Source: Drancourtella massiliensis
GTDB taxonomy: Bacteria > Bacillota > Clostridia > Lachnospirales > Lachnospiraceae
Assembly: GCF_016900655.1 (NCBI RefSeq)
Contig: NZ_JACJKH010000001.1
Location: 154,668 to 218,667, forward strand
Direction: 5' to 3'
DNA: 64,000 bases
This document shows, in pieces, positions 1 to 64,000 of the stretch (the first letter of the stretch is position 1; each line of letters begins with the position of its first letter). Under the pieces are notes generated by a model. That model was not told the DNA's origin. It did no database searches and was given only the letters and a program-made list of their open reading frames with translations. The position numbers and the translations under genes are program-made.

Positions 1-2
1 TG

Positions 3-641
3 ACAAAGTATTTAAAAGAGAAGGAAGTAGAGACGGTGGAAATCTATGCGTACTGTATTATGTCGAATCATTTACACCTTCTCCTGCACGGACCACTGAA
101 AGAGATTTCTGAGTACATGAAAGCTGTGCAGACGGCTTATGCATTGTATTACAACCGAAAGATGGAAAGAAATGGACATGTATTTCAAAACAGATTTAAA
201 AGTTTCCCAATTGAAAGTGAAGAATATCTCTGGCAGTGTTTCTATTATATCCACTTAAATCCAGTCAAAGCAAAGATTACAGGAAAAATGAACCGATATC
301 AATACAGCAGCGCCCAAGAATACATTTATGAAAAAAAGGGGCTTATTCGCGAAAACGCTCGTCAGTTTATTAAAAGTGGACAGATGACTTATTCAGCAGA
401 AAGAGTGATTCCTCAACTTGAAGAAGTTTATATAGAAGATTTGCCGGAAGATACCAAAGAACAGAAAGAAAGGATATTTCGGAAATGGATAGAAATCTAT
501 TTGGAAGAACATCCAGATTTACAGTTCTGGGATTTGCAAAAATTACCTGAGAATCGAAAAGATTTTGCAGAAACGATGCTGGATCCCAGAGTTATGTCGA
601 GAAAAGAATTGCTTAGAAGACTCGATAAATTCAGACAATAG
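3..641 (+). CDS. REP-associated tyrosine transposase (RAYT), 5' end outside window
   Basis: Y1/IS200-like single-strand transposase domain. The reading frame is open back to the window edge (residues TKYLKEKEVETVEIYAYC precede the first internal start), so this is the C-terminal part of a longer gene. The HUH metal motif is visible as HLHLLL just after IMSN. It is followed by the family stretch FQNRFKSFPIES and by YIHLNPVKAKI, which are typical of REP-associated transposases rather than of IS200 TnpA. Family members act on single-stranded palindromic repeats. A 34-bp near-palindrome lies 26 bp past the stop codon and a second, perfect one lies at 10419, which supports the RAYT assignment. The GTG at 36 is only an internal codon. 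Family is clear; whether the protein is active is unknown. Confidence 0.85.
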   Translation, partial: TKYLKEKEVETVEIYAYCIMSNHLHLLLHGPLKEISEYMKAVQTAYALYYNRKMERNGHVFQNRFKSFPIESEEYLWQCFYYIHLNPVKAKITGKMNRYQYSSAQEYIYEKKGLIRENARQFIKSGQMTYSAERVIPQLEEVYIEDLPEDTKEQKERIFRKWIEIYLEEHPDLQFWDLQKLPENRKDFAETMLDPRVMSRKELLRRLDKFRQ

Positions 642-667
642 CATCGAGAGGTGTTTTTTAACACATT

Positions 668-701
668 GGGGACGTGCTCCGATGCGTCGGAACACGTCCC
701 C
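668..701. repeat. REP-like palindrome, copy 1
   Basis: GGGGACGTGCTCCGA (668-682), a 4-nt loop TGCG, and TCGGAACACGTCCCC (687-701) form a 15-bp hairpin with a single C/A mismatch. It sits between the convergent transposase and Xaa-Pro aminopeptidase genes. A second copy with a perfect stem is at 10419-10452. Proximity to a RAYT gene suggests it is the substrate-type repeat of that transposase. No U-tract follows on either strand, so it is not a standard terminator. Confidence 0.85.
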
Positions 702-711
702 CGATTTCAAA

Positions 712-2502
712 TTAGATCTCTCTTGTATATGTTTTGAGCCATTCTTTTTCTTCGTCTGTTAAGTGTGGAGAAATTTTTTCATATACTTGTTTGTGGTAGT
801 TATTGAGCCATTCTCTTTCTGTTTTGGACAGGTATTCCGGATCGATTCCATCGAGGTCGATTGGTGCGAAAGTAATGGTTTCAAAGTACATGAACTGTCC
901 GTATTTGTTTTTGGTTCCTTTTCTGACGATGAATTCGTTTTCGGTACGGATTCCGAATTTGCCGTCTTCGTAGATTCCCGGTTCGTCAGTGATAACCATG
1001 CCTTCTTCGAGCTGGTGGTGTTCGTTCTTGCTCGGTACGACATACCAGCGGAAGCCTGTCGGTGGTTCGTGAATATTTGCAAGGTATCCTACGCCATGGC
1101 CGGTGCCGCACTGAAAATCAAGATCCAGTTCCCAGATTGGTCCTCTTGCAAGGACGTCAAGATTGTATCCGTAACATCCGTAGAGGAATTTTGCTCTCGC
1201 AAGATTCATCATGGCACGTACAACAGCGGTATAGTATTTTTTCATTTCATCGCTGACAGAACCGAGTACAAAAGTACGGGTGATGTCTGTAGATCCTTCA
1301 TAGTAACCGCCGCCTGTATCATTGAGGAAAAATCCGCCTTCCTTGAGTTGTACATCACTTTCTTCAGATGGTGAATAATGCATCATGGCTGCGTGGTCGC
1401 CGAATGCGCAAAGAGGTTCGAAACTGTCACGGATGTAGCCTTCCTGTTCAGCGCGCAGGGATGTAAGTTTTGCAGCGGAACTTAATTCTGTGATAACCTC
1501 TTTATCGTAGCGTGTTTTGATCCAGTGCATGAATTTTGTGATTGCCACACCGTCCTTGATATGAGCTTCTTTGATATTTTCAAGTTCAACCGGGTTTTTC
1601 ATGGCTTTCATGAGGATAGTCGGGTTTGCGCATTCTACAATTTTGCAAGGAATGTTTTTGTAAAGTGCATAATTCATTTTCATTGGATCGATCATAGCGA
1701 CTTCATCTGCAGAAAGTGTTTTGATATCTTCGTAAATGTTATTGTATGGATGAATATTTACATTGTTCTTTGCAAATTCTGCATGGATCTGTTCGTTTAA
1801 TTTACTGTCGTCCACATAGAGTTCTACACTGTCCATTTTTACAATGGCGTAGGAGAGCAGAAGCGGGAAGAAATCGATATCATCCCCACGGACATTTAAC
1901 AGCCAGCAGATATCATCGAGCGATGCAATCACATGTGCGGTAGCACCCTGTTCGGACATTGCTTTTCTCACGCGCTCCAGTTTGGAAGAGGTACTTTCTC
2001 CGGAATATTTTTCTTCAAGGAAAAATGCCGGTTTGTCTGAAAGAGGCGGGCGATCTTCCCAGATCGAGTCGATCAGATCTTCCATATAATCGATACGAAT
2101 TCCTTTGGAAGCAAGTGCTTCTTCATACTCCTGACCTTCTCCCATGGAAAGTACACGTCCGTCAAATGCGACAGTGCCTCCCTCCGGAACATAGGAAGCA
2201 AGCCATTCTGTAACAGAAGGTGTATCGCCTACAAACATCTTCATCAGGCGGATACCGCTTCCTTTCATTTCGTTTTCAGCCTGGAAGAAATATCTTCCGT
2301 CTGTCCAGAGTCCGGCATCGTCCTTTCCGATGACAGCAGTACCGTAGGAACCACTGAATCCTGTAATAAATTTTCTTGCTTTGAAGTGCTCGCCTACATA
2401 TTCGCTTTGGTGAAAATCAGCAGTCGGAACAACATATGCGTCAATTCCTTTTTCTGCCATCAGTGCACGAAGTCTGGCGATTCTGTCTGCTACAACAGTC
2501 AT
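712..2502 (-). CDS. pepP: Xaa-Pro aminopeptidase (M24B)
   Basis: Cytoplasmic metallo-aminopeptidase that removes the N-terminal residue from peptides with proline in second position. It has 596 residues: two creatinase-type N-terminal domains (about 1-300) and a C-terminal pita-bread catalytic domain. The five expected metal ligands are visible: D395 and D406 (NDTGGGYYEGSTD), H469 (GTGHGVGY), E507 (DEPGIYE) and E521 (RTENEF). This matches the long, three-domain eukaryote-like aminopeptidase P subgroup. The start at 2502 (MTVVADRIARL) has AGGAGG 8 bp upstream; an in-frame ATG 24 codons earlier has no such site and lies in the promoter region. It has its own promoter and no co-transcribed neighbour. 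The gene symbol is a functional guess; the family is certain. Confidence 0.93.
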   Translation of the reverse strand: MTVVADRIARLRALMAEKGIDAYVVPTADFHQSEYVGEHFKARKFITGFSGSYGTAVIGKDDAGLWTDGRYFFQAENEMKGSGIRLMKMFVGDTPSVTEWLASYVPEGGTVAFDGRVLSMGEGQEYEEALASKGIRIDYMEDLIDSIWEDRPPLSDKPAFFLEEKYSGESTSSKLERVRKAMSEQGATAHVIASLDDICWLLNVRGDDIDFFPLLLSYAIVKMDSVELYVDDSKLNEQIHAEFAKNNVNIHPYNNIYEDIKTLSADEVAMIDPMKMNYALYKNIPCKIVECANPTILMKAMKNPVELENIKEAHIKDGVAITKFMHWIKTRYDKEVITELSSAAKLTSLRAEQEGYIRDSFEPLCAFGDHAAMMHYSPSEESDVQLKEGGFFLNDTGGGYYEGSTDITRTFVLGSVSDEMKKYYTAVVRAMMNLARAKFLYGCYGYNLDVLARGPIWELDLDFQCGTGHGVGYLANIHEPPTGFRWYVVPSKNEHHQLEEGMVITDEPGIYEDGKFGIRTENEFIVRKGTKNKYGQFMYFETITFAPIDLDGIDPEYLSKTEREWLNNYHKQVYEKISPHLTDEEKEWLKTYTREI

Positions 2503-2545
2503 GAGAAAAACCTCCTTTTTATCTGAAATAATTTTAGCTATAAAT

Positions 2546-2574
2546 ATTTTATCACTATTGGTGCTTAAGTTCAA
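2546..2574 (-). promoter_or_regulatory. Sigma-A type promoter of the Xaa-Pro aminopeptidase
   Basis: On the minus strand TTGAAC (-35, complement at 2569-2574) and TAAAAT (-10, complement at 2546-2551) are separated by 17 bp. The start codon is about 45 bp downstream. Confidence 0.65.
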
Positions 2575-2625
2575 ATCTTATATGGAAGAAATTGTAAAAA
2601 ATGTACAAAAAACATAGAAAATGAT

Positions 2626-2659
2626 ATAACAAAACCGGCATGACAAAAGTCATGCCGGT
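2626..2659 (-). terminator. Intrinsic terminator after the peptide transporter
   Basis: Perfect 11-bp stem ACCGGCATGAC / GTCATGCCGGT with a 4-nt loop (2634-2659). Read on the minus strand the stem runs into GGTTTTGTTAT. It lies about 70 bp past the stop codon of the POT transporter. Confidence 0.75.
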
Positions 2660-2727
2660 CTGTGGAAAACAGATTGTTTTCTAAGGAATCACACACAATC
2701 AATATGTGGAAATCCTTTGGTTTTCAA

Positions 2728-4104
2728 TTATTTTTCATCAGCCAGTTTATCCAGCTTGCCGCTGAATGCGTACAGCAGAACACCACAGATGATAACAACT
2801 GCAGCAATGATGCTGTAGTACAGGTTGAAGTTACCAGCTCTTGAACCAGCATCGAGAGCACCGTACAGGTTCGGGTAAATCAGTGTAGCGATAAATACAG
2901 CGATTGGCCAGAATCCTAACAGGAATCCCATCAGTTTTGCCGGTGCGAACATGGAAATAAAGGAGTTTCCAAGTGGTGAGAAAATCATTTCACCAACGGA
3001 CATTAATAATGCGATCAAGATTACCCAGAACCATGAGCACTGTCCGTCGCCACGAATTACGTTAGCTACAACCATAGCTACGTAGGAAAGACCTACTAAG
3101 AAGATACCGATAGCTGTCTTCTTGAACATGGACATATCGCCCTGCGGTCTTGCTGCCATTTTAGCCCATACAACAGCGAATACAGGTCCCAGAACGATAC
3201 ATGTCAAAGCGTTCAGAGAGTCAAAGTAGGATGTCTGCGGAATCTGCCATCCGAACAGGCTCCAGTCAGCCCAGTTCAGGAATTCGGAGCTGTCGCCGAA
3301 TCCGAAGTAGTAGTATACTACGTTGTAGGACATATACCATGCAATCCAGAAAATAGCAGAGAAAAGTGTAACGATTACGATAGCAACAATACGTTTTTTG
3401 TCGCCGGATGTAAGCGGTTTGGTTTCTTCTGCGGATTTCTTCTCTTTGTCAACGAAAGATCTCTGGTCTTTCTTGAATGGCTGTTTACCCTTGTCACCAA
3501 GAGATTTACCATTAGCAAGGAACCAAACTGCATCGATGAGCAGAAGAGCACCAGCGATAAGCAGCAGGAACTGATATCCCTGAGAATCTGCAAGCAGTAC
3601 TACGAATGTCGTTCCAATGAAAGAACCGATATTAACGAAAGAGTACTGTACAGAGAATGCTGAGTTCAGTTCATCCTGATCATCAAACATCAAACTGTTG
3701 ACACCGGATAAGTTACCTTTGAATAAACCTGTACCAACAGATACAAAGATAATCATTACCCATACAAGTGTCATGTTGCTTGCCTGCCATCCGATAAGGT
3801 AGCCGACACCCATAAGAATCATACCAAGAACTACGCAAAGTCTCGGGCTTACCCAGTAGTCAGCGAGGTAACCGCCGATCATAGGAGTAATGTAAGTAAA
3901 TGCTACGAAATAAGCGGAAACCTGACCTGCTTCTACAGAAGAAAGTCCCATACCACCCATTGAACTTGTTGTTTCCGTAGCCAGCCAAATAGCAAGAAGC
4001 CATTTAACTGTGTAGAATGCACATCTTTCAAATGTGAATCCCAGAGCACAAGCGTAGAAACCAAAAGGATAACCTTTCTTGGATTTAGTAGCTGTGTTTC
4101 CCAT
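2728..4104 (-). CDS. POT/PTR2-family peptide:proton symporter
   Basis: Polytopic membrane protein of 458 residues with about 12-14 hydrophobic segments. It resembles bacterial di/tripeptide transporters (DtpT class), with an N-terminal GFYACALGFTFERCAFY segment and GLFKGNLSGVNSLMF, which corresponds to the conserved GTGLFKPN motif of the family. It would import small peptides using the proton gradient, which fits its position beside an Xaa-Pro aminopeptidase. In the family's ExxER motif the first glutamate appears to be replaced (FTFER here), so coupling may be atypical. The start at 4104 (MGNTATKS) has GGAGGG upstream; an ATG 17 codons earlier lacks a ribosome site. Family confident, substrate not. 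Confidence 0.88.
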   Translation of the reverse strand: MGNTATKSKKGYPFGFYACALGFTFERCAFYTVKWLLAIWLATETTSSMGGMGLSSVEAGQVSAYFVAFTYITPMIGGYLADYWVSPRLCVVLGMILMGVGYLIGWQASNMTLVWVMIIFVSVGTGLFKGNLSGVNSLMFDDQDELNSAFSVQYSFVNIGSFIGTTFVVLLADSQGYQFLLLIAGALLLIDAVWFLANGKSLGDKGKQPFKKDQRSFVDKEKKSAEETKPLTSGDKKRIVAIVIVTLFSAIFWIAWYMSYNVVYYYFGFGDSSEFLNWADWSLFGWQIPQTSYFDSLNALTCIVLGPVFAVVWAKMAARPQGDMSMFKKTAIGIFLVGLSYVAMVVANVIRGDGQCSWFWVILIALLMSVGEMIFSPLGNSFISMFAPAKLMGFLLGFWPIAVFIATLIYPNLYGALDAGSRAGNFNLYYSIIAAVVIICGVLLYAFSGKLDKLADEK

Positions 4105-4170
4105 AGTCAAAACCCTCCAATTTAATTTTTGATTTCTCATACGTAAATCATCCAAGTCATTTTCTTCCCT

Positions 4171-4199
4171 ATATCAATTAAGAAAGAAAACTTACTCAA
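4171..4199 (-). promoter_or_regulatory. Possible promoter of the POT transporter
   Basis: On the minus strand TTGAGT (complement 4194-4199) and TGATAT (complement 4171-4176) are 17 bp apart, about 65 bp upstream of the start codon. The -10 match is only partial. Confidence 0.4.
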
Positions 4200-5082
4200 C
4201 ATACCAAAGTGTGATGAGCTGTCTAATTGAAACAGACACTTTCTGATGCAGCAGATCATGCCGGACTCAGTCAGACAAAAGCGGCCTTTCGGCCAGGTGT
4301 CTTTTACAGATTATGAAATCCATTTCCATAATATACCGGCTGGAAAAGACTATGTAAAGGAATATAGTTCGCAAAAGAACAACATCTAAGACAGAATGAA
4401 CAACTGCCGGAAGCAGAAGTCAGGGAATGGTCTGCCTTGTAGTCTCTGCCCTCATGAAAAGAAGACAATCTGGCAAAAACGGAAGAGGAATTCTCCCTTT
4501 TCTTGTTCCGGATGGTGAGCTTTCCTGATTTTATCTGCGGAGACAGACAAAAATATGTCAAAGACTGGATATTCCGCAAAAATAAAATCCGGTCATTTCA
4601 GGCATCTGGAACAATATCCGCTATCTGACAGAGAACGGTACTGCACTAGCCGCACACTGAAAGATGCTCCCTTTCGGGAAAGTAAGACAGAAGCGGGAAA
4701 GTGCCCCGGCCGGCACCGGAAAAACGCATCTTTTCTGACTTGGAAGAAAACATGACGCTTCCGGGTTTTCCTGAATCTGTATTACTGCTTATGCCATAAA
4801 AAAGACAAAAGATGTCATTTCCCTTGGTATTCCTTTATAACATTATGACATCCCTGTAATGGCTATTTTAGCACAGTTTCCGTGTCGACACAATGAATTT
4901 TTTGTAACACAGTCCAAAATTATTAAATTTTCATAAAAAAAAGACAGATAAAGAAAGAAACTAAAAATTATATTGGGCCAAGTGTAGAAAAAGCTTGAAA
5001 TATGCTGAAAAAAACATTAATACGTTAATATGATAACACGATATACGAGTGAAAAAATATGTCAAAAATTTCACATAAACTC
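4200..5082. other. Gene-free interval of about 0.9 kb
   Basis: No convincing coding region, RNA gene or mobile element was recognised. Short open frames (for example 4304-4579 minus and 4555-4755 plus) have low-complexity Arg/Ser/Lys-rich products and no good ribosome site. A small hairpin GGCC-TTTC-GGCC lies near 4284. The interval separates divergent operons and may contain decayed sequence. Confidence 0.6.
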
Positions 5083-5111
5083 TTGAAAAAGGATATTAGA
5101 AAAAGTATAAT
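5083..5111 (+). promoter_or_regulatory. Sigma-A type promoter of the decarboxylase operon
   Basis: TTGAAA (5083-5088), a 17-bp spacer and a consensus TATAAT (5106-5111) lie 60 bp before the first start codon, which is preceded by GGAGGG. Confidence 0.8.
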
Positions 5112-5171
5112 ATAATTGGCTAAAATTTGGTTTAACTTTTAGGAATATATCACAAATGGAGGGCTAGGTTT

Positions 5172-6608
5172 ATGAGTAATGAAGCAGCAAAAACGCCGGC
5201 AGTTTTCAGGATTTCAGAATTACTGGATGCCGGTAGCTTTGTTGAGATCGGTGGCGCTGTCACAGCCAGGAACACGGATTTCAACATGCAGGAAAGCAAG
5301 GTTCCGGGAGATGGCGTGATCACCGGATATGGAGTCATTGACGGCAGTCTGGTCTATGTGTACAGCCAGGATGCATCGGTACTCGGCGGAGCAGTCGGAG
5401 AGATGCACGCAAAGAAGATTACAGGCCTTTATGACATGGCGATGAAAATGGGGGCACCGGTGATCGGCCTGATTGACTGTGCAGGACTCAGGCTTCAGGA
5501 AGGAACAGACGCATTGCAGGCGTTTGGCAGTATTTATGCGAAACAGGCACTCGCTTCAGGAGTGATCCCGCAGATTACTGCTGTATTTGGTACATGCGGC
5601 GGTGGAGCTGCAATCCTTTCCGGACTTTCCGATTTCACATTCATGGAAGAAAAAGGAAAGCTTTTTGTTAATTCCCCGAATGCGATCCCGGGCAATCACA
5701 TTGAAAAATGCGACACGTCCGGTGCGGCGTTTCAGACAGAGGAGGCCGGTAATGTAGATTTCCTTGGAACAGAAAGTGAAATCCTGTCCGGTATCCGGGA
5801 GTTGATCTGTATGCTTCCTGCAAACAATGAGGACAACGATTCTTATGAAGAATGCACCGACGACCTGAACCGGTTATGCGCGGGAATTGAAAATGGAGCC
5901 GATGACGCTGCCCTCGTGTTATCGATGATCGCTGATGATCAGAAATTTATAGAAGTAAAGGCAGGGTACGCAAAAGAAATGGTGACCGGTTTTGTCCGGA
6001 TGAACGGACTGACGGTCGGAGCTGTTGCGAACCGTTCCAAAGTATACGATGAAGAAGGCAAAGTACAGCAGGAGTTTGACGGCTCTCTTTCTGCAAAAGG
6101 ATGCCGGAAAGCAGCTGATTTTGTGACATTCTGCGATGCATTTGAGATTCCGGTTCTGACACTGACAGATGTCAATGGATTCAAGGCATCAAAATGCAGT
6201 GAGAAAACACTTGCAAGAGAAGCGGCAAAACTGGTCTACGCATTTGCGAATGCAACGGTGCCGAAGGTGAATGTTATGACAGGTAAAGCGATTGGAAGCG
6301 GTTACCTTGTAATGAACAGCAAGGCACTTGGAGCTGACATGGTTTATGCATGGCCGGATGCCGAAATCGGAGCAATGGAAGCAGGTCTTGCGGCAAAGAT
6401 CATGTATCCTGACGTGTCTGCGGATGAGAGAAAGGAAAAAGAAGATCAGTACCGCAGTATGCAGGAAAGCGCGGCATCTGCGGCGGCAAGAGGATATGTG
6501 GATACAGTGATCCGTCCGGAAGATACAAGAAAGTATGTGATCGGAGCTCTGGAGATGCTGTTCACAAAAAGAGAGGACCGTCCGTCCAAAAAGCACGGAA
6601 CGGTATAG
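5172..6608 (+). CDS. CoA-ester carboxyltransferase subunit (MmdA / 12S type)
   Basis: Crotonase-fold carboxyltransferase of 478 residues, the class that moves a carboxyl group between a CoA thioester (methylmalonyl-CoA, malonyl-CoA or glutaconyl-CoA) and biotin. Both halves are present: the N-terminal half has GVIDGSLVYVYSQD, GAPVIGLIDCAGLRLQEG and GTCGGGAAILSG, and the C-terminal half has VANRS, LTLTDVNGF, KVNVMTGKAIGSGYLVM and VYAWPDAEIGAM. The C-terminal half aligns to the oxyanion-hole glycines of the family. It is slightly shorter than typical MmdA (about 510). It is first in an operon with OadG-like, biotin carrier, OadB and OadA-like genes (gaps 14-27 bp), so it works in a membrane complex. 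The CoA substrate cannot be told from sequence. Confidence 0.88.
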   Translation: MSNEAAKTPAVFRISELLDAGSFVEIGGAVTARNTDFNMQESKVPGDGVITGYGVIDGSLVYVYSQDASVLGGAVGEMHAKKITGLYDMAMKMGAPVIGLIDCAGLRLQEGTDALQAFGSIYAKQALASGVIPQITAVFGTCGGGAAILSGLSDFTFMEEKGKLFVNSPNAIPGNHIEKCDTSGAAFQTEEAGNVDFLGTESEILSGIRELICMLPANNEDNDSYEECTDDLNRLCAGIENGADDAALVLSMIADDQKFIEVKAGYAKEMVTGFVRMNGLTVGAVANRSKVYDEEGKVQQEFDGSLSAKGCRKAADFVTFCDAFEIPVLTLTDVNGFKASKCSEKTLAREAAKLVYAFANATVPKVNVMTGKAIGSGYLVMNSKALGADMVYAWPDAEIGAMEAGLAAKIMYPDVSADERKEKEDQYRSMQESAASAAARGYVDTVIRPEDTRKYVIGALEMLFTKREDRPSKKHGTV

Positions 6609-6622
6609 AGAGGTGAGACGAG

Positions 6623-7384
6623 TTGAAGAAAAGAATTAGTTTATTTGCAGTCATCCTTGCCCTCGTATTTACTCTTTCCGGATGCAGCAGCAGTTCTGAT
6701 GCAAATTATGATGAAGATACAATGATCGAGCAGGCGGATGCGCTGATCTCAAGTTTCAGCCAGATGTCTACGGAAGAACTGGATGCATTTAAGGATGTAA
6801 GTGAACTGCAGTTGAATCTGACACTGCTTCAGTCAGGATTTAATGTGCAGGCGTCCAATTTTACCACGATGATTGATGCGTGGGAAGCTGGAATTGAAGA
6901 GTGTGGTGATTATATCAGCCACGGAGATTTCACTGTGGAGCAGAGCTCGGACAGCATCATGCTGACAACAGATGCCGAGTACGAAGACAGAGATGCTGAG
7001 ATTACGATTGAGTTTAACGAAAAATCGGAGATGGAGAGTTTTACGGCGGCAGCCAAATATTCAACCGGAGAAATTCTTCAGAAGGCCGGCCTGAATACAG
7101 TCCTTGGAATGGGAACTGTGTTTGTCGTACTGATTTTCATTTCCTTTATCATTTCCCTGTTCGGCCTGATCGGGAAAACACAGCAGAAAAAGACAGAGCC
7201 GAAACAGACAGAAGCAGCACCTGCTGCTGTTGAAGAAGAGACTGTCCAGGAAGAGGATCTGACGGATGATCTGGAGCTGGTTGCAGTCATCAGTGCGGCA
7301 ATCGCGGCAAGTGAGGGGACTTCTACAGACGGATTTGTAGTACGTTCCATTAAAAAAAGAAGAAAGAACAGTCAGTGGAAATAG
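6623..7384 (+). CDS. Lipoprotein-OadG fusion: sodium-pump decarboxylase gamma-like subunit
   Basis: 253 residues. The N-terminus is a lipoprotein signal with lipobox LSGC (C21). About 135 extracytoplasmic residues of unknown type follow, then one membrane helix (about 160-183), an Ala/Glu-rich linker and the OadG-type tail ELVAVISAAIAASEG...FVVRSIKKRRK. Normal OadG proteins are about 80-130 residues and start at the membrane helix, so this is an OadG with an added secreted, lipid-anchored domain. OadG holds the alpha and beta subunits together at the membrane. The start is TTG at 6623 with AGAGGTGAG upstream; this choice is forced because the signal peptide begins there. It lies between the MmdA-like and biotin carrier genes. 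The role of the outer domain is unknown. Confidence 0.82.
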   Translation: MKKRISLFAVILALVFTLSGCSSSSDANYDEDTMIEQADALISSFSQMSTEELDAFKDVSELQLNLTLLQSGFNVQASNFTTMIDAWEAGIEECGDYISHGDFTVEQSSDSIMLTTDAEYEDRDAEITIEFNEKSEMESFTAAAKYSTGEILQKAGLNTVLGMGTVFVVLIFISFIISLFGLIGKTQQKKTEPKQTEAAPAAVEEETVQEEDLTDDLELVAVISAAIAASEGTSTDGFVVRSIKKRRKNSQWK

Positions 7385-7396
7385 GAGGAAGCAATC

Positions 7397-7765
7397 ATGA
7401 AAAGTTATACAATTACAGTAAATGGAAACGTATATGACGTTACAGTAGAAGAGAAGAATGAAGCAGGAGCGGCATCTGCGCCGGCAGCGGCACCAAAGGC
7501 AGCACCGAAAGCACCAAAGGCACCGGCTCCGAAAAAAACGCAGGGTGCAGGCAGCATCCGTGTGGAAGCAGGGGCGGCCGGAAAAGTATTCAAAATCGAA
7601 GCTTCTGTAGGTCAGAAAGTAAAAAGAGGAGAGCCGGTTGTCATCATTGAGGCGATGAAGATGGAGATCCCTGTTGTTGCTCCGGAAGACGGAACAGTGG
7701 CAAGTATCGAACTTGCAGTAGGAGATGCATGTGAAGCGGGAACCTTGCTTGCAACATTAAATTAA
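7397..7765 (+). CDS. Biotin carboxyl carrier protein of the decarboxylase
   Basis: 122 residues: a short N-terminal beta segment (1-18), an Ala/Pro/Lys-rich flexible linker (about 24-50) and a C-terminal biotinyl domain with the canonical EAMKME motif, so K88 is the expected biotinylation site. It carries the carboxyl group between the carboxyltransferases and the OadB decarboxylase. The free-standing form (not fused to OadA) is as in methylmalonyl-CoA and glutaconyl-CoA decarboxylases. It starts 12 bp after the OadG-like gene with GGAGG at good spacing. Confidence 0.93.
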   Translation: MKSYTITVNGNVYDVTVEEKNEAGAASAPAAAPKAAPKAPKAPAPKKTQGAGSIRVEAGAAGKVFKIEASVGQKVKRGEPVVIIEAMKMEIPVVAPEDGTVASIELAVGDACEAGTLLATLN

Positions 7766-7792
7766 TGACAACTGACAATTGGAGGTTAGAAC

Positions 7793-8944
7793 ATGAGCTA
7801 TATAGTTGAGACGTTAGGGCGTCTTGTAGAGCAGACGGCATTTCTGAACCTGACGGTTGGCAACCTGATCATGATTGCAGTTGCATGCTTGTTTCTGTAT
7901 CTTGCGATCAACAGAGGGTTTGAACCGCTTCTTCTCGTCCCGATTGCTTTTGGGATGCTCCTTGTAAATATCTATCCGGACATTATGCTGTCTTTTGAAG
8001 ATTCGGATAATGGAACCGGTGGACTTTTGTATTATTTCTATAAACTGGACGAGTGGTCTATTCTGCCGTCGCTGATTTTCATGGGTGTCGGAGCAATGAC
8101 AGACTTCCGCCCGCTGATTGCGAACCCGAAAAGCTTCCTTCTGGGAGCAGCTGCACAGTTTGGTATTTTTGCAGCATACCTCGGAGCAATGGCAATGGGA
8201 TTTTCTGACAAAGCAGCGGCAGCAATCGCCATCATCGGCGGAGCGGACGGACCGACATCGATTTTCCTCTGCGGAAAGCTTCAGCAGACCGCACTTCTTG
8301 GACCGATTGCGGTAGCGGCATATTCCTACATGGCACTGGTACCGATTATCCAGCCGCCGATCATGAAGCTTCTGACAACGGAAAAAGAACGTAAGGTCAA
8401 GATGGAACAGCTCCGGCCGGTATCCAAGCTGGAAGCGATCCTCTTCCCGATCATCGTTACCATTGTTGTCTGCCTGATTCTTCCGACGACAGCACCGCTT
8501 GTCGGAATGCTGATGCTTGGAAACCTCTTCCGTGAATCCGGAGTGGTACGCCAGCTGACAGAAACCGCGTCCAACGCGTTGATGTATATCGTTGTCATCC
8601 TGCTTGGTACTTCCGTAGGAGCAACGACAAGCGCGGAAGCGTTTTTGAATCTGGATACGATCAAGATCGTCATCCTGGGACTGATCGCATTCGCGTTCGG
8701 TACCGCGGCAGGTGTTCTTCTTGGCAAAGTCATGTGCTATGTAACCGGAGGCAAGGTCAATCCGCTGATCGGGTCCGCAGGAGTATCTGCAGTGCCGATG
8801 GCAGCCAGAGTATCACAGAAAGTCGGTGCTGAGGCAGATCCGACAAACTTCCTTCTGATGCATGCAATGGGGCCAAACGTAGCCGGCGTTATCGGAACGG
8901 CAGTCGTGGCAGGAACATTTATGGCGATATTCGGAGTGAAATAA
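7793..8944 (+). CDS. Sodium-ion-translocating decarboxylase beta subunit (OadB/MmdB/GcdB)
   Basis: Integral membrane protein of 383 residues with about 9-11 hydrophobic segments. Family motifs are seen in order: [45 protein letters not shown] and [16 protein letters not shown]; the last two are part of the Na+ and carboxybiotin site in the known family. It decarboxylates carboxybiotin and exports Na+. Third to last in the operon after the biotin carrier (gap 27 bp, GGAGG site). The subunit does not by itself discriminate oxaloacetate from acyl-CoA substrates. Confidence 0.93.
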
Positions 8945-8963
8945 GTTCGAGGAGGAGATTGAA

Positions 8964-10376
8964 ATGGCAGAGAAAAAACCAATTAAAATAACAGAGACGA
9001 TTCTGCGTGATGCACATCAGTCCCTGATCGCAACAAGAATGACGACCGAGCAGATGATGCCGATCGTAGAAAAACTTGACAAAGTCGGATATCATTCCGT
9101 GGAATGCTGGGGAGGAGCAACCTTTGACGCTTCTTTACGTTTCCTGAAAGAAGATCCATGGGACAGACTCCGTAAATTCCGTGACGGTTTTAAAAACACA
9201 AAGCTGCAGATGCTGTTCCGCGGACAGAACATCCTCGGATACCGTCCTTACGGCGATGATGTAGTAGAGTACTTTGTGCAGAAATCCGTTGCAAACGGAA
9301 TTGATATCATCCGCATTTTCGACTGTCTGAACGACCTTCGGAATCTTCAGACCGCAGTCATGGCGGCAAACAAAGAAAAAGCCCATGCACAGGTGGCCCT
9401 CTCCTACACAATCGGAGACGCCTACACTCTGGAATACTGGGTACAGAAAGCAAAAGAAATCGAGGAGATGGGTGCGGATTCCATCTGCATCAAAGATATG
9501 GCAGGCCTCCTGCTTCCTTATAAAGCAACCGAACTTGTAACCGCTTTAAAAGAAACAACAAACCTTCCGATCCAGCTCCACACCCACTATACATCCGGAG
9601 TCGCATCCATGACCTACTTAAAAGCAGTGGAAGCAGGTGTAGATGTGATCGATACGGCAATGTCACCATTTGCGCTCGGAACATCCCAGCCGGCAACCGA
9701 AGTCATGGTAGAAACATTCAAAGGCACACCGTACGACACCGGATTTGACCAGCAGCTGTTGTCCGAGATCGCAGATTACTTCCGCCCGATCCGTGATGAA
9801 GCACTGGAAAGCGGACTCTTAAATCCGAAGAATCTGGGAGTTAATATCAAAACACTCCTCTATCAGGTACCGGGAGGCATGCTCTCCAACCTGACCTCCC
9901 AGTTGAAAGAACAGGGAGCGGAGGACAAATATTATGAAGTGCTTGAAGAAGTACCAAGAGTCAGAAAGGACCTCGGAGAACCGCCGCTTGTCACACCGTC
10001 CTCCCAGATCGTAGGAACACAGGCTGTCTTCAACGTTTTGATGGGAGAACGCTACAAAATGGCAACCAAAGAAACAAAAGATATCCTGAAAGGCAAATAC
10101 GGCGCAACCGTCTGCCCGTTCAACGAAGACGTCAAGAAAAAATGCCTCGGCGACGAAATCGATGACTGCATCACCTGCCGCCCGGCAGATCTTATCCCGG
10201 ACGAACTGGAAACACTCGAAAACGAGATGAAACAGTGGAAACAGCAGGACGAAGATGTACTGACCTATGCCCTCTTCCCGCAGGTTGCAATCGACTTTTT
10301 CAAATACCGTCAGGCACAGCAGACAAAAGTAGACGAGACAATTGCAGACACAAAAAACGGAAGTTATCCTGTTTAA
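8964..10376 (+). CDS. Oxaloacetate/pyruvate carboxyltransferase (OadA / 5S type, no biotin domain)
   Basis: TIM-barrel carboxyltransferase of 470 residues, like OadA, pyruvate carboxylase subunit B and the 5S subunit of transcarboxylase. The metal site is intact: D16 in TILRDAHQSL, H206 and H208 in LHTHYT, and the lysine expected to be carbamylated, K177 in CIKDMAG. OadA proteins are often about 600 residues with a C-terminal biotin domain; here that domain is absent and is supplied by the separate carrier gene. It is last in the operon, 19 bp after oadB, with GGAGGAG upstream. Together with the CoA-ester carboxyltransferase it would allow carboxyl exchange between an acyl-CoA and pyruvate/oxaloacetate. 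Fold and chemistry are secure; direction is inference. Confidence 0.9.
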   Translation: MAEKKPIKITETILRDAHQSLIATRMTTEQMMPIVEKLDKVGYHSVECWGGATFDASLRFLKEDPWDRLRKFRDGFKNTKLQMLFRGQNILGYRPYGDDVVEYFVQKSVANGIDIIRIFDCLNDLRNLQTAVMAANKEKAHAQVALSYTIGDAYTLEYWVQKAKEIEEMGADSICIKDMAGLLLPYKATELVTALKETTNLPIQLHTHYTSGVASMTYLKAVEAGVDVIDTAMSPFALGTSQPATEVMVETFKGTPYDTGFDQQLLSEIADYFRPIRDEALESGLLNPKNLGVNIKTLLYQVPGGMLSNLTSQLKEQGAEDKYYEVLEEVPRVRKDLGEPPLVTPSSQIVGTQAVFNVLMGERYKMATKETKDILKGKYGATVCPFNEDVKKKCLGDEIDDCITCRPADLIPDELETLENEMKQWKQQDEDVLTYALFPQVAIDFFKYRQAQQTKVDETIADTKNGSYPV

Positions 10377-10418
10377 ACGTACAACTTCTAAATAAAAAGC
10401 AATACAGATTTTTCTATT

Positions 10419-10452
10419 GGGGACGTGTTCCGATTCATCGGAACACGTCCCC
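10419..10452. repeat. REP-like palindrome, copy 2
   Basis: GGGGACGTGTTCCGA (10419-10433), loop TTCA, TCGGAACACGTCCCC (10438-10452): a perfect 15-bp hairpin. Its right arm is identical to copy 1 and its left arm differs at one base. It lies in the intergenic region after the decarboxylase operon. Confidence 0.9.
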
Positions 10453-10509
10453 AAAATTTAATAAATGCTTAAATCTTTGTCCTCTTTCTTGTCGACTCTT
10501 GTGAAATGC

Positions 10510-10538
10510 TTGTAATTAAGGTGAAAAAGGAGTATACT
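10510..10538 (+). promoter_or_regulatory. Promoter of the RpiR regulator gene
   Basis: TTGTAA (10510-10515), 17-bp spacer, TATACT (10533-10538), 35 bp before the start codon. Confidence 0.7.
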
Positions 10539-10573
10539 TAATTAGCTATTATGGACTTTTGGAGGAGTTAGTC

Positions 10574-11527
10574 ATGACCGGCAAAAATGAGTTGCTTGAA
10601 AGAATTGAGGAGCGGTATGACGGGATGAGCAAGAGCCAGAAGAAACTGGCGGACTATATACGGTCTTCTTATGAGAAGGCTGTTTTCATGACTGCGGCCA
10701 GACTGGGTGATGTGGTCGGTGTCAGTGAGTCTACAGTTGTACGTTTTGCGTCCGGTCTTGGGTACAAGGGCTATCCGCAGTTTCAGAAAGCGCTTGAGGA
10801 GCTTGTGAGCAACCGTCTGAATTTTATTCAGAGGATGGAGGTTACTTACGGACGGATCAGCCAGTCTGAGATTCTGATGAGTGTGCTCCAGTCGGATATA
10901 GAGAAGATTAAGCTGACGATGGAGCATATTGATCAGAATGCCTTTGAGACGGCGGTCGATACGATTTTAAATGCCAGGAAAATCTACATTGTGGGCATAC
11001 GAAGCTGTGCCACACTTGCAAATTTTCTTGGCTTTTATCTGAATCTGATCCGGGACAATGTGGTCAGTGTGGACACGAACAGTTCCAGTGAGATTTTTGA
11101 GCAGATTATCCGGATTACGGAGGAGGATGTGATCATCGGTATCAGCTTTCCGAGATACTCCATGAGAACGTTAAAGGCTCTGGAATTTGCGAACAACCGG
11201 GGAGCAAAGATCATCACACTGACGGACAGCGTTCACTCACCGATGAATCTTTATTCGTCCTGCAGTCTGATCGCGCGCAGCGATATGGCTTCGATTGTGG
11301 ATTCGCTTGTGGCGCCGCTGAGTGTGATTAATGCGCTTGTGGTTGCACTCTGCATGAAAAAGCAGGACGAGGTTGTGGACACGCTGGGGACACTGGAACA
11401 GATCTGGGATGAGTATCAGGTTTACTCAAGCGATGAACTGCATCCGGTCAGGGATAAAATACCACTTCATTTTCCGGACCAGAAGAAAGTGAATGATCAG
11501 AGGAGAACGGAATGGGAAAAACAGTAG
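10574..11527 (+). CDS. MurR/RpiR-family transcriptional regulator
   Basis: 317 residues with an N-terminal RpiR helix-turn-helix (about 1-77, including SKSQKKLADYIRSSYEKAVFM split by AARLGDVVGVSESTVVRFA) and a C-terminal SIS sugar-phosphate-binding domain (about 120-250). Family members sense phosphosugars and control sugar or amino-sugar catabolism genes. The start is taken at ATG 10574 because GGAGGA lies 7 bp before it; the upstream in-frame TTG overlaps that site. It overlaps the next gene by 16 bp (stop at 11527, next start 11512), so the two are probably translated together. The sugar ligand is unknown and no sugar catabolic genes are adjacent. Confidence 0.9.
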   Translation: MTGKNELLERIEERYDGMSKSQKKLADYIRSSYEKAVFMTAARLGDVVGVSESTVVRFASGLGYKGYPQFQKALEELVSNRLNFIQRMEVTYGRISQSEILMSVLQSDIEKIKLTMEHIDQNAFETAVDTILNARKIYIVGIRSCATLANFLGFYLNLIRDNVVSVDTNSSSEIFEQIIRITEEDVIIGISFPRYSMRTLKALEFANNRGAKIITLTDSVHSPMNLYSSCSLIARSDMASIVDSLVAPLSVINALVVALCMKKQDEVVDTLGTLEQIWDEYQVYSSDELHPVRDKIPLHFPDQKKVNDQRRTEWEKQ

Positions 11528-12747
11528 TAATCGGAGGAGGCGCGGCAGGAATGATGGCCGCCATCTTCGCAGCAAGAAATGGAAACCAGGTAGAATTATT
11601 TGAGAAAAATGAAAAACTGGGTAAAAAGATCTATATTACCGGAAAGGGAAGGTGCAATCTGACAAATTCCTGTGATATGGAAGAACTTCTGGATTCTGTG
11701 GTTACAAATAAAAAGTTCCTTTACAGCAGTTTTTACGGATTTACAAACGAAGAGACCATGGAGTTTTTCAGCGAAATCGGACTGAAGATGAAAACAGAGC
11801 GGGGAAACAGGGTGTTTCCGGAGTCCGATCATTCTTCTGATGTCATCCGTGTACTGGGAGATGAATTGAAACGCCAGGGAGTTCAGGTACACTTAAACAC
11901 GAAAGTACAGCAGATCGGAACAAAAGACGGGGCGTTTGCCTGCCTGTACCTTGCGGACGGGACGGAAGTACAGGCAGATACATGTATTATCGCCACAGGA
12001 GGAAACTCCTACCAGACGACAGGGTCAACAGGAGACGGTTACCGGTTTGCAAAAACCCTTGGACATACCGTAACCAGCATCCGTCCGGCGCTGGTGCCGA
12101 TGGAGACGAAGGAAGCTTTTGTAAAAGATCTTCAGGGCCTTTCTCTTAAGAATACGGCAATTACCATCTTGGACGGGTCGAAAGTCCTTTACGAAGATTT
12201 TGGTGAAATGCTTTTTACGCACTATGGAGTGAGCGGGCCGATGATATTAAGCGCCAGCTCTTTTGTCGGAAAAATTCTGGAGGAAAGACCGCTGAGACTC
12301 CGGATTGATTTGAAGCCGGCGCTTTCCTTTGAACAGCTGGATGCGAGACTTCTGCGGGATTTCGAGGAGAATAAGAACAAGCAGTTTAAAAACGCACTTG
12401 CCAGGCTTCTCCCGGCCAAGATGATTCCGGTGGCTGTTGAGCAGAGCCGGATTCATCCGGAAAAGAAGATCCACGAAATCACCAGAGAAGAGAGGCTTGC
12501 TTTCGCGGCATTGCTAAAAGGTCTGGAGCTGACCATTACCGGGCTTCGGGATTTCAATGAAGCCATTATTACACAGGGAGGCGTCAATGTCAGGGAGATC
12601 AACCCGGCGACGATGGAATCCAGACTGGTAAAACATGTCCATTTTGCGGGAGAGGTTCTGGATCTGGATGCTGTGACAGGCGGATTCAATCTTCAGATTG
12701 CATGGTCTACCGGAAATGCGGCGGGTTCCTGTGCTTCTGAGGAATAA
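11512..12747 (+). CDS. HI0933/BaiN-like FAD-dependent oxidoreductase
   Basis: 411-residue flavoprotein of the HI0933 (YhiN/BaiN) family. The N-terminal dinucleotide motif is VVIGGGAAGMMAAI, followed by the family signature TGKGRCNLTN, then CIIATGGNSYQTTGSTGDGY and the C-terminal FAD contact GEVLDLDAVTGGFNLQ, all at expected places. Some relatives in Lachnospiraceae reduce bile-acid intermediates, but most members have no defined substrate, so no specific reaction is assigned. The start ATG lies inside the 3' end of the RpiR gene, with GGAGAACGG upstream. It is followed 46 bp later by cmk, an arrangement that recurs in Clostridia. Confidence 0.88.
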   Translation: MGKTVVIGGGAAGMMAAIFAARNGNQVELFEKNEKLGKKIYITGKGRCNLTNSCDMEELLDSVVTNKKFLYSSFYGFTNEETMEFFSEIGLKMKTERGNRVFPESDHSSDVIRVLGDELKRQGVQVHLNTKVQQIGTKDGAFACLYLADGTEVQADTCIIATGGNSYQTTGSTGDGYRFAKTLGHTVTSIRPALVPMETKEAFVKDLQGLSLKNTAITILDGSKVLYEDFGEMLFTHYGVSGPMILSASSFVGKILEERPLRLRIDLKPALSFEQLDARLLRDFEENKNKQFKNALARLLPAKMIPVAVEQSRIHPEKKIHEITREERLAFAALLKGLELTITGLRDFNEAIITQGGVNVREINPATMESRLVKHVHFAGEVLDLDAVTGGFNLQIAWSTGNAAGSCASEE

Positions 12748-12793
12748 GGCACAGTCAGACTGAGAATAAATACAGTATCGGAGGATGAAAATA

Positions 12794-13459
12794 ATGGGTT
12801 ATCAGATAGCGATTGACGGACCGGCCGGCGCCGGGAAAAGCACCATAGCAAAACTTCTGGCAGAAAGAAAAGGCTTTATTTATGTAGACACCGGAGCAAT
12901 GTACCGGGGGCTTGCCTGGTATTTTCTGACAAAAGGAATCCGGCCGGACGATGAAGAGGCGGTCACAAAAGCATGTGAAGAGGTGAAAATTGACATTGCC
13001 TACGAAAATGGAAAGCAGCAGATTTATGTAAATGATAAAAATATTACAGACCATCTCCGGGAGGAAGCAGTCGGAAATATGGCATCAAAAAGCTCGGCCG
13101 TTCCGGCGGTACGCGCCAGACTGCTGGAACTGCAGCGGGATCTGGCAAGGAGAGAAGATGTTGTAATGGACGGCAGAGATATCGGAACAAGTGTTTTGCC
13201 GGATGCAGATGTCAAGATATTCCTGACGGCAAGTGTTGACACGAGAGCCGGACGAAGGTACAATGAATTGTTGGGAAAAGGGGAATCCTGCGATTATGCT
13301 CAGATCGCAGCAGATATAGAAGAACGTGACAGAAGAGATATGACCAGAGAGATTTCCCCGCTGTGCCGCGCAGAAGACGCAGAGCTGATTGACAGCTCAG
13401 AGATGACGATTGAAGAAGTTGTAGAAAAAATAGAATCTTTCTGCCGCGAATCAAGATAA
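12794..13459 (+). CDS. cmk: Cytidylate kinase
   Basis: 221-residue (d)CMP kinase that phosphorylates CMP and dCMP with ATP. It has the P-loop GPAGAGKST near the N-terminus, the family motif YVDTGAMYRGLA, VMDGRDIGTSVLPDA and the lid-type region RDRRDMTRE with arginines. Start chosen at ATG 12794 (MGYQIAIDGP), 9 bp after GGAGG; an ATG at 12785 would overlap that site. Length is normal for the bacterial enzyme. It follows the flavoprotein gene closely. Confidence 0.95.
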   Translation: MGYQIAIDGPAGAGKSTIAKLLAERKGFIYVDTGAMYRGLAWYFLTKGIRPDDEEAVTKACEEVKIDIAYENGKQQIYVNDKNITDHLREEAVGNMASKSSAVPAVRARLLELQRDLARREDVVMDGRDIGTSVLPDADVKIFLTASVDTRAGRRYNELLGKGESCDYAQIAADIEERDRRDMTREISPLCRAEDAELIDSSEMTIEEVVEKIESFCRESR

Positions 13460-13547
13460 AAAGGAATGAGAACTGACCGGAGAGGAGGAATTACTGTAAT
13501 AAATTGTAATAACGACGTAAAAAAATAGAAAGGATTGTAACTATTGC

Positions 13548-13577
13548 TTGAAAATTGCGGAGTGGCTAACGTATAAT
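13548..13577 (+). promoter_or_regulatory. Promoter of the polysaccharide locus
   Basis: TTGAAA (13548-13553), 18-bp spacer, consensus TATAAT (13572-13577), about 42 bp before the CpsB start codon. Confidence 0.75.
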
Positions 13578-13618
13578 AGTTGACAAAGCAATAGTATGGA
13601 AAGATTGGAGTAGGATAG

Positions 13619-14353
13619 ATGAACCAGTTTGTAGATATTCATTGTCACATTCTGCCGGGGGTGGATGATGGATCCCAGTCTCCGGAAGAAACAAAGGCCA
13701 TGCTGGAGAAAGCATGGGATGAGGGGATACAGATCATGGTGGCGACCCCTCACTATCACAAGCAGAGAGGGAAAAATGATATCGATCTGATCAAGAAACA
13801 GTTGCTCCTGACTCGAAAGCTTGCAAAGGAAGTTCACCCGAAGATGCAGATCTGTCTTGGGATGGAGATTTATTACGGGGAGGATGTCCCGGAGCTTTTA
13901 AAGACCGGGAAAGCAGTGAGCATCAGAAAATCCAGATATATCCTGGTGGAGTTTTCGCCGGGAGACGATTTCCAGTATATCCTGAATGCTGTGAGAAAGC
14001 TTCAAATGAGCGGCCACACCGTTATTATTGCGCACATTGAGCGTTACAACTGCCTGAGAGAAGATATCTCAAACGTAGAATATCTCAGGGAGATGGGGGC
14101 GTATCTCCAGGTGAACGCGGGAAGCATTACAGGAAGTTACGGCAGAAGCGTAAAGAAGTTTCTGCGGGAGGTATTAAAAGCGCATCTTGTCCAGCTGGTA
14201 GGGACAGATGCACATGGTCCGGAGAAGCGGTCACCGAAGATGCAGGAGGCATACAAAGAAGTTGTCAAACGCTGCGGTGAAGAGTATGCGGACCAGATCT
14301 TCGGGCAAAATGCCAAGAAAGTTCTTCGCAATGAAGAGATTGACGAGTACTAA
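13619..14353 (+). CDS. CpsB/YwqE-type tyrosine-protein phosphatase (PHP domain)
   Basis: 244 residues, PHP-fold manganese-dependent phosphotyrosine phosphatase. The metal motif DIHCHILPGVDDG (H8, H10) opens the protein, ATPHYHK and AHIERYNCL follow, and GTDAHGPEKRSP lies near the end. It dephosphorylates the tyrosine cluster of the partner kinase encoded two genes downstream and so controls polysaccharide synthesis and chain length. First gene of the locus after a good promoter; ATTGGAG-type ribosome site 10 bp upstream. Gene order (phosphatase, co-polymerase, kinase) is the standard CpsB-C-D order of Firmicutes. Confidence 0.93.
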   Translation: MNQFVDIHCHILPGVDDGSQSPEETKAMLEKAWDEGIQIMVATPHYHKQRGKNDIDLIKKQLLLTRKLAKEVHPKMQICLGMEIYYGEDVPELLKTGKAVSIRKSRYILVEFSPGDDFQYILNAVRKLQMSGHTVIIAHIERYNCLREDISNVEYLREMGAYLQVNAGSITGSYGRSVKKFLREVLKAHLVQLVGTDAHGPEKRSPKMQEAYKEVVKRCGEEYADQIFGQNAKKVLRNEEIDEY

Positions 14354-14383
14354 ATGAGAATGAATTAGGAAGGTATAGTGTTT

Positions 14384-15160
14384 ATGGAAGGGACAAACCA
14401 GAATGTGAAAGAAAATGATGAGATTACAATAGATCTCACCGAATTGTTTATGACGTTATGGAGCAAGGCACATATTATTATTCTGTCAGGAATCCTGCTG
14501 GGACTTCTGGCATTTGTTGGAACCAAACTTTTTATTACGCCAATGTATACTTCAACAACCCGGTTCTATGTGCTGACCAGAACAACGGACACCGGAAACG
14601 TGACATACAATGATCTGCAGACAGGATCACAGCTGACGAAAGACTATGCGGAACTGGTAAAGAGCCGTCCGGTTCTGGAAGAAGTTATTTCTGTTCTGAA
14701 TCTTGATATGGATACAGAAGAGCTGGCGGATAAGATTACGGTTACCACACCGACAGATACCCGTGTCATGTCCATTAATGTAAGAGACGCCGAACCGAAA
14801 CAGGCAAGAGATATTGCAGATGCGGTACGCCAGGCGGTAGGAATTCAGATTCAGGATATCATGGATGTTGACTCTGTCAAGACGGTAGAGGAAGCGAACC
14901 TGCCGGACAGCCCGAGCAGCCCGAGCGTGATGCGTAATACGCTGATCGGCGCAATTCTCGGAATTCTGATTTCTGCCGGTATTATCATTCTGGTATTTAT
15001 GCTGGACGATACAGTAAAGACACCGGAAGATGTAGAGACATATCTTGGACTGAATGTTCTTGCGTCCATTCCGGTTTATGACGGGGCAAATGCAAAGAAT
15101 AAAAAACGTGTAAAAGGGCTCTCGGCCCGGAATTTCCAGAAAAAAACTGCGAAAAAGTAA
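14384..15160 (+). CDS. Wzz/CpsC-type polysaccharide co-polymerase (kinase activator)
   Basis: 258 residues with an N-terminal membrane helix (about residues 30-50), an extracytoplasmic Wzz domain, the Pro/Ser-rich PDSPSSPS motif before a second helix and a cytoplasmic tail. In Firmicutes this protein is the membrane adaptor that activates the separate tyrosine kinase and sets polymer length. ATG 14384 lies 10 bp after AGGAAGG; a GTG two codons earlier is possible but closer to the site than usual. Sits between the phosphatase and kinase genes. Confidence 0.92.
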   Translation: MEGTNQNVKENDEITIDLTELFMTLWSKAHIIILSGILLGLLAFVGTKLFITPMYTSTTRFYVLTRTTDTGNVTYNDLQTGSQLTKDYAELVKSRPVLEEVISVLNLDMDTEELADKITVTTPTDTRVMSINVRDAEPKQARDIADAVRQAVGIQIQDIMDVDSVKTVEEANLPDSPSSPSVMRNTLIGAILGILISAGIIILVFMLDDTVKTPEDVETYLGLNVLASIPVYDGANAKNKKRVKGLSARNFQKKTAKK

Positions 15161-15178
15161 GGTTTGGGAGGTCTGAAG

Positions 15179-15871
15179 ATGAAAGAAATATCATTAAATT
15201 TAAAGAGTATGCAGGATTACAGAATTAATGAATCCTACAAACAGCTTCGTACAAATATTGAATTCTCCGGAGAGGAAAACAAGATCATTGCAATTACAAG
15301 CTGTACTCCAAGTGAAGGAAAGAGTACGGTATCATTATCAACGGCATACTCTCTTGCAGAAGCAGGGAAAAAAGTTCTTTTTATTGACGCGGATCTTAGA
15401 AAGTCTGTTCTTGCCGGAAGATATAAGGTGACAGGAGAGATGAAAGGTCTGACCCATTTTCTTTCCGGTCAGGGAGATCTTTCTGAAATTCTCTGCAAAA
15501 CAAACGAAAAAGGCCTGTTTGTCATTTTTGCAGGTCCGGTTCCGCCAAATCCGGCAGAACTCCTTGGAAGCAAAAAGTTTGCCGCACTGTTAAAAGAGGC
15601 AAGAAATATTTATGACTATATTATTATCGACACACCTCCGCTTGGAAGTGTTATCGACAGCGCAATCGTGTCCGCAGCATGTGACGCGGCGATTCTTGTT
15701 ATTTCAGCCAATACGATCAGCTACAAGTTCGCGCGTTCCGTAAAGGATCAGCTTACCAAGACAGGATGTAATATTCTGGGAGTTGTTCTCAACAAGGTAT
15801 CCATGAAGCAGAATAAATATTACGGTAAGTATTACGGGAAATATTACGGACATTACGGAAGTGACAATTAA
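15179..15871 (+). CDS. CpsD/YwqD-type tyrosine-protein kinase
   Basis: 230-residue bacterial tyrosine kinase. Walker A SCTPSEGKST (residues 41-50), Walker A' LFIDADLRKS (67-76) and Walker B YIIIDTPPLG are all present. The C-terminal tyrosine cluster is a repeated YYGK unit (KYYGKYYGKYYGHYG), the autophosphorylation site. It lacks its own membrane helices and relies on the preceding CpsC-like protein. Start at ATG 15179, with GGGAGG 7 bp upstream; the TTG at 15164 overlaps that site. Downstream genes follow within 20 bp. Confidence 0.95.
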   Translation: MKEISLNLKSMQDYRINESYKQLRTNIEFSGEENKIIAITSCTPSEGKSTVSLSTAYSLAEAGKKVLFIDADLRKSVLAGRYKVTGEMKGLTHFLSGQGDLSEILCKTNEKGLFVIFAGPVPPNPAELLGSKKFAALLKEARNIYDYIIIDTPPLGSVIDSAIVSAACDAAILVISANTISYKFARSVKDQLTKTGCNILGVVLNKVSMKQNKYYGKYYGKYYGHYGSDN

Positions 15872-15891
15872 TCGATTAGGAGAACGTTAAG

Positions 15892-16650
15892 ATGAGACAA
15901 AGGCTATTAACCCTGTGTCTGATAGCAGGCTGTGCGGTGCTGGTAGCCGGTGCGGCCGTTATCACTGCTTCACAGGATAAAACAGCACCGGTCATCACGA
16001 TCGAAGACAAAGAGAAAGAAATCACCTACAAAGACGGAGACAATTATGAAGAACTCCTCGCTGACGTAACTGCCGAAGACAACCGGGACGGCGATGTAAC
16101 AGACAAGATCTTTATTGACAAAATTACAGTAGTAAGCGACGGAAGCCGGGCGATTGTTCAGTATGCGGTGATTGATGAGCACAATAACGTCGGAACCGAA
16201 ACGCGAATGGTCAACTACGAGGGAACTGGTCAGACGGAGCAAAACGTCGGCCAACCGGAAGCAGAGGAACCGTCCCAGGAAGAGGAAGCGCAGACAGAGG
16301 AAGATACTTCAGAGGAAACTTCAGAGGATGAACAGGCAGCACAGGAACAGGCTTCCGCTGAGGAAACACAGGAGGAAAATACCGGAGAACTGACACCGGA
16401 CGGGGCAAATCCGGCAATCCGTCTCACGGAGACGTCCAGATCAATCCGTGCAGGAGAATCATTTGACGTCCTTTCCGTGATTGACCAGGTGGTGGATGAC
16501 CAGGACGATGCGGCGACATTATCCAGAAGAATTCACGCGGACGGAGAGTACAATACATCCGTTCCGGGTACATATACAATTCGCTACTATGTGATGGATA
16601 CGAACAATAATACATCAAATATTGAAGAGTTTACATTGACTGTACAGTAG
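15892..16650 (+). CDS. Membrane-anchored Ig-like (DUF5011-type) protein
   Basis: 252 residues: an N-terminal hydrophobic segment (about 5-27), an Ig/cadherin-like domain with APVITIEDKEKEITYKDG and TAEDNRDGDVTDK (about 30-115), an acidic Glu/Gln/Thr-rich linker (about 118-165) and a second Ig-like domain with IDQVVDDQDD and YVMDTNNNTSNIEEF. The sequence IAGC in the signal resembles a lipobox, but the hydrophobic run continues beyond it, so a plain membrane anchor is as likely. Both domains match the pattern of DUF5011 repeats found in cell-surface proteins. It lies between the tyrosine kinase and the LCP gene, which suggests a wall-facing role in the glycan system. Function is not known. Confidence 0.8.
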   Translation: MRQRLLTLCLIAGCAVLVAGAAVITASQDKTAPVITIEDKEKEITYKDGDNYEELLADVTAEDNRDGDVTDKIFIDKITVVSDGSRAIVQYAVIDEHNNVGTETRMVNYEGTGQTEQNVGQPEAEEPSQEEEAQTEEDTSEETSEDEQAAQEQASAEETQEENTGELTPDGANPAIRLTETSRSIRAGESFDVLSVIDQVVDDQDDAATLSRRIHADGEYNTSVPGTYTIRYYVMDTNNNTSNIEEFTLTVQ

Positions 16651-16668
16651 GTAAAAGGAGTGATAAAA

Positions 16669-18162
16669 ATGCCGCAGAGAAGAGAGCAGAGGGAACGCAG
16701 GAGACATCATGGCCGCCGCGGTTCCCGGCATTACGACGAGAAAAAAGGGAGAAATACTCTCGGAAAAGTGATTGCAGTAATTCAGCTTCTGATTTCTGTG
16801 ATTTTTGTCGGTATCTTATTTAACAGTGGAATGATTCCGATGAAGTATCTGGCAGCAGGAGCTGTTGTGCTTCTGCTGTTGTTCGCCCTCACATTTGGAA
16901 TGCAGTATATCAGGAACAAAATTCATATTGTGGGGATTGTACTGAGTATTCTGATCAGTGCCGCACTTGCTTTCGGAACCTATTACTTTATGAATATGCA
17001 TCAGGCAATCAGTAATATCGGAGGAGCTGAGTATAAAACCGACAATATGATCGTTGTGGTCAAAAAGGAAGACAGCGCGGAGTCGATTCTGGATGCGCAG
17101 AATTATATTTTCGGAGTTCAGACGGCCGCTGATCAGACAAACAACGAAAAAATGATTACCAAGCTTTCCACACTGATCGGACAGGAGCCGAATGTGTCGG
17201 AGTTCAATACTGTTCAGGAGGAAGCACAGGCCCTTCTGGATGGTAGAATTGAGGCGGCTATCTATAATGAGGCATTCAACAGCCTGATTACAGACGAGAT
17301 TGAAGGATATGAAGATCAGGTTCGTATTCTGTATCAGTATGGAATTGATACAAAACTGGAAAAGGTAGACCAGAGCGTGACAGAACCGTTCAATGTCTAT
17401 ATCAGCGGAATCGACGTATACGGTCCGATTTCCACAAACAGCCGAAGTGATGTGAATATCATCGCAACAGTGAATCCGGAAACACGCCAGGTGCTTCTGA
17501 CAACAACGCCGCGTGACTACTACGTGACACTTCCGGGAGTTTCCGGAAACCAGCGGGACAAACTGACTCATGCCGGAATTTATGGAGTGGATGTTTCCAT
17601 GGCAACACTGGAACAGCTTTACAATACCGACATCAATTACTACGCGAGAGTGAACTTTACCTCACTGATTGAAATTGTCGATACACTTGGCGGAGTCGAC
17701 GTCAATTCCGAGTATGCTTTTGAAGCGGGAGGATATTCTTTCCAGCAGGGTGTGAACCATTTAAACGGGAAACAGGCACTTGCCTTTTCAAGGGAGCGTC
17801 ACAGCTTTGCTTCCGGTGATAACCAGCGGGGAAAGAATCAGGAAGCCGTGATCACAGCAATTATCAACAAGATGCTGACACCATCCATGCTTACGAAAGC
17901 TATGGATATTGTAAAAGAGCTTGACGACTGTGTAGAAACGAACGTATCTATGGATCAGCTTTCAAAATTGATCCAGATGCAGCTCAATTCAGGCGGCAGC
18001 TGGAGTATCCTGACCGACAATGCGATCGGAACAGGAGACAGCAATACTTGTTATTCATCCGGAAGCCAGATGCTGTATGTCATGAATCCGAATGAGGTTT
18101 CTGTAAACAGTATTTCAAGCAAGATTAACCGGATTTTAGGCGGGGAAAAAATTACACAGTAG
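16669..18162 (+). CDS. LytR-CpsA-Psr (LCP) family glycopolymer ligase
   Basis: 497 residues. A strongly basic N-terminus (RREQRERRRHHGRRG) is followed by three membrane helices, an accessory extracytoplasmic domain and the LCP domain (about 250-440) with SRSDVNIIATV, TTPRDYYVTLPG and the arginine-rich FSRERH...NQRGKNQEAV segment that binds the polyprenyl pyrophosphate in the family. LCP enzymes transfer undecaprenyl-linked glycopolymers to peptidoglycan. The start ATG 16669 lies 8 bp after AAAGGAG; an in-frame GTG overlaps it. Position inside the polysaccharide locus indicates that it attaches this polymer to the wall. Confidence 0.92.
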   Translation: MPQRREQRERRRHHGRRGSRHYDEKKGRNTLGKVIAVIQLLISVIFVGILFNSGMIPMKYLAAGAVVLLLLFALTFGMQYIRNKIHIVGIVLSILISAALAFGTYYFMNMHQAISNIGGAEYKTDNMIVVVKKEDSAESILDAQNYIFGVQTAADQTNNEKMITKLSTLIGQEPNVSEFNTVQEEAQALLDGRIEAAIYNEAFNSLITDEIEGYEDQVRILYQYGIDTKLEKVDQSVTEPFNVYISGIDVYGPISTNSRSDVNIIATVNPETRQVLLTTTPRDYYVTLPGVSGNQRDKLTHAGIYGVDVSMATLEQLYNTDINYYARVNFTSLIEIVDTLGGVDVNSEYAFEAGGYSFQQGVNHLNGKQALAFSRERHSFASGDNQRGKNQEAVITAIINKMLTPSMLTKAMDIVKELDDCVETNVSMDQLSKLIQMQLNSGGSWSILTDNAIGTGDSNTCYSSGSQMLYVMNPNEVSVNSISSKINRILGGEKITQ

Positions 18163-18199
18163 AAAGCTGTGGAAATAAAAAAATGAGGAGTAAAGTGTT

Positions 18200-20092
18200 A
18201 TGAGGAAATGGATGGCAGATAAGCTGTTTCTGTATCATTGGGTACGTATCTCAATCTTACTGTTTATCTATGATGTAATTGTAATGAATGTGTCTTACGG
18301 GCTGGCGTTATGGCTGAGATTTGATTTCCGCTTCTCGGATATTCCGCCGGAATACCTGTTCACCTGGATCAGGTATATTCCGATTCATACTGTATGCACA
18401 TTGATTCTGATGTTTGCATTTAAACTGTACCGGAGCATGTGGCGGTTCGCAAGCTTTGATGAACTGTCGAGGACCACAATTGTATGCGCGATTTCCATGG
18501 CACTTCATATTGTGGGGACTACCGTGATTTTTCAGAGAATGCCGATTTCGTATTATGTAATGGGGGGAATTCTTCAGTATTTTCTGATTACAGGCATCCG
18601 TTTCTCTTACCGGATTTACCGGATGTTTGTCACAAGGACTTCAGCAGCGGCTGTAGAAGCCAGAGATGTGAAAAATACGATGATCATCGGTGCCGGAGAG
18701 GCCGGCAGGGCAATCATCAGTGAATTTAATAAAAGCGGAGACAAGATGCACACAAGAATCCGCTGTATTATTGACGATAACAAAAACAAAAAGAACCGTT
18801 ATATCGACGGAATTCCGATTGTCGGAACAAGAGAAGATATTCCTGAGATGGTAAAAAAATATCAGATTCAGAAAATTATCTTTGCAATTCCTGCGATTTC
18901 GGCTTCTGAAAAGAAAAATATTCTCGAGATCTGCAAGGAGACGGGATGTGAAATGCAGATCGTTCCGGCTGTCTATCAGCTGGTTAACGGCGAAGTAAAA
19001 GTAAGTTCGATCCGTCCGGTAGAGATCGAAGAGCTTCTCGGACGGGAAAGCATCCGGATGGACCTTGCAGAGATTTCCGGATATGTAAAAGACAAAGTCG
19101 TACTTGTCACAGGAGGCGGCGGTTCCATCGGAAGCGAGCTCTGCCGGCAGATTGCGGCATACGGTGCAAAACAGCTGATTATATTTGACATTTACGAAAA
19201 TAATGCCTATGATATTGAACAGGAGCTGAGAAGGAAATATCCGTCATTAAATCTGGTCGCATTGATCGGATCTGTGCGGGATACCGGATGTCTGGAAAAG
19301 GTATTCTCCACGTATCATCCACAGCTCGTTTTCCATGCGGCAGCACACAAACATGTACCGCTGATGGAGACAAGCCCGAATGAGGCAATCAAAAATAATG
19401 TATTCGGAACCTACAATACTGCAAAACTCGCCAACGAGTACGGTGTAGAAAGATTTGTCCTGATTTCGACGGACAAGGCGGTCAATCCGACCAATATCAT
19501 GGGTGCCAGCAAGAGAATGTGCGAGATGGTCATTCAGATGATGTCACGCCATTCCAAAGGAACCACCTTTGCGGCAGTACGTTTCGGAAACGTACTGGGA
19601 AGCAACGGAAGCGTAATTCCGCTGTTTAAAAAGCAGATCGCAGAGGGCGGACCGGTTACCGTCACACATCCGGATATCATCCGGTACTTCATGACGATTC
19701 CGGAGGCAGTATCCCTTGTGCTGACTGCAGGTTCCTACGCAGAAGGCGGCGAGATCTTCGTTCTCGATATGGGAGAACCGGTCAAGATCCTCGACCTTGC
19801 CACCAACCTGATTAAACTTTCCGGACTGAAACCGGGAGTGGATATCGAAATTAAATTTACTGGCCTCCGACCTGGAGAAAAGCTTTACGAAGAGCTTTTA
19901 ATGGCAGAGGAAGGTCTGCACAAAACAGATAACAATCTGATTTTCATTGGAGAACCGATCGATATGGATGATGATAAATTCCTGATGGAGCTTGCAGAAC
20001 TGAAAGATGCATGCTACAAGGAAGTATCGGATGTCAAAGAACGGGTATCCAGAATCGTACCTACTTATCAGTATAAGAAAAAAGAAAAATAA
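18200..20092 (+). CDS. Membrane nucleotide-sugar 4,6-dehydratase (PglF/CapD-like)
   Basis: 630 residues: four N-terminal membrane helices (about 15-130), a first Rossmann domain with IIGAGEAGRAI, and a C-terminal SDR dehydratase domain beginning at VLVTGGGGSIGSELC. The catalytic region ISTDKAVNPTNIMGASKRM has Met in place of the usual SDR tyrosine (MGASK), as in the FlaA1/PglF group. The predicted reaction is UDP-GlcNAc to UDP-4-keto-6-deoxy-GlcNAc. The product is the substrate for the aminotransferase at 20935, with the transferase at 22204 as the next step. It is the last gene before the LoaP leader. Ribosome site TGAGGAG. Confidence 0.92.
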   Translation: MRKWMADKLFLYHWVRISILLFIYDVIVMNVSYGLALWLRFDFRFSDIPPEYLFTWIRYIPIHTVCTLILMFAFKLYRSMWRFASFDELSRTTIVCAISMALHIVGTTVIFQRMPISYYVMGGILQYFLITGIRFSYRIYRMFVTRTSAAAVEARDVKNTMIIGAGEAGRAIISEFNKSGDKMHTRIRCIIDDNKNKKNRYIDGIPIVGTREDIPEMVKKYQIQKIIFAIPAISASEKKNILEICKETGCEMQIVPAVYQLVNGEVKVSSIRPVEIEELLGRESIRMDLAEISGYVKDKVVLVTGGGGSIGSELCRQIAAYGAKQLIIFDIYENNAYDIEQELRRKYPSLNLVALIGSVRDTGCLEKVFSTYHPQLVFHAAAHKHVPLMETSPNEAIKNNVFGTYNTAKLANEYGVERFVLISTDKAVNPTNIMGASKRMCEMVIQMMSRHSKGTTFAAVRFGNVLGSNGSVIPLFKKQIAEGGPVTVTHPDIIRYFMTIPEAVSLVLTAGSYAEGGEIFVLDMGEPVKILDLATNLIKLSGLKPGVDIEIKFTGLRPGEKLYEELLMAEEGLHKTDNNLIFIGEPIDMDDDKFLMELAELKDACYKEVSDVKERVSRIVPTYQYKKKEK

Positions 20093-20186
20093 CAAAGTCG
20101 TTTTGGACTTGAAAATATCTTAACCAAATCAAATCGTCGCTTTGTCGCGTTTGAATGGGAAAGTGGTCATTATGGAATATCGTGAT

Positions 20187-20210
20187 TCACCCGGAAAAGC
20201 GTCCGGGTGA
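20187..20210 (+). promoter_or_regulatory. Conserved-looking RNA hairpin in the loaP leader (candidate LoaP target)
   Basis: TCACCCGGA / TCCGGGTGA form a perfect 9-bp stem with a 6-nt loop AAAGCG. It stands 7 nt before the leader terminator and is not followed by a U-tract. LoaP proteins are known to recognise an RNA hairpin in the 5' leader of their target operons, so this is the obvious candidate; assignment is inference. Confidence 0.5.
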
Positions 20211-20216
20211 AATGGC

Positions 20217-20271
20217 GAAGCATACCCTTTTTACTTTCATGATTTGGAAGTGAAAAGAGTATGCTTTTTTC
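20217..20271 (+). terminator. Intrinsic terminator upstream of loaP
   Basis: AGCATAC..CTTTTTACTTTC pairs with GGAAGTGAAAAG..GTATGCT (one internal mismatch and a few G-U pairs), loop about 7 nt, then TTTTTT at 20265-20270. The stem is about 19 bp. It lies between the dehydratase gene and loaP. Confidence 0.85.
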
Positions 20272-20357
20272 ATGCAGAATATTTCAAAAAAGCGACTTCC
20301 CTCACAATTTAATGAAATGAAATACGACAAGGCCTCATTTGAAGAAAGAGGACTTCT

Positions 20358-20870
20358 ATGTGGTATGTAGTACAGGTACGCACAGGTACCGAGGAAGAGA
20401 TCATCACACAATGTGAAAAAACGATCGATCACGGGATTTTAAAGCGCTGCTTTATCCCTTACTATGAATCAATGAAGAAGTACAAAGGAGAATGGCATCT
20501 GGAGCAGAAAATTCTGTTTCCAGGATACGTTTTCATGATTACAGACGAAATGGAACAACTGTATCTTGGCCTGAAAAATGTGATCGGCCTTACAAAGCTG
20601 ATCGGGACAGGACGGGAAATCATTCCGCTAAAACAGGAGGAAGTAGACTTCCTGACCGAATTTGGAAAAGAAAAACAGGTTGTTGAGATGTCAACCGGGA
20701 TCATTGAAAACGGCCGGATCCGGATCACCGATGGCCCATTGAAAGGACGCGAAGCCATGATCCGCAAAATCGACCGGCATAAGCGAAAAGCAAGCCTTGA
20801 GATCCCGATGTTCGGGAGAATCCTGGAGACCCAGGCAGGTCTGGAAATTATAGAAAAAATTGAAAAATAA
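20358..20870 (+). CDS. loaP: LoaP-type NusG paralogue (transcription antiterminator)
   Basis: 170 residues with an N-terminal NGN domain opening with WYVVQVRTGTEEE and containing PGYVFM, and a C-terminal KOW domain with GRIRITDGPLKGREAMI. Short NusG paralogues of this type (LoaP in Firmicutes, UpxY/RfaH functionally elsewhere) bind RNA polymerase and suppress termination within long polysaccharide or antibiotic operons. Context agrees: terminators stand immediately upstream (20217-20271) and downstream (20881-20907), and a long glycan operon follows. The housekeeping nusG would be longer-conserved and next to secE, which is not seen here. Ribosome site AGAGGA. Confidence 0.88.
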   Translation: MWYVVQVRTGTEEEIITQCEKTIDHGILKRCFIPYYESMKKYKGEWHLEQKILFPGYVFMITDEMEQLYLGLKNVIGLTKLIGTGREIIPLKQEEVDFLTEFGKEKQVVEMSTGIIENGRIRITDGPLKGREAMIRKIDRHKRKASLEIPMFGRILETQAGLEIIEKIEK

Positions 20871-20880
20871 AGGAAAAACA

Positions 20881-20907
20881 GTCTGGAAAAACTTCCGGGC
20901 TTTTTTT
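20881..20907 (+). terminator. Intrinsic terminator between loaP and the glycan cassette
   Basis: GTCTGGAA / TTCCGGGC form an 8-bp stem (two G-U pairs) with a 4-nt loop, followed by seven T residues (20901-20907). The next start codon is 28 bp away, so polymerase must pass it to reach the cassette, a natural point of LoaP control. Confidence 0.75.
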
Positions 20908-20934
20908 AGTGGAAAAAAAGAGGAGTGAGGGAAG

Positions 20935-22194
20935 ATGAGTAAGAAGATGGAACCATTTTCATCAAAGGTATGGCTTTCCAGTCCGACCATGCACGGCCCG
21001 GAACTGGAGTATGTAAAAGAAGCATATGAAACCAACTGGATGTCAACCGTTGGGGAAAATATTAATGAGACAGAACGGCTTGCCTGTGAAAAAGTCGGCT
21101 GTAAGTATGCGGTGGCATTATCAGCCGGAACAGCAGCACTTCATATGGCGGTGAAGCTGGCAGGAGTAAAGCCGGGAGATAAGGTGTTATGCTCAGATAT
21201 GACATTTGATGCCACGGTGAATCCGGTTGTTTATGAAGGCGGTGTTCCGGTATTTATCGATACAGAGTACGACACCTGGAATATGGATCCGGTGTCCTTG
21301 GAAAAAGCGTTTGAACTCTATCCGGAAGTAAAAGTTGTTGTTGTAGCACATCTTTATGGAACACCGGGAAAAATCGATGAAATCCGGGAAATTTGTGACC
21401 GACATGGCGCAGTTATTATTGAAGATGCCGCAGAATCTCTCGGAGCAACCTATAAAGGTGTCCAGACTGGAACTTTTGGAACGTATAACTGCATTTCCTT
21501 TAATGGAAACAAGATTATCACAGGATCATCCGGAGGAATGCTTCTGACAGATGATGAAGAAGCAGCAAAGAAAGTGCGGAAATGGTCTACTCAGTCCAGA
21601 GAAAACGCACCGTGGTACCAGCATGAGGAACTGGGATACAACTACCGGATGAGTAACGTGATTGCAGGAGTGGTCAGAGGACAGTTCCCATACCTGGAGG
21701 AACATATCGCACAGAAGAAAGCAATTTATGAGAGATATAAAGAAGGCTTCAAAGACCTTCCAGTGAAAATGAATCCATATGATGAAGAAAACAGTGAGCC
21801 GAACTTCTGGCTGAGCTGTATAGTAATCGATCCGGAAGCTATGTGCAAGCAGGTACGGGGAGAACAGGAAGCACTGTATATCAGTGAGCCGGGAAAGAGC
21901 TGTCCGACAGAGATCCTGGAAACACTGGCATCCTATAACGCAGAAGGACGTCCGGTATGGAAACCGATGCACATGCAGCCGATTTACAGGATGAACGGAT
22001 TTGTCACAAGAGAAGGAAATGGACGGGCAAAGACCAATGCCTATATTGCAGGGGGAACCGTAGGACAGGATGGAAGACCGCTGGATGTGGGAATGGATAT
22101 CTTTCAGAGGGGACTGTGTCTGCCGAGTGATAATAAAATGACGGTGGAAGAGCAGGAGAAAGTGATCGAGATTGTGAAGGGATGTTTTGAGTAG
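20935..22194 (+). CDS. DegT/DnrJ/EryC1 aminotransferase (PglE-like)
   Basis: 419-residue PLP-dependent sugar aminotransferase. The cofactor lysine is K193 in SFNGNKIITGSSGG, and VIIEDAAESLGA holds the aspartate that contacts the pyridine nitrogen. Closest in pattern to enzymes that aminate UDP-4-keto-6-deoxy-GlcNAc (PglE/PseC-type with SFNGNKIIT). Substrate would come from the dehydratase at 18200. Product: a UDP-4-amino-4,6-dideoxy-N-acetylhexosamine. It overlaps nothing and is followed 9 bp later by the phosphoglycosyl transferase gene. First gene after the second terminator. Its base composition is like the upstream genes, not like the AT-rich cassette. Confidence 0.88.
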   Translation: MSKKMEPFSSKVWLSSPTMHGPELEYVKEAYETNWMSTVGENINETERLACEKVGCKYAVALSAGTAALHMAVKLAGVKPGDKVLCSDMTFDATVNPVVYEGGVPVFIDTEYDTWNMDPVSLEKAFELYPEVKVVVVAHLYGTPGKIDEIREICDRHGAVIIEDAAESLGATYKGVQTGTFGTYNCISFNGNKIITGSSGGMLLTDDEEAAKKVRKWSTQSRENAPWYQHEELGYNYRMSNVIAGVVRGQFPYLEEHIAQKKAIYERYKEGFKDLPVKMNPYDEENSEPNFWLSCIVIDPEAMCKQVRGEQEALYISEPGKSCPTEILETLASYNAEGRPVWKPMHMQPIYRMNGFVTREGNGRAKTNAYIAGGTVGQDGRPLDVGMDIFQRGLCLPSDNKMTVEEQEKVIEIVKGCFE

Positions 22195-22203
22195 GTGTCT
22201 GAT

Positions 22204-22833
22204 ATGAGAAGAAGAAAAGGATTTTATGAGGCGTGCATAAAAAGACCACTGGATTTTGTATGTGCGTTAGGTGGAATTATTGTATTAAGTCCGGTGTTGT
22301 TGATCACAGCAGGACTTGTAAAAATCAAGCTTGGAAGTCCGGTGATTTTCAAGCAGGAACGGCCTGGAAAAGGAGAAAAAATTTTTGAACTTTACAAGTT
22401 TCGCACCATGACAGATGAAAGAGATATAAATGGCGATTTACTTTCCAATGAAGAAAGAATGACAGTATTTGGAGAGAAATTAAGGCGTACAAGTTTAGAT
22501 GAACTTCCGGAGTTGTTTAATATATTGAAAGGTGATATGAGTATTATCGGGCCGCGTCCATTACTTACAAAATATTTGCCCTTATATAATAGTGAACAAA
22601 GGAAACGTCATTTAGTTAGACCTGGTTTAACAGGTCTTGCCCAAGTAAATGGCAGAAATCATTTGTCCTGGGAAGAAAAATTTAAATTAGATACATTATA
22701 TGTAAAAAAGTTATCTTTTAGAATGGATGTTCAAATTTTTCTAAAAACAATTGCAACTGTTTTAAAAAGAGAAGGAATTACTAGTGAAACGTCTGTGACA
22801 ATGGAACCATTTGAAGGAAACAACAATCAGTAG
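22204..22833 (+). CDS. Polyprenyl-phosphate sugar-1-phosphate transferase (PglC-like)
   Basis: 209 residues, small monotopic phosphoglycosyl transferase that starts glycan assembly by moving a sugar-1-phosphate from UDP-sugar to undecaprenyl phosphate. It has one membrane-associated helix (about 17-38, VCALGGIIVLSPVLLITAG) and the family core KQERPGKGEKIFELYKFRTM, RTSLDELPELFNILKGDMS, GPRPLL and RPGLTGLAQVNGRN. The D-E pair of SLDELPE is the catalytic dyad. Start ATG 22204 is 6 bp after AGGTG; a GTG at 22195 lacks a site. Base composition changes from GC-moderate to AT-rich within this gene (around 22400-22600), which may mark a recombination point. Confidence 0.92.
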   Translation: MRRRKGFYEACIKRPLDFVCALGGIIVLSPVLLITAGLVKIKLGSPVIFKQERPGKGEKIFELYKFRTMTDERDINGDLLSNEERMTVFGEKLRRTSLDELPELFNILKGDMSIIGPRPLLTKYLPLYNSEQRKRHLVRPGLTGLAQVNGRNHLSWEEKFKLDTLYVKKLSFRMDVQIFLKTIATVLKREGITSETSVTMEPFEGNNNQ

Positions 22834-22896
22834 TTAATGTGATCCTTTGGATGGCATTTACTATATATTTTCACAAAAAGGAAAGGAAGTAAAGAA

Positions 22897-23136
22897 ATGA
22901 GTAATTTAGAAAAGTATCAGAAAATTTTTATGGATTTATTTCAGGTAGAAAAAGAGGAATTAAATGAGTCCTTTTCATTTGCAGGAGAGGAAAGATGGGA
23001 TTCAGTGACACACTTATCATTAATTGCAGAATTAGAAGATACATTTGGAATTATGTTTGAGACAGATGACATTCTGAATTATGGGTCGTATTTAAATGGA
23101 ATCAATATCTTAAAAAAATATGGAGTTGAGTTTTAA
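22897..23136 (+). CDS. Acyl carrier protein-like protein
   Basis: 79 residues with the carrier protein motif WDSVTHLSLIAELEDTFGI, so S36 is the expected phosphopantetheine site. It is followed 11 bp later by an SDR reductase and then an acyl-activating ligase, so it is a dedicated carrier for a small acyl group and not the housekeeping fatty-acid ACP. The likely use is acylation of a sugar amine in the same cluster (inference). Ribosome site AAGGAAG. Confidence 0.87.
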   Translation: MSNLEKYQKIFMDLFQVEKEELNESFSFAGEERWDSVTHLSLIAELEDTFGIMFETDDILNYGSYLNGINILKKYGVEF

Positions 23137-23147
23137 GGAGAAAATAA

Positions 23148-23900
23148 ATGAAAACATTATTAGAAGGAAAAGTGGGAATTGTTACTGGATCAGCAAGAGG
23201 TATCGGGGCGATGATTTCCCAATTTTTTGTTGAATGTGGAGCAACTGTTTATGCAAATGATCGAAATATCGAAAAAATGCATGAGTGGATCGAAACATTA
23301 GATAAAGATCTTCAGAAAAATGTAAAACCGATTGAATTTGATATTACAAATTCAGATGAGGTACGGAAAGAAATAATGAAGATAAAACAAGAAAGTGGGA
23401 AAATAGACTTCTTGGTTAATAACGCAGGGATTGAGTTTAATGAATTAATAGGAATGATTTCAAAATCAAATATGGAAAAAATGTTTCAAGTTAATGTATT
23501 TGGAACAATAGAAATGTTGCAGACCGTAAGCAGAATTATGGGACGTCAGGAAAATGGTGGTAGCATTGTAAATATTTCTTCTATGGTTGGGCTTAGAGGG
23601 AATAAAGGTCAACTGGTATATTCTGCTACCAAGGGAGCAGTTATTGCCTTGACTAAATCAGCAGCGAAAGAATTGGCACCTAAAAAAATCCGTGTAAATT
23701 CTATTGCTCCAGGTTTAACCAAGACTGACATGATGGATGCTGCGGATTTGGAAAAACTGCAAAATAGAATTAATAATATTTGTATGGGAAGAATTGCAGT
23801 TCCAAAAGATATTGCAAAAGCCTGTGCTTTTTTTGTTTCCGATTTGTCAGAATATGTATCGGGTCAGGTATTGGCAGTCGATGGCTGTACAATTATGTAG
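23148..23900 (+). CDS. SDR-family oxidoreductase (3-oxoacyl-ACP reductase-like)
   Basis: 250-residue classical short-chain dehydrogenase. Cofactor motif GSARGIGAM near the N-terminus, NNAGIE, catalytic serine in VNISSMVG and the YxxxK pair in YSATKGA, then IAPGLTKTDM and the C-terminal GQVLAVDGC. FabG-like enzymes reduce 3-oxoacyl-ACP with NADPH. With the adjacent ACP it would reduce a short 3-oxoacyl group to 3-hydroxyacyl; a sugar substrate is an alternative. Spacing 11 bp to acp and 12 bp to the ligase. Confidence 0.85.
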   Translation: MKTLLEGKVGIVTGSARGIGAMISQFFVECGATVYANDRNIEKMHEWIETLDKDLQKNVKPIEFDITNSDEVRKEIMKIKQESGKIDFLVNNAGIEFNELIGMISKSNMEKMFQVNVFGTIEMLQTVSRIMGRQENGGSIVNISSMVGLRGNKGQLVYSATKGAVIALTKSAAKELAPKKIRVNSIAPGLTKTDMMDAADLEKLQNRINNICMGRIAVPKDIAKACAFFVSDLSEYVSGQVLAVDGCTIM

Positions 23901-23912
23901 GAGGGAAATAAG

Positions 23913-25319
23913 ATGTTTTTAGATATTGATAAAAAAGATCCGAAAAGAATTGCAGCAGTAGAAGATACAGGGAAGCAAATTACATATGGAGAGCTATGTG
24001 ATTTAAGTAATGAAATAGTCGAAGCCATTCCGGAACGAAGTATTATATTCTGTTTATGTGAAAACACAATTGGAGCTTTGTCAGGATATATTGGTTGTTT
24101 GTCTCATAAAATTGTTCCTCTTTTACTTGCAGCAAATACAGATCAAGAATTACTTGTTAAATTAATCGAGACATATGAACCCCAGTTTTTTTGGTGCCCA
24201 GAAGAGAAAGAATTACCATTACAAACTGAGATGATAATTCAGAAAGCGGGATATAAGCTTGTAAAAACAGAATATAAACAGTATGAAATTAATGAAAAAC
24301 TTTCTCTTCTATTAACGACTTCTGGATCTACAGGAAGTCCAAAGTTGGTTCGATATAAATATGGAAATCTGGAAGCAAATGCAAAAAATGTTGCGAAAGT
24401 ATTTGGATGGACAGAAATGGAAAGACCAGTCATCGATCTTCCTATGCAGTATACGATGGGGCTTAATGTTATCAATACCCATTTATATGTTGGAGCCACA
24501 TTGATTATGACAACTCAGAATTTGGTTAGTAGAGATTTTTGGAACTATATTGAAGAGCAGAAAGCAACAAATTTTACAGGTGTACCTTTTAGCTATGAAG
24601 TATTTTTCAAGTTGAGATTTAATAAGAAGGAATTTCCAACCTTAACTACGTTAGCAGAAGGGGGAGGAAAGCTTACAGATACTATGTTTATGGATCTGGT
24701 TGAATATTCCCAAAAATATAACAAGAGATTTTGTGCGACATTCGGAACTACAGAAACATCAGCGCGACTTGCTTATCTTGATCCAGATAGAGCAAAAGAA
24801 AAATGTGGAAGTATTGGTAAAGCCATTCCGGAAGGTGAACTTTTTCTAATAGATAAGAACGGACAGGAAATCCAAGAGATGGAAGCGGAAGGAGAAATGG
24901 GATATCGAGGACCTAACGTAACAATGGGGTATGGTATTTGTAAAGAAGATCTAAAGTTAGGAGATGTTTGGAAAGGGGAGTATAGAACAGGAGATATTGC
25001 AAGAAGAGACTCTGAAGGATTTTATTACATTATAGGAAGAATTTCTAGATTTTTAAAAATTTATGGTCATAGAATTAGTCTTGACCAGTGTGAAAAATTG
25101 ATCAAGACGAAATTTGCAATTGACTGTGCATGTACAGGTAATGATAAATGCTTGAAAATTTTTATTACAGAAGAGCAGTATTCTAAAGATATATTAAAAT
25201 ATTTAAGTGAAAAACTTCATCTCATGCAGAATGTAATGAAGATATCTGTAATAGAAGCAATTCCTAGAAATGAGTCTGGAAAGATTAAATACGCGGTTTT
25301 GAACAAAATGGAGTTATAA
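23913..25319 (+). CDS. ANL-superfamily acyl-activating ligase
   Basis: 468-residue adenylate-forming enzyme. The P-loop-like motif LLTTSGSTGSPKLVR is at about 133-147, ATFGTTETSARL follows in mid-protein, then YRTGDIARRDSEGFYYIIGR with the adenylate-binding aspartate, and the C-terminal lysine motif ESGKIKY (K457). It activates a carboxylic acid as acyl-AMP and loads it onto a thiol, here probably the carrier protein two genes upstream. The acid is not predictable. The stop overlaps the next start (wzx) by 1 bp (TAATG), showing tight coupling. Confidence 0.87.
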   Translation: MFLDIDKKDPKRIAAVEDTGKQITYGELCDLSNEIVEAIPERSIIFCLCENTIGALSGYIGCLSHKIVPLLLAANTDQELLVKLIETYEPQFFWCPEEKELPLQTEMIIQKAGYKLVKTEYKQYEINEKLSLLLTTSGSTGSPKLVRYKYGNLEANAKNVAKVFGWTEMERPVIDLPMQYTMGLNVINTHLYVGATLIMTTQNLVSRDFWNYIEEQKATNFTGVPFSYEVFFKLRFNKKEFPTLTTLAEGGGKLTDTMFMDLVEYSQKYNKRFCATFGTTETSARLAYLDPDRAKEKCGSIGKAIPEGELFLIDKNGQEIQEMEAEGEMGYRGPNVTMGYGICKEDLKLGDVWKGEYRTGDIARRDSEGFYYIIGRISRFLKIYGHRISLDQCEKLIKTKFAIDCACTGNDKCLKIFITEEQYSKDILKYLSEKLHLMQNVMKISVIEAIPRNESGKIKYAVLNKMEL

Positions 25320-26779
25320 TGGCAAATCAAGATACAACAAAGAAAAAGGTGATTTCCTCTTTAATATGGAAATTTTTTGAAAGAATAGGATATCAGGGAG
25401 TTAATTTTATTGTTCAAATTGTTCTGGCTAGGCTTCTTTTGCCGGAAGACTATGGCATTATTTCGTTACTGATTGTTTTTGTAAATATTGCAAATGCAAT
25501 GATACAAAATGGATTTAATACAGCACTGATTCAAAAAAAAGAAGTAGATGAGATCGACATTTCATCTGCTTTTTTTGTAACATTAGTTTTATCTATTTTT
25601 TTGTATGTTGTACTGTATTTATCAGCACCAGCTATTAGTGATTTTTATAGAATGCCTAAGATGATTCCGGTGTTAAGAGTATTGGCTTTGTTACTTCCGC
25701 TTGGAGCAGTAAACTCGATTCAGATTGCTATTTTGTCTAGAAATCTTCAGTTTTATAAACTTTTGATCAGCAATATGAGTGCAGTTATTTGTTCAGGAAC
25801 GAGTGGAATCATTTTAGCCTATATGGGGGCAGGCGTCTGGGCATTAGTTGTACAGCAGCTCTTTTTCAATCTAATCAGTTGTATTGTACTCTGGTTTGTT
25901 GTCAAATGGAGACCAAGTTTACGATTTTCTATCCAGAGTATTAAAACTTTATTTTCATTTGGATGGAAAATGTTAGTATCAAGATTAATTAATTTGATCT
26001 ACGGAGATATATACAGTCTGGTAATTGGAAGAGTATTTAGTGCGAATGCGCTTGGATATTATAACCGTGGCAAACAGTTCTCATACACAATTATTATGAG
26101 TATTGATGGTGCCATTCAATCGGTAATGCTTCCTGCTTATTCCAGGGAACAAGAGAATAAAAAAATTTTAAAAAGTATGACCAGAAGATCTATTGTAACA
26201 AGTTCGTATGTTGTATTTCCGGTAATGATGGGACTTGGTGTAGTTGCAGGACCACTTGTATCGTTGCTTTTGACGGATAAATGGTTAGGATGTGTTCCGT
26301 TTTTGCAGATTAACTGTTTTATTTATGCATTATACCCTATTCATTCGGCAAATTTGCAGGTGATCTGTGCTATGGGGAAAAGCGAAGTTTATTTAAAACT
26401 GGAAGTTATAAAAAAGATACTTGGGGTTGCAATTATGATTTGTACACTTCCTTTTGGAATATATTGGTTTACTTTTGGTGGTGTGATTACTGGGCTTCTT
26501 TCAACAGTTATCAATGCGTTCCCTAATATAGAATATTTAGATTATTCTATAGCAGAACAATGGAAAGATATATTTCCATCCTTCATTCTTTCAATTGTAA
26601 TGGGAGCGATTGTATATCCGATTCAATTTCTTCCTATTAATAATCTATTTATTTTATTTATCCAGATTATAGTAGGGGTCATTATTTATGTAGGAGCATC
26701 AGCCGTATTTCGATTTGAATGTTTTTATTATTTAAAAAATACAATATTAGACATGATAAGAGGTAAAAAGAAAATATGA
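25319..26779 (+). CDS. wzx: Wzx-type oligosaccharide flippase
   Basis: 486-residue polytopic membrane protein of the MOP superfamily (polysaccharide_synt type), with about 12-14 hydrophobic segments. Opening sequence KVISSLIWKFFERIGYQGVNF and VLARLLLPEDYGIISLL are typical of this exporter class. It would move the undecaprenyl-linked repeat unit to the outer face for polymerisation by the Wzy-like protein at 28533. Starts in the stop codon of the ligase gene and overlaps the next gene by 4 bp. AT-rich like its neighbours. Confidence 0.92.
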   Translation: MANQDTTKKKVISSLIWKFFERIGYQGVNFIVQIVLARLLLPEDYGIISLLIVFVNIANAMIQNGFNTALIQKKEVDEIDISSAFFVTLVLSIFLYVVLYLSAPAISDFYRMPKMIPVLRVLALLLPLGAVNSIQIAILSRNLQFYKLLISNMSAVICSGTSGIILAYMGAGVWALVVQQLFFNLISCIVLWFVVKWRPSLRFSIQSIKTLFSFGWKMLVSRLINLIYGDIYSLVIGRVFSANALGYYNRGKQFSYTIIMSIDGAIQSVMLPAYSREQENKKILKSMTRRSIVTSSYVVFPVMMGLGVVAGPLVSLLLTDKWLGCVPFLQINCFIYALYPIHSANLQVICAMGKSEVYLKLEVIKKILGVAIMICTLPFGIYWFTFGGVITGLLSTVINAFPNIEYLDYSIAEQWKDIFPSFILSIVMGAIVYPIQFLPINNLFILFIQIIVGVIIYVGASAVFRFECFYYLKNTILDMIRGKKKI

Positions 26780-27405
26780 AAGATATTATAATAGTTGGAG
26801 CCGGAAGTGCTGCAAGAGATGTGCTTCAGGTTTTAAAAGAGATTAATAAAGTAGAAAAAAAATGGAATATCAAGGGATTTATAGCGGATTACGGAGTAGA
26901 TATAAAAGCACTGACCAGTGATGAATACGAGATTATCGGAACAATAGAAGATTGGCAGCCGAATGAAAATGAAGAATTTGTATGTGCAGTAGCGGATCCT
27001 GATATTAAAAGAAAATTGATAGGAAAGTTAGAAACGAAGGGAGCCAAGTTTGCCCAAGTTATTCATCCGAATGTAGAGATAAATGATTACTGCAAAATAG
27101 GAAAAGGGGTGATTTTATATCACGATGCTATTTTAGGACCTAACTGTGAGGTCGGAGACTATGTACATACGAACTCTAAAATAGGGCATGACTGCAAGAT
27201 TGGAGATTATAGTACTGTAAGTATTATGTGTGCGGTTATGGGACATGTCACTATGGGACAGGGAGTTTTTGTAGGAGGAGGCGCGACGATTATTCCTGGC
27301 GTAACAATAGGGGATCATGTTTACGTAGGTGCAGGAAGCGTAGTTATCAAAGATATTGAGGAAAACAAAAGAGTTTTTGGAAATCCAGCAAGAGAAATGA
27401 GATAG
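26776..27405 (+). CDS. PglD/VioB/NeuD-type sugar O/N-acyltransferase
   Basis: 209 residues: N-terminal Rossmann-like nucleotide-sugar binding domain (IIVGAGSAARDVLQVL) and a left-handed beta-helix of hexapeptide repeats (from about residue 95), with the catalytic-type histidine in SKIGHDCKIGD and the closing GNPAREM. Relatives acetylate the 4-amino group of UDP- or TDP-4-amino-4,6-dideoxysugars from acetyl-CoA. Because an acyl carrier module lies just upstream, the donor could be an acyl-ACP instead. It directly precedes the aminotransferase likely to make its substrate. ATG overlaps wzx by 4 bp. Confidence 0.88.
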   Translation: MKDIIIVGAGSAARDVLQVLKEINKVEKKWNIKGFIADYGVDIKALTSDEYEIIGTIEDWQPNENEEFVCAVADPDIKRKLIGKLETKGAKFAQVIHPNVEINDYCKIGKGVILYHDAILGPNCEVGDYVHTNSKIGHDCKIGDYSTVSIMCAVMGHVTMGQGVFVGGGATIIPGVTIGDHVYVGAGSVVIKDIEENKRVFGNPAREMR

Positions 27406-27419
27406 TGAGGTAAAGGAAA

Positions 27420-28520
27420 ATGATTAATGTTACAAGATCTTCAATGCCTGAATTTGAAGAATATACGGAAGAAATTAAGAAATTATGGGATACTAAATGG
27501 TTAACAAACAGAGGAGCGATTCACAGAGAATTAGAAGAAAAGTTAAAAAATTATCTTGGTGTTGAAAATATTTCTTTGTTTACCAATGGCCACTTGGCTT
27601 TAGAGACAATTTTAGATGGTTTAGATTTGAAAGGAGAGGTGATTACCACTCCTTTTACTTTTGCATCAACAACGCAGGCTATTGTACGCTGTGGATTAAC
27701 ACCAGTGTTCTGTGACATCAATGAAGACGATTTTACAATAGATATTAATAAAATTGAGTCATTGATTACAGATAAAACCTGTGCAATACTTCCTGTTCAT
27801 GTGTATGGAAATATCTGTAATATTGAGGAGATTCAAAAAATTGCAGATAAATATGGTTTAAAAGTAGTATATGATGCAGCACATGCATTTGGAATAAAAT
27901 ATCGTGGAAAAGGTATTGGGAATTTTGGAGAGGCATCTATGTTCAGCTTTCATGCGACAAAAGTTTTCAATACAATTGAAGGCGGCGCAGTATGCTATCA
28001 CGATAAGAATTTGGGAATAAAAATGGAAAGATTAAAAAATTTCGGAATTGTTGATGAAGATCATATTGACGAAATTGGTGGCAATGCAAAAATGAATGAA
28101 TTTCAGGCAGCAATGGGTGTGTGTAATTTGCGACATGTGGATAATGAGATTGAGAAGAGGAAGCATGTCGTACAAAGATATAGAGAACGTCTGGAGAACC
28201 AAAAAGGAATTAAATTATCTCCAGTACAGGCGGATGTGATTCCAAATTATTCATATTTCCCAGTATTATTTGATGAAGAAGTTTTGGGATATACTAGGGA
28301 TAATATCAGAGATGCTTTAAAAGAACAGGGAATTAATGCAAGAAAGTATTTTTATCCATTAACAAATGAAATTCCAAATTATAGCGAACATTTTAAAATT
28401 CAAGATACTCCTATTGCTTATAAAATTTCACGTCAGGTATTAACATTACCACTATATGCGGATCTTTCATTGAAAGATGTTGATAGAATATGTGATATTA
28501 TTCTTTCCTATCACAATTAA
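27420..28520 (+). CDS. dTDP-4-amino-4,6-dideoxyhexose aminotransferase (VioA-like)
   Basis: 366-residue DegT/DnrJ/EryC1 enzyme. PLP lysine K181 in SFHATKVFNTIEGG and VVYDAAHAFG with the ring-nitrogen aspartate. The opening INVTRSSMPEFEEY and LTNRGAIHRELEE and the SFHATK motif resemble VioA/FdtB-type enzymes acting on dTDP-4-keto-6-deoxyglucose, unlike the first aminotransferase in the locus, which has SFNGNK. The substrate can be made by RmlA and RmlB (46916, 45872). Product is dTDP-Qui4N or dTDP-Fuc4N; the WecF-like glycosyltransferase downstream favours a 4-amino-4,6-dideoxyhexose. Configuration at C4 is not decided. Confidence 0.82.
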   Translation: MINVTRSSMPEFEEYTEEIKKLWDTKWLTNRGAIHRELEEKLKNYLGVENISLFTNGHLALETILDGLDLKGEVITTPFTFASTTQAIVRCGLTPVFCDINEDDFTIDINKIESLITDKTCAILPVHVYGNICNIEEIQKIADKYGLKVVYDAAHAFGIKYRGKGIGNFGEASMFSFHATKVFNTIEGGAVCYHDKNLGIKMERLKNFGIVDEDHIDEIGGNAKMNEFQAAMGVCNLRHVDNEIEKRKHVVQRYRERLENQKGIKLSPVQADVIPNYSYFPVLFDEEVLGYTRDNIRDALKEQGINARKYFYPLTNEIPNYSEHFKIQDTPIAYKISRQVLTLPLYADLSLKDVDRICDIILSYHN

Positions 28521-28532
28521 GGGAGTGAAAAA

Positions 28533-29816
28533 TTGGGAAAAAAATTAAAAATAAAAAAGCAGAATATAAGAAATTACTGTTTGATTTTATTTCTATGTAT
28601 TGATGTAGTTTACTGGGTGATTCAGAAAATACTTAGTGTTCTTCAACTTCAAGATTTTTATTGGATCATTACAATAGCAGTAATTTATATTCCGTTGATT
28701 ATTTATTTTTGTATAACTTCAGTCAAAGAGTTTCCGGTGGATTTTCTAATAATTGTTTTAGGAATTATCTTACTTTATGCAGTAACAGCTTTTTTTCATC
28801 CTGAATATCAGGAATGGTTTCATCATCCAGTTTATGGAGTATGGAAAAGAATCCTGCGTCCGGATAGAGGTCTTTTTTTATATCTTTTTTTGAGAATTCA
28901 AGATGATCCGGATGAAATCCTGAATTGTATGAAGATAGCTGGATATATTATGTTTTTTTATTGCGCCAGAACTTTTGTAATCTCTACAATTCGAGGTTAC
29001 TGGTTAGTTTATTCTGCACAAACGCTGACGAATGTAGAAGCGTCCTATAGTATGGACTTTGGTTATGACCTTCTGCTTACAATTATGATCTTTAGTTATC
29101 TGGCGTTGTATGAAAAGAAGATTCGGTATTATCTTGTAGCAGGTATTAGTTTTGCTATGTGCCTGATAGCAGGATCCAGAGGACCGCTTCTTTGCATTGG
29201 TATTTTTGGAATTTTGATTTTGATTGAGTTTATGAGAAACAATATAAAGCGACTGATGATAGTTTTAGGAAGTATCAGTATAGCATTTGCTTTGATTTGG
29301 TTTAATTTTTCACGAATTATAGAAATAATTCAGTCAGTACTTTCCTCGTTTGGTATATCTTCCAGAAGTATCCAAATGATCTTAGAAGGGAATGTTACTG
29401 ATAATAATGGAAGAACACAAATATATGAGATGGCATGGAGTTTGATTCAAGAAAATCCGATAACTGGATGGGGATTATATGGGGATAGATATGTAATTGG
29501 AAGAAGGTTTGCATGGGGATATTCTCATAATATTTTTCTGGAACTTATGGTCACTTTTGGAGTTGTTATTGCGGTAATATTATCGTTGATTTTCTTCATA
29601 AATGCCACTAGACTGATTATTTTTTCCAAAAACAGGAGTGTCAGAATACTATTTATTATTTGTTTGTCTATTTCTGCAAAATTATTAATTTCTATGTCAT
29701 TTTGGTATGAACCATATTTCTGGGGAGCAATTGCGATTTTTGTGAACTGGGAAAAAAGGAAAGGGAAATTTCGTGTGAATCGCGGAGGACTTATTGGAAA
29801 GAGAGTAGGTAAATAA
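28533..29816 (+). CDS. wzy: Wzy-type polysaccharide polymerase / O-antigen ligase family
   Basis: 427-residue membrane protein with about 10-12 hydrophobic segments and a larger outer loop containing NVTDNNGRTQIYEMAWSLI, then ENPITGWGLYGDR and YSHNIFLELMVTFG. The last two match the Wzy_C/O-antigen ligase signature (NPxxGxG... HNxxL). It polymerises repeat units on the outer membrane face. The start is TTG at 28533, preceded by AAGGGAGTG; no ATG fits the N-terminus. Located between the VioA-like and WecF-like genes; 1 bp separates it from the latter. Confidence 0.87.
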   Translation: MGKKLKIKKQNIRNYCLILFLCIDVVYWVIQKILSVLQLQDFYWIITIAVIYIPLIIYFCITSVKEFPVDFLIIVLGIILLYAVTAFFHPEYQEWFHHPVYGVWKRILRPDRGLFLYLFLRIQDDPDEILNCMKIAGYIMFFYCARTFVISTIRGYWLVYSAQTLTNVEASYSMDFGYDLLLTIMIFSYLALYEKKIRYYLVAGISFAMCLIAGSRGPLLCIGIFGILILIEFMRNNIKRLMIVLGSISIAFALIWFNFSRIIEIIQSVLSSFGISSRSIQMILEGNVTDNNGRTQIYEMAWSLIQENPITGWGLYGDRYVIGRRFAWGYSHNIFLELMVTFGVVIAVILSLIFFINATRLIIFSKNRSVRILFIICLSISAKLLISMSFWYEPYFWGAIAIFVNWEKRKGKFRVNRGGLIGKRVGK

Positions 29817-29817
29817 A

Positions 29818-30909
29818 ATGATTGTTCATATTATGAATGCATCTCCAATTGTCAATGAATATGTGACATTAGTGAATAAATATTGTAATAAAAAAGAGCA
29901 TGTTTTTGTGATAGGACCAAATGGGAAAACTTGTAAAAAAGTAATAGAAGCAGAAAATATTATAAGAGTCAGAAAATGGTATAGTGTTAAAGGCATTGTG
30001 GATATGATCCGCTATATGAATAAAGCGGATCATATTATTGCACATGGACTGTTTTCAGGGAAAACAGTTGCATTTTTCTATTTTCAGCCATGGCTTTTAA
30101 GAAAAACGAACTGGCTGATCTGGGGAGGAGACGTCTATGGAAGAAGAGATAAAAAACAGACATTCTATACTAGATTAGTTGATTCCATGAAAAAAGCAAT
30201 TGCATCACAGTTTCCATTTATTACAACACTGGTAGATGGAGACTATGAGATGGCTAAAAAGGCCTACAATATTAGGGGGCAACATTTAAGAGTAGTATAT
30301 CCTTCTCCGCTTCTTATGAGAGCACCGAAGAATATAGAAAATGATGCTGTAGAGTCTTTACATGGTACAATTAAGATCTTGCTTGGAAATTCTGCTACAG
30401 AATCAAATCAGCATAAAGAAGCATTTAAATTGTTGGAAAAGTATAAAGACAAAAATATAAAAATATATGTACCTTTATCATATGGGCCAGAGAAATATGC
30501 GGACGAAATCGAGCAGATGGGAGCGCATATTTTTGGAAAAAAATTCATACCTATGCGGTCATTTATGAATAAAGATCAATATACAGAATTCTTAAAAACG
30601 ATTCATGTAGGAATTTTTAATAATAATCGACAACAGGCAATGGGAAACATTAATCAATTGCTATTATTAATGAAAAAGGTGTATATAAGAGATGATACTA
30701 CCATGTGGGAGTATTATGTCAAAGACCTAAAATGCAAGATGCATAGAGTGAATGAAATTTGTCAAGAGTCCTTTGAAACCTTTATCACGGTTAATAAGGA
30801 AGAAGCACTTTGGAACAAGAAGTGCATTAAAGAGAGTCGTGATGAAGATCATGTTTTAGAATTGTGGAAAGAAGTGTTTTACCAGATGACAAAAGGAGAT
30901 AATAAATGA
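29818..30909 (+). CDS. WecF-like 4-acetamido-4,6-dideoxyhexose transferase (GT56)
   Basis: 363 residues. Pattern features of the WecF/GT56 family: an opening VHIMNASPIVNEYV, WLIWGGDVYGRR, ILLGNSATESNQHKEAF and the C-terminal FNNNRQQAMGNINQLL. In enterobacteria WecF moves TDP-Fuc4NAc onto a lipid-linked disaccharide. Here it would add a 4-acylamino-4,6-dideoxyhexose made by the VioA-like and PglD-like enzymes, with dTDP-sugar from RmlAB. It is the only glycosyltransferase recognised in the cassette besides the phosphoglycosyl transferase. It overlaps the next gene by 4 bp (ATGA). Confidence 0.85.
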   Translation: MIVHIMNASPIVNEYVTLVNKYCNKKEHVFVIGPNGKTCKKVIEAENIIRVRKWYSVKGIVDMIRYMNKADHIIAHGLFSGKTVAFFYFQPWLLRKTNWLIWGGDVYGRRDKKQTFYTRLVDSMKKAIASQFPFITTLVDGDYEMAKKAYNIRGQHLRVVYPSPLLMRAPKNIENDAVESLHGTIKILLGNSATESNQHKEAFKLLEKYKDKNIKIYVPLSYGPEKYADEIEQMGAHIFGKKFIPMRSFMNKDQYTEFLKTIHVGIFNNNRQQAMGNINQLLLLMKKVYIRDDTTMWEYYVKDLKCKMHRVNEICQESFETFITVNKEEALWNKKCIKESRDEDHVLELWKEVFYQMTKGDNK

Positions 30910-33900
30910 GAAGGGCAGTAAAGCCAGTCTTGGCGTTTTTGTTTTTAAATTGTCTTGTGACTGGAATTCATGCGAATGCTTTGGCAAATGATACTAAAAT
31001 AGATTCAACTATTCAGGCAGAGATTACCCAAGGATTCATTAATAAAAATGGAAATGTTTATTACCAGTATGAAGACGGCACGTTCGCAAAGGGGCTAAAG
31101 GAAATAAGTGGTCATACATACTATTTTAATTCTGCTGGAGTAATGCAAACGGGAATCACTATTATTGATGGAAAGCGTTACTATTTTAATTTAGATAATG
31201 GACAGCAGGAATGGGGATTGATCGACGCAGATAATGGTTATACATATTATTTTTTGCAGGATGGAGATGTGCTAAAAGGGCTAGTTCGACTTCAGGGAGA
31301 AATTTACTTTTTTAATGAGACAAGTGGAGCAGCTTATTCAGGATGGAAAATTATTGATAATCAAAAATATTTTTTTGATTCAGTGACAAAGAAAGCGTAC
31401 ATTGGACGACATGAGGTTGACGGAAAATGGTATTACTTTAATCAGGATGGAATTGCTCAAAAAAATACATTTATTGAAATCGATGGGAAAAAGTATTACT
31501 ATCAATCGGACGGTAGTGAAGCAAGAGGACTAAAAATTCTTGATAATAAAAGATATTATTTTGACCCAGAATCGGGAGAAATGAAATCCGGTTTAATTAA
31601 TCCGGGAAATGGATACATATACTATTTTCTTCCAGAAGGAGATGTCTTAAAGGGATTGCAAAAAATTGAGGGAGAAGTATATTTTTTCAATACGGATACT
31701 GGATCAGCTATGTCTGATTGGAGAGTAGTAGATGGAAAGAAGTACTATTTTGATCCTGTTACAAAAAGAGCTCTCACGGGGAAAAGCGAAGTAGACGGAG
31801 ACATTTACTTGTTTGATCACGAAGGTGTTCTGCAATCGTATACGTTTTATGATGAGAACGGCAGTAGTTATTATTTTGGATGGGATGGAAAACTTGTAAA
31901 GGGATTAAAAACTATCTCTGGTAAAAAATATTATTTTAATTTAGAAACGGGAGCTGCAGAAACAGGATTAATTAGTCCAGGTAACAGAGAAACCTACTAC
32001 TTTGAAGGAAAAGATGGGGCATATAGTGGATGGAAAATCATTAATGATAAAGAATACTATTTTTACCCAGAAAGTTCAGAAATGGCAAGAGGTCTGACAA
32101 ATATTTCAGGAAAAAGATATTATTTTTCCATGGACACGGGAGAAAAGATTAATGGATTAATACAACTTGGATCAGGGTACTACATTTATATCTTGGAAAA
32201 TGGCGGATTTAAAACTGGACTTCAGAGGATAAATGAAGAAGTATATTTTTTTAACGCACTGACTGGTGTGTCGATGACTGGATGGCAAGAGATAAATGGA
32301 CAAAAATACTATTTTTCTCCAGAAACAAAAAAAGCCGTGACGGGAGAACAACAAATTAATAATAAGTTGTATTTTTTTAATTCATTAGGGATTATGCAGA
32401 CAGGCCTTCAAGATATAGAAGGAAAGAAAAAAGCGTTTGATCAGGATGGAAGTATGGTCACTGGATTTTGGAGTGATTCGGAAAACACCTATTATTTCGA
32501 GGATAATACAGGAGAAGCATATGTTGGATTTTTAGAAAAGAATGGTAATAAGTATTATTTTGATCAAGACGGAAAAATGGTGGTAGGGTTGCAAGAAATA
32601 GAAGGGAATCTTTATTTGTTTGATAGTAAAGGAATTATGAAAACAGGAATATATAAACAAGGAGATACAACTTACTATTTTGATACTGCAACTGGAGAAG
32701 CAATTACGGGATTTGTGACATCAGAATTTGGATTTACGTATTATTTTGATGGAACGGATGGAGCAAGAAAAGGGTACCAGATAATTGACGACAAATTGTA
32801 TTATTTTAATACAAACGGAGTTATGTTTACTGGATTTAAACGAGATAATCCAAATCGGGCTTACTATTTTGATCCGGTTGATGGGGCAGCAGTTACTGGA
32901 TTTGTACCGATTAATAATTTGACATACTACTTTTATGGAAAAGATGGGACAAAATCAGGTTTGCAGACAATCGAAGGAGATAAATATTATTTGAGTAGCA
33001 GTGGTACATTGATGTCGGGATTTAAAAGAGTAAACAATATTGCTTACTATTTTGATGAAAAAAACAAAAAAGCATCGGTTGGTTTCATCTCGCCAGGAAA
33101 TGGATATACATACTATTTTGATGGGAATAATGGTGCTTTAAAAGGACTGCAAAAAATAGGGGAAAATTGGTATGCATTTGATGAAACATCAGGTACTTTA
33201 CAAAAAGGTGTTTGGAGACAAATATCCAGTGGTAAATTGTATTATCTTGATCCCGATTCTGGAATTGCGGTCAGAAACTTTGTTGATTATAAAGGATTTC
33301 GATTTTTCTTTGATGGTGAAAACGGAGCTTTGTCAGGATGGCAAGAAATTGGAGGGAAAAAATATAATTTCCGAGAAACAGGTTCAATGAGACTTGGTTT
33401 TTATCCAGAAGGAACGAAAAGATTTTATTTAGATCCTATTACGGGAGAAGTACTTGAAGGAATATATTCATCTGGAGAATATGAATACTATTTTAAGTTA
33501 GATGGTAATGTGCTAAAGGGCTTAAGAACAGTAAATGGAACAACATATTATTTCCATGAGAAATCTGGAACAATCCAATATGGTTATGCAATTATCAATG
33601 GAAAAAGATATTATTTTGATAAATCCACCGGAGAAATGGTTAAAGGCTTAAAAGACATTAATGGAAATAAATTTTATTTCCTTCCTAAAGGAGGTACAGC
33701 AGAAAATAGAGCCGAACTGGAGAAGGCCTTGGAAGAGGCACTCACTTCTCAAAATGGATTTTTTCGTTTAGAAGGGTGCACATATTATATCAAAAACAAC
33801 GCTTTATTAAAAGGAATTCAAAAAATAGGAGAAAGTTACTATTATTTTGACTTTGATAATGGAGTTATGCTGACTGGATTAAGAAAAGTAGGGGATCATC

Positions 33901-35729
33901 TGTACTATTTTGATAAGTCAAGTGGAAAGAGACTTTACGGTAAACTGGAAATTGAAGATCAAAGATGGTATTTTAATCCTCAAACAGGAATAAATGAATA
34001 TGGCTTGATTCAGAAACTAGAAGGTATCTATTATTATGAGCCAAATGGTGGAAATCATAAGGGATGGCTTTTTGAAAATGGATCCGTTTACTATTTTGAT
34101 CAGAATGGTCGAGCTTTAACTGGAATACAAATGATAGATGGTAGTAATTATGTATTTGATGTATCTGGAAAGCTTTGTAAGGGATTTGTTTCTATAAATG
34201 GAGTAAATCATGGCTTTAATATGCAGACTGGAAAAGAGATGAAAGGACTTCAATATATTAATGGAGAACTTTTTTATTTTGATCCAGAATCTGGGATTAT
34301 GCAGACCGGATTAAAAGAGATTGGAGATAAATTATATTTCTTTAATCTAGAGACAGGAGCTGCATATAATGGATTTTTAAATATAAATGGGAATATTTAT
34401 TATTTTGGAGAAACAAAAATAGCAATAGGTGGCTTTACGATTATTGATAATAAGTCTTATTATTTTGATGAACAAAGTATGGTTATGAAACAAGGCTTTT
34501 TTTCTGTCAACGGAAAAACTTATTTTGGTGATCTGAAAGGAGTGCGAAAAGGCTTACAGAAAATAGGGACAGAGTACTATTTGTTTGATGAAAAGACTGG
34601 CATAATGTTAAAAGGTATTCGGCAGATAGATGGAAAAGAGTACTTTTTTAATGAAGCTTCAGGAAAACGTGAAACTGGTTTTCAGACTATCGATGGGAAA
34701 CTGTACTATTTTAGTCCTCAGACTGGAGAACGATTAGAGGGACTTCAGGATATTGAGGGAAAAACCTACTATTTCCAGGCATCTACAGGTGCCGCATATA
34801 AAGGGTTTATTGAAATCGGAGATCGTGAGTATTATTTCGATCCTGAAAATTTTGAAAGAAGACTGGGATTTGTAGACACAGAGTTATATACGTACTATCT
34901 CACTGAGTGGGGAAGAGCCGAAGGATTACAAGAAATTAATGGTAAAAAATATTATTTTTATCCATCTAATGGGATTATGCATAAGGGTTATATTTCCATT
35001 GATAATAATAAATTTTATTTCGATGATTCTTCTGGAGAGAATATGATAGGGGTATTTCAGGTACAAACAGGACAAACTTTCTTTTTTAATGGAGATGGAG
35101 ATATTCTATATGGATTACAAAAATATAATGGGAAACAGCTATATTTTGATGAAACTACAGGAAATTTGTATAGAGGTTTAAGATCCTTTGGAAAGAAATT
35201 GTATTACTTTGATGGCATAGAAGGAATGGTTGTTAATGGAACTAGATTAATTGAAGGTGTGCAGTATACTTTTGATGAAACTGGAGAAGGAAAAGTTGTA
35301 GTAAAAAGTGATAACCTAACTTCTGTCATGATTAATGAAGCAATGAAATATTTGGGAGAACCTTACGCATATGATCCAACACAGGGAATGGATTGCAGTC
35401 AATTAATTTCCAACATACTCAATTCTGTAGGAATAGAATTGGAGGCATGGGCGGAAAAGCAAGCTGAATACTTTAGACAAACGGGAGAATTTCCTGTTTA
35501 TACAGATATTTCCAATCTTCAAGCAGGCGATCTTTTATATTATACGCAACCATTATGTGGTGATGACAACTGTGAGTTTACAAATGAAATACATCACGTT
35601 GCTTTTTATATGGGGGATGGAATTGTTGTAGAAGCATCCATAAAAGAAGGAATTGTTGTACATCAAATGGAATTATCCGATATGAAAATTATTAATATGG
35701 TCGTACGAATTGCTGATTCTTTTGAGTGA
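30906..35729 (+). CDS. Giant secreted cell-wall-binding repeat protein with C-terminal NlpC/P60 peptidase
   Basis: 1607 residues. A signal peptide (about 1-27, ending ANALA) is followed by some 1,430 residues of degenerate ~20-residue choline-binding/glucan-binding-like repeats of the form G-x-x-x-I-x-G-K-x-YYF-D-x-x-T-G-x-x-x-x-G. From about 1467 comes an NlpC/P60 domain with catalytic C1497 (GMDCSQLISN) and histidine at 1563/1564 (EIHHVAFYMGDG). NlpC/P60 enzymes cut peptide bonds in peptidoglycan; the repeats would hold the protein on wall glycan or polymer. It is translationally coupled to the WecF-like gene (ATGA), with AAAGGAG upstream, so it belongs to the polysaccharide operon. AT-rich. 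Whether the repeats bind the polymer made by this cluster is unknown. Confidence 0.9.
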   Translation: MRRAVKPVLAFLFLNCLVTGIHANALANDTKIDSTIQAEITQGFINKNGNVYYQYEDGTFAKGLKEISGHTYYFNSAGVMQTGITIIDGKRYYFNLDNGQQEWGLIDADNGYTYYFLQDGDVLKGLVRLQGEIYFFNETSGAAYSGWKIIDNQKYFFDSVTKKAYIGRHEVDGKWYYFNQDGIAQKNTFIEIDGKKYYYQSDGSEARGLKILDNKRYYFDPESGEMKSGLINPGNGYIYYFLPEGDVLKGLQKIEGEVYFFNTDTGSAMSDWRVVDGKKYYFDPVTKRALTGKSEVDGDIYLFDHEGVLQSYTFYDENGSSYYFGWDGKLVKGLKTISGKKYYFNLETGAAETGLISPGNRETYYFEGKDGAYSGWKIINDKEYYFYPESSEMARGLTNISGKRYYFSMDTGEKINGLIQLGSGYYIYILENGGFKTGLQRINEEVYFFNALTGVSMTGWQEINGQKYYFSPETKKAVTGEQQINNKLYFFNSLGIMQTGLQDIEGKKKAFDQDGSMVTGFWSDSENTYYFEDNTGEAYVGFLEKNGNKYYFDQDGKMVVGLQEIEGNLYLFDSKGIMKTGIYKQGDTTYYFDTATGEAITGFVTSEFGFTYYFDGTDGARKGYQIIDDKLYYFNTNGVMFTGFKRDNPNRAYYFDPVDGAAVTGFVPINNLTYYFYGKDGTKSGLQTIEGDKYYLSSSGTLMSGFKRVNNIAYYFDEKNKKASVGFISPGNGYTYYFDGNNGALKGLQKIGENWYAFDETSGTLQKGVWRQISSGKLYYLDPDSGIAVRNFVDYKGFRFFFDGENGALSGWQEIGGKKYNFRETGSMRLGFYPEGTKRFYLDPITGEVLEGIYSSGEYEYYFKLDGNVLKGLRTVNGTTYYFHEKSGTIQYGYAIINGKRYYFDKSTGEMVKGLKDINGNKFYFLPKGGTAENRAELEKALEEALTSQNGFFRLEGCTYYIKNNALLKGIQKIGESYYYFDFDNGVMLTGLRKVGDHLYYFDKSSGKRLYGKLEIEDQRWYFNPQTGINEYGLIQKLEGIYYYEPNGGNHKGWLFENGSVYYFDQNGRALTGIQMIDGSNYVFDVSGKLCKGFVSINGVNHGFNMQTGKEMKGLQYINGELFYFDPESGIMQTGLKEIGDKLYFFNLETGAAYNGFLNINGNIYYFGETKIAIGGFTIIDNKSYYFDEQSMVMKQGFFSVNGKTYFGDLKGVRKGLQKIGTEYYLFDEKTGIMLKGIRQIDGKEYFFNEASGKRETGFQTIDGKLYYFSPQTGERLEGLQDIEGKTYYFQASTGAAYKGFIEIGDREYYFDPENFERRLGFVDTELYTYYLTEWGRAEGLQEINGKKYYFYPSNGIMHKGYISIDNNKFYFDDSSGENMIGVFQVQTGQTFFFNGDGDILYGLQKYNGKQLYFDETTGNLYRGLRSFGKKLYYFDGIEGMVVNGTRLIEGVQYTFDETGEGKVVVKSDNLTSVMINEAMKYLGEPYAYDPTQGMDCSQLISNILNSVGIELEAWAEKQAEYFRQTGEFPVYTDISNLQAGDLLYYTQPLCGDDNCEFTNEIHHVAFYMGDGIVVEASIKEGIVVHQMELSDMKIINMVVRIADSFE

Positions 35730-35793
35730 TTAACTAGAAATAGAGAGCAAGGCTTCTAAATAGGAGATTCCAAAAGTTTGACCTGAAAATATA

Positions 35794-35850
35794 GATCCCG
35801 TAACATTTCACATATCCTGCAATACGTGAAATGTACGGGATCATTTTTTG
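35794..35850 (+). terminator. Intrinsic terminator at the end of the polysaccharide operon
   Basis: GATCCCGTAACATTTCAC pairs with GTGAAATGTACGGGATC (one bulge), loop about 16 nt, followed by ATTTTTTG on the plus strand. It stands 65 bp after the repeat protein and also faces the minus-strand cassette from the other side. Confidence 0.85.
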
Positions 35851-35920
35851 GGCATCTTTCTGCCACTCCAAAACTTCTTGGCAATATGGTGATAGTGTCA
35901 AGATTGCCACCAATTCCACA

Positions 35921-36130
35921 TCATTTTTCTTTATACTCATCCACAAGTTCTTCTGCCAGATACTCATCACTCATACAGTGCAGGTCAGATACTCCTTCGC
36001 TGATTAATCGGTAAATCTTTGAGTGGTAAAACAAGCATAGGGCATCATCTAAAGAAAGTTTTTCTTTTTCATCAAAACACTCGATAATTCTTGTGTATTT
36101 TTTTTGTAGTAAAACAGGATTTGCCGTCAA
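35921..36130 (-). CDS. Small protein of a DUF3791/DUF3990 cassette
   Basis: 69 residues (TANPVLLQKKYTRIIECFDE...SDEYLAEELVDEYKEK), mostly alpha-helical and acidic in character. It starts with TTG at 36130, overlapping the stop of the preceding DUF3990 pseudogene (TTGA), which shows translational coupling. Similar small proteins accompany DUF3791 and DUF3990 genes in Lachnospiraceae; the three-gene set looks like a toxin-antitoxin or nuclease-inhibitor type unit, but no function is established. This is the only intact member of the set here. Confidence 0.65.
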   Translation of the reverse strand: MTANPVLLQKKYTRIIECFDEKEKLSLDDALCLFYHSKIYRLISEGVSDLHCMSDEYLAEELVDEYKEK

Positions 36131-36418
36131 ATTTGTTCACTCCCTTCAAAGCGCAAATAAGATTCCAAGGCTTTCTGGGTCCGGAAACAAAGCTGCAAGT
36201 TAGGTTTTTCGAAACGTAATCTTCGTATCGCTTCTTCTTTATCAATCAGACGATCGAAGTAAAGCTCAATGGTATTGAAGTTTGAATTTCTCACACCATT
36301 TTACGGCCTGTTCGTAAATAGGAGTCAGATAAAAACCGCATCCAAAATCAACATTCTTTCTGGAATGCTCTAAATCCGGAGATTTAATTTCCAGATAGGA
36401 ACCGTGATATAAAATCAT
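36127..36418 (-). pseudogene. DUF3990-type gene with an internal deletion
   Basis: Translation from ATG 36418 gives MILYHGSYLEIKSPDLEHS, then VDFGCGFYLTPIYEQAVKWCEKFK, the typical N-terminus of DUF3990 proteins, and stops shortly after. In another frame from about 36285 the family C-terminus reads NFNTIELYFDRLIDKEEAI and then RFEKPNLQLCFRTQKALESY, ending at TGA 36127. The middle 50-70 codons expected in this family are missing and the junction is out of frame, so the gene is broken. DUF3990 proteins resemble ADP-ribosyltransferase folds (YHGS motif) and are often suspected toxins. ATG overlaps the stop of the upstream DUF3791 gene (ATGA). Confidence 0.75.
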
Positions 36419-36653
36419 ACTTTAATACCCCTTTCCCGCATTAAGCTGATAATATCATCAACAATGTAGTCTTTGCTCTGTGTATGCAGTATTTCATATT
36501 CTGGTATGATGTAGCTGGACAGGATATTGCTTTCTTCGGTTAGCATTTTATATATTTCTTCAGCGTTTTTTCAAGCCTGATTGCAATGTTTTCAATACAA
36601 AATACAGCAAATTCCAGCTGGTTTGTATTCGTGATTTTCGCCTCTTCTAACAT
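36415..36653 (-). pseudogene. DUF3791-type gene with a frameshift in an A run
   Basis: From ATG 36653 (site GGAGGGG) the frame reads MLEEAKITNTNQLEFAVFC and IENIAIRLEKTLKKYIKC, then a stop. In the next frame it continues AEEIYKMLTEESNILSSY, IIPEYEILHTQSKDYIVDD and ISLMRERGIKV, the normal DUF3791 C-terminus, to TGA 36415. One missing A in the AAAAAA run near 36565 explains the break. A sequencing error in that homopolymer is possible, but the next gene is independently broken by a deletion. Confidence 0.72.
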
Positions 36654-36713
36654 GGTGCTGCCCCTCCATTATTCATATTAAAAATGGGAACTGTCATCGT
36701 CTGATCCCGATGT

Positions 36714-37910
36714 CTATCTTCCCTTCAAAAATTTCTCGACAAATTCATCCACCGATTCCACCTTGGCTGCACCTTTATTCCAGATTTTCAGGGTGTCCAG
36801 ATTCTTTTCAGATAGAATCTGTTCCCTAATCTCAGAAGAGACCGGGCCCAGATCTTCCAGCACATCTAAAATGGACTCCGATCTTCCGGCCAGTAATCCA
36901 GCCGCCCGCCCTTCGGCCAATCCAGTAGCACGTCCCTCAGCATGTCCTTCAGCACGTCCTTCAGCCCGTCCTTCGGCTAATCCAGTAGCCCGTCCTTCAG
37001 CAAGGCCTTCCGCCATTCCGAGCTCACGTGCTTTCTTTCGTTCAGCCTGTACGTCATATGCTTCAAAATTTTCAAACAACATCGTAAAATCCCTCCGCTC
37101 AATCTGATCCGTGAACTCGCCAATTTCATCCTGCGGAACATTCAGGCGATGTAGAAACGCCGCAATAATTTTGGAAATCAGCTTTAAGAGTGATTCTGGA
37201 GAATTCTGGCTTATGTTGTCCAGATATTCTTCAGGAATTTCTTTCAGCTTATGAAATTCGGCAGAGCTGCGCAGTTTATCAATCAGCATGATCAAAGACA
37301 GTTCGTCCTGCTTGTCAATGAGCTCCTGATTTGAGAACTCGGAAAGAGGAACAACAATGTACTGAAAGCTTGGAATATGCATTCCAAGGAGATCGGAGAG
37401 AGCGGTCCGATCCTTAAAATCAAGAGAAGCCGTCCAGCGTTCAGTTCCATCATAAAATACAATGGGCAGTACAGGCGGATATCGGAACGCTTTGGTGGAT
37501 GTGATGCCCTCATGGATCTTTTCCATTTCAGACGCATAATCCGTCAAAATGTAGACGATATAGCGCAGAATGCGAAAAGACATATCAAAATCTACTTTCG
37601 TTTGATGTTCAATCAGGGCAATCACATACAGCGTATCGATATCGGAATTGCCTTTCAGATGAATTTTTTTGACGGAATCAGAGTCCCGCGCCTCCTGCAG
37701 GAGGGGAAGGAACTGCTCTGTGATATCTTCAATATCTTCCGGCTGTACATCTTTCAGCAATTCAATATCCGTGTAACCTCGTAGAAACTGAGCGCAGAGG
37801 ACAGGATCTCTGAATATCAGTTTTGCTCCGCTGTCCTTGATCTTGGTGTTTTTTACTGCGTCACGTGAAGTCGTATTTTTAGTAGTCTCTGTTCTGTCTG
37901 TTTTTTGCAT
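36714..37910 (-). CDS. Rpn-family recombination-promoting nuclease / PD-(D/E)XK protein
   Basis: 398 residues. The N-terminal domain (about 35-250) has the Rpn pattern DPVLCAQFLRGY, SDIDTLYVIALIEHQTKVD (E and QxK of the nuclease core) and LRYIVYILTDYASEM. A Met/Ala/Glu/Gly/Arg low-complexity tract of AEGRAEGRA units (about 293-342), then a short C-terminal helix bundle. Rpn proteins nick DNA and raise recombination in E. coli; the family is widespread in gut Firmicutes and is sometimes annotated as transposase. The tract is built on a 12-bp DNA repeat (36895-37015) and may vary in length. ATG 37910 with AGGAG upstream. Confidence 0.83.
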   Translation of the reverse strand: MQKTDRTETTKNTTSRDAVKNTKIKDSGAKLIFRDPVLCAQFLRGYTDIELLKDVQPEDIEDITEQFLPLLQEARDSDSVKKIHLKGNSDIDTLYVIALIEHQTKVDFDMSFRILRYIVYILTDYASEMEKIHEGITSTKAFRYPPVLPIVFYDGTERWTASLDFKDRTALSDLLGMHIPSFQYIVVPLSEFSNQELIDKQDELSLIMLIDKLRSSAEFHKLKEIPEEYLDNISQNSPESLLKLISKIIAAFLHRLNVPQDEIGEFTDQIERRDFTMLFENFEAYDVQAERKKARELGMAEGLAEGRATGLAEGRAEGRAEGHAEGRATGLAEGRAAGLLAGRSESILDVLEDLGPVSSEIREQILSEKNLDTLKIWNKGAAKVESVDEFVEKFLKGR

Positions 37911-38299
37911 AAAAGCACTCCTTTCGACTGGAAGGAGACCTGAAAAACAGACAGGAATCTTAAGAATATTGTAGCAATGAGCTGGGAGAAATTCAACATT
38001 TTCCGAACAGTTCTTCAGAATCTCCTGTGAAAAATAAACAATGAAAACGGTTGGCCGAACGGCCGGATTATTCCATCTAGGCAGAAGAGAAAACTTCCGC
38101 GAATAAATGTGAGGATAGTATAGGACATTTGAGTGTAAAATGCAAGAGAGGGAGGACAGTTTATCTAAAATCCCTTGAAAAATTCTCTGTTGTTTATAAA
38201 AAATGCTTTTGACGAATCGTTGTAATGTGTTAGACTTACATAAAACAGATGTCTTGCATATGGATATCAGATAACCAAAGAAACGAGGCGATTTTACAG
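37911..38299. other. Intergenic region between divergent Rpn and SWIM operons
   Basis: About 390 bp without a gene. It holds the ribosome site of the Rpn gene at its left end and a promoter-like pair (38209-38236) at its right end. No repeat, RNA gene or strong hairpin was recognised in between. Confidence 0.5.
38209..38236 (+). promoter_or_regulatory. Possible promoter of the 38300 / SWIM operon
   Basis: TTGACG (38209-38214), 16-bp spacer, TAGACT (38231-38236), about 64 bp before the start codon. Confidence 0.5.
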
Positions 38300-38749
38300 A
38301 TGGAAGAAATAGAATATGACTTGGAAGAATATGAAAAACAATACGAAAGAATCAGGAAAGACAATGAAGAACTTCTGGCTGTCTTTCGAGAGGATTTATC
38401 GAATTTAAAACCAGCAACCATTCGACGGCATCTTAGCAACGTGGACTTTTATATTAATGAATATCTGTTATACGAAGAACCGTTGTCATTTGATGAGGGA
38501 ATTTATAGAATAGATGATTTTCTTGGCTGGTTCTTTATCCGCAAATGCATGTGGTCTACACCTGCGTCAATCAAAAGTACAGCTGCAAGTATTAAGAAAT
38601 TTTACAAGAGTATGAAAGATCATGGGAAAATCGCTTCAGAAGCCTACGACTTTCTGTGCGATGAAATCAAAAATCATATGCCGGAATGGCAGGCGCTCTG
38701 TGAACAGTATAATGATTCGGAAGCAGAGAATCCGTTTTTCCTTTTTTAA
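38300..38749 (+). CDS. Uncharacterised helical protein, recombinase core-binding-like
   Basis: 149 residues, mostly charged helices. After an acidic start (MEEIEYDLEEYEKQYERI) comes LKPATIRRHLSNVDFYINEYLL...RIDDFLGWFFIRKCMWSTPASIKSTAASIKKFYKSM, which has the layout of the SAM-like core-binding domain of tyrosine recombinases, but no catalytic domain follows. ATG 38300 was chosen because the frame upstream (from 38249) has no ribosome site; the site for 38300 (CGAGGCG) is itself modest. Stop is 29 bp before the SWIM gene, so they form an operon. The role is not known; the recombinase likeness is only by pattern. Confidence 0.65.
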   Translation: MEEIEYDLEEYEKQYERIRKDNEELLAVFREDLSNLKPATIRRHLSNVDFYINEYLLYEEPLSFDEGIYRIDDFLGWFFIRKCMWSTPASIKSTAASIKKFYKSMKDHGKIASEAYDFLCDEIKNHMPEWQALCEQYNDSEAENPFFLF

Positions 38750-38778
38750 TCAAAAGAATGTACGGTAGGAGAAGAAAT

Positions 38779-40449
38779 ATGAATTGGAAAGAATTGTTCA
38801 GCTCCCGGATTTTGGACAGGGGCTTTGATTACTATCTGTGTAATGCGGTAAGTCATCTGGAGGTTTCAGAGGACTGTGTGACTGCCAAGGTGGCAGGCAC
38901 AGAAAATTATCAGGTGGAAATCTATTTTGACTATGATGAGATCGTAGATATGTATTGTTCCTGTCCATATGCGGAAGATGGAAATTACTGTAAACATATG
39001 GCGGCCGTTTTGTACGAGTGGACGGAAGGGGAGAATCAGGGGTTATATCCGGACCACACAAAGCAGGCTGGAAAGAAATCCGAAGAAAAGGAAGCGGTCC
39101 GGACATTGATCCGGGAAACAGATCCGGAGATCGTAACGGATTTTCTGGCAGATATTCTGATGAAGGACGAACATCTGCTTCTAAGTTTTCGGCGGACTGC
39201 AGGAGAGAACATATCGGAAACGGATATGCAGAGGTATTTGAGACAGGTTGATGAGATTGCGTACCGCTATTCGGGAAGAGGAGGCTTCATCAGCTACTAT
39301 GATGCGGACGGATTTATTTCAGAGCTGGAGCGGATGCTTGCGGATGATGTCAATGACATGCTGGATCAGAACAATTATATGTGTGCGTTCCGTCTGATGA
39401 ACCATATTTTCGAAACCCTTGGTGAAGTTGATATGGACGATTCCGCCGGTGGAACGGCCATGCTGGCAGAAGAGATTCATGATAACTGGATGAGACTTTT
39501 GGACCATGTCAGCAAACAGGAAAAGAAAGAGATGTTTGACTGGTTTGCTGCTCACTTAAACGGCTCTATGATCGACTATCTGGAAGAGTATATTTATCAG
39601 ATCTTCGTGAATGAATTTAAAGAGAAGGAATATCAGCATCTGAAAATTGAGTTTATGGAACAGAAAATTCAAAAAGCTTCTTCTCAGGAGAAATCATGGG
39701 ACAGAGATTATGAATTGGGACGCTGGGTGATTCCTTATCTGAATCTGCTAAAGAATCAAAAAGGTGGAAAAGAGAAGAGAGAATCCTTCTTCCGGCAATA
39801 TTGGGACAATTCTTCGGTGAGACGTTATTATATTGATCAGTGCATGAGAAAAAGAAAGTATGAAGAGGCACTTAAGGCGCTGGATGACAGTATTCGTTTA
39901 GATCAGAATTATCGGGGGCTGGTCAGCGATTACGAATATATGAAGAAAAATATTTATCGTATTCAGGGGAGGAAGCAGGAGTATGAAGCGCAGCTTTGGA
40001 AACTGGCGACAGAGATTTCGCCGGGGAATCTGGAACTGTTTAAAGAGGTAAAAAAGCTGTATTCGGAAGAAGAATGGATTTCAAAACGGGAAGAATTATT
40101 CAAAAAACTTCCTTCTTACGCACACATAGAACGGCTCTACAAGGAAGAAAAGCTCTACGACAGGCTTTTGAATTATGTGAAGAAGAGTGAGGGAATGTAT
40201 GCGCTGCAGGAATATGGCAGAATTCTTCAGAAAGAATATCCCGAAGAGATTTTGCAAAAGTATCGTACAGAAGTAGAGAAAATGGCAGTACGGACGAGTG
40301 ACAGGAAAACATATCAATATCTTGTAAGTCTGCTCCGTTCGATGAAAAAAATAAAAGGCGGTTCGAAGATGGTGGAAGAGATCGTTGATGACTGGCGCAG
40401 ACGTTACGGAAAAAGGCCGGCGATGATGGACGAGTTGCGGAAGCTTTGA
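38779..40449 (+). CDS. SWIM zinc-finger protein
   Basis: 556 residues. The SWIM motif CxCx(n)CxH is clear: C60, C62, C71 and H73 in MYCSCPYAEDGNYCKHMAAVLYEW. The rest is long and helical with a TPR-like C-terminal half (units near EEALKALDDSIRLDQNYRG and AHIERLYKEEKLYDRLLNYV). SWIM domains bind DNA or proteins; family members lie beside SNF2 helicases or stand alone, and none has a defined role in this group. Start ATG 38779, 8 bp after TAGGAGA; an earlier ATG (38758) overlaps that site. Co-transcribed with the small gene before it. Confidence 0.83.
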   Translation: MNWKELFSSRILDRGFDYYLCNAVSHLEVSEDCVTAKVAGTENYQVEIYFDYDEIVDMYCSCPYAEDGNYCKHMAAVLYEWTEGENQGLYPDHTKQAGKKSEEKEAVRTLIRETDPEIVTDFLADILMKDEHLLLSFRRTAGENISETDMQRYLRQVDEIAYRYSGRGGFISYYDADGFISELERMLADDVNDMLDQNNYMCAFRLMNHIFETLGEVDMDDSAGGTAMLAEEIHDNWMRLLDHVSKQEKKEMFDWFAAHLNGSMIDYLEEYIYQIFVNEFKEKEYQHLKIEFMEQKIQKASSQEKSWDRDYELGRWVIPYLNLLKNQKGGKEKRESFFRQYWDNSSVRRYYIDQCMRKRKYEEALKALDDSIRLDQNYRGLVSDYEYMKKNIYRIQGRKQEYEAQLWKLATEISPGNLELFKEVKKLYSEEEWISKREELFKKLPSYAHIERLYKEEKLYDRLLNYVKKSEGMYALQEYGRILQKEYPEEILQKYRTEVEKMAVRTSDRKTYQYLVSLLRSMKKIKGGSKMVEEIVDDWRRRYGKRPAMMDELRKL

Positions 40450-40492
40450 AATAGAAAACGATACTAGATGGCGGGAGTCAGCTCTAGGCAAA

Positions 40493-40547
40493 CAACCTCC
40501 AACGGTCAAAAGCAGTCTGCTTTCTGGCCATTGGAGGCTGTCTTTTT
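40493..40547 (+). terminator. Intrinsic terminator after the SWIM gene
   Basis: AACCTCCAACGGTCA pairs with TGGCCATTGGAGG (one mismatch), with an inner AAGCAG/CTGCTT stem, followed by CTGTCTTTTT. It lies between the convergent SWIM and PepX genes. Confidence 0.8.
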
Positions 40548-40576
40548 AATTCATCATATCATTTCCGTACTCTTAA

Positions 40577-42703
40577 TTACTTCAGCGTCATTGTGCGGTC
40601 TTTTGTTTCCGCTGTGACCGGAACAATTGCATTGACAGAAGTATTATCGATTTCAATCGAATATGTCTTGTGGATCAGGCAGTTGACCGGATCTTCGGTT
40701 GCGATGACAAGGGCAAGGCTGTGTCCCGGCTGTATGGTATATCTTGTTGCGCAAAGATATACATGATAGTCGTGATATTCGCCTTTTTTCAGCTCAATGC
40801 TGTTGGCAGCGGTTTCCGGTTCATAACCTGCTTCCGGATTGCAAAGATCTGCGAAGGCACGTGTGATGACACGGTATTTCTTATGTACAGTCGAGAATTC
40901 GGCTTCGTTAAATGCCGGAAGATCGCCGCCGTTGATAATTCCGCCTTCTTTTACAGTTTCTACCGGGATAATGTTTCTTTCCGGATCTACAGTCTGAATA
41001 CTGTCGAATTCTTCATCGCAGACATCACAGAGAAGAACGGCAATTTCCACGTCATCCATTCTGCCGGAAACTTTGGAAGAACCAAGTTTCATCGTAAGTG
41101 TATCGGCGTCGTTTGGATTTTCCGGATGGAAGTCTGCATCGGCGTCTCCGTCTTTTAAAGAAGCGCGCAGATTCAGGCGGACCGTGCCCTGGATCGTGAC
41201 AGCCTCCTCGAACGGATCTGTCACATAGCGCTGACCCATATTGGTGGATTTTACTCCCATCACATCGTCGAAGTTTTCAGCGCTGATTCCTGCAGCTTTC
41301 CAGTCTGTATCGATGACAGATGTGCCGGTTCCGGCGCTTTCCAGTTTCATGCTGTAATCGGTATCCCAGGAATCGGATGTTTCCCATTTTTTCTGATCGT
41401 AGTTTGTCTGTACGAGAACTTCCGGCCTTGACTCGGCGCCGTTTTCCACGCCGTACAGATAATGGGAAATCCATTCATTTACAATGTCATCATAGAATTT
41501 TCCGTCAATCAGGATTCCGTAGTTTTTGTTCGGCATGGTAGGTGTGATGTGAGGACCCTGATGAAGGATTGTCTTAAAGGTCTGTCCGGATTTCTGGAAG
41601 GCTTTTACCATCATGTCAAATTGTTTGGTGGAGACGTTTTCATCGTTTAATCCCTGGACAATCAGTGCGCTGCACTTGATCCTGTCAGCATGCAGACGGT
41701 AGTTTCCGCTTCCCCAGAATTCCTCATCATAATCAAATCCGCACTTCAGCTGCTGCAGACTCAGCTCATGGTGGAATGCTGCAATGTCATCTTTTTGTTT
41801 TTCAGACAGTGTTTCATCATGATAACGGCTTGAGCAGTAGTAGGCAAGGAAGCTGTTTAACATCTCTTTTGGCCAGTAACGCTGTGCGCCCTGCATGTTC
41901 TGCTGGCTGTACCAGTCGGAAATTCCGGCAACAGGAACGATGGTTTTCAGTCCTTCTACGCCTGTTGTAGCCACTGCGAACGGCATGGTTCCGGCGTAGG
42001 ATCTTCCTGTCATGGCAACGTTTCCGTTGGACCAGTCGGCTTTTGTAATGATAGTGCCGGTGCGGTCTGCGTAGGCAACACGGTCGCCGTGCAGCCATTC
42101 TACCACGGCTTTAAATGCGTCCCGTTCGTAATCAGATCCTACATAGTTAAATCCATCGGAGCCAAGCGCTCCGAGTCCCGCACTTGTGATCACCGCAAAG
42201 CCGCGGACAAGATAATAATTGAAGTTGTCAAGGTTTTCGTAAACCATACTGTCTGTGCTTCCCTTGTCCTTGTAATACCAGTCGGAGGGGTCTGATTTCA
42301 ATGCAAGATCCATGGCGCTGATTTCACCTGTAGGAACACGCGGAGCAACTTCCTTTTTCAGATCGTTGAAATCGAATTTGCGGTATTCTTTTTCTGCAAC
42401 CTCTTTCATATGATCGTAACCGTCTTCCTGAACACCGGCACAGTACGGGCGTGCCTCAAACAAAGAAGCGGCTTTGTAATTGCCTTCTACTGCACTGCGC
42501 GGAACCTGCACGAGAGTTTTAATCAGATCCCGCTTTCCATCTCCATCCATATCAAAATCAGATTCTACATACACACAATATCTGACAATATCGGATGTGG
42601 CAGGATCATAGTTTTCTCCTGTTTTTCCATCTGTAAACGGGAAAACAGGCTGTGCCAGTCCGTTTTCAAATACCGGCACTTTACTGTAAGAATTGTCTTT
42701 CAT
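40577..42703 (-). CDS. pepX: Xaa-Pro dipeptidyl-peptidase (S15 family)
   Basis: 708 residues. Serine hydrolase that releases Xaa-Pro dipeptides from peptide N-termini. The nucleophile motif GRSYAG (S235) is visible, followed by ATTGVEGLKTIVPVAGISDWY and a late HQGPHITP histidine region; the C-terminal jelly-roll half has VRLNLRASL and the RYTIQPGHSLALVIATED closing stretch. This is the PepX_C (S15) architecture. It fits with the Xaa-Pro aminopeptidase and peptide transporter at the left end. Start ATG 42703 is preceded by GAGGAGG; a long upstream in-frame extension crosses the promoter and is rejected. Confidence 0.93.
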   Translation of the reverse strand: MKDNSYSKVPVFENGLAQPVFPFTDGKTGENYDPATSDIVRYCVYVESDFDMDGDGKRDLIKTLVQVPRSAVEGNYKAASLFEARPYCAGVQEDGYDHMKEVAEKEYRKFDFNDLKKEVAPRVPTGEISAMDLALKSDPSDWYYKDKGSTDSMVYENLDNFNYYLVRGFAVITSAGLGALGSDGFNYVGSDYERDAFKAVVEWLHGDRVAYADRTGTIITKADWSNGNVAMTGRSYAGTMPFAVATTGVEGLKTIVPVAGISDWYSQQNMQGAQRYWPKEMLNSFLAYYCSSRYHDETLSEKQKDDIAAFHHELSLQQLKCGFDYDEEFWGSGNYRLHADRIKCSALIVQGLNDENVSTKQFDMMVKAFQKSGQTFKTILHQGPHITPTMPNKNYGILIDGKFYDDIVNEWISHYLYGVENGAESRPEVLVQTNYDQKKWETSDSWDTDYSMKLESAGTGTSVIDTDWKAAGISAENFDDVMGVKSTNMGQRYVTDPFEEAVTIQGTVRLNLRASLKDGDADADFHPENPNDADTLTMKLGSSKVSGRMDDVEIAVLLCDVCDEEFDSIQTVDPERNIIPVETVKEGGIINGGDLPAFNEAEFSTVHKKYRVITRAFADLCNPEAGYEPETAANSIELKKGEYHDYHVYLCATRYTIQPGHSLALVIATEDPVNCLIHKTYSIEIDNTSVNAIVPVTAETKDRTMTLK

Positions 42704-42764
42704 GATTGTCCTCCTCTTTTGCAGCAACATACCAAACGATGTTGTTATTTTTTCTCTACTAAAT

Positions 42765-42793
42765 AGTATAATTTTTCTGTGAAACTTAGTCAA
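42765..42793 (-). promoter_or_regulatory. Promoter of pepX
   Basis: Minus strand TTGACT (complement 42788-42793), 17-bp spacer, TATACT (complement 42765-42770). A 6-bp inverted repeat CAACAT/ATGTTG (42725-42744) lies in the leader between promoter and gene and could be an operator. Confidence 0.8.
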
Positions 42794-42967
42794 TATTATG
42801 TTATGTGATAAATGCGAAAGAAGGGGCAACATTTCCTTCACAAACATTTAAGGAAATTTTCTTTCTTTTGTCCTTGATTCCTTTGGGGGATCGGTATATC
42901 ATTAGTAAATATCATATGGCGCTGATTTTATATTGAGAAGACAGTGCCGGAGAAAGAGGGGATAAAA

Positions 42968-43555
42968 GTGTGGGAACTGTTTCAGAGTTTGTTTGAAAAA
43001 GCGGTATGGTTTTTAAAGCTGTACGTGATCGAGTACCGCTATCTGGTTGCATTTCTGGCATGCTTTGTATTTTTATATATTTTATTTATGCACTGGCTGA
43101 ATATCCGGTTTTTCCGGATCCTGCGGGAGCCGGTAGCCATCATCTGTCTGGTGGTGGAGATCGTTGCGATTGCGTATTTTACGATTTTCTTCCGGGAACA
43201 GGGAGAGTCGCATACATATGAGCTGGAGCTGTTCTGGTCGTATAAGAAGTGGATTCTCGAAGGAAGTGTGGCCTTCGGCCTTGAGATTTTAAATAATATC
43301 GTGCTGTTTTTCCCGTTTGGATTCATTTTGACGGATGCGCTGCGGAGATGTCCGTTCTGGGCGGTTCTGCTGTCCTCCCTGGCGGTGAGCGGCTGTATTG
43401 AGATGAGCCAGCTTGTTTTCAGGCTTGGACTCTTTGAGTTTGACGATATTTTCAACAACGTGCTGGGAGCCGTGGCAGGATGGTGTGTATTTCACATCCT
43501 GCGGAGCTTCAAGAGGAGAAGAAGGCCGGAAAGCTCTTCGGTTTACTCCGGATAA
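42968..43555 (+). CDS. VanZ-family membrane protein
   Basis: 195 residues with five hydrophobic segments. The VanZ signature runs EILNNIVLFFPFGFILTDAL, then SGCIEMSQLVFRLGLFEFDD and IFNNVLGAVAGW. VanZ-like proteins are common in Firmicutes; one is linked to teicoplanin resistance, but most are uncharacterised and there are no other van genes here. GTG at 42968 follows GAGGGGA at normal distance; an in-frame GTG 8 codons earlier has no site. It converges with the QueT-like gene 22 bp away, with a small GACAGC/GCTGTC hairpin between them. Confidence 0.85.
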   Translation: MWELFQSLFEKAVWFLKLYVIEYRYLVAFLACFVFLYILFMHWLNIRFFRILREPVAIICLVVEIVAIAYFTIFFREQGESHTYELELFWSYKKWILEGSVAFGLEILNNIVLFFPFGFILTDALRRCPFWAVLLSSLAVSGCIEMSQLVFRLGLFEFDDIFNNVLGAVAGWCVFHILRSFKRRRRPESSSVYSG

Positions 43556-43577
43556 CGACAGCTTTGCTGTCTGATGC

Positions 43578-44069
43578 CTAGTGATCCCAGCGGAATAGAC
43601 TGTTCTGATAGCGGGAGAGTGCGCGGTAGAGGATCATGCCAAGAACGCCGCAGCTGACGATTTCTCCTGCCGCGATGGAGATCATTAAAACCGGGATCGG
43701 CAGATGGACGCCATATCCATAATATAGAATCAGCGGCACGATCACGGTATTGGACAGGACCGGCGCAATTGGAAGGAGCAGAGGATTACAGTTACGCATC
43801 CGGTAGACGAGGACTGCTCCGATCAGCGTGGCGAGGCTTCCGAAAATAATATCCGGCAGGATCGCGCCTGAGAGAATATTTCCGATCAGGCATCCGATAA
43901 AAAGGCCCGGCACCGCAGCCGGTGTGAAGGCCGGCAGGATAGTAAGTGCTTCCGAGATGCGGATCTGGACTTCGCCGAATCCGAAAGGGGCAAAGAGCCA
44001 GGTCAGTATGACATAAATCGCGGCGATCATGGCCGCGTGGGCAATCAGTCGTGTTTTCTTGTGTCTCAT
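43578..44069 (-). CDS. QueT-family (DUF988) transporter
   Basis: 163 residues with five or six membrane segments. The N-terminal MIAAIYVILTWLFAPFGFGEVQIRISEALTI... region holds the family motif VQIRISEALTILP, followed by GLFIGCLIGNILSG. QueT proteins are substrate-binding S components of energy-coupling (ECF) transporters and are thought to import queuosine precursors. No ECF ATPase genes are adjacent, and the 30-nt leader is too short for a preQ1 riboswitch. Start ATG 44069 with GGAGG upstream; a longer frame runs into the promoter. Confidence 0.85.
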   Translation of the reverse strand: MRHKKTRLIAHAAMIAAIYVILTWLFAPFGFGEVQIRISEALTILPAFTPAAVPGLFIGCLIGNILSGAILPDIIFGSLATLIGAVLVYRMRNCNPLLLPIAPVLSNTVIVPLILYYGYGVHLPIPVLMISIAAGEIVSCGVLGMILYRALSRYQNSLFRWDH

Positions 44070-44107
44070 AAGATTCCTCCAGTATTGTGTTGCAGTATCA
44101 AATCTGT

Positions 44108-44136
44108 AGTATAGCATGACCGGTCTGAAAAGACAA
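44108..44136 (-). promoter_or_regulatory. Promoter of the QueT-like gene
   Basis: Minus strand TTGTCT (complement 44131-44136), 17-bp spacer, TATACT (complement 44108-44113). Its -35 overlaps the terminator tail of the rml operon. Confidence 0.75.
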
Positions 44137-44201
44137 GAAAAACCAGGTACACTATCGCAGGAGAGCAGTCCGCTCCCGGTCTGCGGCAGGTGCCTGGTTT
44201 T
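44136..44201 (-). terminator. Intrinsic terminator of the rmlABDC operon
   Basis: AAACCAGGTAC pairs with GGTGCCTGGTTT over about 12 bp, with an inner CGCAG/CTGCG stem; read on the minus strand the stem ends in TTTTTCTT. It follows the rmlC stop codon by about 20 bp. Confidence 0.82.
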
Positions 44202-44221
44202 CTAAAAAGCTTCAAATGGAC

Positions 44222-44830
44222 TTAGAACTGGAATGCGTCTTTGATGCCCGGCCAGTTCTGGTCTCTTTCATTAATATTCAGCGGTGTACCATCGGAGAGA
44301 GTATATCCCGCGCAGGCTCCGCTTCCCGGATAAGTTCCGGTCACTTCCGGCCATTCAATGCCGATTTCCGGATCGTTCCATGCCAGTCCGCCGTCATCGC
44401 CCGGATGATAGAAATCTGTACATTTGTAGCAGAATTCGGCACTGTCGGACAGGACAAGATATCCGTGTGCAAAGCCTTCCGGTACATAAAACTGTTTCTT
44501 GTTTTCTTCGGTCAATTCGACTCCGTACCATTTTCCGTATGTTTGGGAGTCTTTTCTTAAATCCACAGCCACATCAAAGACGGAGCCTTTGATGACGCGG
44601 ACAAGTTTTCCCTGAGGGAACTGTTTCTGGAAGTGCAGGCCGCGCAGAACGCCTTTTGTGGAGCTGGACTGGTTGTCCTGTACAAAATTCAGATGCAGGC
44701 CGGCTTCTTCCATATCATTCTGATTATAGGTTTCCATAAAATATCCGCGGTTATCGCCATGTACGGCCGGTGTGATGACACAGAGACCTTCGATTCCGCC
44801 GACATTTTTTTCTACTGTGATCTGTCCCAT
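44222..44830 (-). CDS. rmlC: dTDP-4-dehydrorhamnose 3,5-epimerase
   Basis: 202-residue cupin-type epimerase that converts dTDP-4-keto-6-deoxyglucose to dTDP-4-keto-rhamnose. Family motifs DNRGYFMETYN, QDNQSSSTKGVLRGLHFQ with the catalytic-type histidine in LRGLHF, VFDVAVDLRKDS, and FAHGYLVLSD are present. Last of rmlA-B-D-C on the minus strand; a terminator follows. Start ATG 44830 with GGAGATCG upstream. Confidence 0.95.
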   Translation of the reverse strand: MGQITVEKNVGGIEGLCVITPAVHGDNRGYFMETYNQNDMEEAGLHLNFVQDNQSSSTKGVLRGLHFQKQFPQGKLVRVIKGSVFDVAVDLRKDSQTYGKWYGVELTEENKKQFYVPEGFAHGYLVLSDSAEFCYKCTDFYHPGDDGGLAWNDPEIGIEWPEVTGTYPGSGACAGYTLSDGTPLNINERDQNWPGIKDAFQF

Positions 44831-44863
44831 TTCAATCGATCTCCTTTCGCAACGTTTCTGTTA

Positions 44864-45835
44864 TTAAAATTCCAGTTCGGTCAGATAGCGGTGAAGAGCA
44901 TCTTTCCAGTCCGGCAGCGGTGTAAATCCGTTCTGAACCAGCTTGGATTTATCCAGGCGGCTGTTAAACGGTCTGCTTGCTTTGGATACGCCGTATTCCT
45001 CCGTGGTAACAGGAAGTACGGTGAGATGCTCTGCATCGTATTCCGGATGACCAAGTTCAGCTGCCTGGCGGAAGATTTCCACAGCAAAATCATACCAGCT
45101 GATATATCCGCCCTCGTTGGTTGCATGATAATAGCCATATTTGTCTGTTTCGATCATGTCTGCCAGAAGTTTCGCAAGATCGTAAGTGTAGGTCGGTGTT
45201 CCGATCTGATCGTTGACTACTGTAAGTTTGTCGTGTGATTTGCCGACATTGAGCATTGTCTTGATAAAGTTCTTTCCGTTTTGTCCGAATACCCATGCAA
45301 TGCGGACAATGAAATATTTTTCCAGCTGTCCGGATACTGCAAGTTCTCCTTCGAGCTTGGTCTTTCCGTAGATATTAAGCGGAGCATAATCTTTACAGTC
45401 CGCCTCCCACGGGGTTGTCCCCTGTCCGTCAAAGACATAGTCCGTGGACAGATAAACCATCTTACAGCCTTCCGGTCTGGAGGCATCGAGTTTCTTTACC
45501 GCTTTGACAATATTTTCCGTTCCGACGGTATTGACCTGACGCACTTTTTCTTCCATATCTTCCGCAAGGTCCACGGCAGTCCATGCCGCGCAGTGCACGA
45601 CCACATCCGGAGATTCCTGAAGAAGGACGCGTTCTACCGCCGCTTCATCGGTGATATCCAAAGAGACATACGGTGCTTTTGTGACAGCGGTACCGTCCTG
45701 AGCTCCGCTGTACTCCGGGGCAAGGTCAGAACCGGTGCAGGTGTAATTTCCTGCCTGGTTACTGGTACGTTCTGTCAGTTCGTTGATGACATCATGGCCG
45801 AGCTGGCCGGCCACACCGGTTACAAATACTTTCAT
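44864..45835 (-). CDS. rmlD: dTDP-4-dehydrorhamnose reductase
   Basis: 323-residue SDR reductase that makes dTDP-L-rhamnose. The cofactor motif GVAGQLGHDV opens the protein; VHCAAWTAVDLAEDME, YLSTDYVFDGQG and the YGKTKLEGE motif with the YxxxK pair are typical RmlD sequences. It lies between rmlB and rmlC. The presence of D and C shows that rhamnose is made, in addition to any 4-amino sugar made from the shared intermediate. Confidence 0.95.
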   Translation of the reverse strand: MKVFVTGVAGQLGHDVINELTERTSNQAGNYTCTGSDLAPEYSGAQDGTAVTKAPYVSLDITDEAAVERVLLQESPDVVVHCAAWTAVDLAEDMEEKVRQVNTVGTENIVKAVKKLDASRPEGCKMVYLSTDYVFDGQGTTPWEADCKDYAPLNIYGKTKLEGELAVSGQLEKYFIVRIAWVFGQNGKNFIKTMLNVGKSHDKLTVVNDQIGTPTYTYDLAKLLADMIETDKYGYYHATNEGGYISWYDFAVEIFRQAAELGHPEYDAEHLTVLPVTTEEYGVSKASRPFNSRLDKSKLVQNGFTPLPDWKDALHRYLTELEF

Positions 45836-45871
45836 GATGACTGACTCCTTCCTGATGTTTCTGACGGCAGC

Positions 45872-46891
45872 CTAACGGTTTCCGTACATTTCCTCATAGT
45901 AGTTCTGGTATTCACCGGAAACAATCGTTTCCCACCAGTCCTGGTTGTCCAGATACCACTGGATTGTCTTCTGGATTCCATCCTCGAATTTTGTTTCCGG
46001 AAGCCATCCAAGCTCTTCGTGAATCTTTGTCGGATCGATCGCGTAGCGCATATCATGGCCCTTGCGGTCTGTCACATGTGTGATCAGGCTTTCCGGTTTG
46101 CCAAGTGCTTTACAGATGATTTTTACAATATCGATGTTTTTCATTTCATTGTGTCCGCCGACATTGTAAACTTCTCCGACACGTCCTTTGTGGATGATGA
46201 GATCAATGGCTTTGCAGTGATCCTCCACATAGAGCCAGTCGCGGACATTGATTCCTTCTCCGTAAACCGGAAGCGGCTTGTCATGCAGCGCGTTGATAAT
46301 CATCAGCGGGATAAGCTTCTCCGGGAAATGGTACGGCCCGTAGTTGTTGGAGCAGCGGCTGATCGTCACCGGAAGTCCGTAAGTGCGGTAGTATGCAAGC
46401 ACGAGAAGGTCGGCAGCTGCCTTGGAGGAGCTGTACGGGCTGCTTGTGTGAATCGGAGTCTCTTCGGTGAAGAACAGATCCGGTCTGTCAAGCGGAAGGT
46501 CGCCGTAAACTTCGTCTGTGGATACCTGGTGATATCTCTGAATACCGTATTTGCGGCAGGCGTCCATCAGGACGGAAGTACCGATGATGTTTGTCTCAAG
46601 GAAAACCTGCGGATTTTCGATGGAACGGTCTACATGGCTTTCAGCAGCGAAGTTGACCACGATATCCGGGTGCTCTTCCTCGAAGAGACGGTACACTGCT
46701 TCACGGTCTGTGATGCTTTCCTTGACGAAGCGGAAATTCGGATTGTCCATGACCGGGGCAAGAGTGGAAAGATTACCCGCATAGGTCAGGCAGTCCAGGC
46801 AGATGATCCGGTAGTCCGGGTATTTGTTTAACATGTGAAAAATAAAGTTGGAACCGATGAAACCGGCTCCTCCGGTTACGATAATATTCAT
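45872..46891 (-). CDS. rmlB: dTDP-glucose 4,6-dehydratase
   Basis: 339-residue extended SDR. NAD motif GGAGFIGSNF, the catalytic STDEVYGDL and YSSSKAAADLL (YxxxK), and HVDRSIENP all match. It makes dTDP-4-keto-6-deoxyglucose, the branch point for rhamnose (RmlCD) and for the VioA-like aminotransferase at 27420. Start ATG 46891 has AGGAGG upstream; 24 bp separates it from rmlA. Confidence 0.96.
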   Translation of the reverse strand: MNIIVTGGAGFIGSNFIFHMLNKYPDYRIICLDCLTYAGNLSTLAPVMDNPNFRFVKESITDREAVYRLFEEEHPDIVVNFAAESHVDRSIENPQVFLETNIIGTSVLMDACRKYGIQRYHQVSTDEVYGDLPLDRPDLFFTEETPIHTSSPYSSSKAAADLLVLAYYRTYGLPVTISRCSNNYGPYHFPEKLIPLMIINALHDKPLPVYGEGINVRDWLYVEDHCKAIDLIIHKGRVGEVYNVGGHNEMKNIDIVKIICKALGKPESLITHVTDRKGHDMRYAIDPTKIHEELGWLPETKFEDGIQKTIQWYLDNQDWWETIVSGEYQNYYEEMYGNR

Positions 46892-46915
46892 TTTCTTTTC
46901 CTCCTGAAATCCATT

Positions 46916-47812
46916 CTAACGCAGTGCGTCCAGATATTTTCCATCCAGTACGTCTTTTAAATACTGGCCGTACTGATTTTTCTTTAATACTTCGTAGACT
47001 TTCAGCACATCCTCTTTGGAAATCCAGTTGTTCAGATATGCAATCTCCTCGAGGCAGGCAATTTTACGGTGCTGGTGTGTTTCCATGGTTTTCACAAAGT
47101 TGGTAGCATCTACGAGACTTTCGTGGGTTCCGGTATCCAGCCAGGTGAATCCCTGTCCCAGAAGCTCTACATTCAGAGCACCTTTTTCCAGATAGATCCG
47201 GTTCAGATCTGTGATTTCCAGCTCTCCTCTGGCACTCGGCTTTAAGTTCTTCGCGTATTCGACAACATGATTGTCGTAGAAGTAAAGTCCTGTCACGCAG
47301 TAGTTGCTCTTCGGATGTTCCGGCTTTTCTTCAATAGAAACAGCCTTGCCCTCAGAGTCGAATTCAACGATACCGAAGCGCTCCGGATCATCTACATAGT
47401 AACCGAAAACAGTAGCGCCGTTTCCGGATTCTGCATTTTCTACGGCAGCTTTCAGACGTTTCTTCAGTCCGTGTCCTGCGAAAATATTGTCTCCGAGCAC
47501 CATGGCAACGGAATCGTCACCGATGAAATCCGCTCCGATGATAAATGCCTGGGCAAGTCCGTCCGGGCTTGGCTGTACTGCGTAGGACAGCTGGATTCCG
47601 AACTGGCTTCCGTCCTTTAAAAGCTCCTCAAACCGCGGTGTGTCCTGCGGTGTGGAGATGATCAGGATATCCCGGATTCCTGCATTCATCAGAACAGACA
47701 ACGGATAGTAGATCATCGGCTTGTCGTAAATCGGAAGCAGCTGTTTGGATGTGACCATGGTCAGTGGGTAGAGGCGGGTTCCGGAGCCGCCTGCAAGAAT
47801 GATTCCTTTCAT
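46916..47812 (-). CDS. rmlA: Glucose-1-phosphate thymidylyltransferase
   Basis: 298-residue nucleotidyltransferase joining dTTP and glucose-1-phosphate. The N-terminal signature [13 protein letters not shown] and [18 protein letters not shown] is complete, VLGDNIF and [19 protein letters not shown] follow, and [13 protein letters not shown] lies near the end. First gene of the rml operon behind the 19-bp-spacer promoter (47878-47908). ATG 47812 with AGGAGG. Confidence 0.96.
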
Positions 47813-47877
47813 ATGAACCTCCTTTGATCGTTACATGATTTTATCTTTTTTCAGTCTTATTCTTTCCTGTTGTTCCT

Positions 47878-47908
47878 ATCATAACAGGTGCCCCTGGGGC
47901 ACCTGCAA
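47878..47908 (-). promoter_or_regulatory. MerR-type promoter/operator in front of rmlA
   Basis: On the minus strand TTGCAG (-35, complement 47903-47908) and TATGAT (-10, complement 47878-47883) are 19 bp apart. Between and overlapping them lies a perfect 10-bp palindrome around a central base, CAGGTGCCCC T GGGGCACCTG (47885-47905). A stretched 19-bp spacer filled by a palindrome is the hallmark of MerR-controlled promoters, and a MerR-family gene ends 28 bp upstream. No U-tract follows on the minus strand, so it is not the MerR gene's terminator. Which regulator binds is inferred. Confidence 0.65.
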
Positions 47909-47932
47909 GCCTTTTTTGAAAAAAACTGAAAT

Positions 47933-49117
47933 TTATTTGACACACAGGAAGCAGCCGGCATCTTTCGTGACATGAAAAGAAGGGTCTGTCTGCTTTTTGA
48001 CAAAGGCTGAAAATTCCTTATAACGTTCCAGAATGTACTGGTTCTGGTTGCCGTGGCAGGACAGAATATAGGAGATCAAAGGCTCCGGGTCCGGCACGGT
48101 CAGAAAGTCCTCGTATTGTTTCCATGTGATCCGGGAAAAATAAGGGGAAAGAATGTCTCTTCCATTTTCTTTTCCGAACCGGTCGTACAGTTTGGTGGAA
48201 GAAAGGACGATCCGGTCGTCAAAGGAGGAAACAAGCTGAGAGATTTCCTTCATATGTTCCTGACCATAGGTACTGCACAAAAAGGTGCCGCCGGGTTTCA
48301 GCACCCTTGCAATTTCCGCGCATGCGGCGGAGATGTCATCGCAGTAAAAAAGAACATGGTTTGCGATGACCAGATCAAAACTTTCGTCCCCATAGGGAAT
48401 TGTCTCACAGTCAAAGGTCCGGAAAGAAAAGCGGGAGGAGTCAGCTCCCAGTGTACGCCTTGCGTCACGAAGCATCCCGTTTGAGATATCGGATAAGACG
48501 ACAACCAGATTATCCGGAAGGGTGTCCAGATTTTCTTTCCAGAATGTGCCGTCCCCGCATCCGACTTCCAGTACCCGGATACCGGCAGAAAACGGTGCCG
48601 TCTCACGGATCCAGGAGAACCAGCTCTGTCGGTTGTGCGCGTAACGTGTATGGAGGTGAATCCGGGCGGAAATATTGGAGGCATTCTGGTACTGATTTTT
48701 CATGCTGGTTTCCATACCGAGATCATGGATCAGACTCAGCATGTTGCTCCAGTTGACCGTTTTATGGTCTGAGATCAGCTGGGTTGTTTCCTGAATGGTG
48801 CGGGCTACGATCTGCAGCTGTTCGATGCGGTCCTCCACAAGCTTTTTCTGCAGATTCAAAGAATCCATCATAAAGTGTGTATCGGAAGCGTTGATCGTCA
48901 TTTCCATAATATCAGACAGAGAAAATCCCAGAGCCTTTAAAAGCAGAATCTGCTGCAGGCGTGCCAGATCGTCGTCCGTATAGAATCTGGTTCTGGTAGC
49001 AGGATCGACATAGGATGGTTTCAATATATTATGTTCATCGTAATACCGGATGGTTTTTTTCGTAATGTGTGCAAGCTTCATCAGCTCACCGGTCGAGTAA
49101 TAACCTTCTTTTTTCAT
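47933..49117 (-). CDS. MerR-family regulator fused to a SAM-dependent methyltransferase
   Basis: 394 residues. N-terminal MerR helix-turn-helix (YSTGELMKLAHITKKTIRYY, then LKALGFSLSDI, about 1-75), a coiled linker (about 80-120), and a class I methyltransferase domain with VLEVGCGDGTFW, SDISNGMLRDARR and LVIANHVLFYCDD (about 165-300). Known MerR-MTase fusions occur in Clostridia, but their ligands and methyl acceptors are undefined. It precedes the rml operon on the same strand and likely binds the palindromic promoter there. ATG 49117, GGAG site 9 bp upstream. Confidence 0.9.
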   Translation of the reverse strand: MKKEGYYSTGELMKLAHITKKTIRYYDEHNILKPSYVDPATRTRFYTDDDLARLQQILLLKALGFSLSDIMEMTINASDTHFMMDSLNLQKKLVEDRIEQLQIVARTIQETTQLISDHKTVNWSNMLSLIHDLGMETSMKNQYQNASNISARIHLHTRYAHNRQSWFSWIRETAPFSAGIRVLEVGCGDGTFWKENLDTLPDNLVVVLSDISNGMLRDARRTLGADSSRFSFRTFDCETIPYGDESFDLVIANHVLFYCDDISAACAEIARVLKPGGTFLCSTYGQEHMKEISQLVSSFDDRIVLSSTKLYDRFGKENGRDILSPYFSRITWKQYEDFLTVPDPEPLISYILSCHGNQNQYILERYKEFSAFVKKQTDPSFHVTKDAGCFLCVK

Positions 49118-49141
49118 GAGACGGGCTCCTTTCGTACCTTC

Positions 49142-49170
49142 ATTATAAGGAAAAATGCAGGGCAGAGCAA
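49142..49170 (-). promoter_or_regulatory. Promoter of the MerR-methyltransferase gene
   Basis: Minus strand TTGCTC (complement 49165-49170), 17-bp spacer, consensus TATAAT (complement 49142-49147), 25 bp before the start codon. Confidence 0.65.
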
Positions 49171-49283
49171 TCGTGAATTTCCAGAACGTTACTGCGGCAG
49201 AAAGAAGGAGGAGGAAGAAGGCTTTCTTCCGGAGGAAAGATGTGTTACACTATAAAAGACTAAATGGAAAAGGACGAAAAAAG

Positions 49284-49634
49284 ATGGATATTCAAAAACT
49301 TTCAGAAGAGACAGGATGTAATTTACAGGCAGCACTTGGACGGCTGAATGGAATGGAGGCACTGTACGGGCGGCTCCTGAAAAAATTCATAGACGATCCT
49401 ACCTTTCAGGAACTCAAAGAGGCGGTAAAGGCAGAGGATCTGAAAGCAATCGAGACAAAAGCGCACACACTCAAAGGAACCGCGGCCAATCTGGGACTGG
49501 ATATTTTAAGTGAAAAGAGCCATGAGATAGTCTGTGCCGTGCGGGAAGGCCGGCCGGAAGAAACGGAAGCACTGTTTGCAGAGTGTGAAGCCAGATATGA
49601 GCGGATACTTGCGGCATTGCGCAGAATGGAATAG
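49284..49634 (+). CDS. Hpt-domain phosphotransfer protein
   Basis: 116 residues, a single Hpt four-helix domain with the phosphoaccepting H61 in AHTLKGTAANLG. It receives and passes phosphate between receiver domains. The next two genes encode a REC-HD-GYP protein and a hybrid histidine kinase with its own receiver, so this is the middle step of a phosphorelay. ATG 49284 follows AAGGAC at 7 bp; longer upstream frames are Arg/Lys-rich and start without a site. Confidence 0.9.
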   Translation: MDIQKLSEETGCNLQAALGRLNGMEALYGRLLKKFIDDPTFQELKEAVKAEDLKAIETKAHTLKGTAANLGLDILSEKSHEIVCAVREGRPEETEALFAECEARYERILAALRRME

Positions 49635-49669
49635 CGGATCAGAAATGAGAAGAGAGGACTGGTGAGGAT

Positions 49670-50773
49670 ATGAACATGCGGGAAGACGGGTTTGACGAGG
49701 AAAAGTCAGCGGTGCTCATTGTAGATGATAATGAGATCAACCGCATGATTTTGTGTGAGACATTCAAAGGACGGGATGAAATACTGGAGGCAGAAAACGG
49801 AGAAGAAGCGCTTGCGCTGATCCGACGGAATCCCGGAAGTATCTCGGCGGTTCTTCTGGATATTGTCATGCCGAAGATGGATGGACTGGCCCTGCTTGAA
49901 ATTCTGAACCGCGAAGGACTGACGGAGACGATTCCGGTTTTTCTGATTACAGCGGACACTTCGGAGCAGAACATGCAGCGGGGATATCAGCTGGGAGCAA
50001 TGGACATTATTGAAAAGCCGATTGTTCCGTACTTTGTAAAAAAGCGCGTGGAAAGCGTTGTGGAACTGTTTCGCGCAAGAAAGCGTCTGAGCAATACGGT
50101 TGATCTCCAGCATCAGCAGCTTCTCGCTCAGGAACTTGAGATTTACGAACTGAATAACGCGATCATCGAGACTCTTTCTACGGCTATCGAGTTCAGAAGT
50201 GGTGAATCCGGCGCCCACGTAAAGCGGATCAAGGAACTGACGGGTCTCTTTTTACGGGAGTTGTGCCGGATGAATCCGGAAAAATATCAGTTTGAAGAAG
50301 AAGAGATTGAAATGATTTCCGCTGCAGCGATCATGCATGATGTCGGGAAGATTGCGATCCCGGATCAGATTTTGAACAAGCCGGGAAAACTGACAAAGGA
50401 AGAGTTTGAGGTAATGAAACAGCATACACTCAAAGGCTGTGAAATCTTACAGCAGATTCCAAAATATCATGCGAATCCGCTTTACCGGTACGCTTATGAC
50501 ATCTGCCGGCATCATCATGAGAGATGGGACGGCAGGGGATACCCGGATGGACTGAAAGGAGAAGAGACAGCTGTCTGGTCTCAGGTAGTGGCGATTGCGG
50601 ATGTCTTTGACGCTTTAACCAACAAACGGGTATACAAGCCGGCATTCTCAGTGGAAAAGGCGTTTTCCATGATAGAAAACGGCGAGTGTGGAGCGTTTAA
50701 TCCGGATCTGACAGCGTGCCTGAAAGAGATCGTCCGGGATATGGGAGAACTCCCTTCAGGAGGAACGTCATGA
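49670..50773 (+). CDS. Response regulator with HD-GYP domain
   Basis: 367 residues. Receiver domain (about 12-135) with phosphoacceptor D64 in VLLDIVMPKMDG, a helical linker, and an HD-GYP domain with H223-D224 in IMHDVGKIAIPD and the HHERWDGRGYPDGL signature, both intact. HD-GYP domains degrade cyclic-di-GMP to pGpG or GMP or act as sensors. No GGDEF protein lies in this window. The ATG overlaps nothing; its end overlaps the kinase start by 4 bp (ATGA). Site GAGAGGACTGGTGAGG upstream. Confidence 0.92.
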   Translation: MNMREDGFDEEKSAVLIVDDNEINRMILCETFKGRDEILEAENGEEALALIRRNPGSISAVLLDIVMPKMDGLALLEILNREGLTETIPVFLITADTSEQNMQRGYQLGAMDIIEKPIVPYFVKKRVESVVELFRARKRLSNTVDLQHQQLLAQELEIYELNNAIIETLSTAIEFRSGESGAHVKRIKELTGLFLRELCRMNPEKYQFEEEEIEMISAAAIMHDVGKIAIPDQILNKPGKLTKEEFEVMKQHTLKGCEILQQIPKYHANPLYRYAYDICRHHHERWDGRGYPDGLKGEETAVWSQVVAIADVFDALTNKRVYKPAFSVEKAFSMIENGECGAFNPDLTACLKEIVRDMGELPSGGTS

Positions 50774-53271
50774 AAAAGAAAAAGAAAATATACTGGTCGC
50801 TGATTTTATGTATTATCATAGCGGCTGTAGTGTTTCCGTTCAGTGTTACGCAGATGAGGGATACGCTTTTGAAGAGTGGACAGTCGATGGGGGCAGAGGT
50901 CGCGTCCAAATACGGGGCGAAAGAGGAAATGTATACAGAGCAGTATGAATATCTGCTGAATCTGCTGGAGTACCAGCTAAGGCCCGGCAATACCATTGTG
51001 GATACAGAACAGTTTATGAAAAACTTCCTTAATATGGCAGATGAGACCATGAACCTGACAGGACTTGAAATCTACAGTTACATTGACGGAGAGATTGCAG
51101 CGGCAACACCATGGGAAGACGACGTATCCTACCATGTGGAAGAGACGGACTGGTATCAGGGAGCGCTCCGGACAGACGGGATTTATTATACCGATGTGTA
51201 CGAGGATGTCAGACTCAAGACAGAGGTTGTGACACTTGCAAAACGGATTGAAGGAACAGAAAATGTTGTGGCGGCGGACTTGTATCCGGAGAACATGGCC
51301 GACAGTATTCTGGAAGATCTTCCGGATCAGAGCCATTATTTTCTTTCAGACGGGGAAGGAACACTGCTGAACTGGCATGTAACGAGAAAAGATCTTTCTA
51401 AGGAAGAAATTCAGAATCGATATCTTGGATTTTTCCATGATATCAAGGCCGGCAAGCATGCCTCCTATGATTCTCCGATTGAAGGGATGGATGGAAAGCA
51501 ACGGGGAGTTTACTATTTTGAGCTGGACAATGGCTGGTATTCCGTCATTACCATCCCCTTTGATCAGCTCCTGGAGCCGCTGAAGGAATCCTGGGGAATG
51601 TTTCTTCTTGTAATGATGTTTTTTATCATTCTTCTCATTGCGTTCCTTCTGCTGGAATACCGGGCGAATAAAAAAGCCAGACTTTACAATGATATTGTAC
51701 GGGTGCTGGGGAATTCCTATTATGCGCTTTACATGATTGATCTGAACCAAAACCAGTACTTTATGTTGAAAGGGTCGGATTATGTCAGAGAGCGTCTGCC
51801 CCAGAAGGGCAGCTATGATGCACTGCTGGATATTCTCAAAGAGATTGTGGAAGATGATACGTACCAGCAGTTCAGGGAGGCGTTTGCACGGGACAATATG
51901 TTTGAGCTCACCCGGCAAAGAGTCAGGGATTTCGGCGGAGACTTTAAAAGAATGTTCAATCAGGAGTACCGCTGGGTTCATGTGCAGATGCTGTATGATG
52001 AATCGCTGCAGCAGGATTCGGTTGTACTTTGCTTTAAGGATATCGATAATACGAAGAAGCAGGAGCTTTCCCGCATGGAATTCATGCAGGAATCTCTGGA
52101 TTCGGTGGATCAGATGGCAAAGTCCAAAAACATTTTTTTCTCCAATATGTCCCATGACATGAGAACGCCGCTGAACGGTATCATTGGTCTGACCAATCTT
52201 GCCATGTCAAATCTGGAGGATCCGGAACGGACCAAAGATACATTCCGCAAGATTCAGGGACTCAGTAACCAGCTGCTGACATTGATCAACGATATTCTTG
52301 AACTGTCGAAGATGGAGCAGGGGAAACTGGAAATCCGCAATCAGAATTTTAATATCCGGGAAAATATGGAAGAGCTTGTTTTTGTCTATCAGACACAGAT
52401 TACGGACAAACAGAAGCAGTTCGATGTTCTGATTCATGTGGATGACGAATGGGTCAACAGTGACTGGAGCAGGATTCAGCAGATTCTGGACAATCTGCTT
52501 TCCAATGCGTTCAAGTTTACGGAGGAAAATGGAAAGATCCGGCTTCAGGTGACAGAGCAGAAAGACTCCAACAGTAAATTTGGAAAATACCAGATTATTG
52601 TGGAAGATGACGGCGCAGGCATGAGCCGGGATTTCCTGAAAAAGATTTTCATCCCTTTTGAGCGGGAAACCAAATTCGGGGCAGCAAAGGTTGCGGGAAC
52701 CGGACTTGGGATGCCGATCGTGCATGACCTGGTCATCAAAATGCAGGGAACGATTGAGGTGACGAGCAGTCTGGGAAACGGAACGACATTTACAGTGATG
52801 CTCCCGCTGGAAATCTGTAACACAGATGCATCCGGCAACACGGAACAAAGCGGGGAGGACACAACAGACAGCGTGGAGGAACTGGACGGAAACGGAAGGA
52901 AGGTGCTGATTGCCGAGGACAATGAGATCAATATGGAAATCGGTGTTGAGATTCTCCGGATGTTCGGCTTCGAAGTGGAGCAGGCATGGAACGGAAAGGA
53001 AGCACTGGATCTGTTCCGGGAGAGCGAAGAAAACGAGTATGCTCTGATCGTTATGGATATGAAGATGCCTGTGATGGACGGATGTGAGGCTGCCAGACAG
53101 ATCCGGCGTCTGAATCGTCCGGACGCAAAGACGATCCCGATCATCGCTGCGACAGCCAACGCTTTTACGGAAGATATTGCACTGACGCAGAAAGCGGGCA
53201 TGAACGCGCACATTTCCAAGCCGATCGACTTTGATGTGCTGAAAAAGACCATTGCAAAATTACTGAAATAA
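50770..53271 (+). CDS. Hybrid sensor histidine kinase with receiver domain
   Basis: 833 residues. N-terminal membrane helix (about 8-25), an extracytoplasmic Cache-like sensor (about 30-275), a second helix (about 280-300), a PAS-like region, HisKA with H462 in NMSHDMRTPLNG, an HATPase with DNLLSNAFKFTEENG, VEDDGAGMS and GTGLGMPI, and a C-terminal receiver with D763 in VMDMKMPVMDG. The signal would pass from H462 to D763, then H61 of the Hpt protein, then D64 of the HD-GYP regulator. ATG 50770 with GGAGGA 6 bp upstream, overlapping the preceding stop. A terminator follows. Confidence 0.93.
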   Translation: MKKKKKIYWSLILCIIIAAVVFPFSVTQMRDTLLKSGQSMGAEVASKYGAKEEMYTEQYEYLLNLLEYQLRPGNTIVDTEQFMKNFLNMADETMNLTGLEIYSYIDGEIAAATPWEDDVSYHVEETDWYQGALRTDGIYYTDVYEDVRLKTEVVTLAKRIEGTENVVAADLYPENMADSILEDLPDQSHYFLSDGEGTLLNWHVTRKDLSKEEIQNRYLGFFHDIKAGKHASYDSPIEGMDGKQRGVYYFELDNGWYSVITIPFDQLLEPLKESWGMFLLVMMFFIILLIAFLLLEYRANKKARLYNDIVRVLGNSYYALYMIDLNQNQYFMLKGSDYVRERLPQKGSYDALLDILKEIVEDDTYQQFREAFARDNMFELTRQRVRDFGGDFKRMFNQEYRWVHVQMLYDESLQQDSVVLCFKDIDNTKKQELSRMEFMQESLDSVDQMAKSKNIFFSNMSHDMRTPLNGIIGLTNLAMSNLEDPERTKDTFRKIQGLSNQLLTLINDILELSKMEQGKLEIRNQNFNIRENMEELVFVYQTQITDKQKQFDVLIHVDDEWVNSDWSRIQQILDNLLSNAFKFTEENGKIRLQVTEQKDSNSKFGKYQIIVEDDGAGMSRDFLKKIFIPFERETKFGAAKVAGTGLGMPIVHDLVIKMQGTIEVTSSLGNGTTFTVMLPLEICNTDASGNTEQSGEDTTDSVEELDGNGRKVLIAEDNEINMEIGVEILRMFGFEVEQAWNGKEALDLFRESEENEYALIVMDMKMPVMDGCEAARQIRRLNRPDAKTIPIIAATANAFTEDIALTQKAGMNAHISKPIDFDVLKKTIAKLLK

Positions 53272-53283
53272 GGCAAAAATATA

Positions 53284-53318
53284 GGGGCGGAAGAGATGAT
53301 CTTCCGTCCCTTTTTTTT
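53284..53318 (+). terminator. Intrinsic terminator after the phosphorelay operon
   Basis: GGGGCGGAAGA / TCTTCCGTCCC, 11 bp with one G-U pair and a 5-nt loop, followed by eight T residues. Confidence 0.88.
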
Positions 53319-53326
53319 GAACAGGC

Positions 53327-54382
53327 TTACAGTTTACGTTTTAACATTTCCGGATTGGATGCGTGGGAAAGTGCTTCGGTCTCCGATATCTTCCCGGATT
53401 TGTAAAGTGCCAGAATGCTGTTATCCATGGAAAGCATATCTTTTCCGGCGGAAGAGTAGATCAGACCGTCAATCTGATGGATCTTGTTCTCCCGGATCAT
53501 ATTACGGATGGCAGGAGTGGTAGTCATCAGCTCAAAAGCAGGAACCAGTGTCTCGTCCTTTGCCGGAATGAGCTGCTGCGATACAACTGCCTGAAGCACC
53601 GAGGAAAGCTGCACCGAGATCTGACGCTGCTGGTTTGGCGGGAAGACATCGATGATCCGGTCGATGGTGTTGGCCGCACCCAGAGTATGCAGGGTGGAAA
53701 GGACAAGATGTCCGGTTTCGGCTGCTGTCATGGCAACGGAAATCGTCTCAAAGTCCCGCATTTCTCCAAGCAGGATGACGTCCGGGCTCTGCCGCAGGGA
53801 GGCCCGAAGAGCGGTAAGATAGCTTTCCGTATCGGAGCTGATCTCACGCTGACTTACGATGCTTTTCTTATGCCGGTGGAGAAATTCCAGCGGATCCTCC
53901 AGAGTGATGATATGCTTTTCCTGCGTCCGGTTGATTTCATCGATGATACAGGCAAGGGTGGTGGATTTTCCGCTTCCTGCCGGTCCGGTCACAAGCACCA
54001 GTCCTTTTTTCATATCGGACAGGCGGATGATGGACTCCGGAATTCCGAGAGCATCCGGGTTCGGAAGTTCAAAAGTGATGACCCGGATTACAGCGGACAG
54101 AGAACCACGCTGACGGTATGTACTGACACGATACCGGGACAGGCCCTGCACCGCAAAGGAAAAATCATCATCCCCACAGGCGAGAAAACGGGAAATATCC
54201 CTGTGTCCGGCGAGATCATAAATTTCCCTCACAAAGGCTTCGCACTGATCAGGCATCATCCGTTCTTCATCCGCCTGAATCAGCTTGCCGTTCTTTTTAT
54301 AGGAAAGCGGGCGCCCGGCCACGATAAAGAGGTCGGACGCTCCTTCCTGTGTCGTTTTTGTTAAAAATTCAAGTGCATTCAT
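53327..54382 (-). CDS. PilT-type pilus ATPase
   Basis: 351 residues of the secretion ATPase superfamily. N-terminal PAS-like domain, Walker A GPAGSGKST (133-141), Asp box around IITLEDPLEF, Walker B LLGEMRD (204-210) and His box STLHTLGAANTIDR. The ALRASLRQSPDVILLGEMRD block and the absence of a zinc tetracysteine motif place it with PilT (retraction) rather than PilB/GspE. It is the last gene of the pilus-like operon, in which no PilB is present. The start follows CGGAGGAA within 9 bp and lies 3 bp past the upstream stop. Confidence 0.92.
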   Translation of the reverse strand: MNALEFLTKTTQEGASDLFIVAGRPLSYKKNGKLIQADEERMMPDQCEAFVREIYDLAGHRDISRFLACGDDDFSFAVQGLSRYRVSTYRQRGSLSAVIRVITFELPNPDALGIPESIIRLSDMKKGLVLVTGPAGSGKSTTLACIIDEINRTQEKHIITLEDPLEFLHRHKKSIVSQREISSDTESYLTALRASLRQSPDVILLGEMRDFETISVAMTAAETGHLVLSTLHTLGAANTIDRIIDVFPPNQQRQISVQLSSVLQAVVSQQLIPAKDETLVPAFELMTTTPAIRNMIRENKIHQIDGLIYSSAGKDMLSMDNSILALYKSGKISETEALSHASNPEMLKRKL

Positions 54383-54385
54383 ACG

Positions 54386-54883
54386 CTATTCCTCCGAAAA
54401 CAACTCATCCATTGTATCACTGTTCAGAACCGGTACTGACGTATCGTTGTTCCATTCGTGTGTATTTTCCACTTTCCATGCTTCAATCTGGTAATAGTCC
54501 CCGTTTTCCTGCGGCTCGGCAGACAGTGTCAAAGAGACGAAAAGCTGCTGGTTTTCATTGATGGGAACATGATAGGAGAGGGCATTCTCCTCAGAAAATG
54601 TGATCCCGCTATTCCCCTCCAGATCGGACCGGACTTCGGAAAGAAAATCCGGGGAGCCTGCGTGGGAAGCAAGCGAATTTCTGACAGTAAGCAGAATATC
54701 ATTAGCCTCATTTTCCGCCTCATAGTATTCGGTCGTCCTGTCCGCGCTTTTGGTGCTGAGATTCAGATACGCTCTGGCGCTGACAACAGAAAGCACCGAA
54801 AAGGTCAGAAGACACAGCAGGACGAAGATCAGTACAATCGAGGTCGTCCCTGTACTCAAAAAATTCTTTCTTCTAGGATTCAT
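54386..54883 (-). CDS. Pilus-operon membrane protein, minor pilin-like
   Basis: 165 residues: short basic start (NPRRKNFLSTGTT), one membrane helix (about 14-36), then a helix with the pattern NEANDILLTVRNSL and a beta-rich outer domain. It resembles PilX/ComGG-like minor pilins in layout but lacks a prepilin peptidase site. ATG 54883 is preceded by AAAGGAGG and overlaps the upstream gene by 11 bp. Not assigned to a named family. Confidence 0.72.
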   Translation of the reverse strand: MNPRRKNFLSTGTTSIVLIFVLLCLLTFSVLSVVSARAYLNLSTKSADRTTEYYEAENEANDILLTVRNSLASHAGSPDFLSEVRSDLEGNSGITFSEENALSYHVPINENQQLFVSLTLSAEPQENGDYYQIEAWKVENTHEWNNDTSVPVLNSDTMDELFSEE

Positions 54884-55328
54884 CTTCCGGTGCCTCCTTT
54901 CCGTCCGACTGTGGAACGAAGCGGAGCTCCAGTTCGTAGAGCGGATCCGCTCCTGCGCGCTCCATGTAGATATGCGCATGAATCATGCCGGATTCTTCGG
55001 ACGTTTCTGCATGCAGCGTAAAGACCGCATCCTTCTCTGGGCAGGAAGTTCCCTCTTCATCGTAGAAGACAAGGAAATCATCGCCGCTTTTTGCTGCGTC
55101 AGGGAAGTGTTCGCGGATCGAAGCATAAGATCTGTCAGTATATTTCAGTACAGAAGCCATGCTGGAAACCTGGGCAGACGCAAAGCTCAAGTCCTTTGCT
55201 TCCGTGCTGAGGGAATGGGCTTTCACAAACGCCCGCACACAGACGGCGCTTCCAATCGAAAAAAACAAGATCGCGATAATCAGCTCGATCAAAAACAGGC
55301 TGGATTTGCTGCTGTTTCGTGTACTCAT
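54873..55328 (-). CDS. Prepilin-like minor pseudopilin
   Basis: 151 residues with the N-terminal prepilin pattern SLFLIELIIAILFFSIG: a short basic leader, then a hydrophobic helix with a glutamate at the fifth position of the helix. The residue before the usual cut site is Ser rather than Gly, so processing by a prepilin peptidase is uncertain. The globular part contains ASVLKYTDRSYASIREHFPD. Located between the DUF4860 and 165-residue genes. Confidence 0.75.
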   Translation of the reverse strand: MSTRNSSKSSLFLIELIIAILFFSIGSAVCVRAFVKAHSLSTEAKDLSFASAQVSSMASVLKYTDRSYASIREHFPDAAKSGDDFLVFYDEEGTSCPEKDAVFTLHAETSEESGMIHAHIYMERAGADPLYELELRFVPQSDGKEAPEDES

Positions 55329-55346
55329 GGAACTCTCCCTTCTTTA

Positions 55347-55853
55347 TTATGATTCGATGCTGGAAGCGGAGCCGCTTCTCAGATGCAAAAGGCAGGACAC
55401 CGGTGCAGAGCCGGAATCCGCCGCGGTCACCCGGATAAATCCGTCTTCTTCCTCCACGGAGAACGTATCCACTTCCAGAATCTGTTCTCCCTGCTCTTTG
55501 GAAAATCCGGTTCCTTCTTTCACGACCAGTTCGCAAAGCCAGCCGTCATAGGGGTAAATATAGGTCAGATAAGTTTCCCCGCCTGCATTGTCGCTCAGAA
55601 CAAGGATGGTATTTCCGTCGTCATCATCTGTCAGATAGACGCCTCCGGCCGAATCATGCTGGCGGATTTTCTCGGCGGTGTAGGAAAGCGCGGTCCGCGT
55701 TGCATAATTTTCCTCCATATTTGCTGCGGTTTTGCGATAAACGTCAGAGCCGATGATCACTACAATCAGGGCCGAGGCGGCAAACAGACAGAATAAAGAC
55801 AGCGTAAAAAACAGATCGACAATGTGGCCCTGGTTTTTTCGCTTATTCCTCAT
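55347..55853 (-). CDS. DUF4860-like pilus operon protein
   Basis: 168 residues. Basic N-terminus (MRNKRKNQGHIVDLFF), one membrane helix (about 13-36), and a beta-rich exterior with SYTAEKIRQHDSAGGVYLTDD and YIYPYDGWLCELVVKEG, the pattern of DUF4860 proteins found in Firmicute pilus operons. No prepilin cleavage motif. Start ATG 55853 has GGAGGTGG upstream and overlaps the preceding gene by 11 bp. Confidence 0.77.
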   Translation of the reverse strand: MRNKRKNQGHIVDLFFTLSLFCLFAASALIVVIIGSDVYRKTAANMEENYATRTALSYTAEKIRQHDSAGGVYLTDDDDGNTILVLSDNAGGETYLTYIYPYDGWLCELVVKEGTGFSKEQGEQILEVDTFSVEEEDGFIRVTAADSGSAPVSCLLHLRSGSASSIES

Positions 55854-56196
55854 TGAAATCCACCTCCGTTTCATTCAGCGCAAAGACATCGATGGACGGC
55901 ATCAGGTTGGAGGCGGTCACCTCATAGGAAACCACATATTTATCATCGTCATAAGTAAGTCCATAATGATCTTCCAGATATTCCAGACTTTCCGGATAAA
56001 ATCCCTCCAGCGCATAACATTGGACAGAACTTCGGATGACAGCCTGCTTCAGACTCTCCAGCTCCTGTTCGGACGTTGTCTTTGAAATGGAAGAAAGTCC
56101 TCCAAGAAACCAGAAGAGAATCACGCAGAAGATCCCGATGGAAATCAGATATTTGACCCCCGTCATGCGCCGGGGCTGTTTCGTGAATCGATTCAT
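55843..56196 (-). CDS. Small pilin-like membrane protein
   Basis: 117 residues. A basic N-terminus (NRFTKQPRRMTGVKY) leads into one helix (about 15-35), then LESLKQAVIRSSVQCYALEGFYPESLEYLEDHYGL, reminiscent of the alpha/beta loop of major pseudopilins (GspG-like YPxSLxxL). No GFxxxE cleavage site. It follows the GspF-like gene by 20 bp. Function in the pilus-like machine is inferred from context. Confidence 0.72.
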   Translation of the reverse strand: MNRFTKQPRRMTGVKYLISIGIFCVILFWFLGGLSSISKTTSEQELESLKQAVIRSSVQCYALEGFYPESLEYLEDHYGLTYDDDKYVVSYEVTASNLMPSIDVFALNETEVDFNEE

Positions 56197-56215
56197 AAAT
56201 TCCTCCCAAGAACGA

Positions 56216-57253
56216 TTAGCCGATATTGGACATGATTCCCATCAGAGGGAGCATGACCGACAACAGAATCAGACCGACAATAATGGAAAGAATGGCTACA
56301 AGAGTCGGCTCCAGCTTTGCCACCAGATCACTCATCCGGGAGTCAATCTCTTCGTCATACTGTGCGGAAATCTGTTTCATTACATCATCCATGGCGCCGG
56401 TCTTGTATCCGATGGAAACCATGCGCGCATAGATGCCGGAAAACATATTGGTCTGTGACACTGCATCCGCAAAGGAAGTCCCCTCCAGAATCAGTGCCTG
56501 GATATTCCGGATCTTTTCCTGAATCACAGGGTGGTCCACAAGCCGGGAAACCATTTCCAGACTCTGATCCGTATCAAGCCCGCTTGAAAGGGAAAGATAC
56601 ATGCCGCTTGCAAAGCGGGAGCAGGCGATCTTTTCCATCAGTTTCCGGGTCGGAAGAAAGGATCTTGCAAAGACACGGATCTGACGGCGCCCCTTTGCGG
56701 TAAAGGCAAAATAGAGAAAAAGCCCGGCGATCACTGCAGCAACAAGGACAAATACGAGCGCATAGCGGCTGACTGTGTTTCCAAGAGAAAGAATTGTCCC
56801 GGAAATACCGCCAAGGCCGGTGCCGAGCTGCTGGAATACTTCATTAAATACAGGCAGTACCTTTACAATCAGGACAAAGATGACGACAATCATCATGCCC
56901 AGCATGACAAGAGGATAGGAGACTGCGCTTTTGATGTTTTTGGCCATCTCGTCCTCTCTGCGGTAATGCTCCGAAAGAGAAGCCATGACGTCATCGAGAC
57001 GTCCGGACTGTTCCCCGATCTCCACCATGCTGCAAAGATACGGCGGAAACACTTCCGATGCGGTAAGAGCTTCGTAAAGACTTCCGGTTTCCTCCATTGT
57101 CCGGATCATCCCGGAAAGGAGCTCCTGTCCTTCTCCTTTCGGGCTATCTTCCTGCATGATCGAAAGCCCCTCAAGCGACGAGATCCCGGAACGCAGGATC
57201 AGGGCAAACTGACTGCAGAACGTTGTTAATTCGGTATTGGATAAAGTTTTCAT
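56216..57253 (-). CDS. Type II secretion / type IV pilus inner membrane platform protein (GspF/PilC)
   Basis: 345 residues with two repeated T2SSF domains. First: FCSQFALILRSGISSLEGL...SLYEALTASEVFPPYLCSMVEIGEQSGRLDDVM; second: FASGMYLSLSSGLDTDQSL...SFADAVSQTNMFSGIYARMVSIGYKTGAMDDVM. Three membrane helices. It anchors the pilus ATPase and pilins at the cytoplasmic membrane. Start ATG 57253 with AGGAGT; an upstream extension lacks a ribosome site. Confidence 0.92.
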   Translation of the reverse strand: MKTLSNTELTTFCSQFALILRSGISSLEGLSIMQEDSPKGEGQELLSGMIRTMEETGSLYEALTASEVFPPYLCSMVEIGEQSGRLDDVMASLSEHYRREDEMAKNIKSAVSYPLVMLGMMIVVIFVLIVKVLPVFNEVFQQLGTGLGGISGTILSLGNTVSRYALVFVLVAAVIAGLFLYFAFTAKGRRQIRVFARSFLPTRKLMEKIACSRFASGMYLSLSSGLDTDQSLEMVSRLVDHPVIQEKIRNIQALILEGTSFADAVSQTNMFSGIYARMVSIGYKTGAMDDVMKQISAQYDEEIDSRMSDLVAKLEPTLVAILSIIVGLILLSVMLPLMGIMSNIG

Positions 57254-57281
57254 AATACTCCTTTCTGAACTGCGGCTGCAA

Positions 57282-58229
57282 CTAATGCAGGTACTGAAGG
57301 TTATAATTGGAACCATCGCCGATATATTTCAGAATCTTTTCATTATTTTCATTGCTGGAGGCGAAGGTCGGATCCATCCTCGTCCACGCATCTCCCGTAA
57401 ATTCGATTAGTTTATCGATCCACCCGATGTCTTCGATGTAGACGCTGATCCATGCATGATAGATTTTTCCGGAATATCCGATCTCAAGACGGGTCGGGAT
57501 ATTCTGGGAACGGAGCATGGCCGTGGTCAGCGCGGCATAGTCAAAACAGATCCCCTTTCCGGTGGAAAGCGTCTCGTCCACATCCGGCAGATAACCGGCA
57601 GGAACTGTCTCGGCCTTTTCCGTGTCGTAAGACACATGCTCGATGACGAAATGGTACACATCCGCCACGGCGTCCAGATCGGAGGAAGCGCTCTTTACCA
57701 CTTCGGAGGCCTTCTGAACCGCCCGGGACTCCGAAGAGAAATTCACATACTGGTTCGGGTACAGATACGGCAGCAGCTCGTCCGCCAGTGTGACCTCAAT
57801 CGTTTCCTTATATAAAGATGCATATTGATTGTCTACGATATTCTCATATCCGGCAATCGTATAAGTGCCGCTCCCGGATGTGAGCGGCAACGTCACATAC
57901 TCTCCGGGAGTTGTGATGAAATATTTATAGGTGATTCCATCCGGGCCGGTGATCTGAATGTTTGCCTTCGATGCGGAACCGTCATAAAGAGCCATCAGAT
58001 AGCCCTGGTCCGTGTGAGAGATATCCAGAGTCAGAGGCGGTCCGCCAAGAAGACCCGTCCCGGATGCTTCCGGTACATAAACGTGCGGCGTCGAGTCACG
58101 TGTCCCGGCCTTGCCATCCCCGGATCCACCGCCGGAAGAAGATTTCCCCCCGGAAGAGCATCCGGAAACAAGAAGGACGAGACAGAAAAGAAGCCCGCAC
58201 AGAATCACAAGTCTGCGTTTCAGATTCAT
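57282..58229 (-). CDS. Transglutaminase-like lipoprotein
   Basis: 315 residues. Lipoprotein signal with lipobox LVSGC (C24), a Gly/Ser-rich linker, an Ig-like region (LTLDISHTDQGYLMALYDGS), and a transglutaminase-like cysteine peptidase core with C228 (GKGICFDYAAL), H258 (YHAWISVYIEDIGWI) and D286 (RMDPTF), a complete triad. Such domains cleave or crosslink peptide bonds at the cell surface. It lies between the sigma factor and the pilus-like genes on one strand, so it may process surface or pilus material. ATG 58229 is 8 bp past AGGAG. Confidence 0.87.
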   Translation of the reverse strand: MNLKRRLVILCGLLFCLVLLVSGCSSGGKSSSGGGSGDGKAGTRDSTPHVYVPEASGTGLLGGPPLTLDISHTDQGYLMALYDGSASKANIQITGPDGITYKYFITTPGEYVTLPLTSGSGTYTIAGYENIVDNQYASLYKETIEVTLADELLPYLYPNQYVNFSSESRAVQKASEVVKSASSDLDAVADVYHFVIEHVSYDTEKAETVPAGYLPDVDETLSTGKGICFDYAALTTAMLRSQNIPTRLEIGYSGKIYHAWISVYIEDIGWIDKLIEFTGDAWTRMDPTFASSNENNEKILKYIGDGSNYNLQYLH

Positions 58230-58244
58230 CAAAAAACTCCTATC

Positions 58245-58820
58245 TTAGTTTTGAAATGATTTCAGCCTTTCGGCCAGATGCCGTTTGGAAGCGCGCAGGT
58301 GCCGCTTGGCAGTACTGAGAGAACAGTCAAGAAACACGGCAATCTCTTCCAGCTTCAGGTCATGCTCGTACCGCAGGAGAAATGCCTGACGCTCTGCAAA
58401 AGGGAGCTCATCCAGAGCTTCCCGGTAATGAGCTAAAAACTCCCGGTCAGAGATGTCACGGAAGCAGTCCTCCTCGGAAGCGATACTAAGCACCCTCGGA
58501 TCACTGGTAAAATCAGTCTGCTCGTTCTGACTGCTGCCTGCTTTCCGGGGAAAATCACAGCAGATATGATAAATAATCTGATTCATCCAGGAGTGGAACA
58601 GAGAATCCTCTTTCAAGGCATCTATATTTTTGTAAATGGAAGTGTAGATTTCCTGCACTGCATCCTGAGCCAGATAAGGGTCTTTCAGAAATGCGAAAGC
58701 ATATTTGTAAACCCTCTGGTATGTATAGTTGTATAATTCTGCGAAAGCCTTCCCATCATGTTTCCGGATAAAACCGGAAAGATAAGAAAGATATTTCGTG
58801 TCAAATGATTCATGTGACAT
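58245..58820 (-). CDS. ECF-type sigma-70 factor
   Basis: 191 residues. Region 2 (about 20-90): AFAELYNYTYQRVYKYAFAFLKD..AQDAVQEIYTSIYKNID, then a spacer, and region 4 (about 130-185): LDELPFAERQAFLLRYEHDLKLEEIAVFLDCSLSTAKRHLRASKRHLAERL. No zinc-binding anti-sigma gene follows; instead a membrane protein gene lies upstream. It probably drives the pilus-like operon. Start ATG 58820 lies about 60 bp after a TATACT promoter element. Confidence 0.9.
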   Translation of the reverse strand: MSHESFDTKYLSYLSGFIRKHDGKAFAELYNYTYQRVYKYAFAFLKDPYLAQDAVQEIYTSIYKNIDALKEDSLFHSWMNQIIYHICCDFPRKAGSSQNEQTDFTSDPRVLSIASEEDCFRDISDREFLAHYREALDELPFAERQAFLLRYEHDLKLEEIAVFLDCSLSTAKRHLRASKRHLAERLKSFQN

Positions 58821-58878
58821 CGTTAAACCTCTTGTCGTTTATAAATTAAACCGGACTGTTTTTCTGTTATGTCTTTTA

Positions 58879-58907
58879 AGTATACCATTTGCGAAACAGG
58901 AAAACAA
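58879..58907 (-). promoter_or_regulatory. Promoter of the ECF sigma factor
   Basis: Minus strand TTGTTT (complement 58902-58907), 17-bp spacer, TATACT (complement 58879-58884). Confidence 0.6.
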
Positions 58908-58947
58908 GGCAGGAGAAAGGAATCGATCCTTTTCCTGGCCTTGTTCT
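58903..58947 (-). terminator. Hairpin, probable terminator after the membrane anti-sigma-like gene
   Basis: AACAAGGC...GAAAGGA pairs with TCCTTTTCC.GGCCTTGTT around ATCGA; read on the minus strand it ends in TTGTTTTCC. The U-tract is short, so read-through to the sigma gene is possible, and it overlaps that gene's -35. Confidence 0.55.
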
Positions 58948-58959
58948 GAAAATAGAAAT

Positions 58960-59730
58960 TTATCGACTTTCTTCAGTGCCGGATTCATCAGCCGGCTGCA
59001 GGAGGGAAACAAGACGGTTTCCGTTTTTGTCCGGTATCGTGATATACATATCCTCGGATGGATACGGAAAAACGACCAGCCCGTCTGCAGCGTCAAAGGA
59101 TTCCGGCTTTATCATGCCGGAAGAAGTCGTGGCATAGATACCGTCATAGTCAACGCCGGAATCACCAATATCCCGGACATGAATTTCAATAAGGCTGCCC
59201 GTGTGCATATGTGACACGATGACAGGCGCCTGATCGTCAATCGAATCAATTGACAGGCCCTGCTCTGACCGGATACCGGAAATGGAAACCACTTCCAGAA
59301 GAAGGTATCCGTTTTCACTGACCTCAATGGAATAGCCGTTGTTTCCAAGAGTGTCTACATTGATCGTTTTCTCGTTCAAAGAAGCGCTGACATCACGGAC
59401 TGGAAAAAGTGCATCTACCTGAAATGTTACAGTAGCACTTGCCGCATTGGAAGACGGAGCTGCCTTCACACGGGAAATCGCAGGTTTCTGAAGAAACCCG
59501 GTTCCGCAAAAAGCAAACAGGCAGGCCGCCGCCAGTACGCAGGTGCCCCGCAAAACATAACGGCCGATAAAACGACGGTGATATGCACAGCCTGAATGAC
59601 GGGTTAAAGATGGGTTTAATTCAAGCTCTGAAACGATATTCTGAAAAAGCTGGTCTGCGGCTTTTTTGTCGTGAAGAAAATCAGATGTTTCAGAATGCCT
59701 GTTAGTACGGTTGTTCTCTTCATGTTTCAT
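58960..59730 (-). CDS. Single-pass membrane protein, putative anti-sigma factor
   Basis: 256 residues: a cytoplasmic N-terminus (about 1-58, with FLHDKKAADQLFQNIVSELELN), a membrane helix (about 59-80) and a beta-rich exterior with Ig-like features (ATVTFQVDALFPVRDVSASL, DSGVDYDGIYATTSSG). The layout, membrane-crossing with a short cytoplasmic domain, beside an ECF sigma gene, suggests it is the sensor/anti-sigma, but the usual zinc HxxxCxxC motif is absent and it lies upstream of the sigma gene. The exterior could sense ligands or pilus status. Function uncertain. Confidence 0.68.
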   Translation of the reverse strand: MKHEENNRTNRHSETSDFLHDKKAADQLFQNIVSELELNPSLTRHSGCAYHRRFIGRYVLRGTCVLAAACLFAFCGTGFLQKPAISRVKAAPSSNAASATVTFQVDALFPVRDVSASLNEKTINVDTLGNNGYSIEVSENGYLLLEVVSISGIRSEQGLSIDSIDDQAPVIVSHMHTGSLIEIHVRDIGDSGVDYDGIYATTSSGMIKPESFDAADGLVVFPYPSEDMYITIPDKNGNRLVSLLQPADESGTEESR

Positions 59731-60012
59731 GATTCCACAAGTCCTTTCTGCAATAAATGTTAGTAACCGGTTTGTGACAATATAAATGTGAATCTAATTA
59801 TCTATGGCGAAAACAGAGCCGGTTTCGCCTACAACGGAAGTTTAATGATAAACCGACGTGCTTTGCCAGGTCCTTTGACCAGAACAAAAAGAAGATCGTC
59901 CGGATAACTTCCGCAATTAACCTTTCTATATATTTTAGACGGTGAAAAAGTGCAAAACGGTTCACAAAATCGAAAAAAAACTTGAAAAAATTAAAAAAAG
60001 CAGCGGAAAAAT

Positions 60013-60043
60013 AAAAAAAATGGAAATGTTTTCCATTTTTTTT
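60013..60043. terminator. Bidirectional A/T-rich hairpin
   Basis: AAAAAAAATGGAAA pairs with TTTCCATTTTTTTT over 14 bp with a 3-nt loop; T-runs follow on both strands. No gene on the minus strand ends here, so it may stop stray transcripts or attenuate the adhesin leader. Confidence 0.6.
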
Positions 60044-60187
60044 AGACCGTAGTACGAAAAACACCGTCAGGACCTGAGAAAAATGAAACGCAAAAATGGC
60101 GAAAAAACAGGCTGTTTTCCATGTGCCGTCCATTCAGAAGAAAAAATTTGAAAAATATGAAAAAAAAATGAAGAAAATGTGACCCTT

Positions 60188-60216
60188 TTTTGAAGTTTGT
60201 TCCGTCTTTATATAGT
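60188..60216 (+). promoter_or_regulatory. Possible promoter of the adhesin gene
   Basis: TTTTGA (60188-60193), 17-bp spacer, TATAGT (60211-60216). A TAGGGG/CCCCTA inverted repeat (60218-60238) covers the expected transcription start and could be an operator. Confidence 0.4.
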
Positions 60217-60310
60217 GTAGGGGTAAATTTTTCCCCTATATGTATGAACCATGATGCCGTGAGGCATGGAGGGAATACAAAAATTTTAAAAGGAAAGGAG
60301 GGGAAAAGAG

Positions 60311-63300
60311 ATGAGACGAGCAAAAAGGATTACAGCATTGGCAGTAGCGGCTGCAATGGTGTTTTCTAATGTCGCATATGCGGCACCGGGAACAGACACA
60401 ACTACTACACAGGCAGGTGCCGAAAGTGCCGAATCTCTTAATTCCCAAAGCGATGCATCGGGAGGCATAGAGGGGCAGGCATCTGATCAGACGGGAAATG
60501 GCACAGATTCTTCAGCGCAGGCTGAACAGCAGACTGAAACGAAGAAAACTGACACGCAGAATACCACGACAGATGCAGGCAGTCAGACTGAGGCTCAGAC
60601 GACACAGGAAGAGACAGCAAAAGAAGAAACGACAAAAGACGAAACTTCTTCCCAAACTCCGAGCACGGATACACAGACCCAGGAGACTCCATCTACGGAT
60701 GCGGAAGCTCAGAAAGCTGAAGAAAAGCAGGAAGATTCCAAGACCGGAGAAGAGAAGGTCCTCTACGATATCACCTTCGAGACGCCGGAAAAACACGGTA
60801 AAGTTACCGATATGGACGGCAACGAAGTGGCCGACGGCAAAACTTTAAAGACGGACGAAAATGGAAAAGTCCAGTTTAAGGTAAAAGCCGACGACGGATA
60901 TCAGGTATCCGCAGTGTACCAGATGCCTGACGAGAAGACACCGCTCAGGCTGGTGAAAGACAGCTACTACGAACTCCAGGTAGATGAGAATACTACTGTC
61001 AAAGTCGTATATCAGAAGATACCTGAAGCAAACGAAGATGGCGAGGACGCGGATAGTAAAGCGGAGGAGCCGAAGGAGGATGCCGGGGCTAAGACGGAAG
61101 ATCAGCAGACGACAGGTGAAGCTGAAAATCAGAAACAGAATTCTGTAGAGAATGATAACTCTTCTGAAAAGAATACAGATTCCCAAGTACCGACAGGCAA
61201 GATTAGAGCAATCAACTTATTAGTAGCAGGAACTGTTGAGGTAGATGTCTATAATAGTAATGATGAACGACTTGAAACTATCGATATTCCGCAAGGAAAT
61301 ATTACGGAATCTACATATGCAAAATCAGGATATCAGTTTTTGTATGCTCAAACTTCAGGCGGAACAAGATTAGACTATGTTGGAACTTATAATAACAACA
61401 TATATTATGCAACTGTTTCAGGGAATGAAGGGTATTATCAACCAGCAACAATTTTAGGAGAAAATGAACGAATACAGTTGATCTATGACGAAATTGGTTA
61501 TCCGATCGAGCTGGAAATATCTGGAAACGGAGCAGATGTTAAAGGGAATACAGTAAACTGCCCAAACAATTCAACATTAAACAAAGGGTTTAATATTGAA
61601 GTCACAACAGCAAGAGGATATGAAACTTCGGTTTTTGTGAATGATGAAGAAATCTCTTCAGATAATACAGTGTATAACATTCCTGCAGAAAAAGCTGTGC
61701 CAGGGCGCGATGGTAAAATCAAGGTTGAAGTTAACTTTGAGAAAGTAGAACAATATCATGCCTGGGTAGAAGAAATTGAGCTGGAAAACTATCATGGTGC
61801 TACTTGGACAAACATTGGCCGGAGTGAAAACTCGAAAGTTGCCTTCAATGCGGGCGGAGAATATACATTCCAGGTTTCAATAGCATATGGATCAAACGAT
61901 TGGCGATTTAATTCTTTGCAGATCAATGGAGAATATGTAAATGTTCCGACCAGTTATGCAAAAGGTGCTGTCTCAGAAGATGTATTGTCAACAGGAACTA
62001 ATGTCAAAATAGAATTAGTTGAAATACCAACTGAGAAACCGTGGTGGGCGGGAGGTGGAAAAACAGGACAATACAGATATAAAGTTACTTTGTCCAATGT
62101 TTATGAAGATATTGTCATCACCGGAGGAAATTTCCGTGCGAACTCTTGGAAAGAAATTATGCCAAATAAAATAGAAGGCGTAGATCTTGAGGTTTTTGAC
62201 AATGATAATGGTGTTCAGAATTGGAAAGCAGCTGAAGAAGCTGTTCCGTTGGGATATGACAGCCAGGGAGATGGAGATAGCATTCGGTTTCGGTATAAGA
62301 TAAAACCTGGGTATGGTAATATTAATGTTGATGTGGATGCCGGCACATTAGGTCGAATAACATCAAGCAATGGATATTACTATTTTACCATTCAAGAAAG
62401 TTCTGAAGGATGTACGGTCTTGAATATTACGGCAAAAGTTTTAATTTATACGGTTCAATATACTGGCGGTTCAGGTAATGATGTGCAGAATCTTCCGACA
62501 AATTCTAATAGTTACAGTATTTCTGGAGCATCTGGGACATATTCGGATATCTTTGTAGGGAACGAAACACCAATTTCCTCTGGAAAACAATTTAATGGGT
62601 GGAAAATCAAAAACTGCGATCAGACATATTGGCCAGGAGATACAATCCCATTAGAGGATGTTGCGGAGTATGCTACAGAAGACAATAAAATTATTTTCGA
62701 GGCCCAGTGGGTTGCAGAAGGAGCAAATCCGGAAAGATATGCTTATAATATTGAAGTGTACAAGCAAAGCCAGACTAATCCGGAATCATATGACGAGGTA
62801 GAGTCAGAAGGTGAAACAAAAACAGCTCAGTATGGTCAAAGTATCACGATTATAAATAGACCGCATGAAAAAGAAGGTGTAGGAGATACATATAAAGGAT
62901 ATCACCTTAATGATGAAAAATCCCATCTTACAATAACCGGAGTAAATGGTGACACCACAGTTAAATTCTATTATGACTTAGACACCTATACAATCAGCTA
63001 TGATAAAGGAGAGGTGGCGAGTGCTTCTGAAGTTCCTGCTACAACAAGTGTACCATGGGGAACCAGTCAGACTGTAAGTGATGCGAAACCTACTTCGTCT
63101 GGCTATGTGTTTACTGGATGGAAAATTCAGAATTCTGGCGTAGATGTTGAAGATAATAGATTCACGATGCCGCAAGAGAATGTAAGATTTGTTGCTCAGT
63201 GGAAAGAAATTGAAACCAGTGACATCATAGGTGATTATGCCAATGCAGAAGATATTGGAAATAATCAAGAAGTGTATCGTCAAGGTGAGATTTATTTAAA

Positions 63301-64000
63301 TGTTTATGTTGACGGTAAACGGGTACAGGATCAAGATGCTGCTGTAAGATCTGGAGTATTAAAATTTGGCTATTACCAATATGATTGCGTTGACATGAAA
63401 ATCACTTTACACGGAGATTATATTCTTAACAGCGTATATGCAAAGCAAGTCCAGGGAGAAACAGATCCAAAAGATATTACCCAGAATGGTAAAGAAGTTA
63501 CTGTTGATAATGTGGCGGATGGAAGTACGGTGTATGTATATCTGACAACAAAATATAACGTTGAATATTCAACAAATCCAGCCGGACTTGTAGAAAATCC
63601 TGTTGATAATAATATATATACTATTATCAAAAAAGGAACATGCCCAGACGGATTTAAAGCCTATTTGCCGAAAATCAGTGCTCTTGATAAGATTGAGGTG
63701 AAGAATTTACCGGAGAAACAAGGATATACAGCGACTGGATGGACAACTGAAAGTAATGCAACGCAGTCTGCAAGACCATGGAGTGTACAAGATGCTATTG
63801 AAGACGGAGCAGCTGGCGAGGACACGATTATTACTTTAAAAGCTGTGTACACAGCACAGGCAAGAAGCCTGAAAGTGAACTATGTAATGGATGATGAAAA
63901 GGGAACAGCCCTTAAGGCACCATACACAGAAGCTACCAGCTACGATGCAGCATACGACCTGACAGAGCAGATCCCGGCTGAGATTGTCTATGACGAAGAC
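60311..64000 (+). CDS. Very large secreted surface protein with InlB-type repeats, 3' end outside window
   Basis: The frame is open from ATG 60311 to the window edge (1230 residues so far, no stop). A signal peptide (about 1-25, ending NVAYA) is followed by a Thr/Glu/Gln/Ser-rich stalk (about 26-150), a beta domain with EKVLYDITFETPEKHGKV, a second acidic linker (about 240-290), and a long series of beta-rich domains including InlB B-repeat/Flg_new-like units (KQFNGWKIKNCDQTYWPGD...IFEAQWV; YVFTGWKIQN...VRFVAQW) and a MucBP-like segment (YKGYHLNDEKSHLTITGV). Ribosome site GGAGGGG. Such proteins are adhesins; whether an LPXTG anchor follows cannot be seen. Codon use becomes AT-richer after about 61200. 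Confidence 0.88.
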   Translation, partial: MRRAKRITALAVAAAMVFSNVAYAAPGTDTTTTQAGAESAESLNSQSDASGGIEGQASDQTGNGTDSSAQAEQQTETKKTDTQNTTTDAGSQTEAQTTQEETAKEETTKDETSSQTPSTDTQTQETPSTDAEAQKAEEKQEDSKTGEEKVLYDITFETPEKHGKVTDMDGNEVADGKTLKTDENGKVQFKVKADDGYQVSAVYQMPDEKTPLRLVKDSYYELQVDENTTVKVVYQKIPEANEDGEDADSKAEEPKEDAGAKTEDQQTTGEAENQKQNSVENDNSSEKNTDSQVPTGKIRAINLLVAGTVEVDVYNSNDERLETIDIPQGNITESTYAKSGYQFLYAQTSGGTRLDYVGTYNNNIYYATVSGNEGYYQPATILGENERIQLIYDEIGYPIELEISGNGADVKGNTVNCPNNSTLNKGFNIEVTTARGYETSVFVNDEEISSDNTVYNIPAEKAVPGRDGKIKVEVNFEKVEQYHAWVEEIELENYHGATWTNIGRSENSKVAFNAGGEYTFQVSIAYGSNDWRFNSLQINGEYVNVPTSYAKGAVSEDVLSTGTNVKIELVEIPTEKPWWAGGGKTGQYRYKVTLSNVYEDIVITGGNFRANSWKEIMPNKIEGVDLEVFDNDNGVQNWKAAEEAVPLGYDSQGDGDSIRFRYKIKPGYGNINVDVDAGTLGRITSSNGYYYFTIQESSEGCTVLNITAKVLIYTVQYTGGSGNDVQNLPTNSNSYSISGASGTYSDIFVGNETPISSGKQFNGWKIKNCDQTYWPGDTIPLEDVAEYATEDNKIIFEAQWVAEGANPERYAYNIEVYKQSQTNPESYDEVESEGETKTAQYGQSITIINRPHEKEGVGDTYKGYHLNDEKSHLTITGVNGDTTVKFYYDLDTYTISYDKGEVASASEVPATTSVPWGTSQTVSDAKPTSSGYVFTGWKIQNSGVDVEDNRFTMPQENVRFVAQWKEIETSDIIGDYANAEDIGNNQEVYRQGEIYLNVYVDGKRVQDQDAAVRSGVLKFGYYQYDCVDMKITLHGDYILNSVYAKQVQGETDPKDITQNGKEVTVDNVADGSTVYVYLTTKYNVEYSTNPAGLVENPVDNNIYTIIKKGTCPDGFKAYLPKISALDKIEVKNLPEKQGYTATGWTTESNATQSARPWSVQDAIEDGAAGEDTIITLKAVYTAQARSLKVNYVMDDEKGTALKAPYTEATSYDAAYDLTEQIPAEIVYDED

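Follow-up and report, generated by a model that had tools for sequence, protein, structure and literature searches.

The window, by which we mean the whole 64,000-nucleotide stretch of Drancourtella massiliensis DNA that was analysed, holds a surface-polysaccharide operon with a loaP gene in mid-operon. The genes ahead of loaP form the predicted upstream part of its operon, and the run is closed by a Polysacc_synt_2 protein of 630 aa. Behind loaP, the glycan cassette starts with a DegT-type aminotransferase and a Bac_transf sugar transferase, also includes an SDR protein, and ends with a gene (30906–35729) whose 1607-aa product contains an NlpC/P60 domain and 23 repeats of the choline-binding type. 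The features referred to below are:

13548–13577, + strand: promoter-like site TTGAAA-18-TATAAT ahead of cpsB (consensus match only, 11/12)
13619–20092, + strand: CpsB/CapC, Wzz, AAA_31 ATPase, Ig-like, LytR-CpsA-Psr and Polysacc_synt_2 genes (open reading frames, Pfam)
19185–19213, + strand: second promoter-like site, inside the gene for the 630-aa protein (consensus match only, 11/12)
20117–20232, + strand: conserved leader RNA element, match to covariance model R1 (89.1 bits)
20129–20154, + strand: P1 hairpin, stem UCAAA/UUUGA, core UCGUCGC-UUU-GUCGCG (covariation in 18 sequences)
20159–20174, + strand: linker with conserved GUCAU(U)A, 5' arm of the predicted helix P3 (predicted fold; 18-sequence alignment)
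20186–20211, + strand: P2 hairpin, 10 bp, loop AAAGCG (sequence, fold)
20212–20221, + strand: invariant 3' box AUGGCGAAGC (alignment; RAGATH-28 consensus)
20217–20271, + strand: intrinsic terminator ahead of loaP (22-bp stem and U run)
20221–20231, + strand: predicted 3' arm of P3, CAU-ACC-CUUUU (growing-transcript folds, prediction only)
20358–20870, + strand: loaP, encoding a NusG paralog of 170 aa (NF033641; Pfam NusG and KOW)
20880–20907, + strand: terminator separating loaP from the glycan cassette (9-bp stem and U run)
20935–35729, + strand: glycan cassette, into which LoaP is predicted to allow read-through (open reading frames, Pfam)

The site at 13548–13577 is a candidate operon promoter, which would place the gate about 6.5 kb into the operon. 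In the region as a whole, 23 promoter-like sites were found where 15.1 are expected, and by the same consensus scan the + strand has none from 20093 to 20357. A terminator-like 10-bp hairpin with a T run, at 30047–30069 inside one of the cassette's coding frames, is a possible read-through site; terminator-like sequences around it occur at chance level.

The identification of the protein as LoaP in a first-pass annotation of this DNA is borne out by a score of 179.1 bits against NCBIfam NF033641 (antiterm_LoaP, cut-off 125), while the RfaH equivalog model gives 39.6 bits, under its cut-off of 144.5. Membership in the LoaP family also agrees with the position of the gene next to a long biosynthetic operon, here the glycan cassette. 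The closest named LoaP loci are in metagenome-assembled genomes titled Lachnospiraceae bacterium (64%) and Clostridia bacterium (61%). In E. lenta, too, loaP has been reported in the neighbourhood of capsule loci (PMC13174815). With the window protein as query and a threshold of E ≤ 1e-25, 58 LoaP matches were found in 36 of 397 genomes of the family to which the window belongs; 30 of the 58 were taken up at once as sibling loci, the others were added later. The genome of the window (G000) carries further, tandem LoaP-like genes at two contig ends, three on C45 (G000:C45:600-2300, L009) and two on C88 (G000:C88:172590-173790, L008). Each array is followed by a PglD-like frame, identified by Pfam (PglD_N) on C45 and by eye only on C88, and a GGCGAAGC box precedes the last LoaP-like gene in both.

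Both terminators that the first-pass annotation had placed around loaP were recovered. The 22-bp stem at 20217–20271 folds with −26.9 and z −8.5, and none of 200 shuffled sequences folds as well; its 5' arm overlaps the final 5 bases of the box. The second, originally given as 20881–20907, begins one base earlier and is the weaker of the two, though still a plausible terminator (−13.7, z −3.4, 1 of 200 shuffles as good). A simple scan of both strands from 19000 to 22000 gives 5 terminator-like sites, with 2.8 expected. Among 27 loci, the window counted, 10 have a terminator-like hairpin 3' of loaP, whereas 2.1 are expected from shuffles. We also looked for hairpins with a U run located 8 to 150 nt downstream of the first base of the box, with the post-box sequence shuffled as control; such hairpins are found at 23 of 48 chromosomal elements against 7.25 expected, and at 17 of 30 phage elements against 9.5, where the excess is modest.

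The sequence ahead of loaP holds a conserved leader element of about 105 bases, composed of the P1 hairpin, a linker, the P2 hairpin and the 3' box. P2 is the hairpin that had been noted previously as a 9-bp stem at 20187–20210; it is real, with a perfect stem (20186–20195/20202–20211) that is one pair longer, and the segment 20178–20218 folds with −22.3 kcal/mol and z −5.5, matched by none of 200 shuffles. Folded alone, the P1 hairpin of the window is only modestly beyond its shuffles (−5.1, z −0.8). A UNCG hairpin was absent from 20001–20400, and P1 of the window is not of the UNCG type. The box has a single match in the whole window at up to one mismatch, where chance would give 3.6. At gathering score, no Rfam family matches in the window or in 10 sibling loci.

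Conservation of the element was evaluated on 18 sequences, the window among them, which were aligned with MAFFT without guidance and which also make up the covariance model R1. The box TGGCGAAGC is identical in all 18, as well as in the RAGATH-28 consensus discussed below, and most of the P1 core is invariant or nearly so; the siblings have the P1 core UCGUCGC-NUYG-CCGCG, and GUCAUA in the linker. Taken as one structure, P1 and P2 pair in 82.5% of alignment cells, compared with 36–48% in slid controls. For the outer seven pairs of P1 the value is 86.9% (slid controls 23–53%), and all seven are changed on both sides in one sequence or another. P2 pairs in 71.1% of cells (slid controls 35–54%), where some of the loss is due to alignment shifts. 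The comparison with sibling loci therefore upholds the earlier hairpin as regards its place, which is kept in most siblings, and not as regards its sequence, since both stem and loop vary freely among siblings with P1 core and box in common. The claim that LoaP binds at this hairpin is not supported as worded, because it is the P1 core and the box that are conserved. Pairing between UCGUC in P1 and GGCGA in the box is possible in 18 of 18 sequences. As both partners are almost invariant, such pairing gives no covariation test, and the box and loop variants examined are without compensating change; we regard a P1–box pseudoknot as a hint.

In modelled folds of the growing window transcript, the linker (20159–20174) pairs with 20221–20231 to form helix P3, which the terminator later displaces. 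P3 uses as its 3' arm bases that also belong to the terminator's 5' arm, so that in the model the two are mutually exclusive, and P3 may represent a possible built-in antiterminator. Across 49 elements, P3-like pairing is stronger with the element's own linker than with swapped linkers (mean −8.6 versus −7.8, permutation p 0.005), although it is clear only in a subset of elements and the window itself ranks poorly, with 33 of 48 swaps doing as well. A general role of P3 as a terminator stem formed by linker and post-box sequence was rejected on the same grounds.

A search of the 397 family genomes with R1 gave 49 matches in 40 genomes at E ≤ 1e-3. LoaP and the element occur together in 29 genomes, LoaP only in 7 and the element only in 11, whereas 3.6 joint occurrences are expected by chance; 7 of the 36 LoaP-carrying genomes thus have no element at all. 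The element lies on the same strand and within 2 kb at 32 of the 58 LoaP matches, including all 15 of the best-scoring, and the 26 without an R1 match in that range are mostly more distant LoaPs. Around the LoaP genes of L042, L043, L048/L146, L050 and L057/L144, as well as L142, L143, L147, L148 and L149, neither an R1 match nor an exact box was present within 900 bases, or as far as the locus sequence extended.

Seen from the element, a LoaP-like gene, detected with our own LoaP profile, lies on the same strand within 2 kb of 38 of 51 element matches (the family matches and two named loci). The first sequences behind R1, the window and its siblings, were gathered via LoaP, which favours this association; of the 29 matches that lie outside the model training set and do not run into a contig end, 20 are LoaP-adjacent. 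LoaP is downstream of the element in 29 of the 38 LoaP-adjacent copies and upstream only in 9, and in L101, L140 and L009 one LoaP gene follows the element while another lies directly upstream of it. In these counts, the LoaP of L122 rests on protein and model matches, an overlapping frame having masked it in the gene calls; that of L139, whose frame overlaps the element, is taken as downstream, and L137, which is cut 170 bases 3' of the element, is taken as upstream only. One genome (G297, L102) has two elements, at 8336–8522 and 9253–9361, flanking a single loaP before and after.

For four of the copies without LoaP (L095, L096, L100 and L141) a contig end lies behind the element, within 260 bases of it; this hints that the assemblies break at this point, perhaps because the cassettes are repeated or variable. 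For nine others (L097, L098, L099, L103, L104, L106, L107, L110 and L113) a contig end is not the reason that LoaP is missing within 2 kb; L110 and L113 are probably false matches, and the L103 element precedes a sugar transferase gene. In a sample of 398 genomes from the phylum, R1 matches occur in six, three of them outside the family, and of these three only G758 has an exact box. Its two element-like copies (L209, G758:C8:1-20000), 1.4 kb apart on the − strand with boxes near 7219 and 8614, have a P1 that ends in UUCG and precede genes for a polysaccharide exporter of the ABC type (ABC2_membrane, Wzt_C); the 20 kb contain no LoaP. They look to be the only real copies found outside the family. 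The Paenibacillus LoaP loci L027 and L028 have no R1 match and no convincing UNCG hairpin near loaP.

Under permissive Rfam settings, the full model of the orphan RNA RAGATH-28 (RF03052, positions 1–85) matches the window at 20132–20221 with 29.7 bits, below the gathering score of 45.3 (E 0.00095 for a search of 191 bases). The sibling L036 reaches 25.4 bits; when 17 sibling loci were searched together (67 kb), no RAGATH-28 match came up at E ≤ 1. The layout is nevertheless the same, with a 5' hairpin, a CAUA linker, a variable second hairpin, the 3' sequence AUGGCGAAGC and a LoaP-like gene alongside. Of the 397 family genomes, four have a RAGATH-28 match at E ≤ 0.01; in one the match is above gathering, and it is flanked by a LoaP-like gene on one side and a gene for a terminase large subunit on the other. 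The LoaP-like protein at this site scores 115.1 bits against NF033641, just under the cut-off of 125, and matches PHROGs family 6386, transcription antiterminator.

When viral contigs were searched with this phage-type protein, 15 loci were found, and in all 15 the box follows the matched gene by 96–161 nt and P1 has a UNCG loop; the 10 that were scanned are all RAGATH-28 above gathering. In L150, L151 and L152 the box reads GGCGUAGC instead of GGCGAAGC, with no obvious compensating change in P1. A converse search by RNA pattern, in which we set the letters of P1 and left the N of UNCG free, returned 40 stretches, 37 of which have an adjacent LoaP-like gene, 25 on contigs new to the protein search and 12 on contigs already found. 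In 36 of the 37, the LoaP-like gene ends at the element or up to 263 nt before it; in L168 it comes after. Of 13 scanned, 11 pass RAGATH-28 gathering, the exceptions being L168 and L181. The three stretches that have no LoaP (L165, with only 380 bases of upstream sequence, L170 and L176) match neither Rfam nor R1, and are taken for chance. R1 finds the element in all 28 phage loci presented to it (22 picked for the box, 6 by protein), the E values running from 5e-9 to 0.046. In 6 of 6 loci tested, the large gene behind the element encodes a terminase large subunit, called by Pfam in L199 and L183 and by PHROGs in L058, L172, L169 and L167; Pfam gives nothing for three of the latter and a sub-cut-off match for L167.

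P1 of RAGATH-28 reads GG-UU-GA-UNCG-UC-CC, a UNCG tetraloop over a UU bulge; among 29 distinct copies of the pattern, N is U 22 times, G 4 times and A 3 times. In 27 aligned phage copies P1 pairs in 85% of cells, and five of eight pairs are changed on both sides. The phage LoaP-like protein is matched in 6 of 50,697 records of named phages, all under 60% identity. Type II hammerhead ribozymes are present on some contigs with the RNA pattern, one in L179 and two each in L181 and L183. In the open-access literature searched we found no function assigned to RAGATH-28, and no report joining it or a similar leader to LoaP.

The more distant copies of the element retain the box and differ in the P1 core. 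The common core is present in 24 of 37 LoaP-adjacent copies and other cores in 13, and LoaP sequence distance correlates with P1-core distance (Mantel r 0.70, p 1e-4, 37 pairs), a correlation that could reflect shared descent. The two types meet in the window genome, where the window copy has the common core, and the copy among the C45 LoaP-like genes a different one.

Among known systems, the dfn and mln operons of B. velezensis share with the window a LoaP-family NusG paralog, a small RNA hairpin followed by an intrinsic terminator, and a long biosynthetic operon (PMC12691694). The comparison with the dfn leader relies on its published description. Unlike that leader, the window element is about 105 nt long, has a pair of hairpins and an invariant box at its 3' end, and is intergenic and followed by loaP instead of forming part of the 5' leader of the operon it targets, so that autoregulation is predicted. 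Of the features of the dfn type, the window has the downstream intrinsic terminator (20217–20271) and lacks the UNCG hairpin, which is seen instead in the phage RAGATH-28 copies. Compared with the RAGATH-28 P1 apex (UU-GA-UNCG-UC), the window has UCGUCGC-UUU-GUCGCG, and while RAGATH-28 is found at phage terminase genes, the window element is part of a host polysaccharide operon. RfaH of Gram-negatives is a NusG paralog that is recruited by a cis signal, ops, and opens long surface-polysaccharide operons (a system discussed in PMC12691694). The window resembles RfaH/ops in having a NusG paralog, a proposed cis signal and a surface-polysaccharide operon, but the RfaH signal is DNA, whereas structure conservation in the window points to RNA, and LoaP acts on intrinsic terminators. 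EAR, the eps-associated RNA of Bacillales, is a leader-type RNA for antitermination of exopolysaccharide operons (PMC12691694 cites it), and is similar in that respect; we know of no LoaP associated with it, and at gathering score EAR has no match in the window.

From the sequence comparisons, we consider it likely that the leader recruits LoaP and thereby promotes read-through of both terminators flanking loaP into the glycan cassette. Transcription would start at the promoter-like site before cpsB, in which case expression of the upstream genes would not need LoaP, and loaP and the cassette would be subject to the gate; it may instead begin nearer, at 19185–19213. LoaP would contact the nascent RNA at the apex of P1, at the box or at both, and load onto the passing polymerase, to counter NusA-helped termination as B. 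velezensis LoaP is reported to do (PMC12691694). Because P2 is variable and the P1 core and box are conserved, contact at P1 and/or the box is more likely than at the P2 loop. B. velezensis LoaP is reported to bind a UNCG-type RNA hairpin (PMC12691694), the type in which P1 of RAGATH-28 ends; as the window P1 is not of this type, recognition there would differ in detail. Since the 3' arm of P3 is shared with the terminator, an element stabilised by LoaP could also block the terminator directly. The leader precedes loaP itself and autoregulation is therefore predicted; positive feedback, seeded by basal read-through, would follow from this gene order, and does not necessarily produce the bistable capsule expression proposed in the first-pass annotation. 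Its antitermination circuit is right in outline, as a LoaP-linked leader with terminators, but that annotation overlooked P1 and the box. The autoregulation it postulated agrees with the majority of chromosomal copies, but is not obligatory, in view of the copies with LoaP upstream only and the gene order in the phage loci.

The invariance of the box, which is common to RAGATH-28, could also mean that LoaP is recruited much as RfaH is by ops, through a signal in the non-template DNA or a pause signal, with the hairpins only setting pausing. RfaH uses DNA, and the LoaP study left possible a LoaP–DNA contact inside the polymerase complex (PMC12691694). We find this unlikely, since P1 shows two-sided covariation in both the chromosomal and the phage set, of which a pure DNA signal has no need, and since B. 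velezensis LoaP, which binds an RNA hairpin, has only low-affinity, non-specific binding to single-stranded DNA (PMC12691694). That P2, and P2 alone, is the recruitment site is quite improbable. P2 is very stable, adjoins the terminator and has a counterpart at the same place in most siblings, but its stem and loop differ freely where P1 core and box are shared, and its loop is not UNCG.

A leader that serves another factor or ligand, such as an attenuator, a riboswitch or a ribosomal-protein site, and merely travels with loaP-containing capsule and phage late operons, would account for copies without a nearby LoaP, including the two before the exporter operon in G758 and that before the sugar transferase in L103. 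Such copies may equally be targets in trans, a LoaP-like gene is the common neighbour in phage and polysaccharide loci, and the type of P1 tracks the type of LoaP; we hold this explanation to be highly improbable. Recruitment of LoaP by the leader RNA, our preferred reading, extends to the phage loci in that we lean towards regarding RAGATH-28 and the Lachnospiraceae-type leader as one superfamily of LoaP-loading RNAs, serving as an antitermination switch for phage late operons and as a switch for glycan cassettes in gut bacteria.

The cis element that accompanies LoaP is now defined in a lineage different from that of the dfn and mln systems; it shows covariation, varies along with the type of LoaP and is captured in a searchable model. 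RAGATH-28 obtains a concrete, testable partner in the adjoining phage LoaP-like NusG, with terminase downstream. If the superfamily is real, the phage LoaP-like NusG and RAGATH-28 would constitute an equivalent of lambda N or Q built on NusG, an orphan RNA would gain a function, and gut bacteria would use the same RNA–protein pair for their glycan cassettes, with loaP placed behind its own gate.
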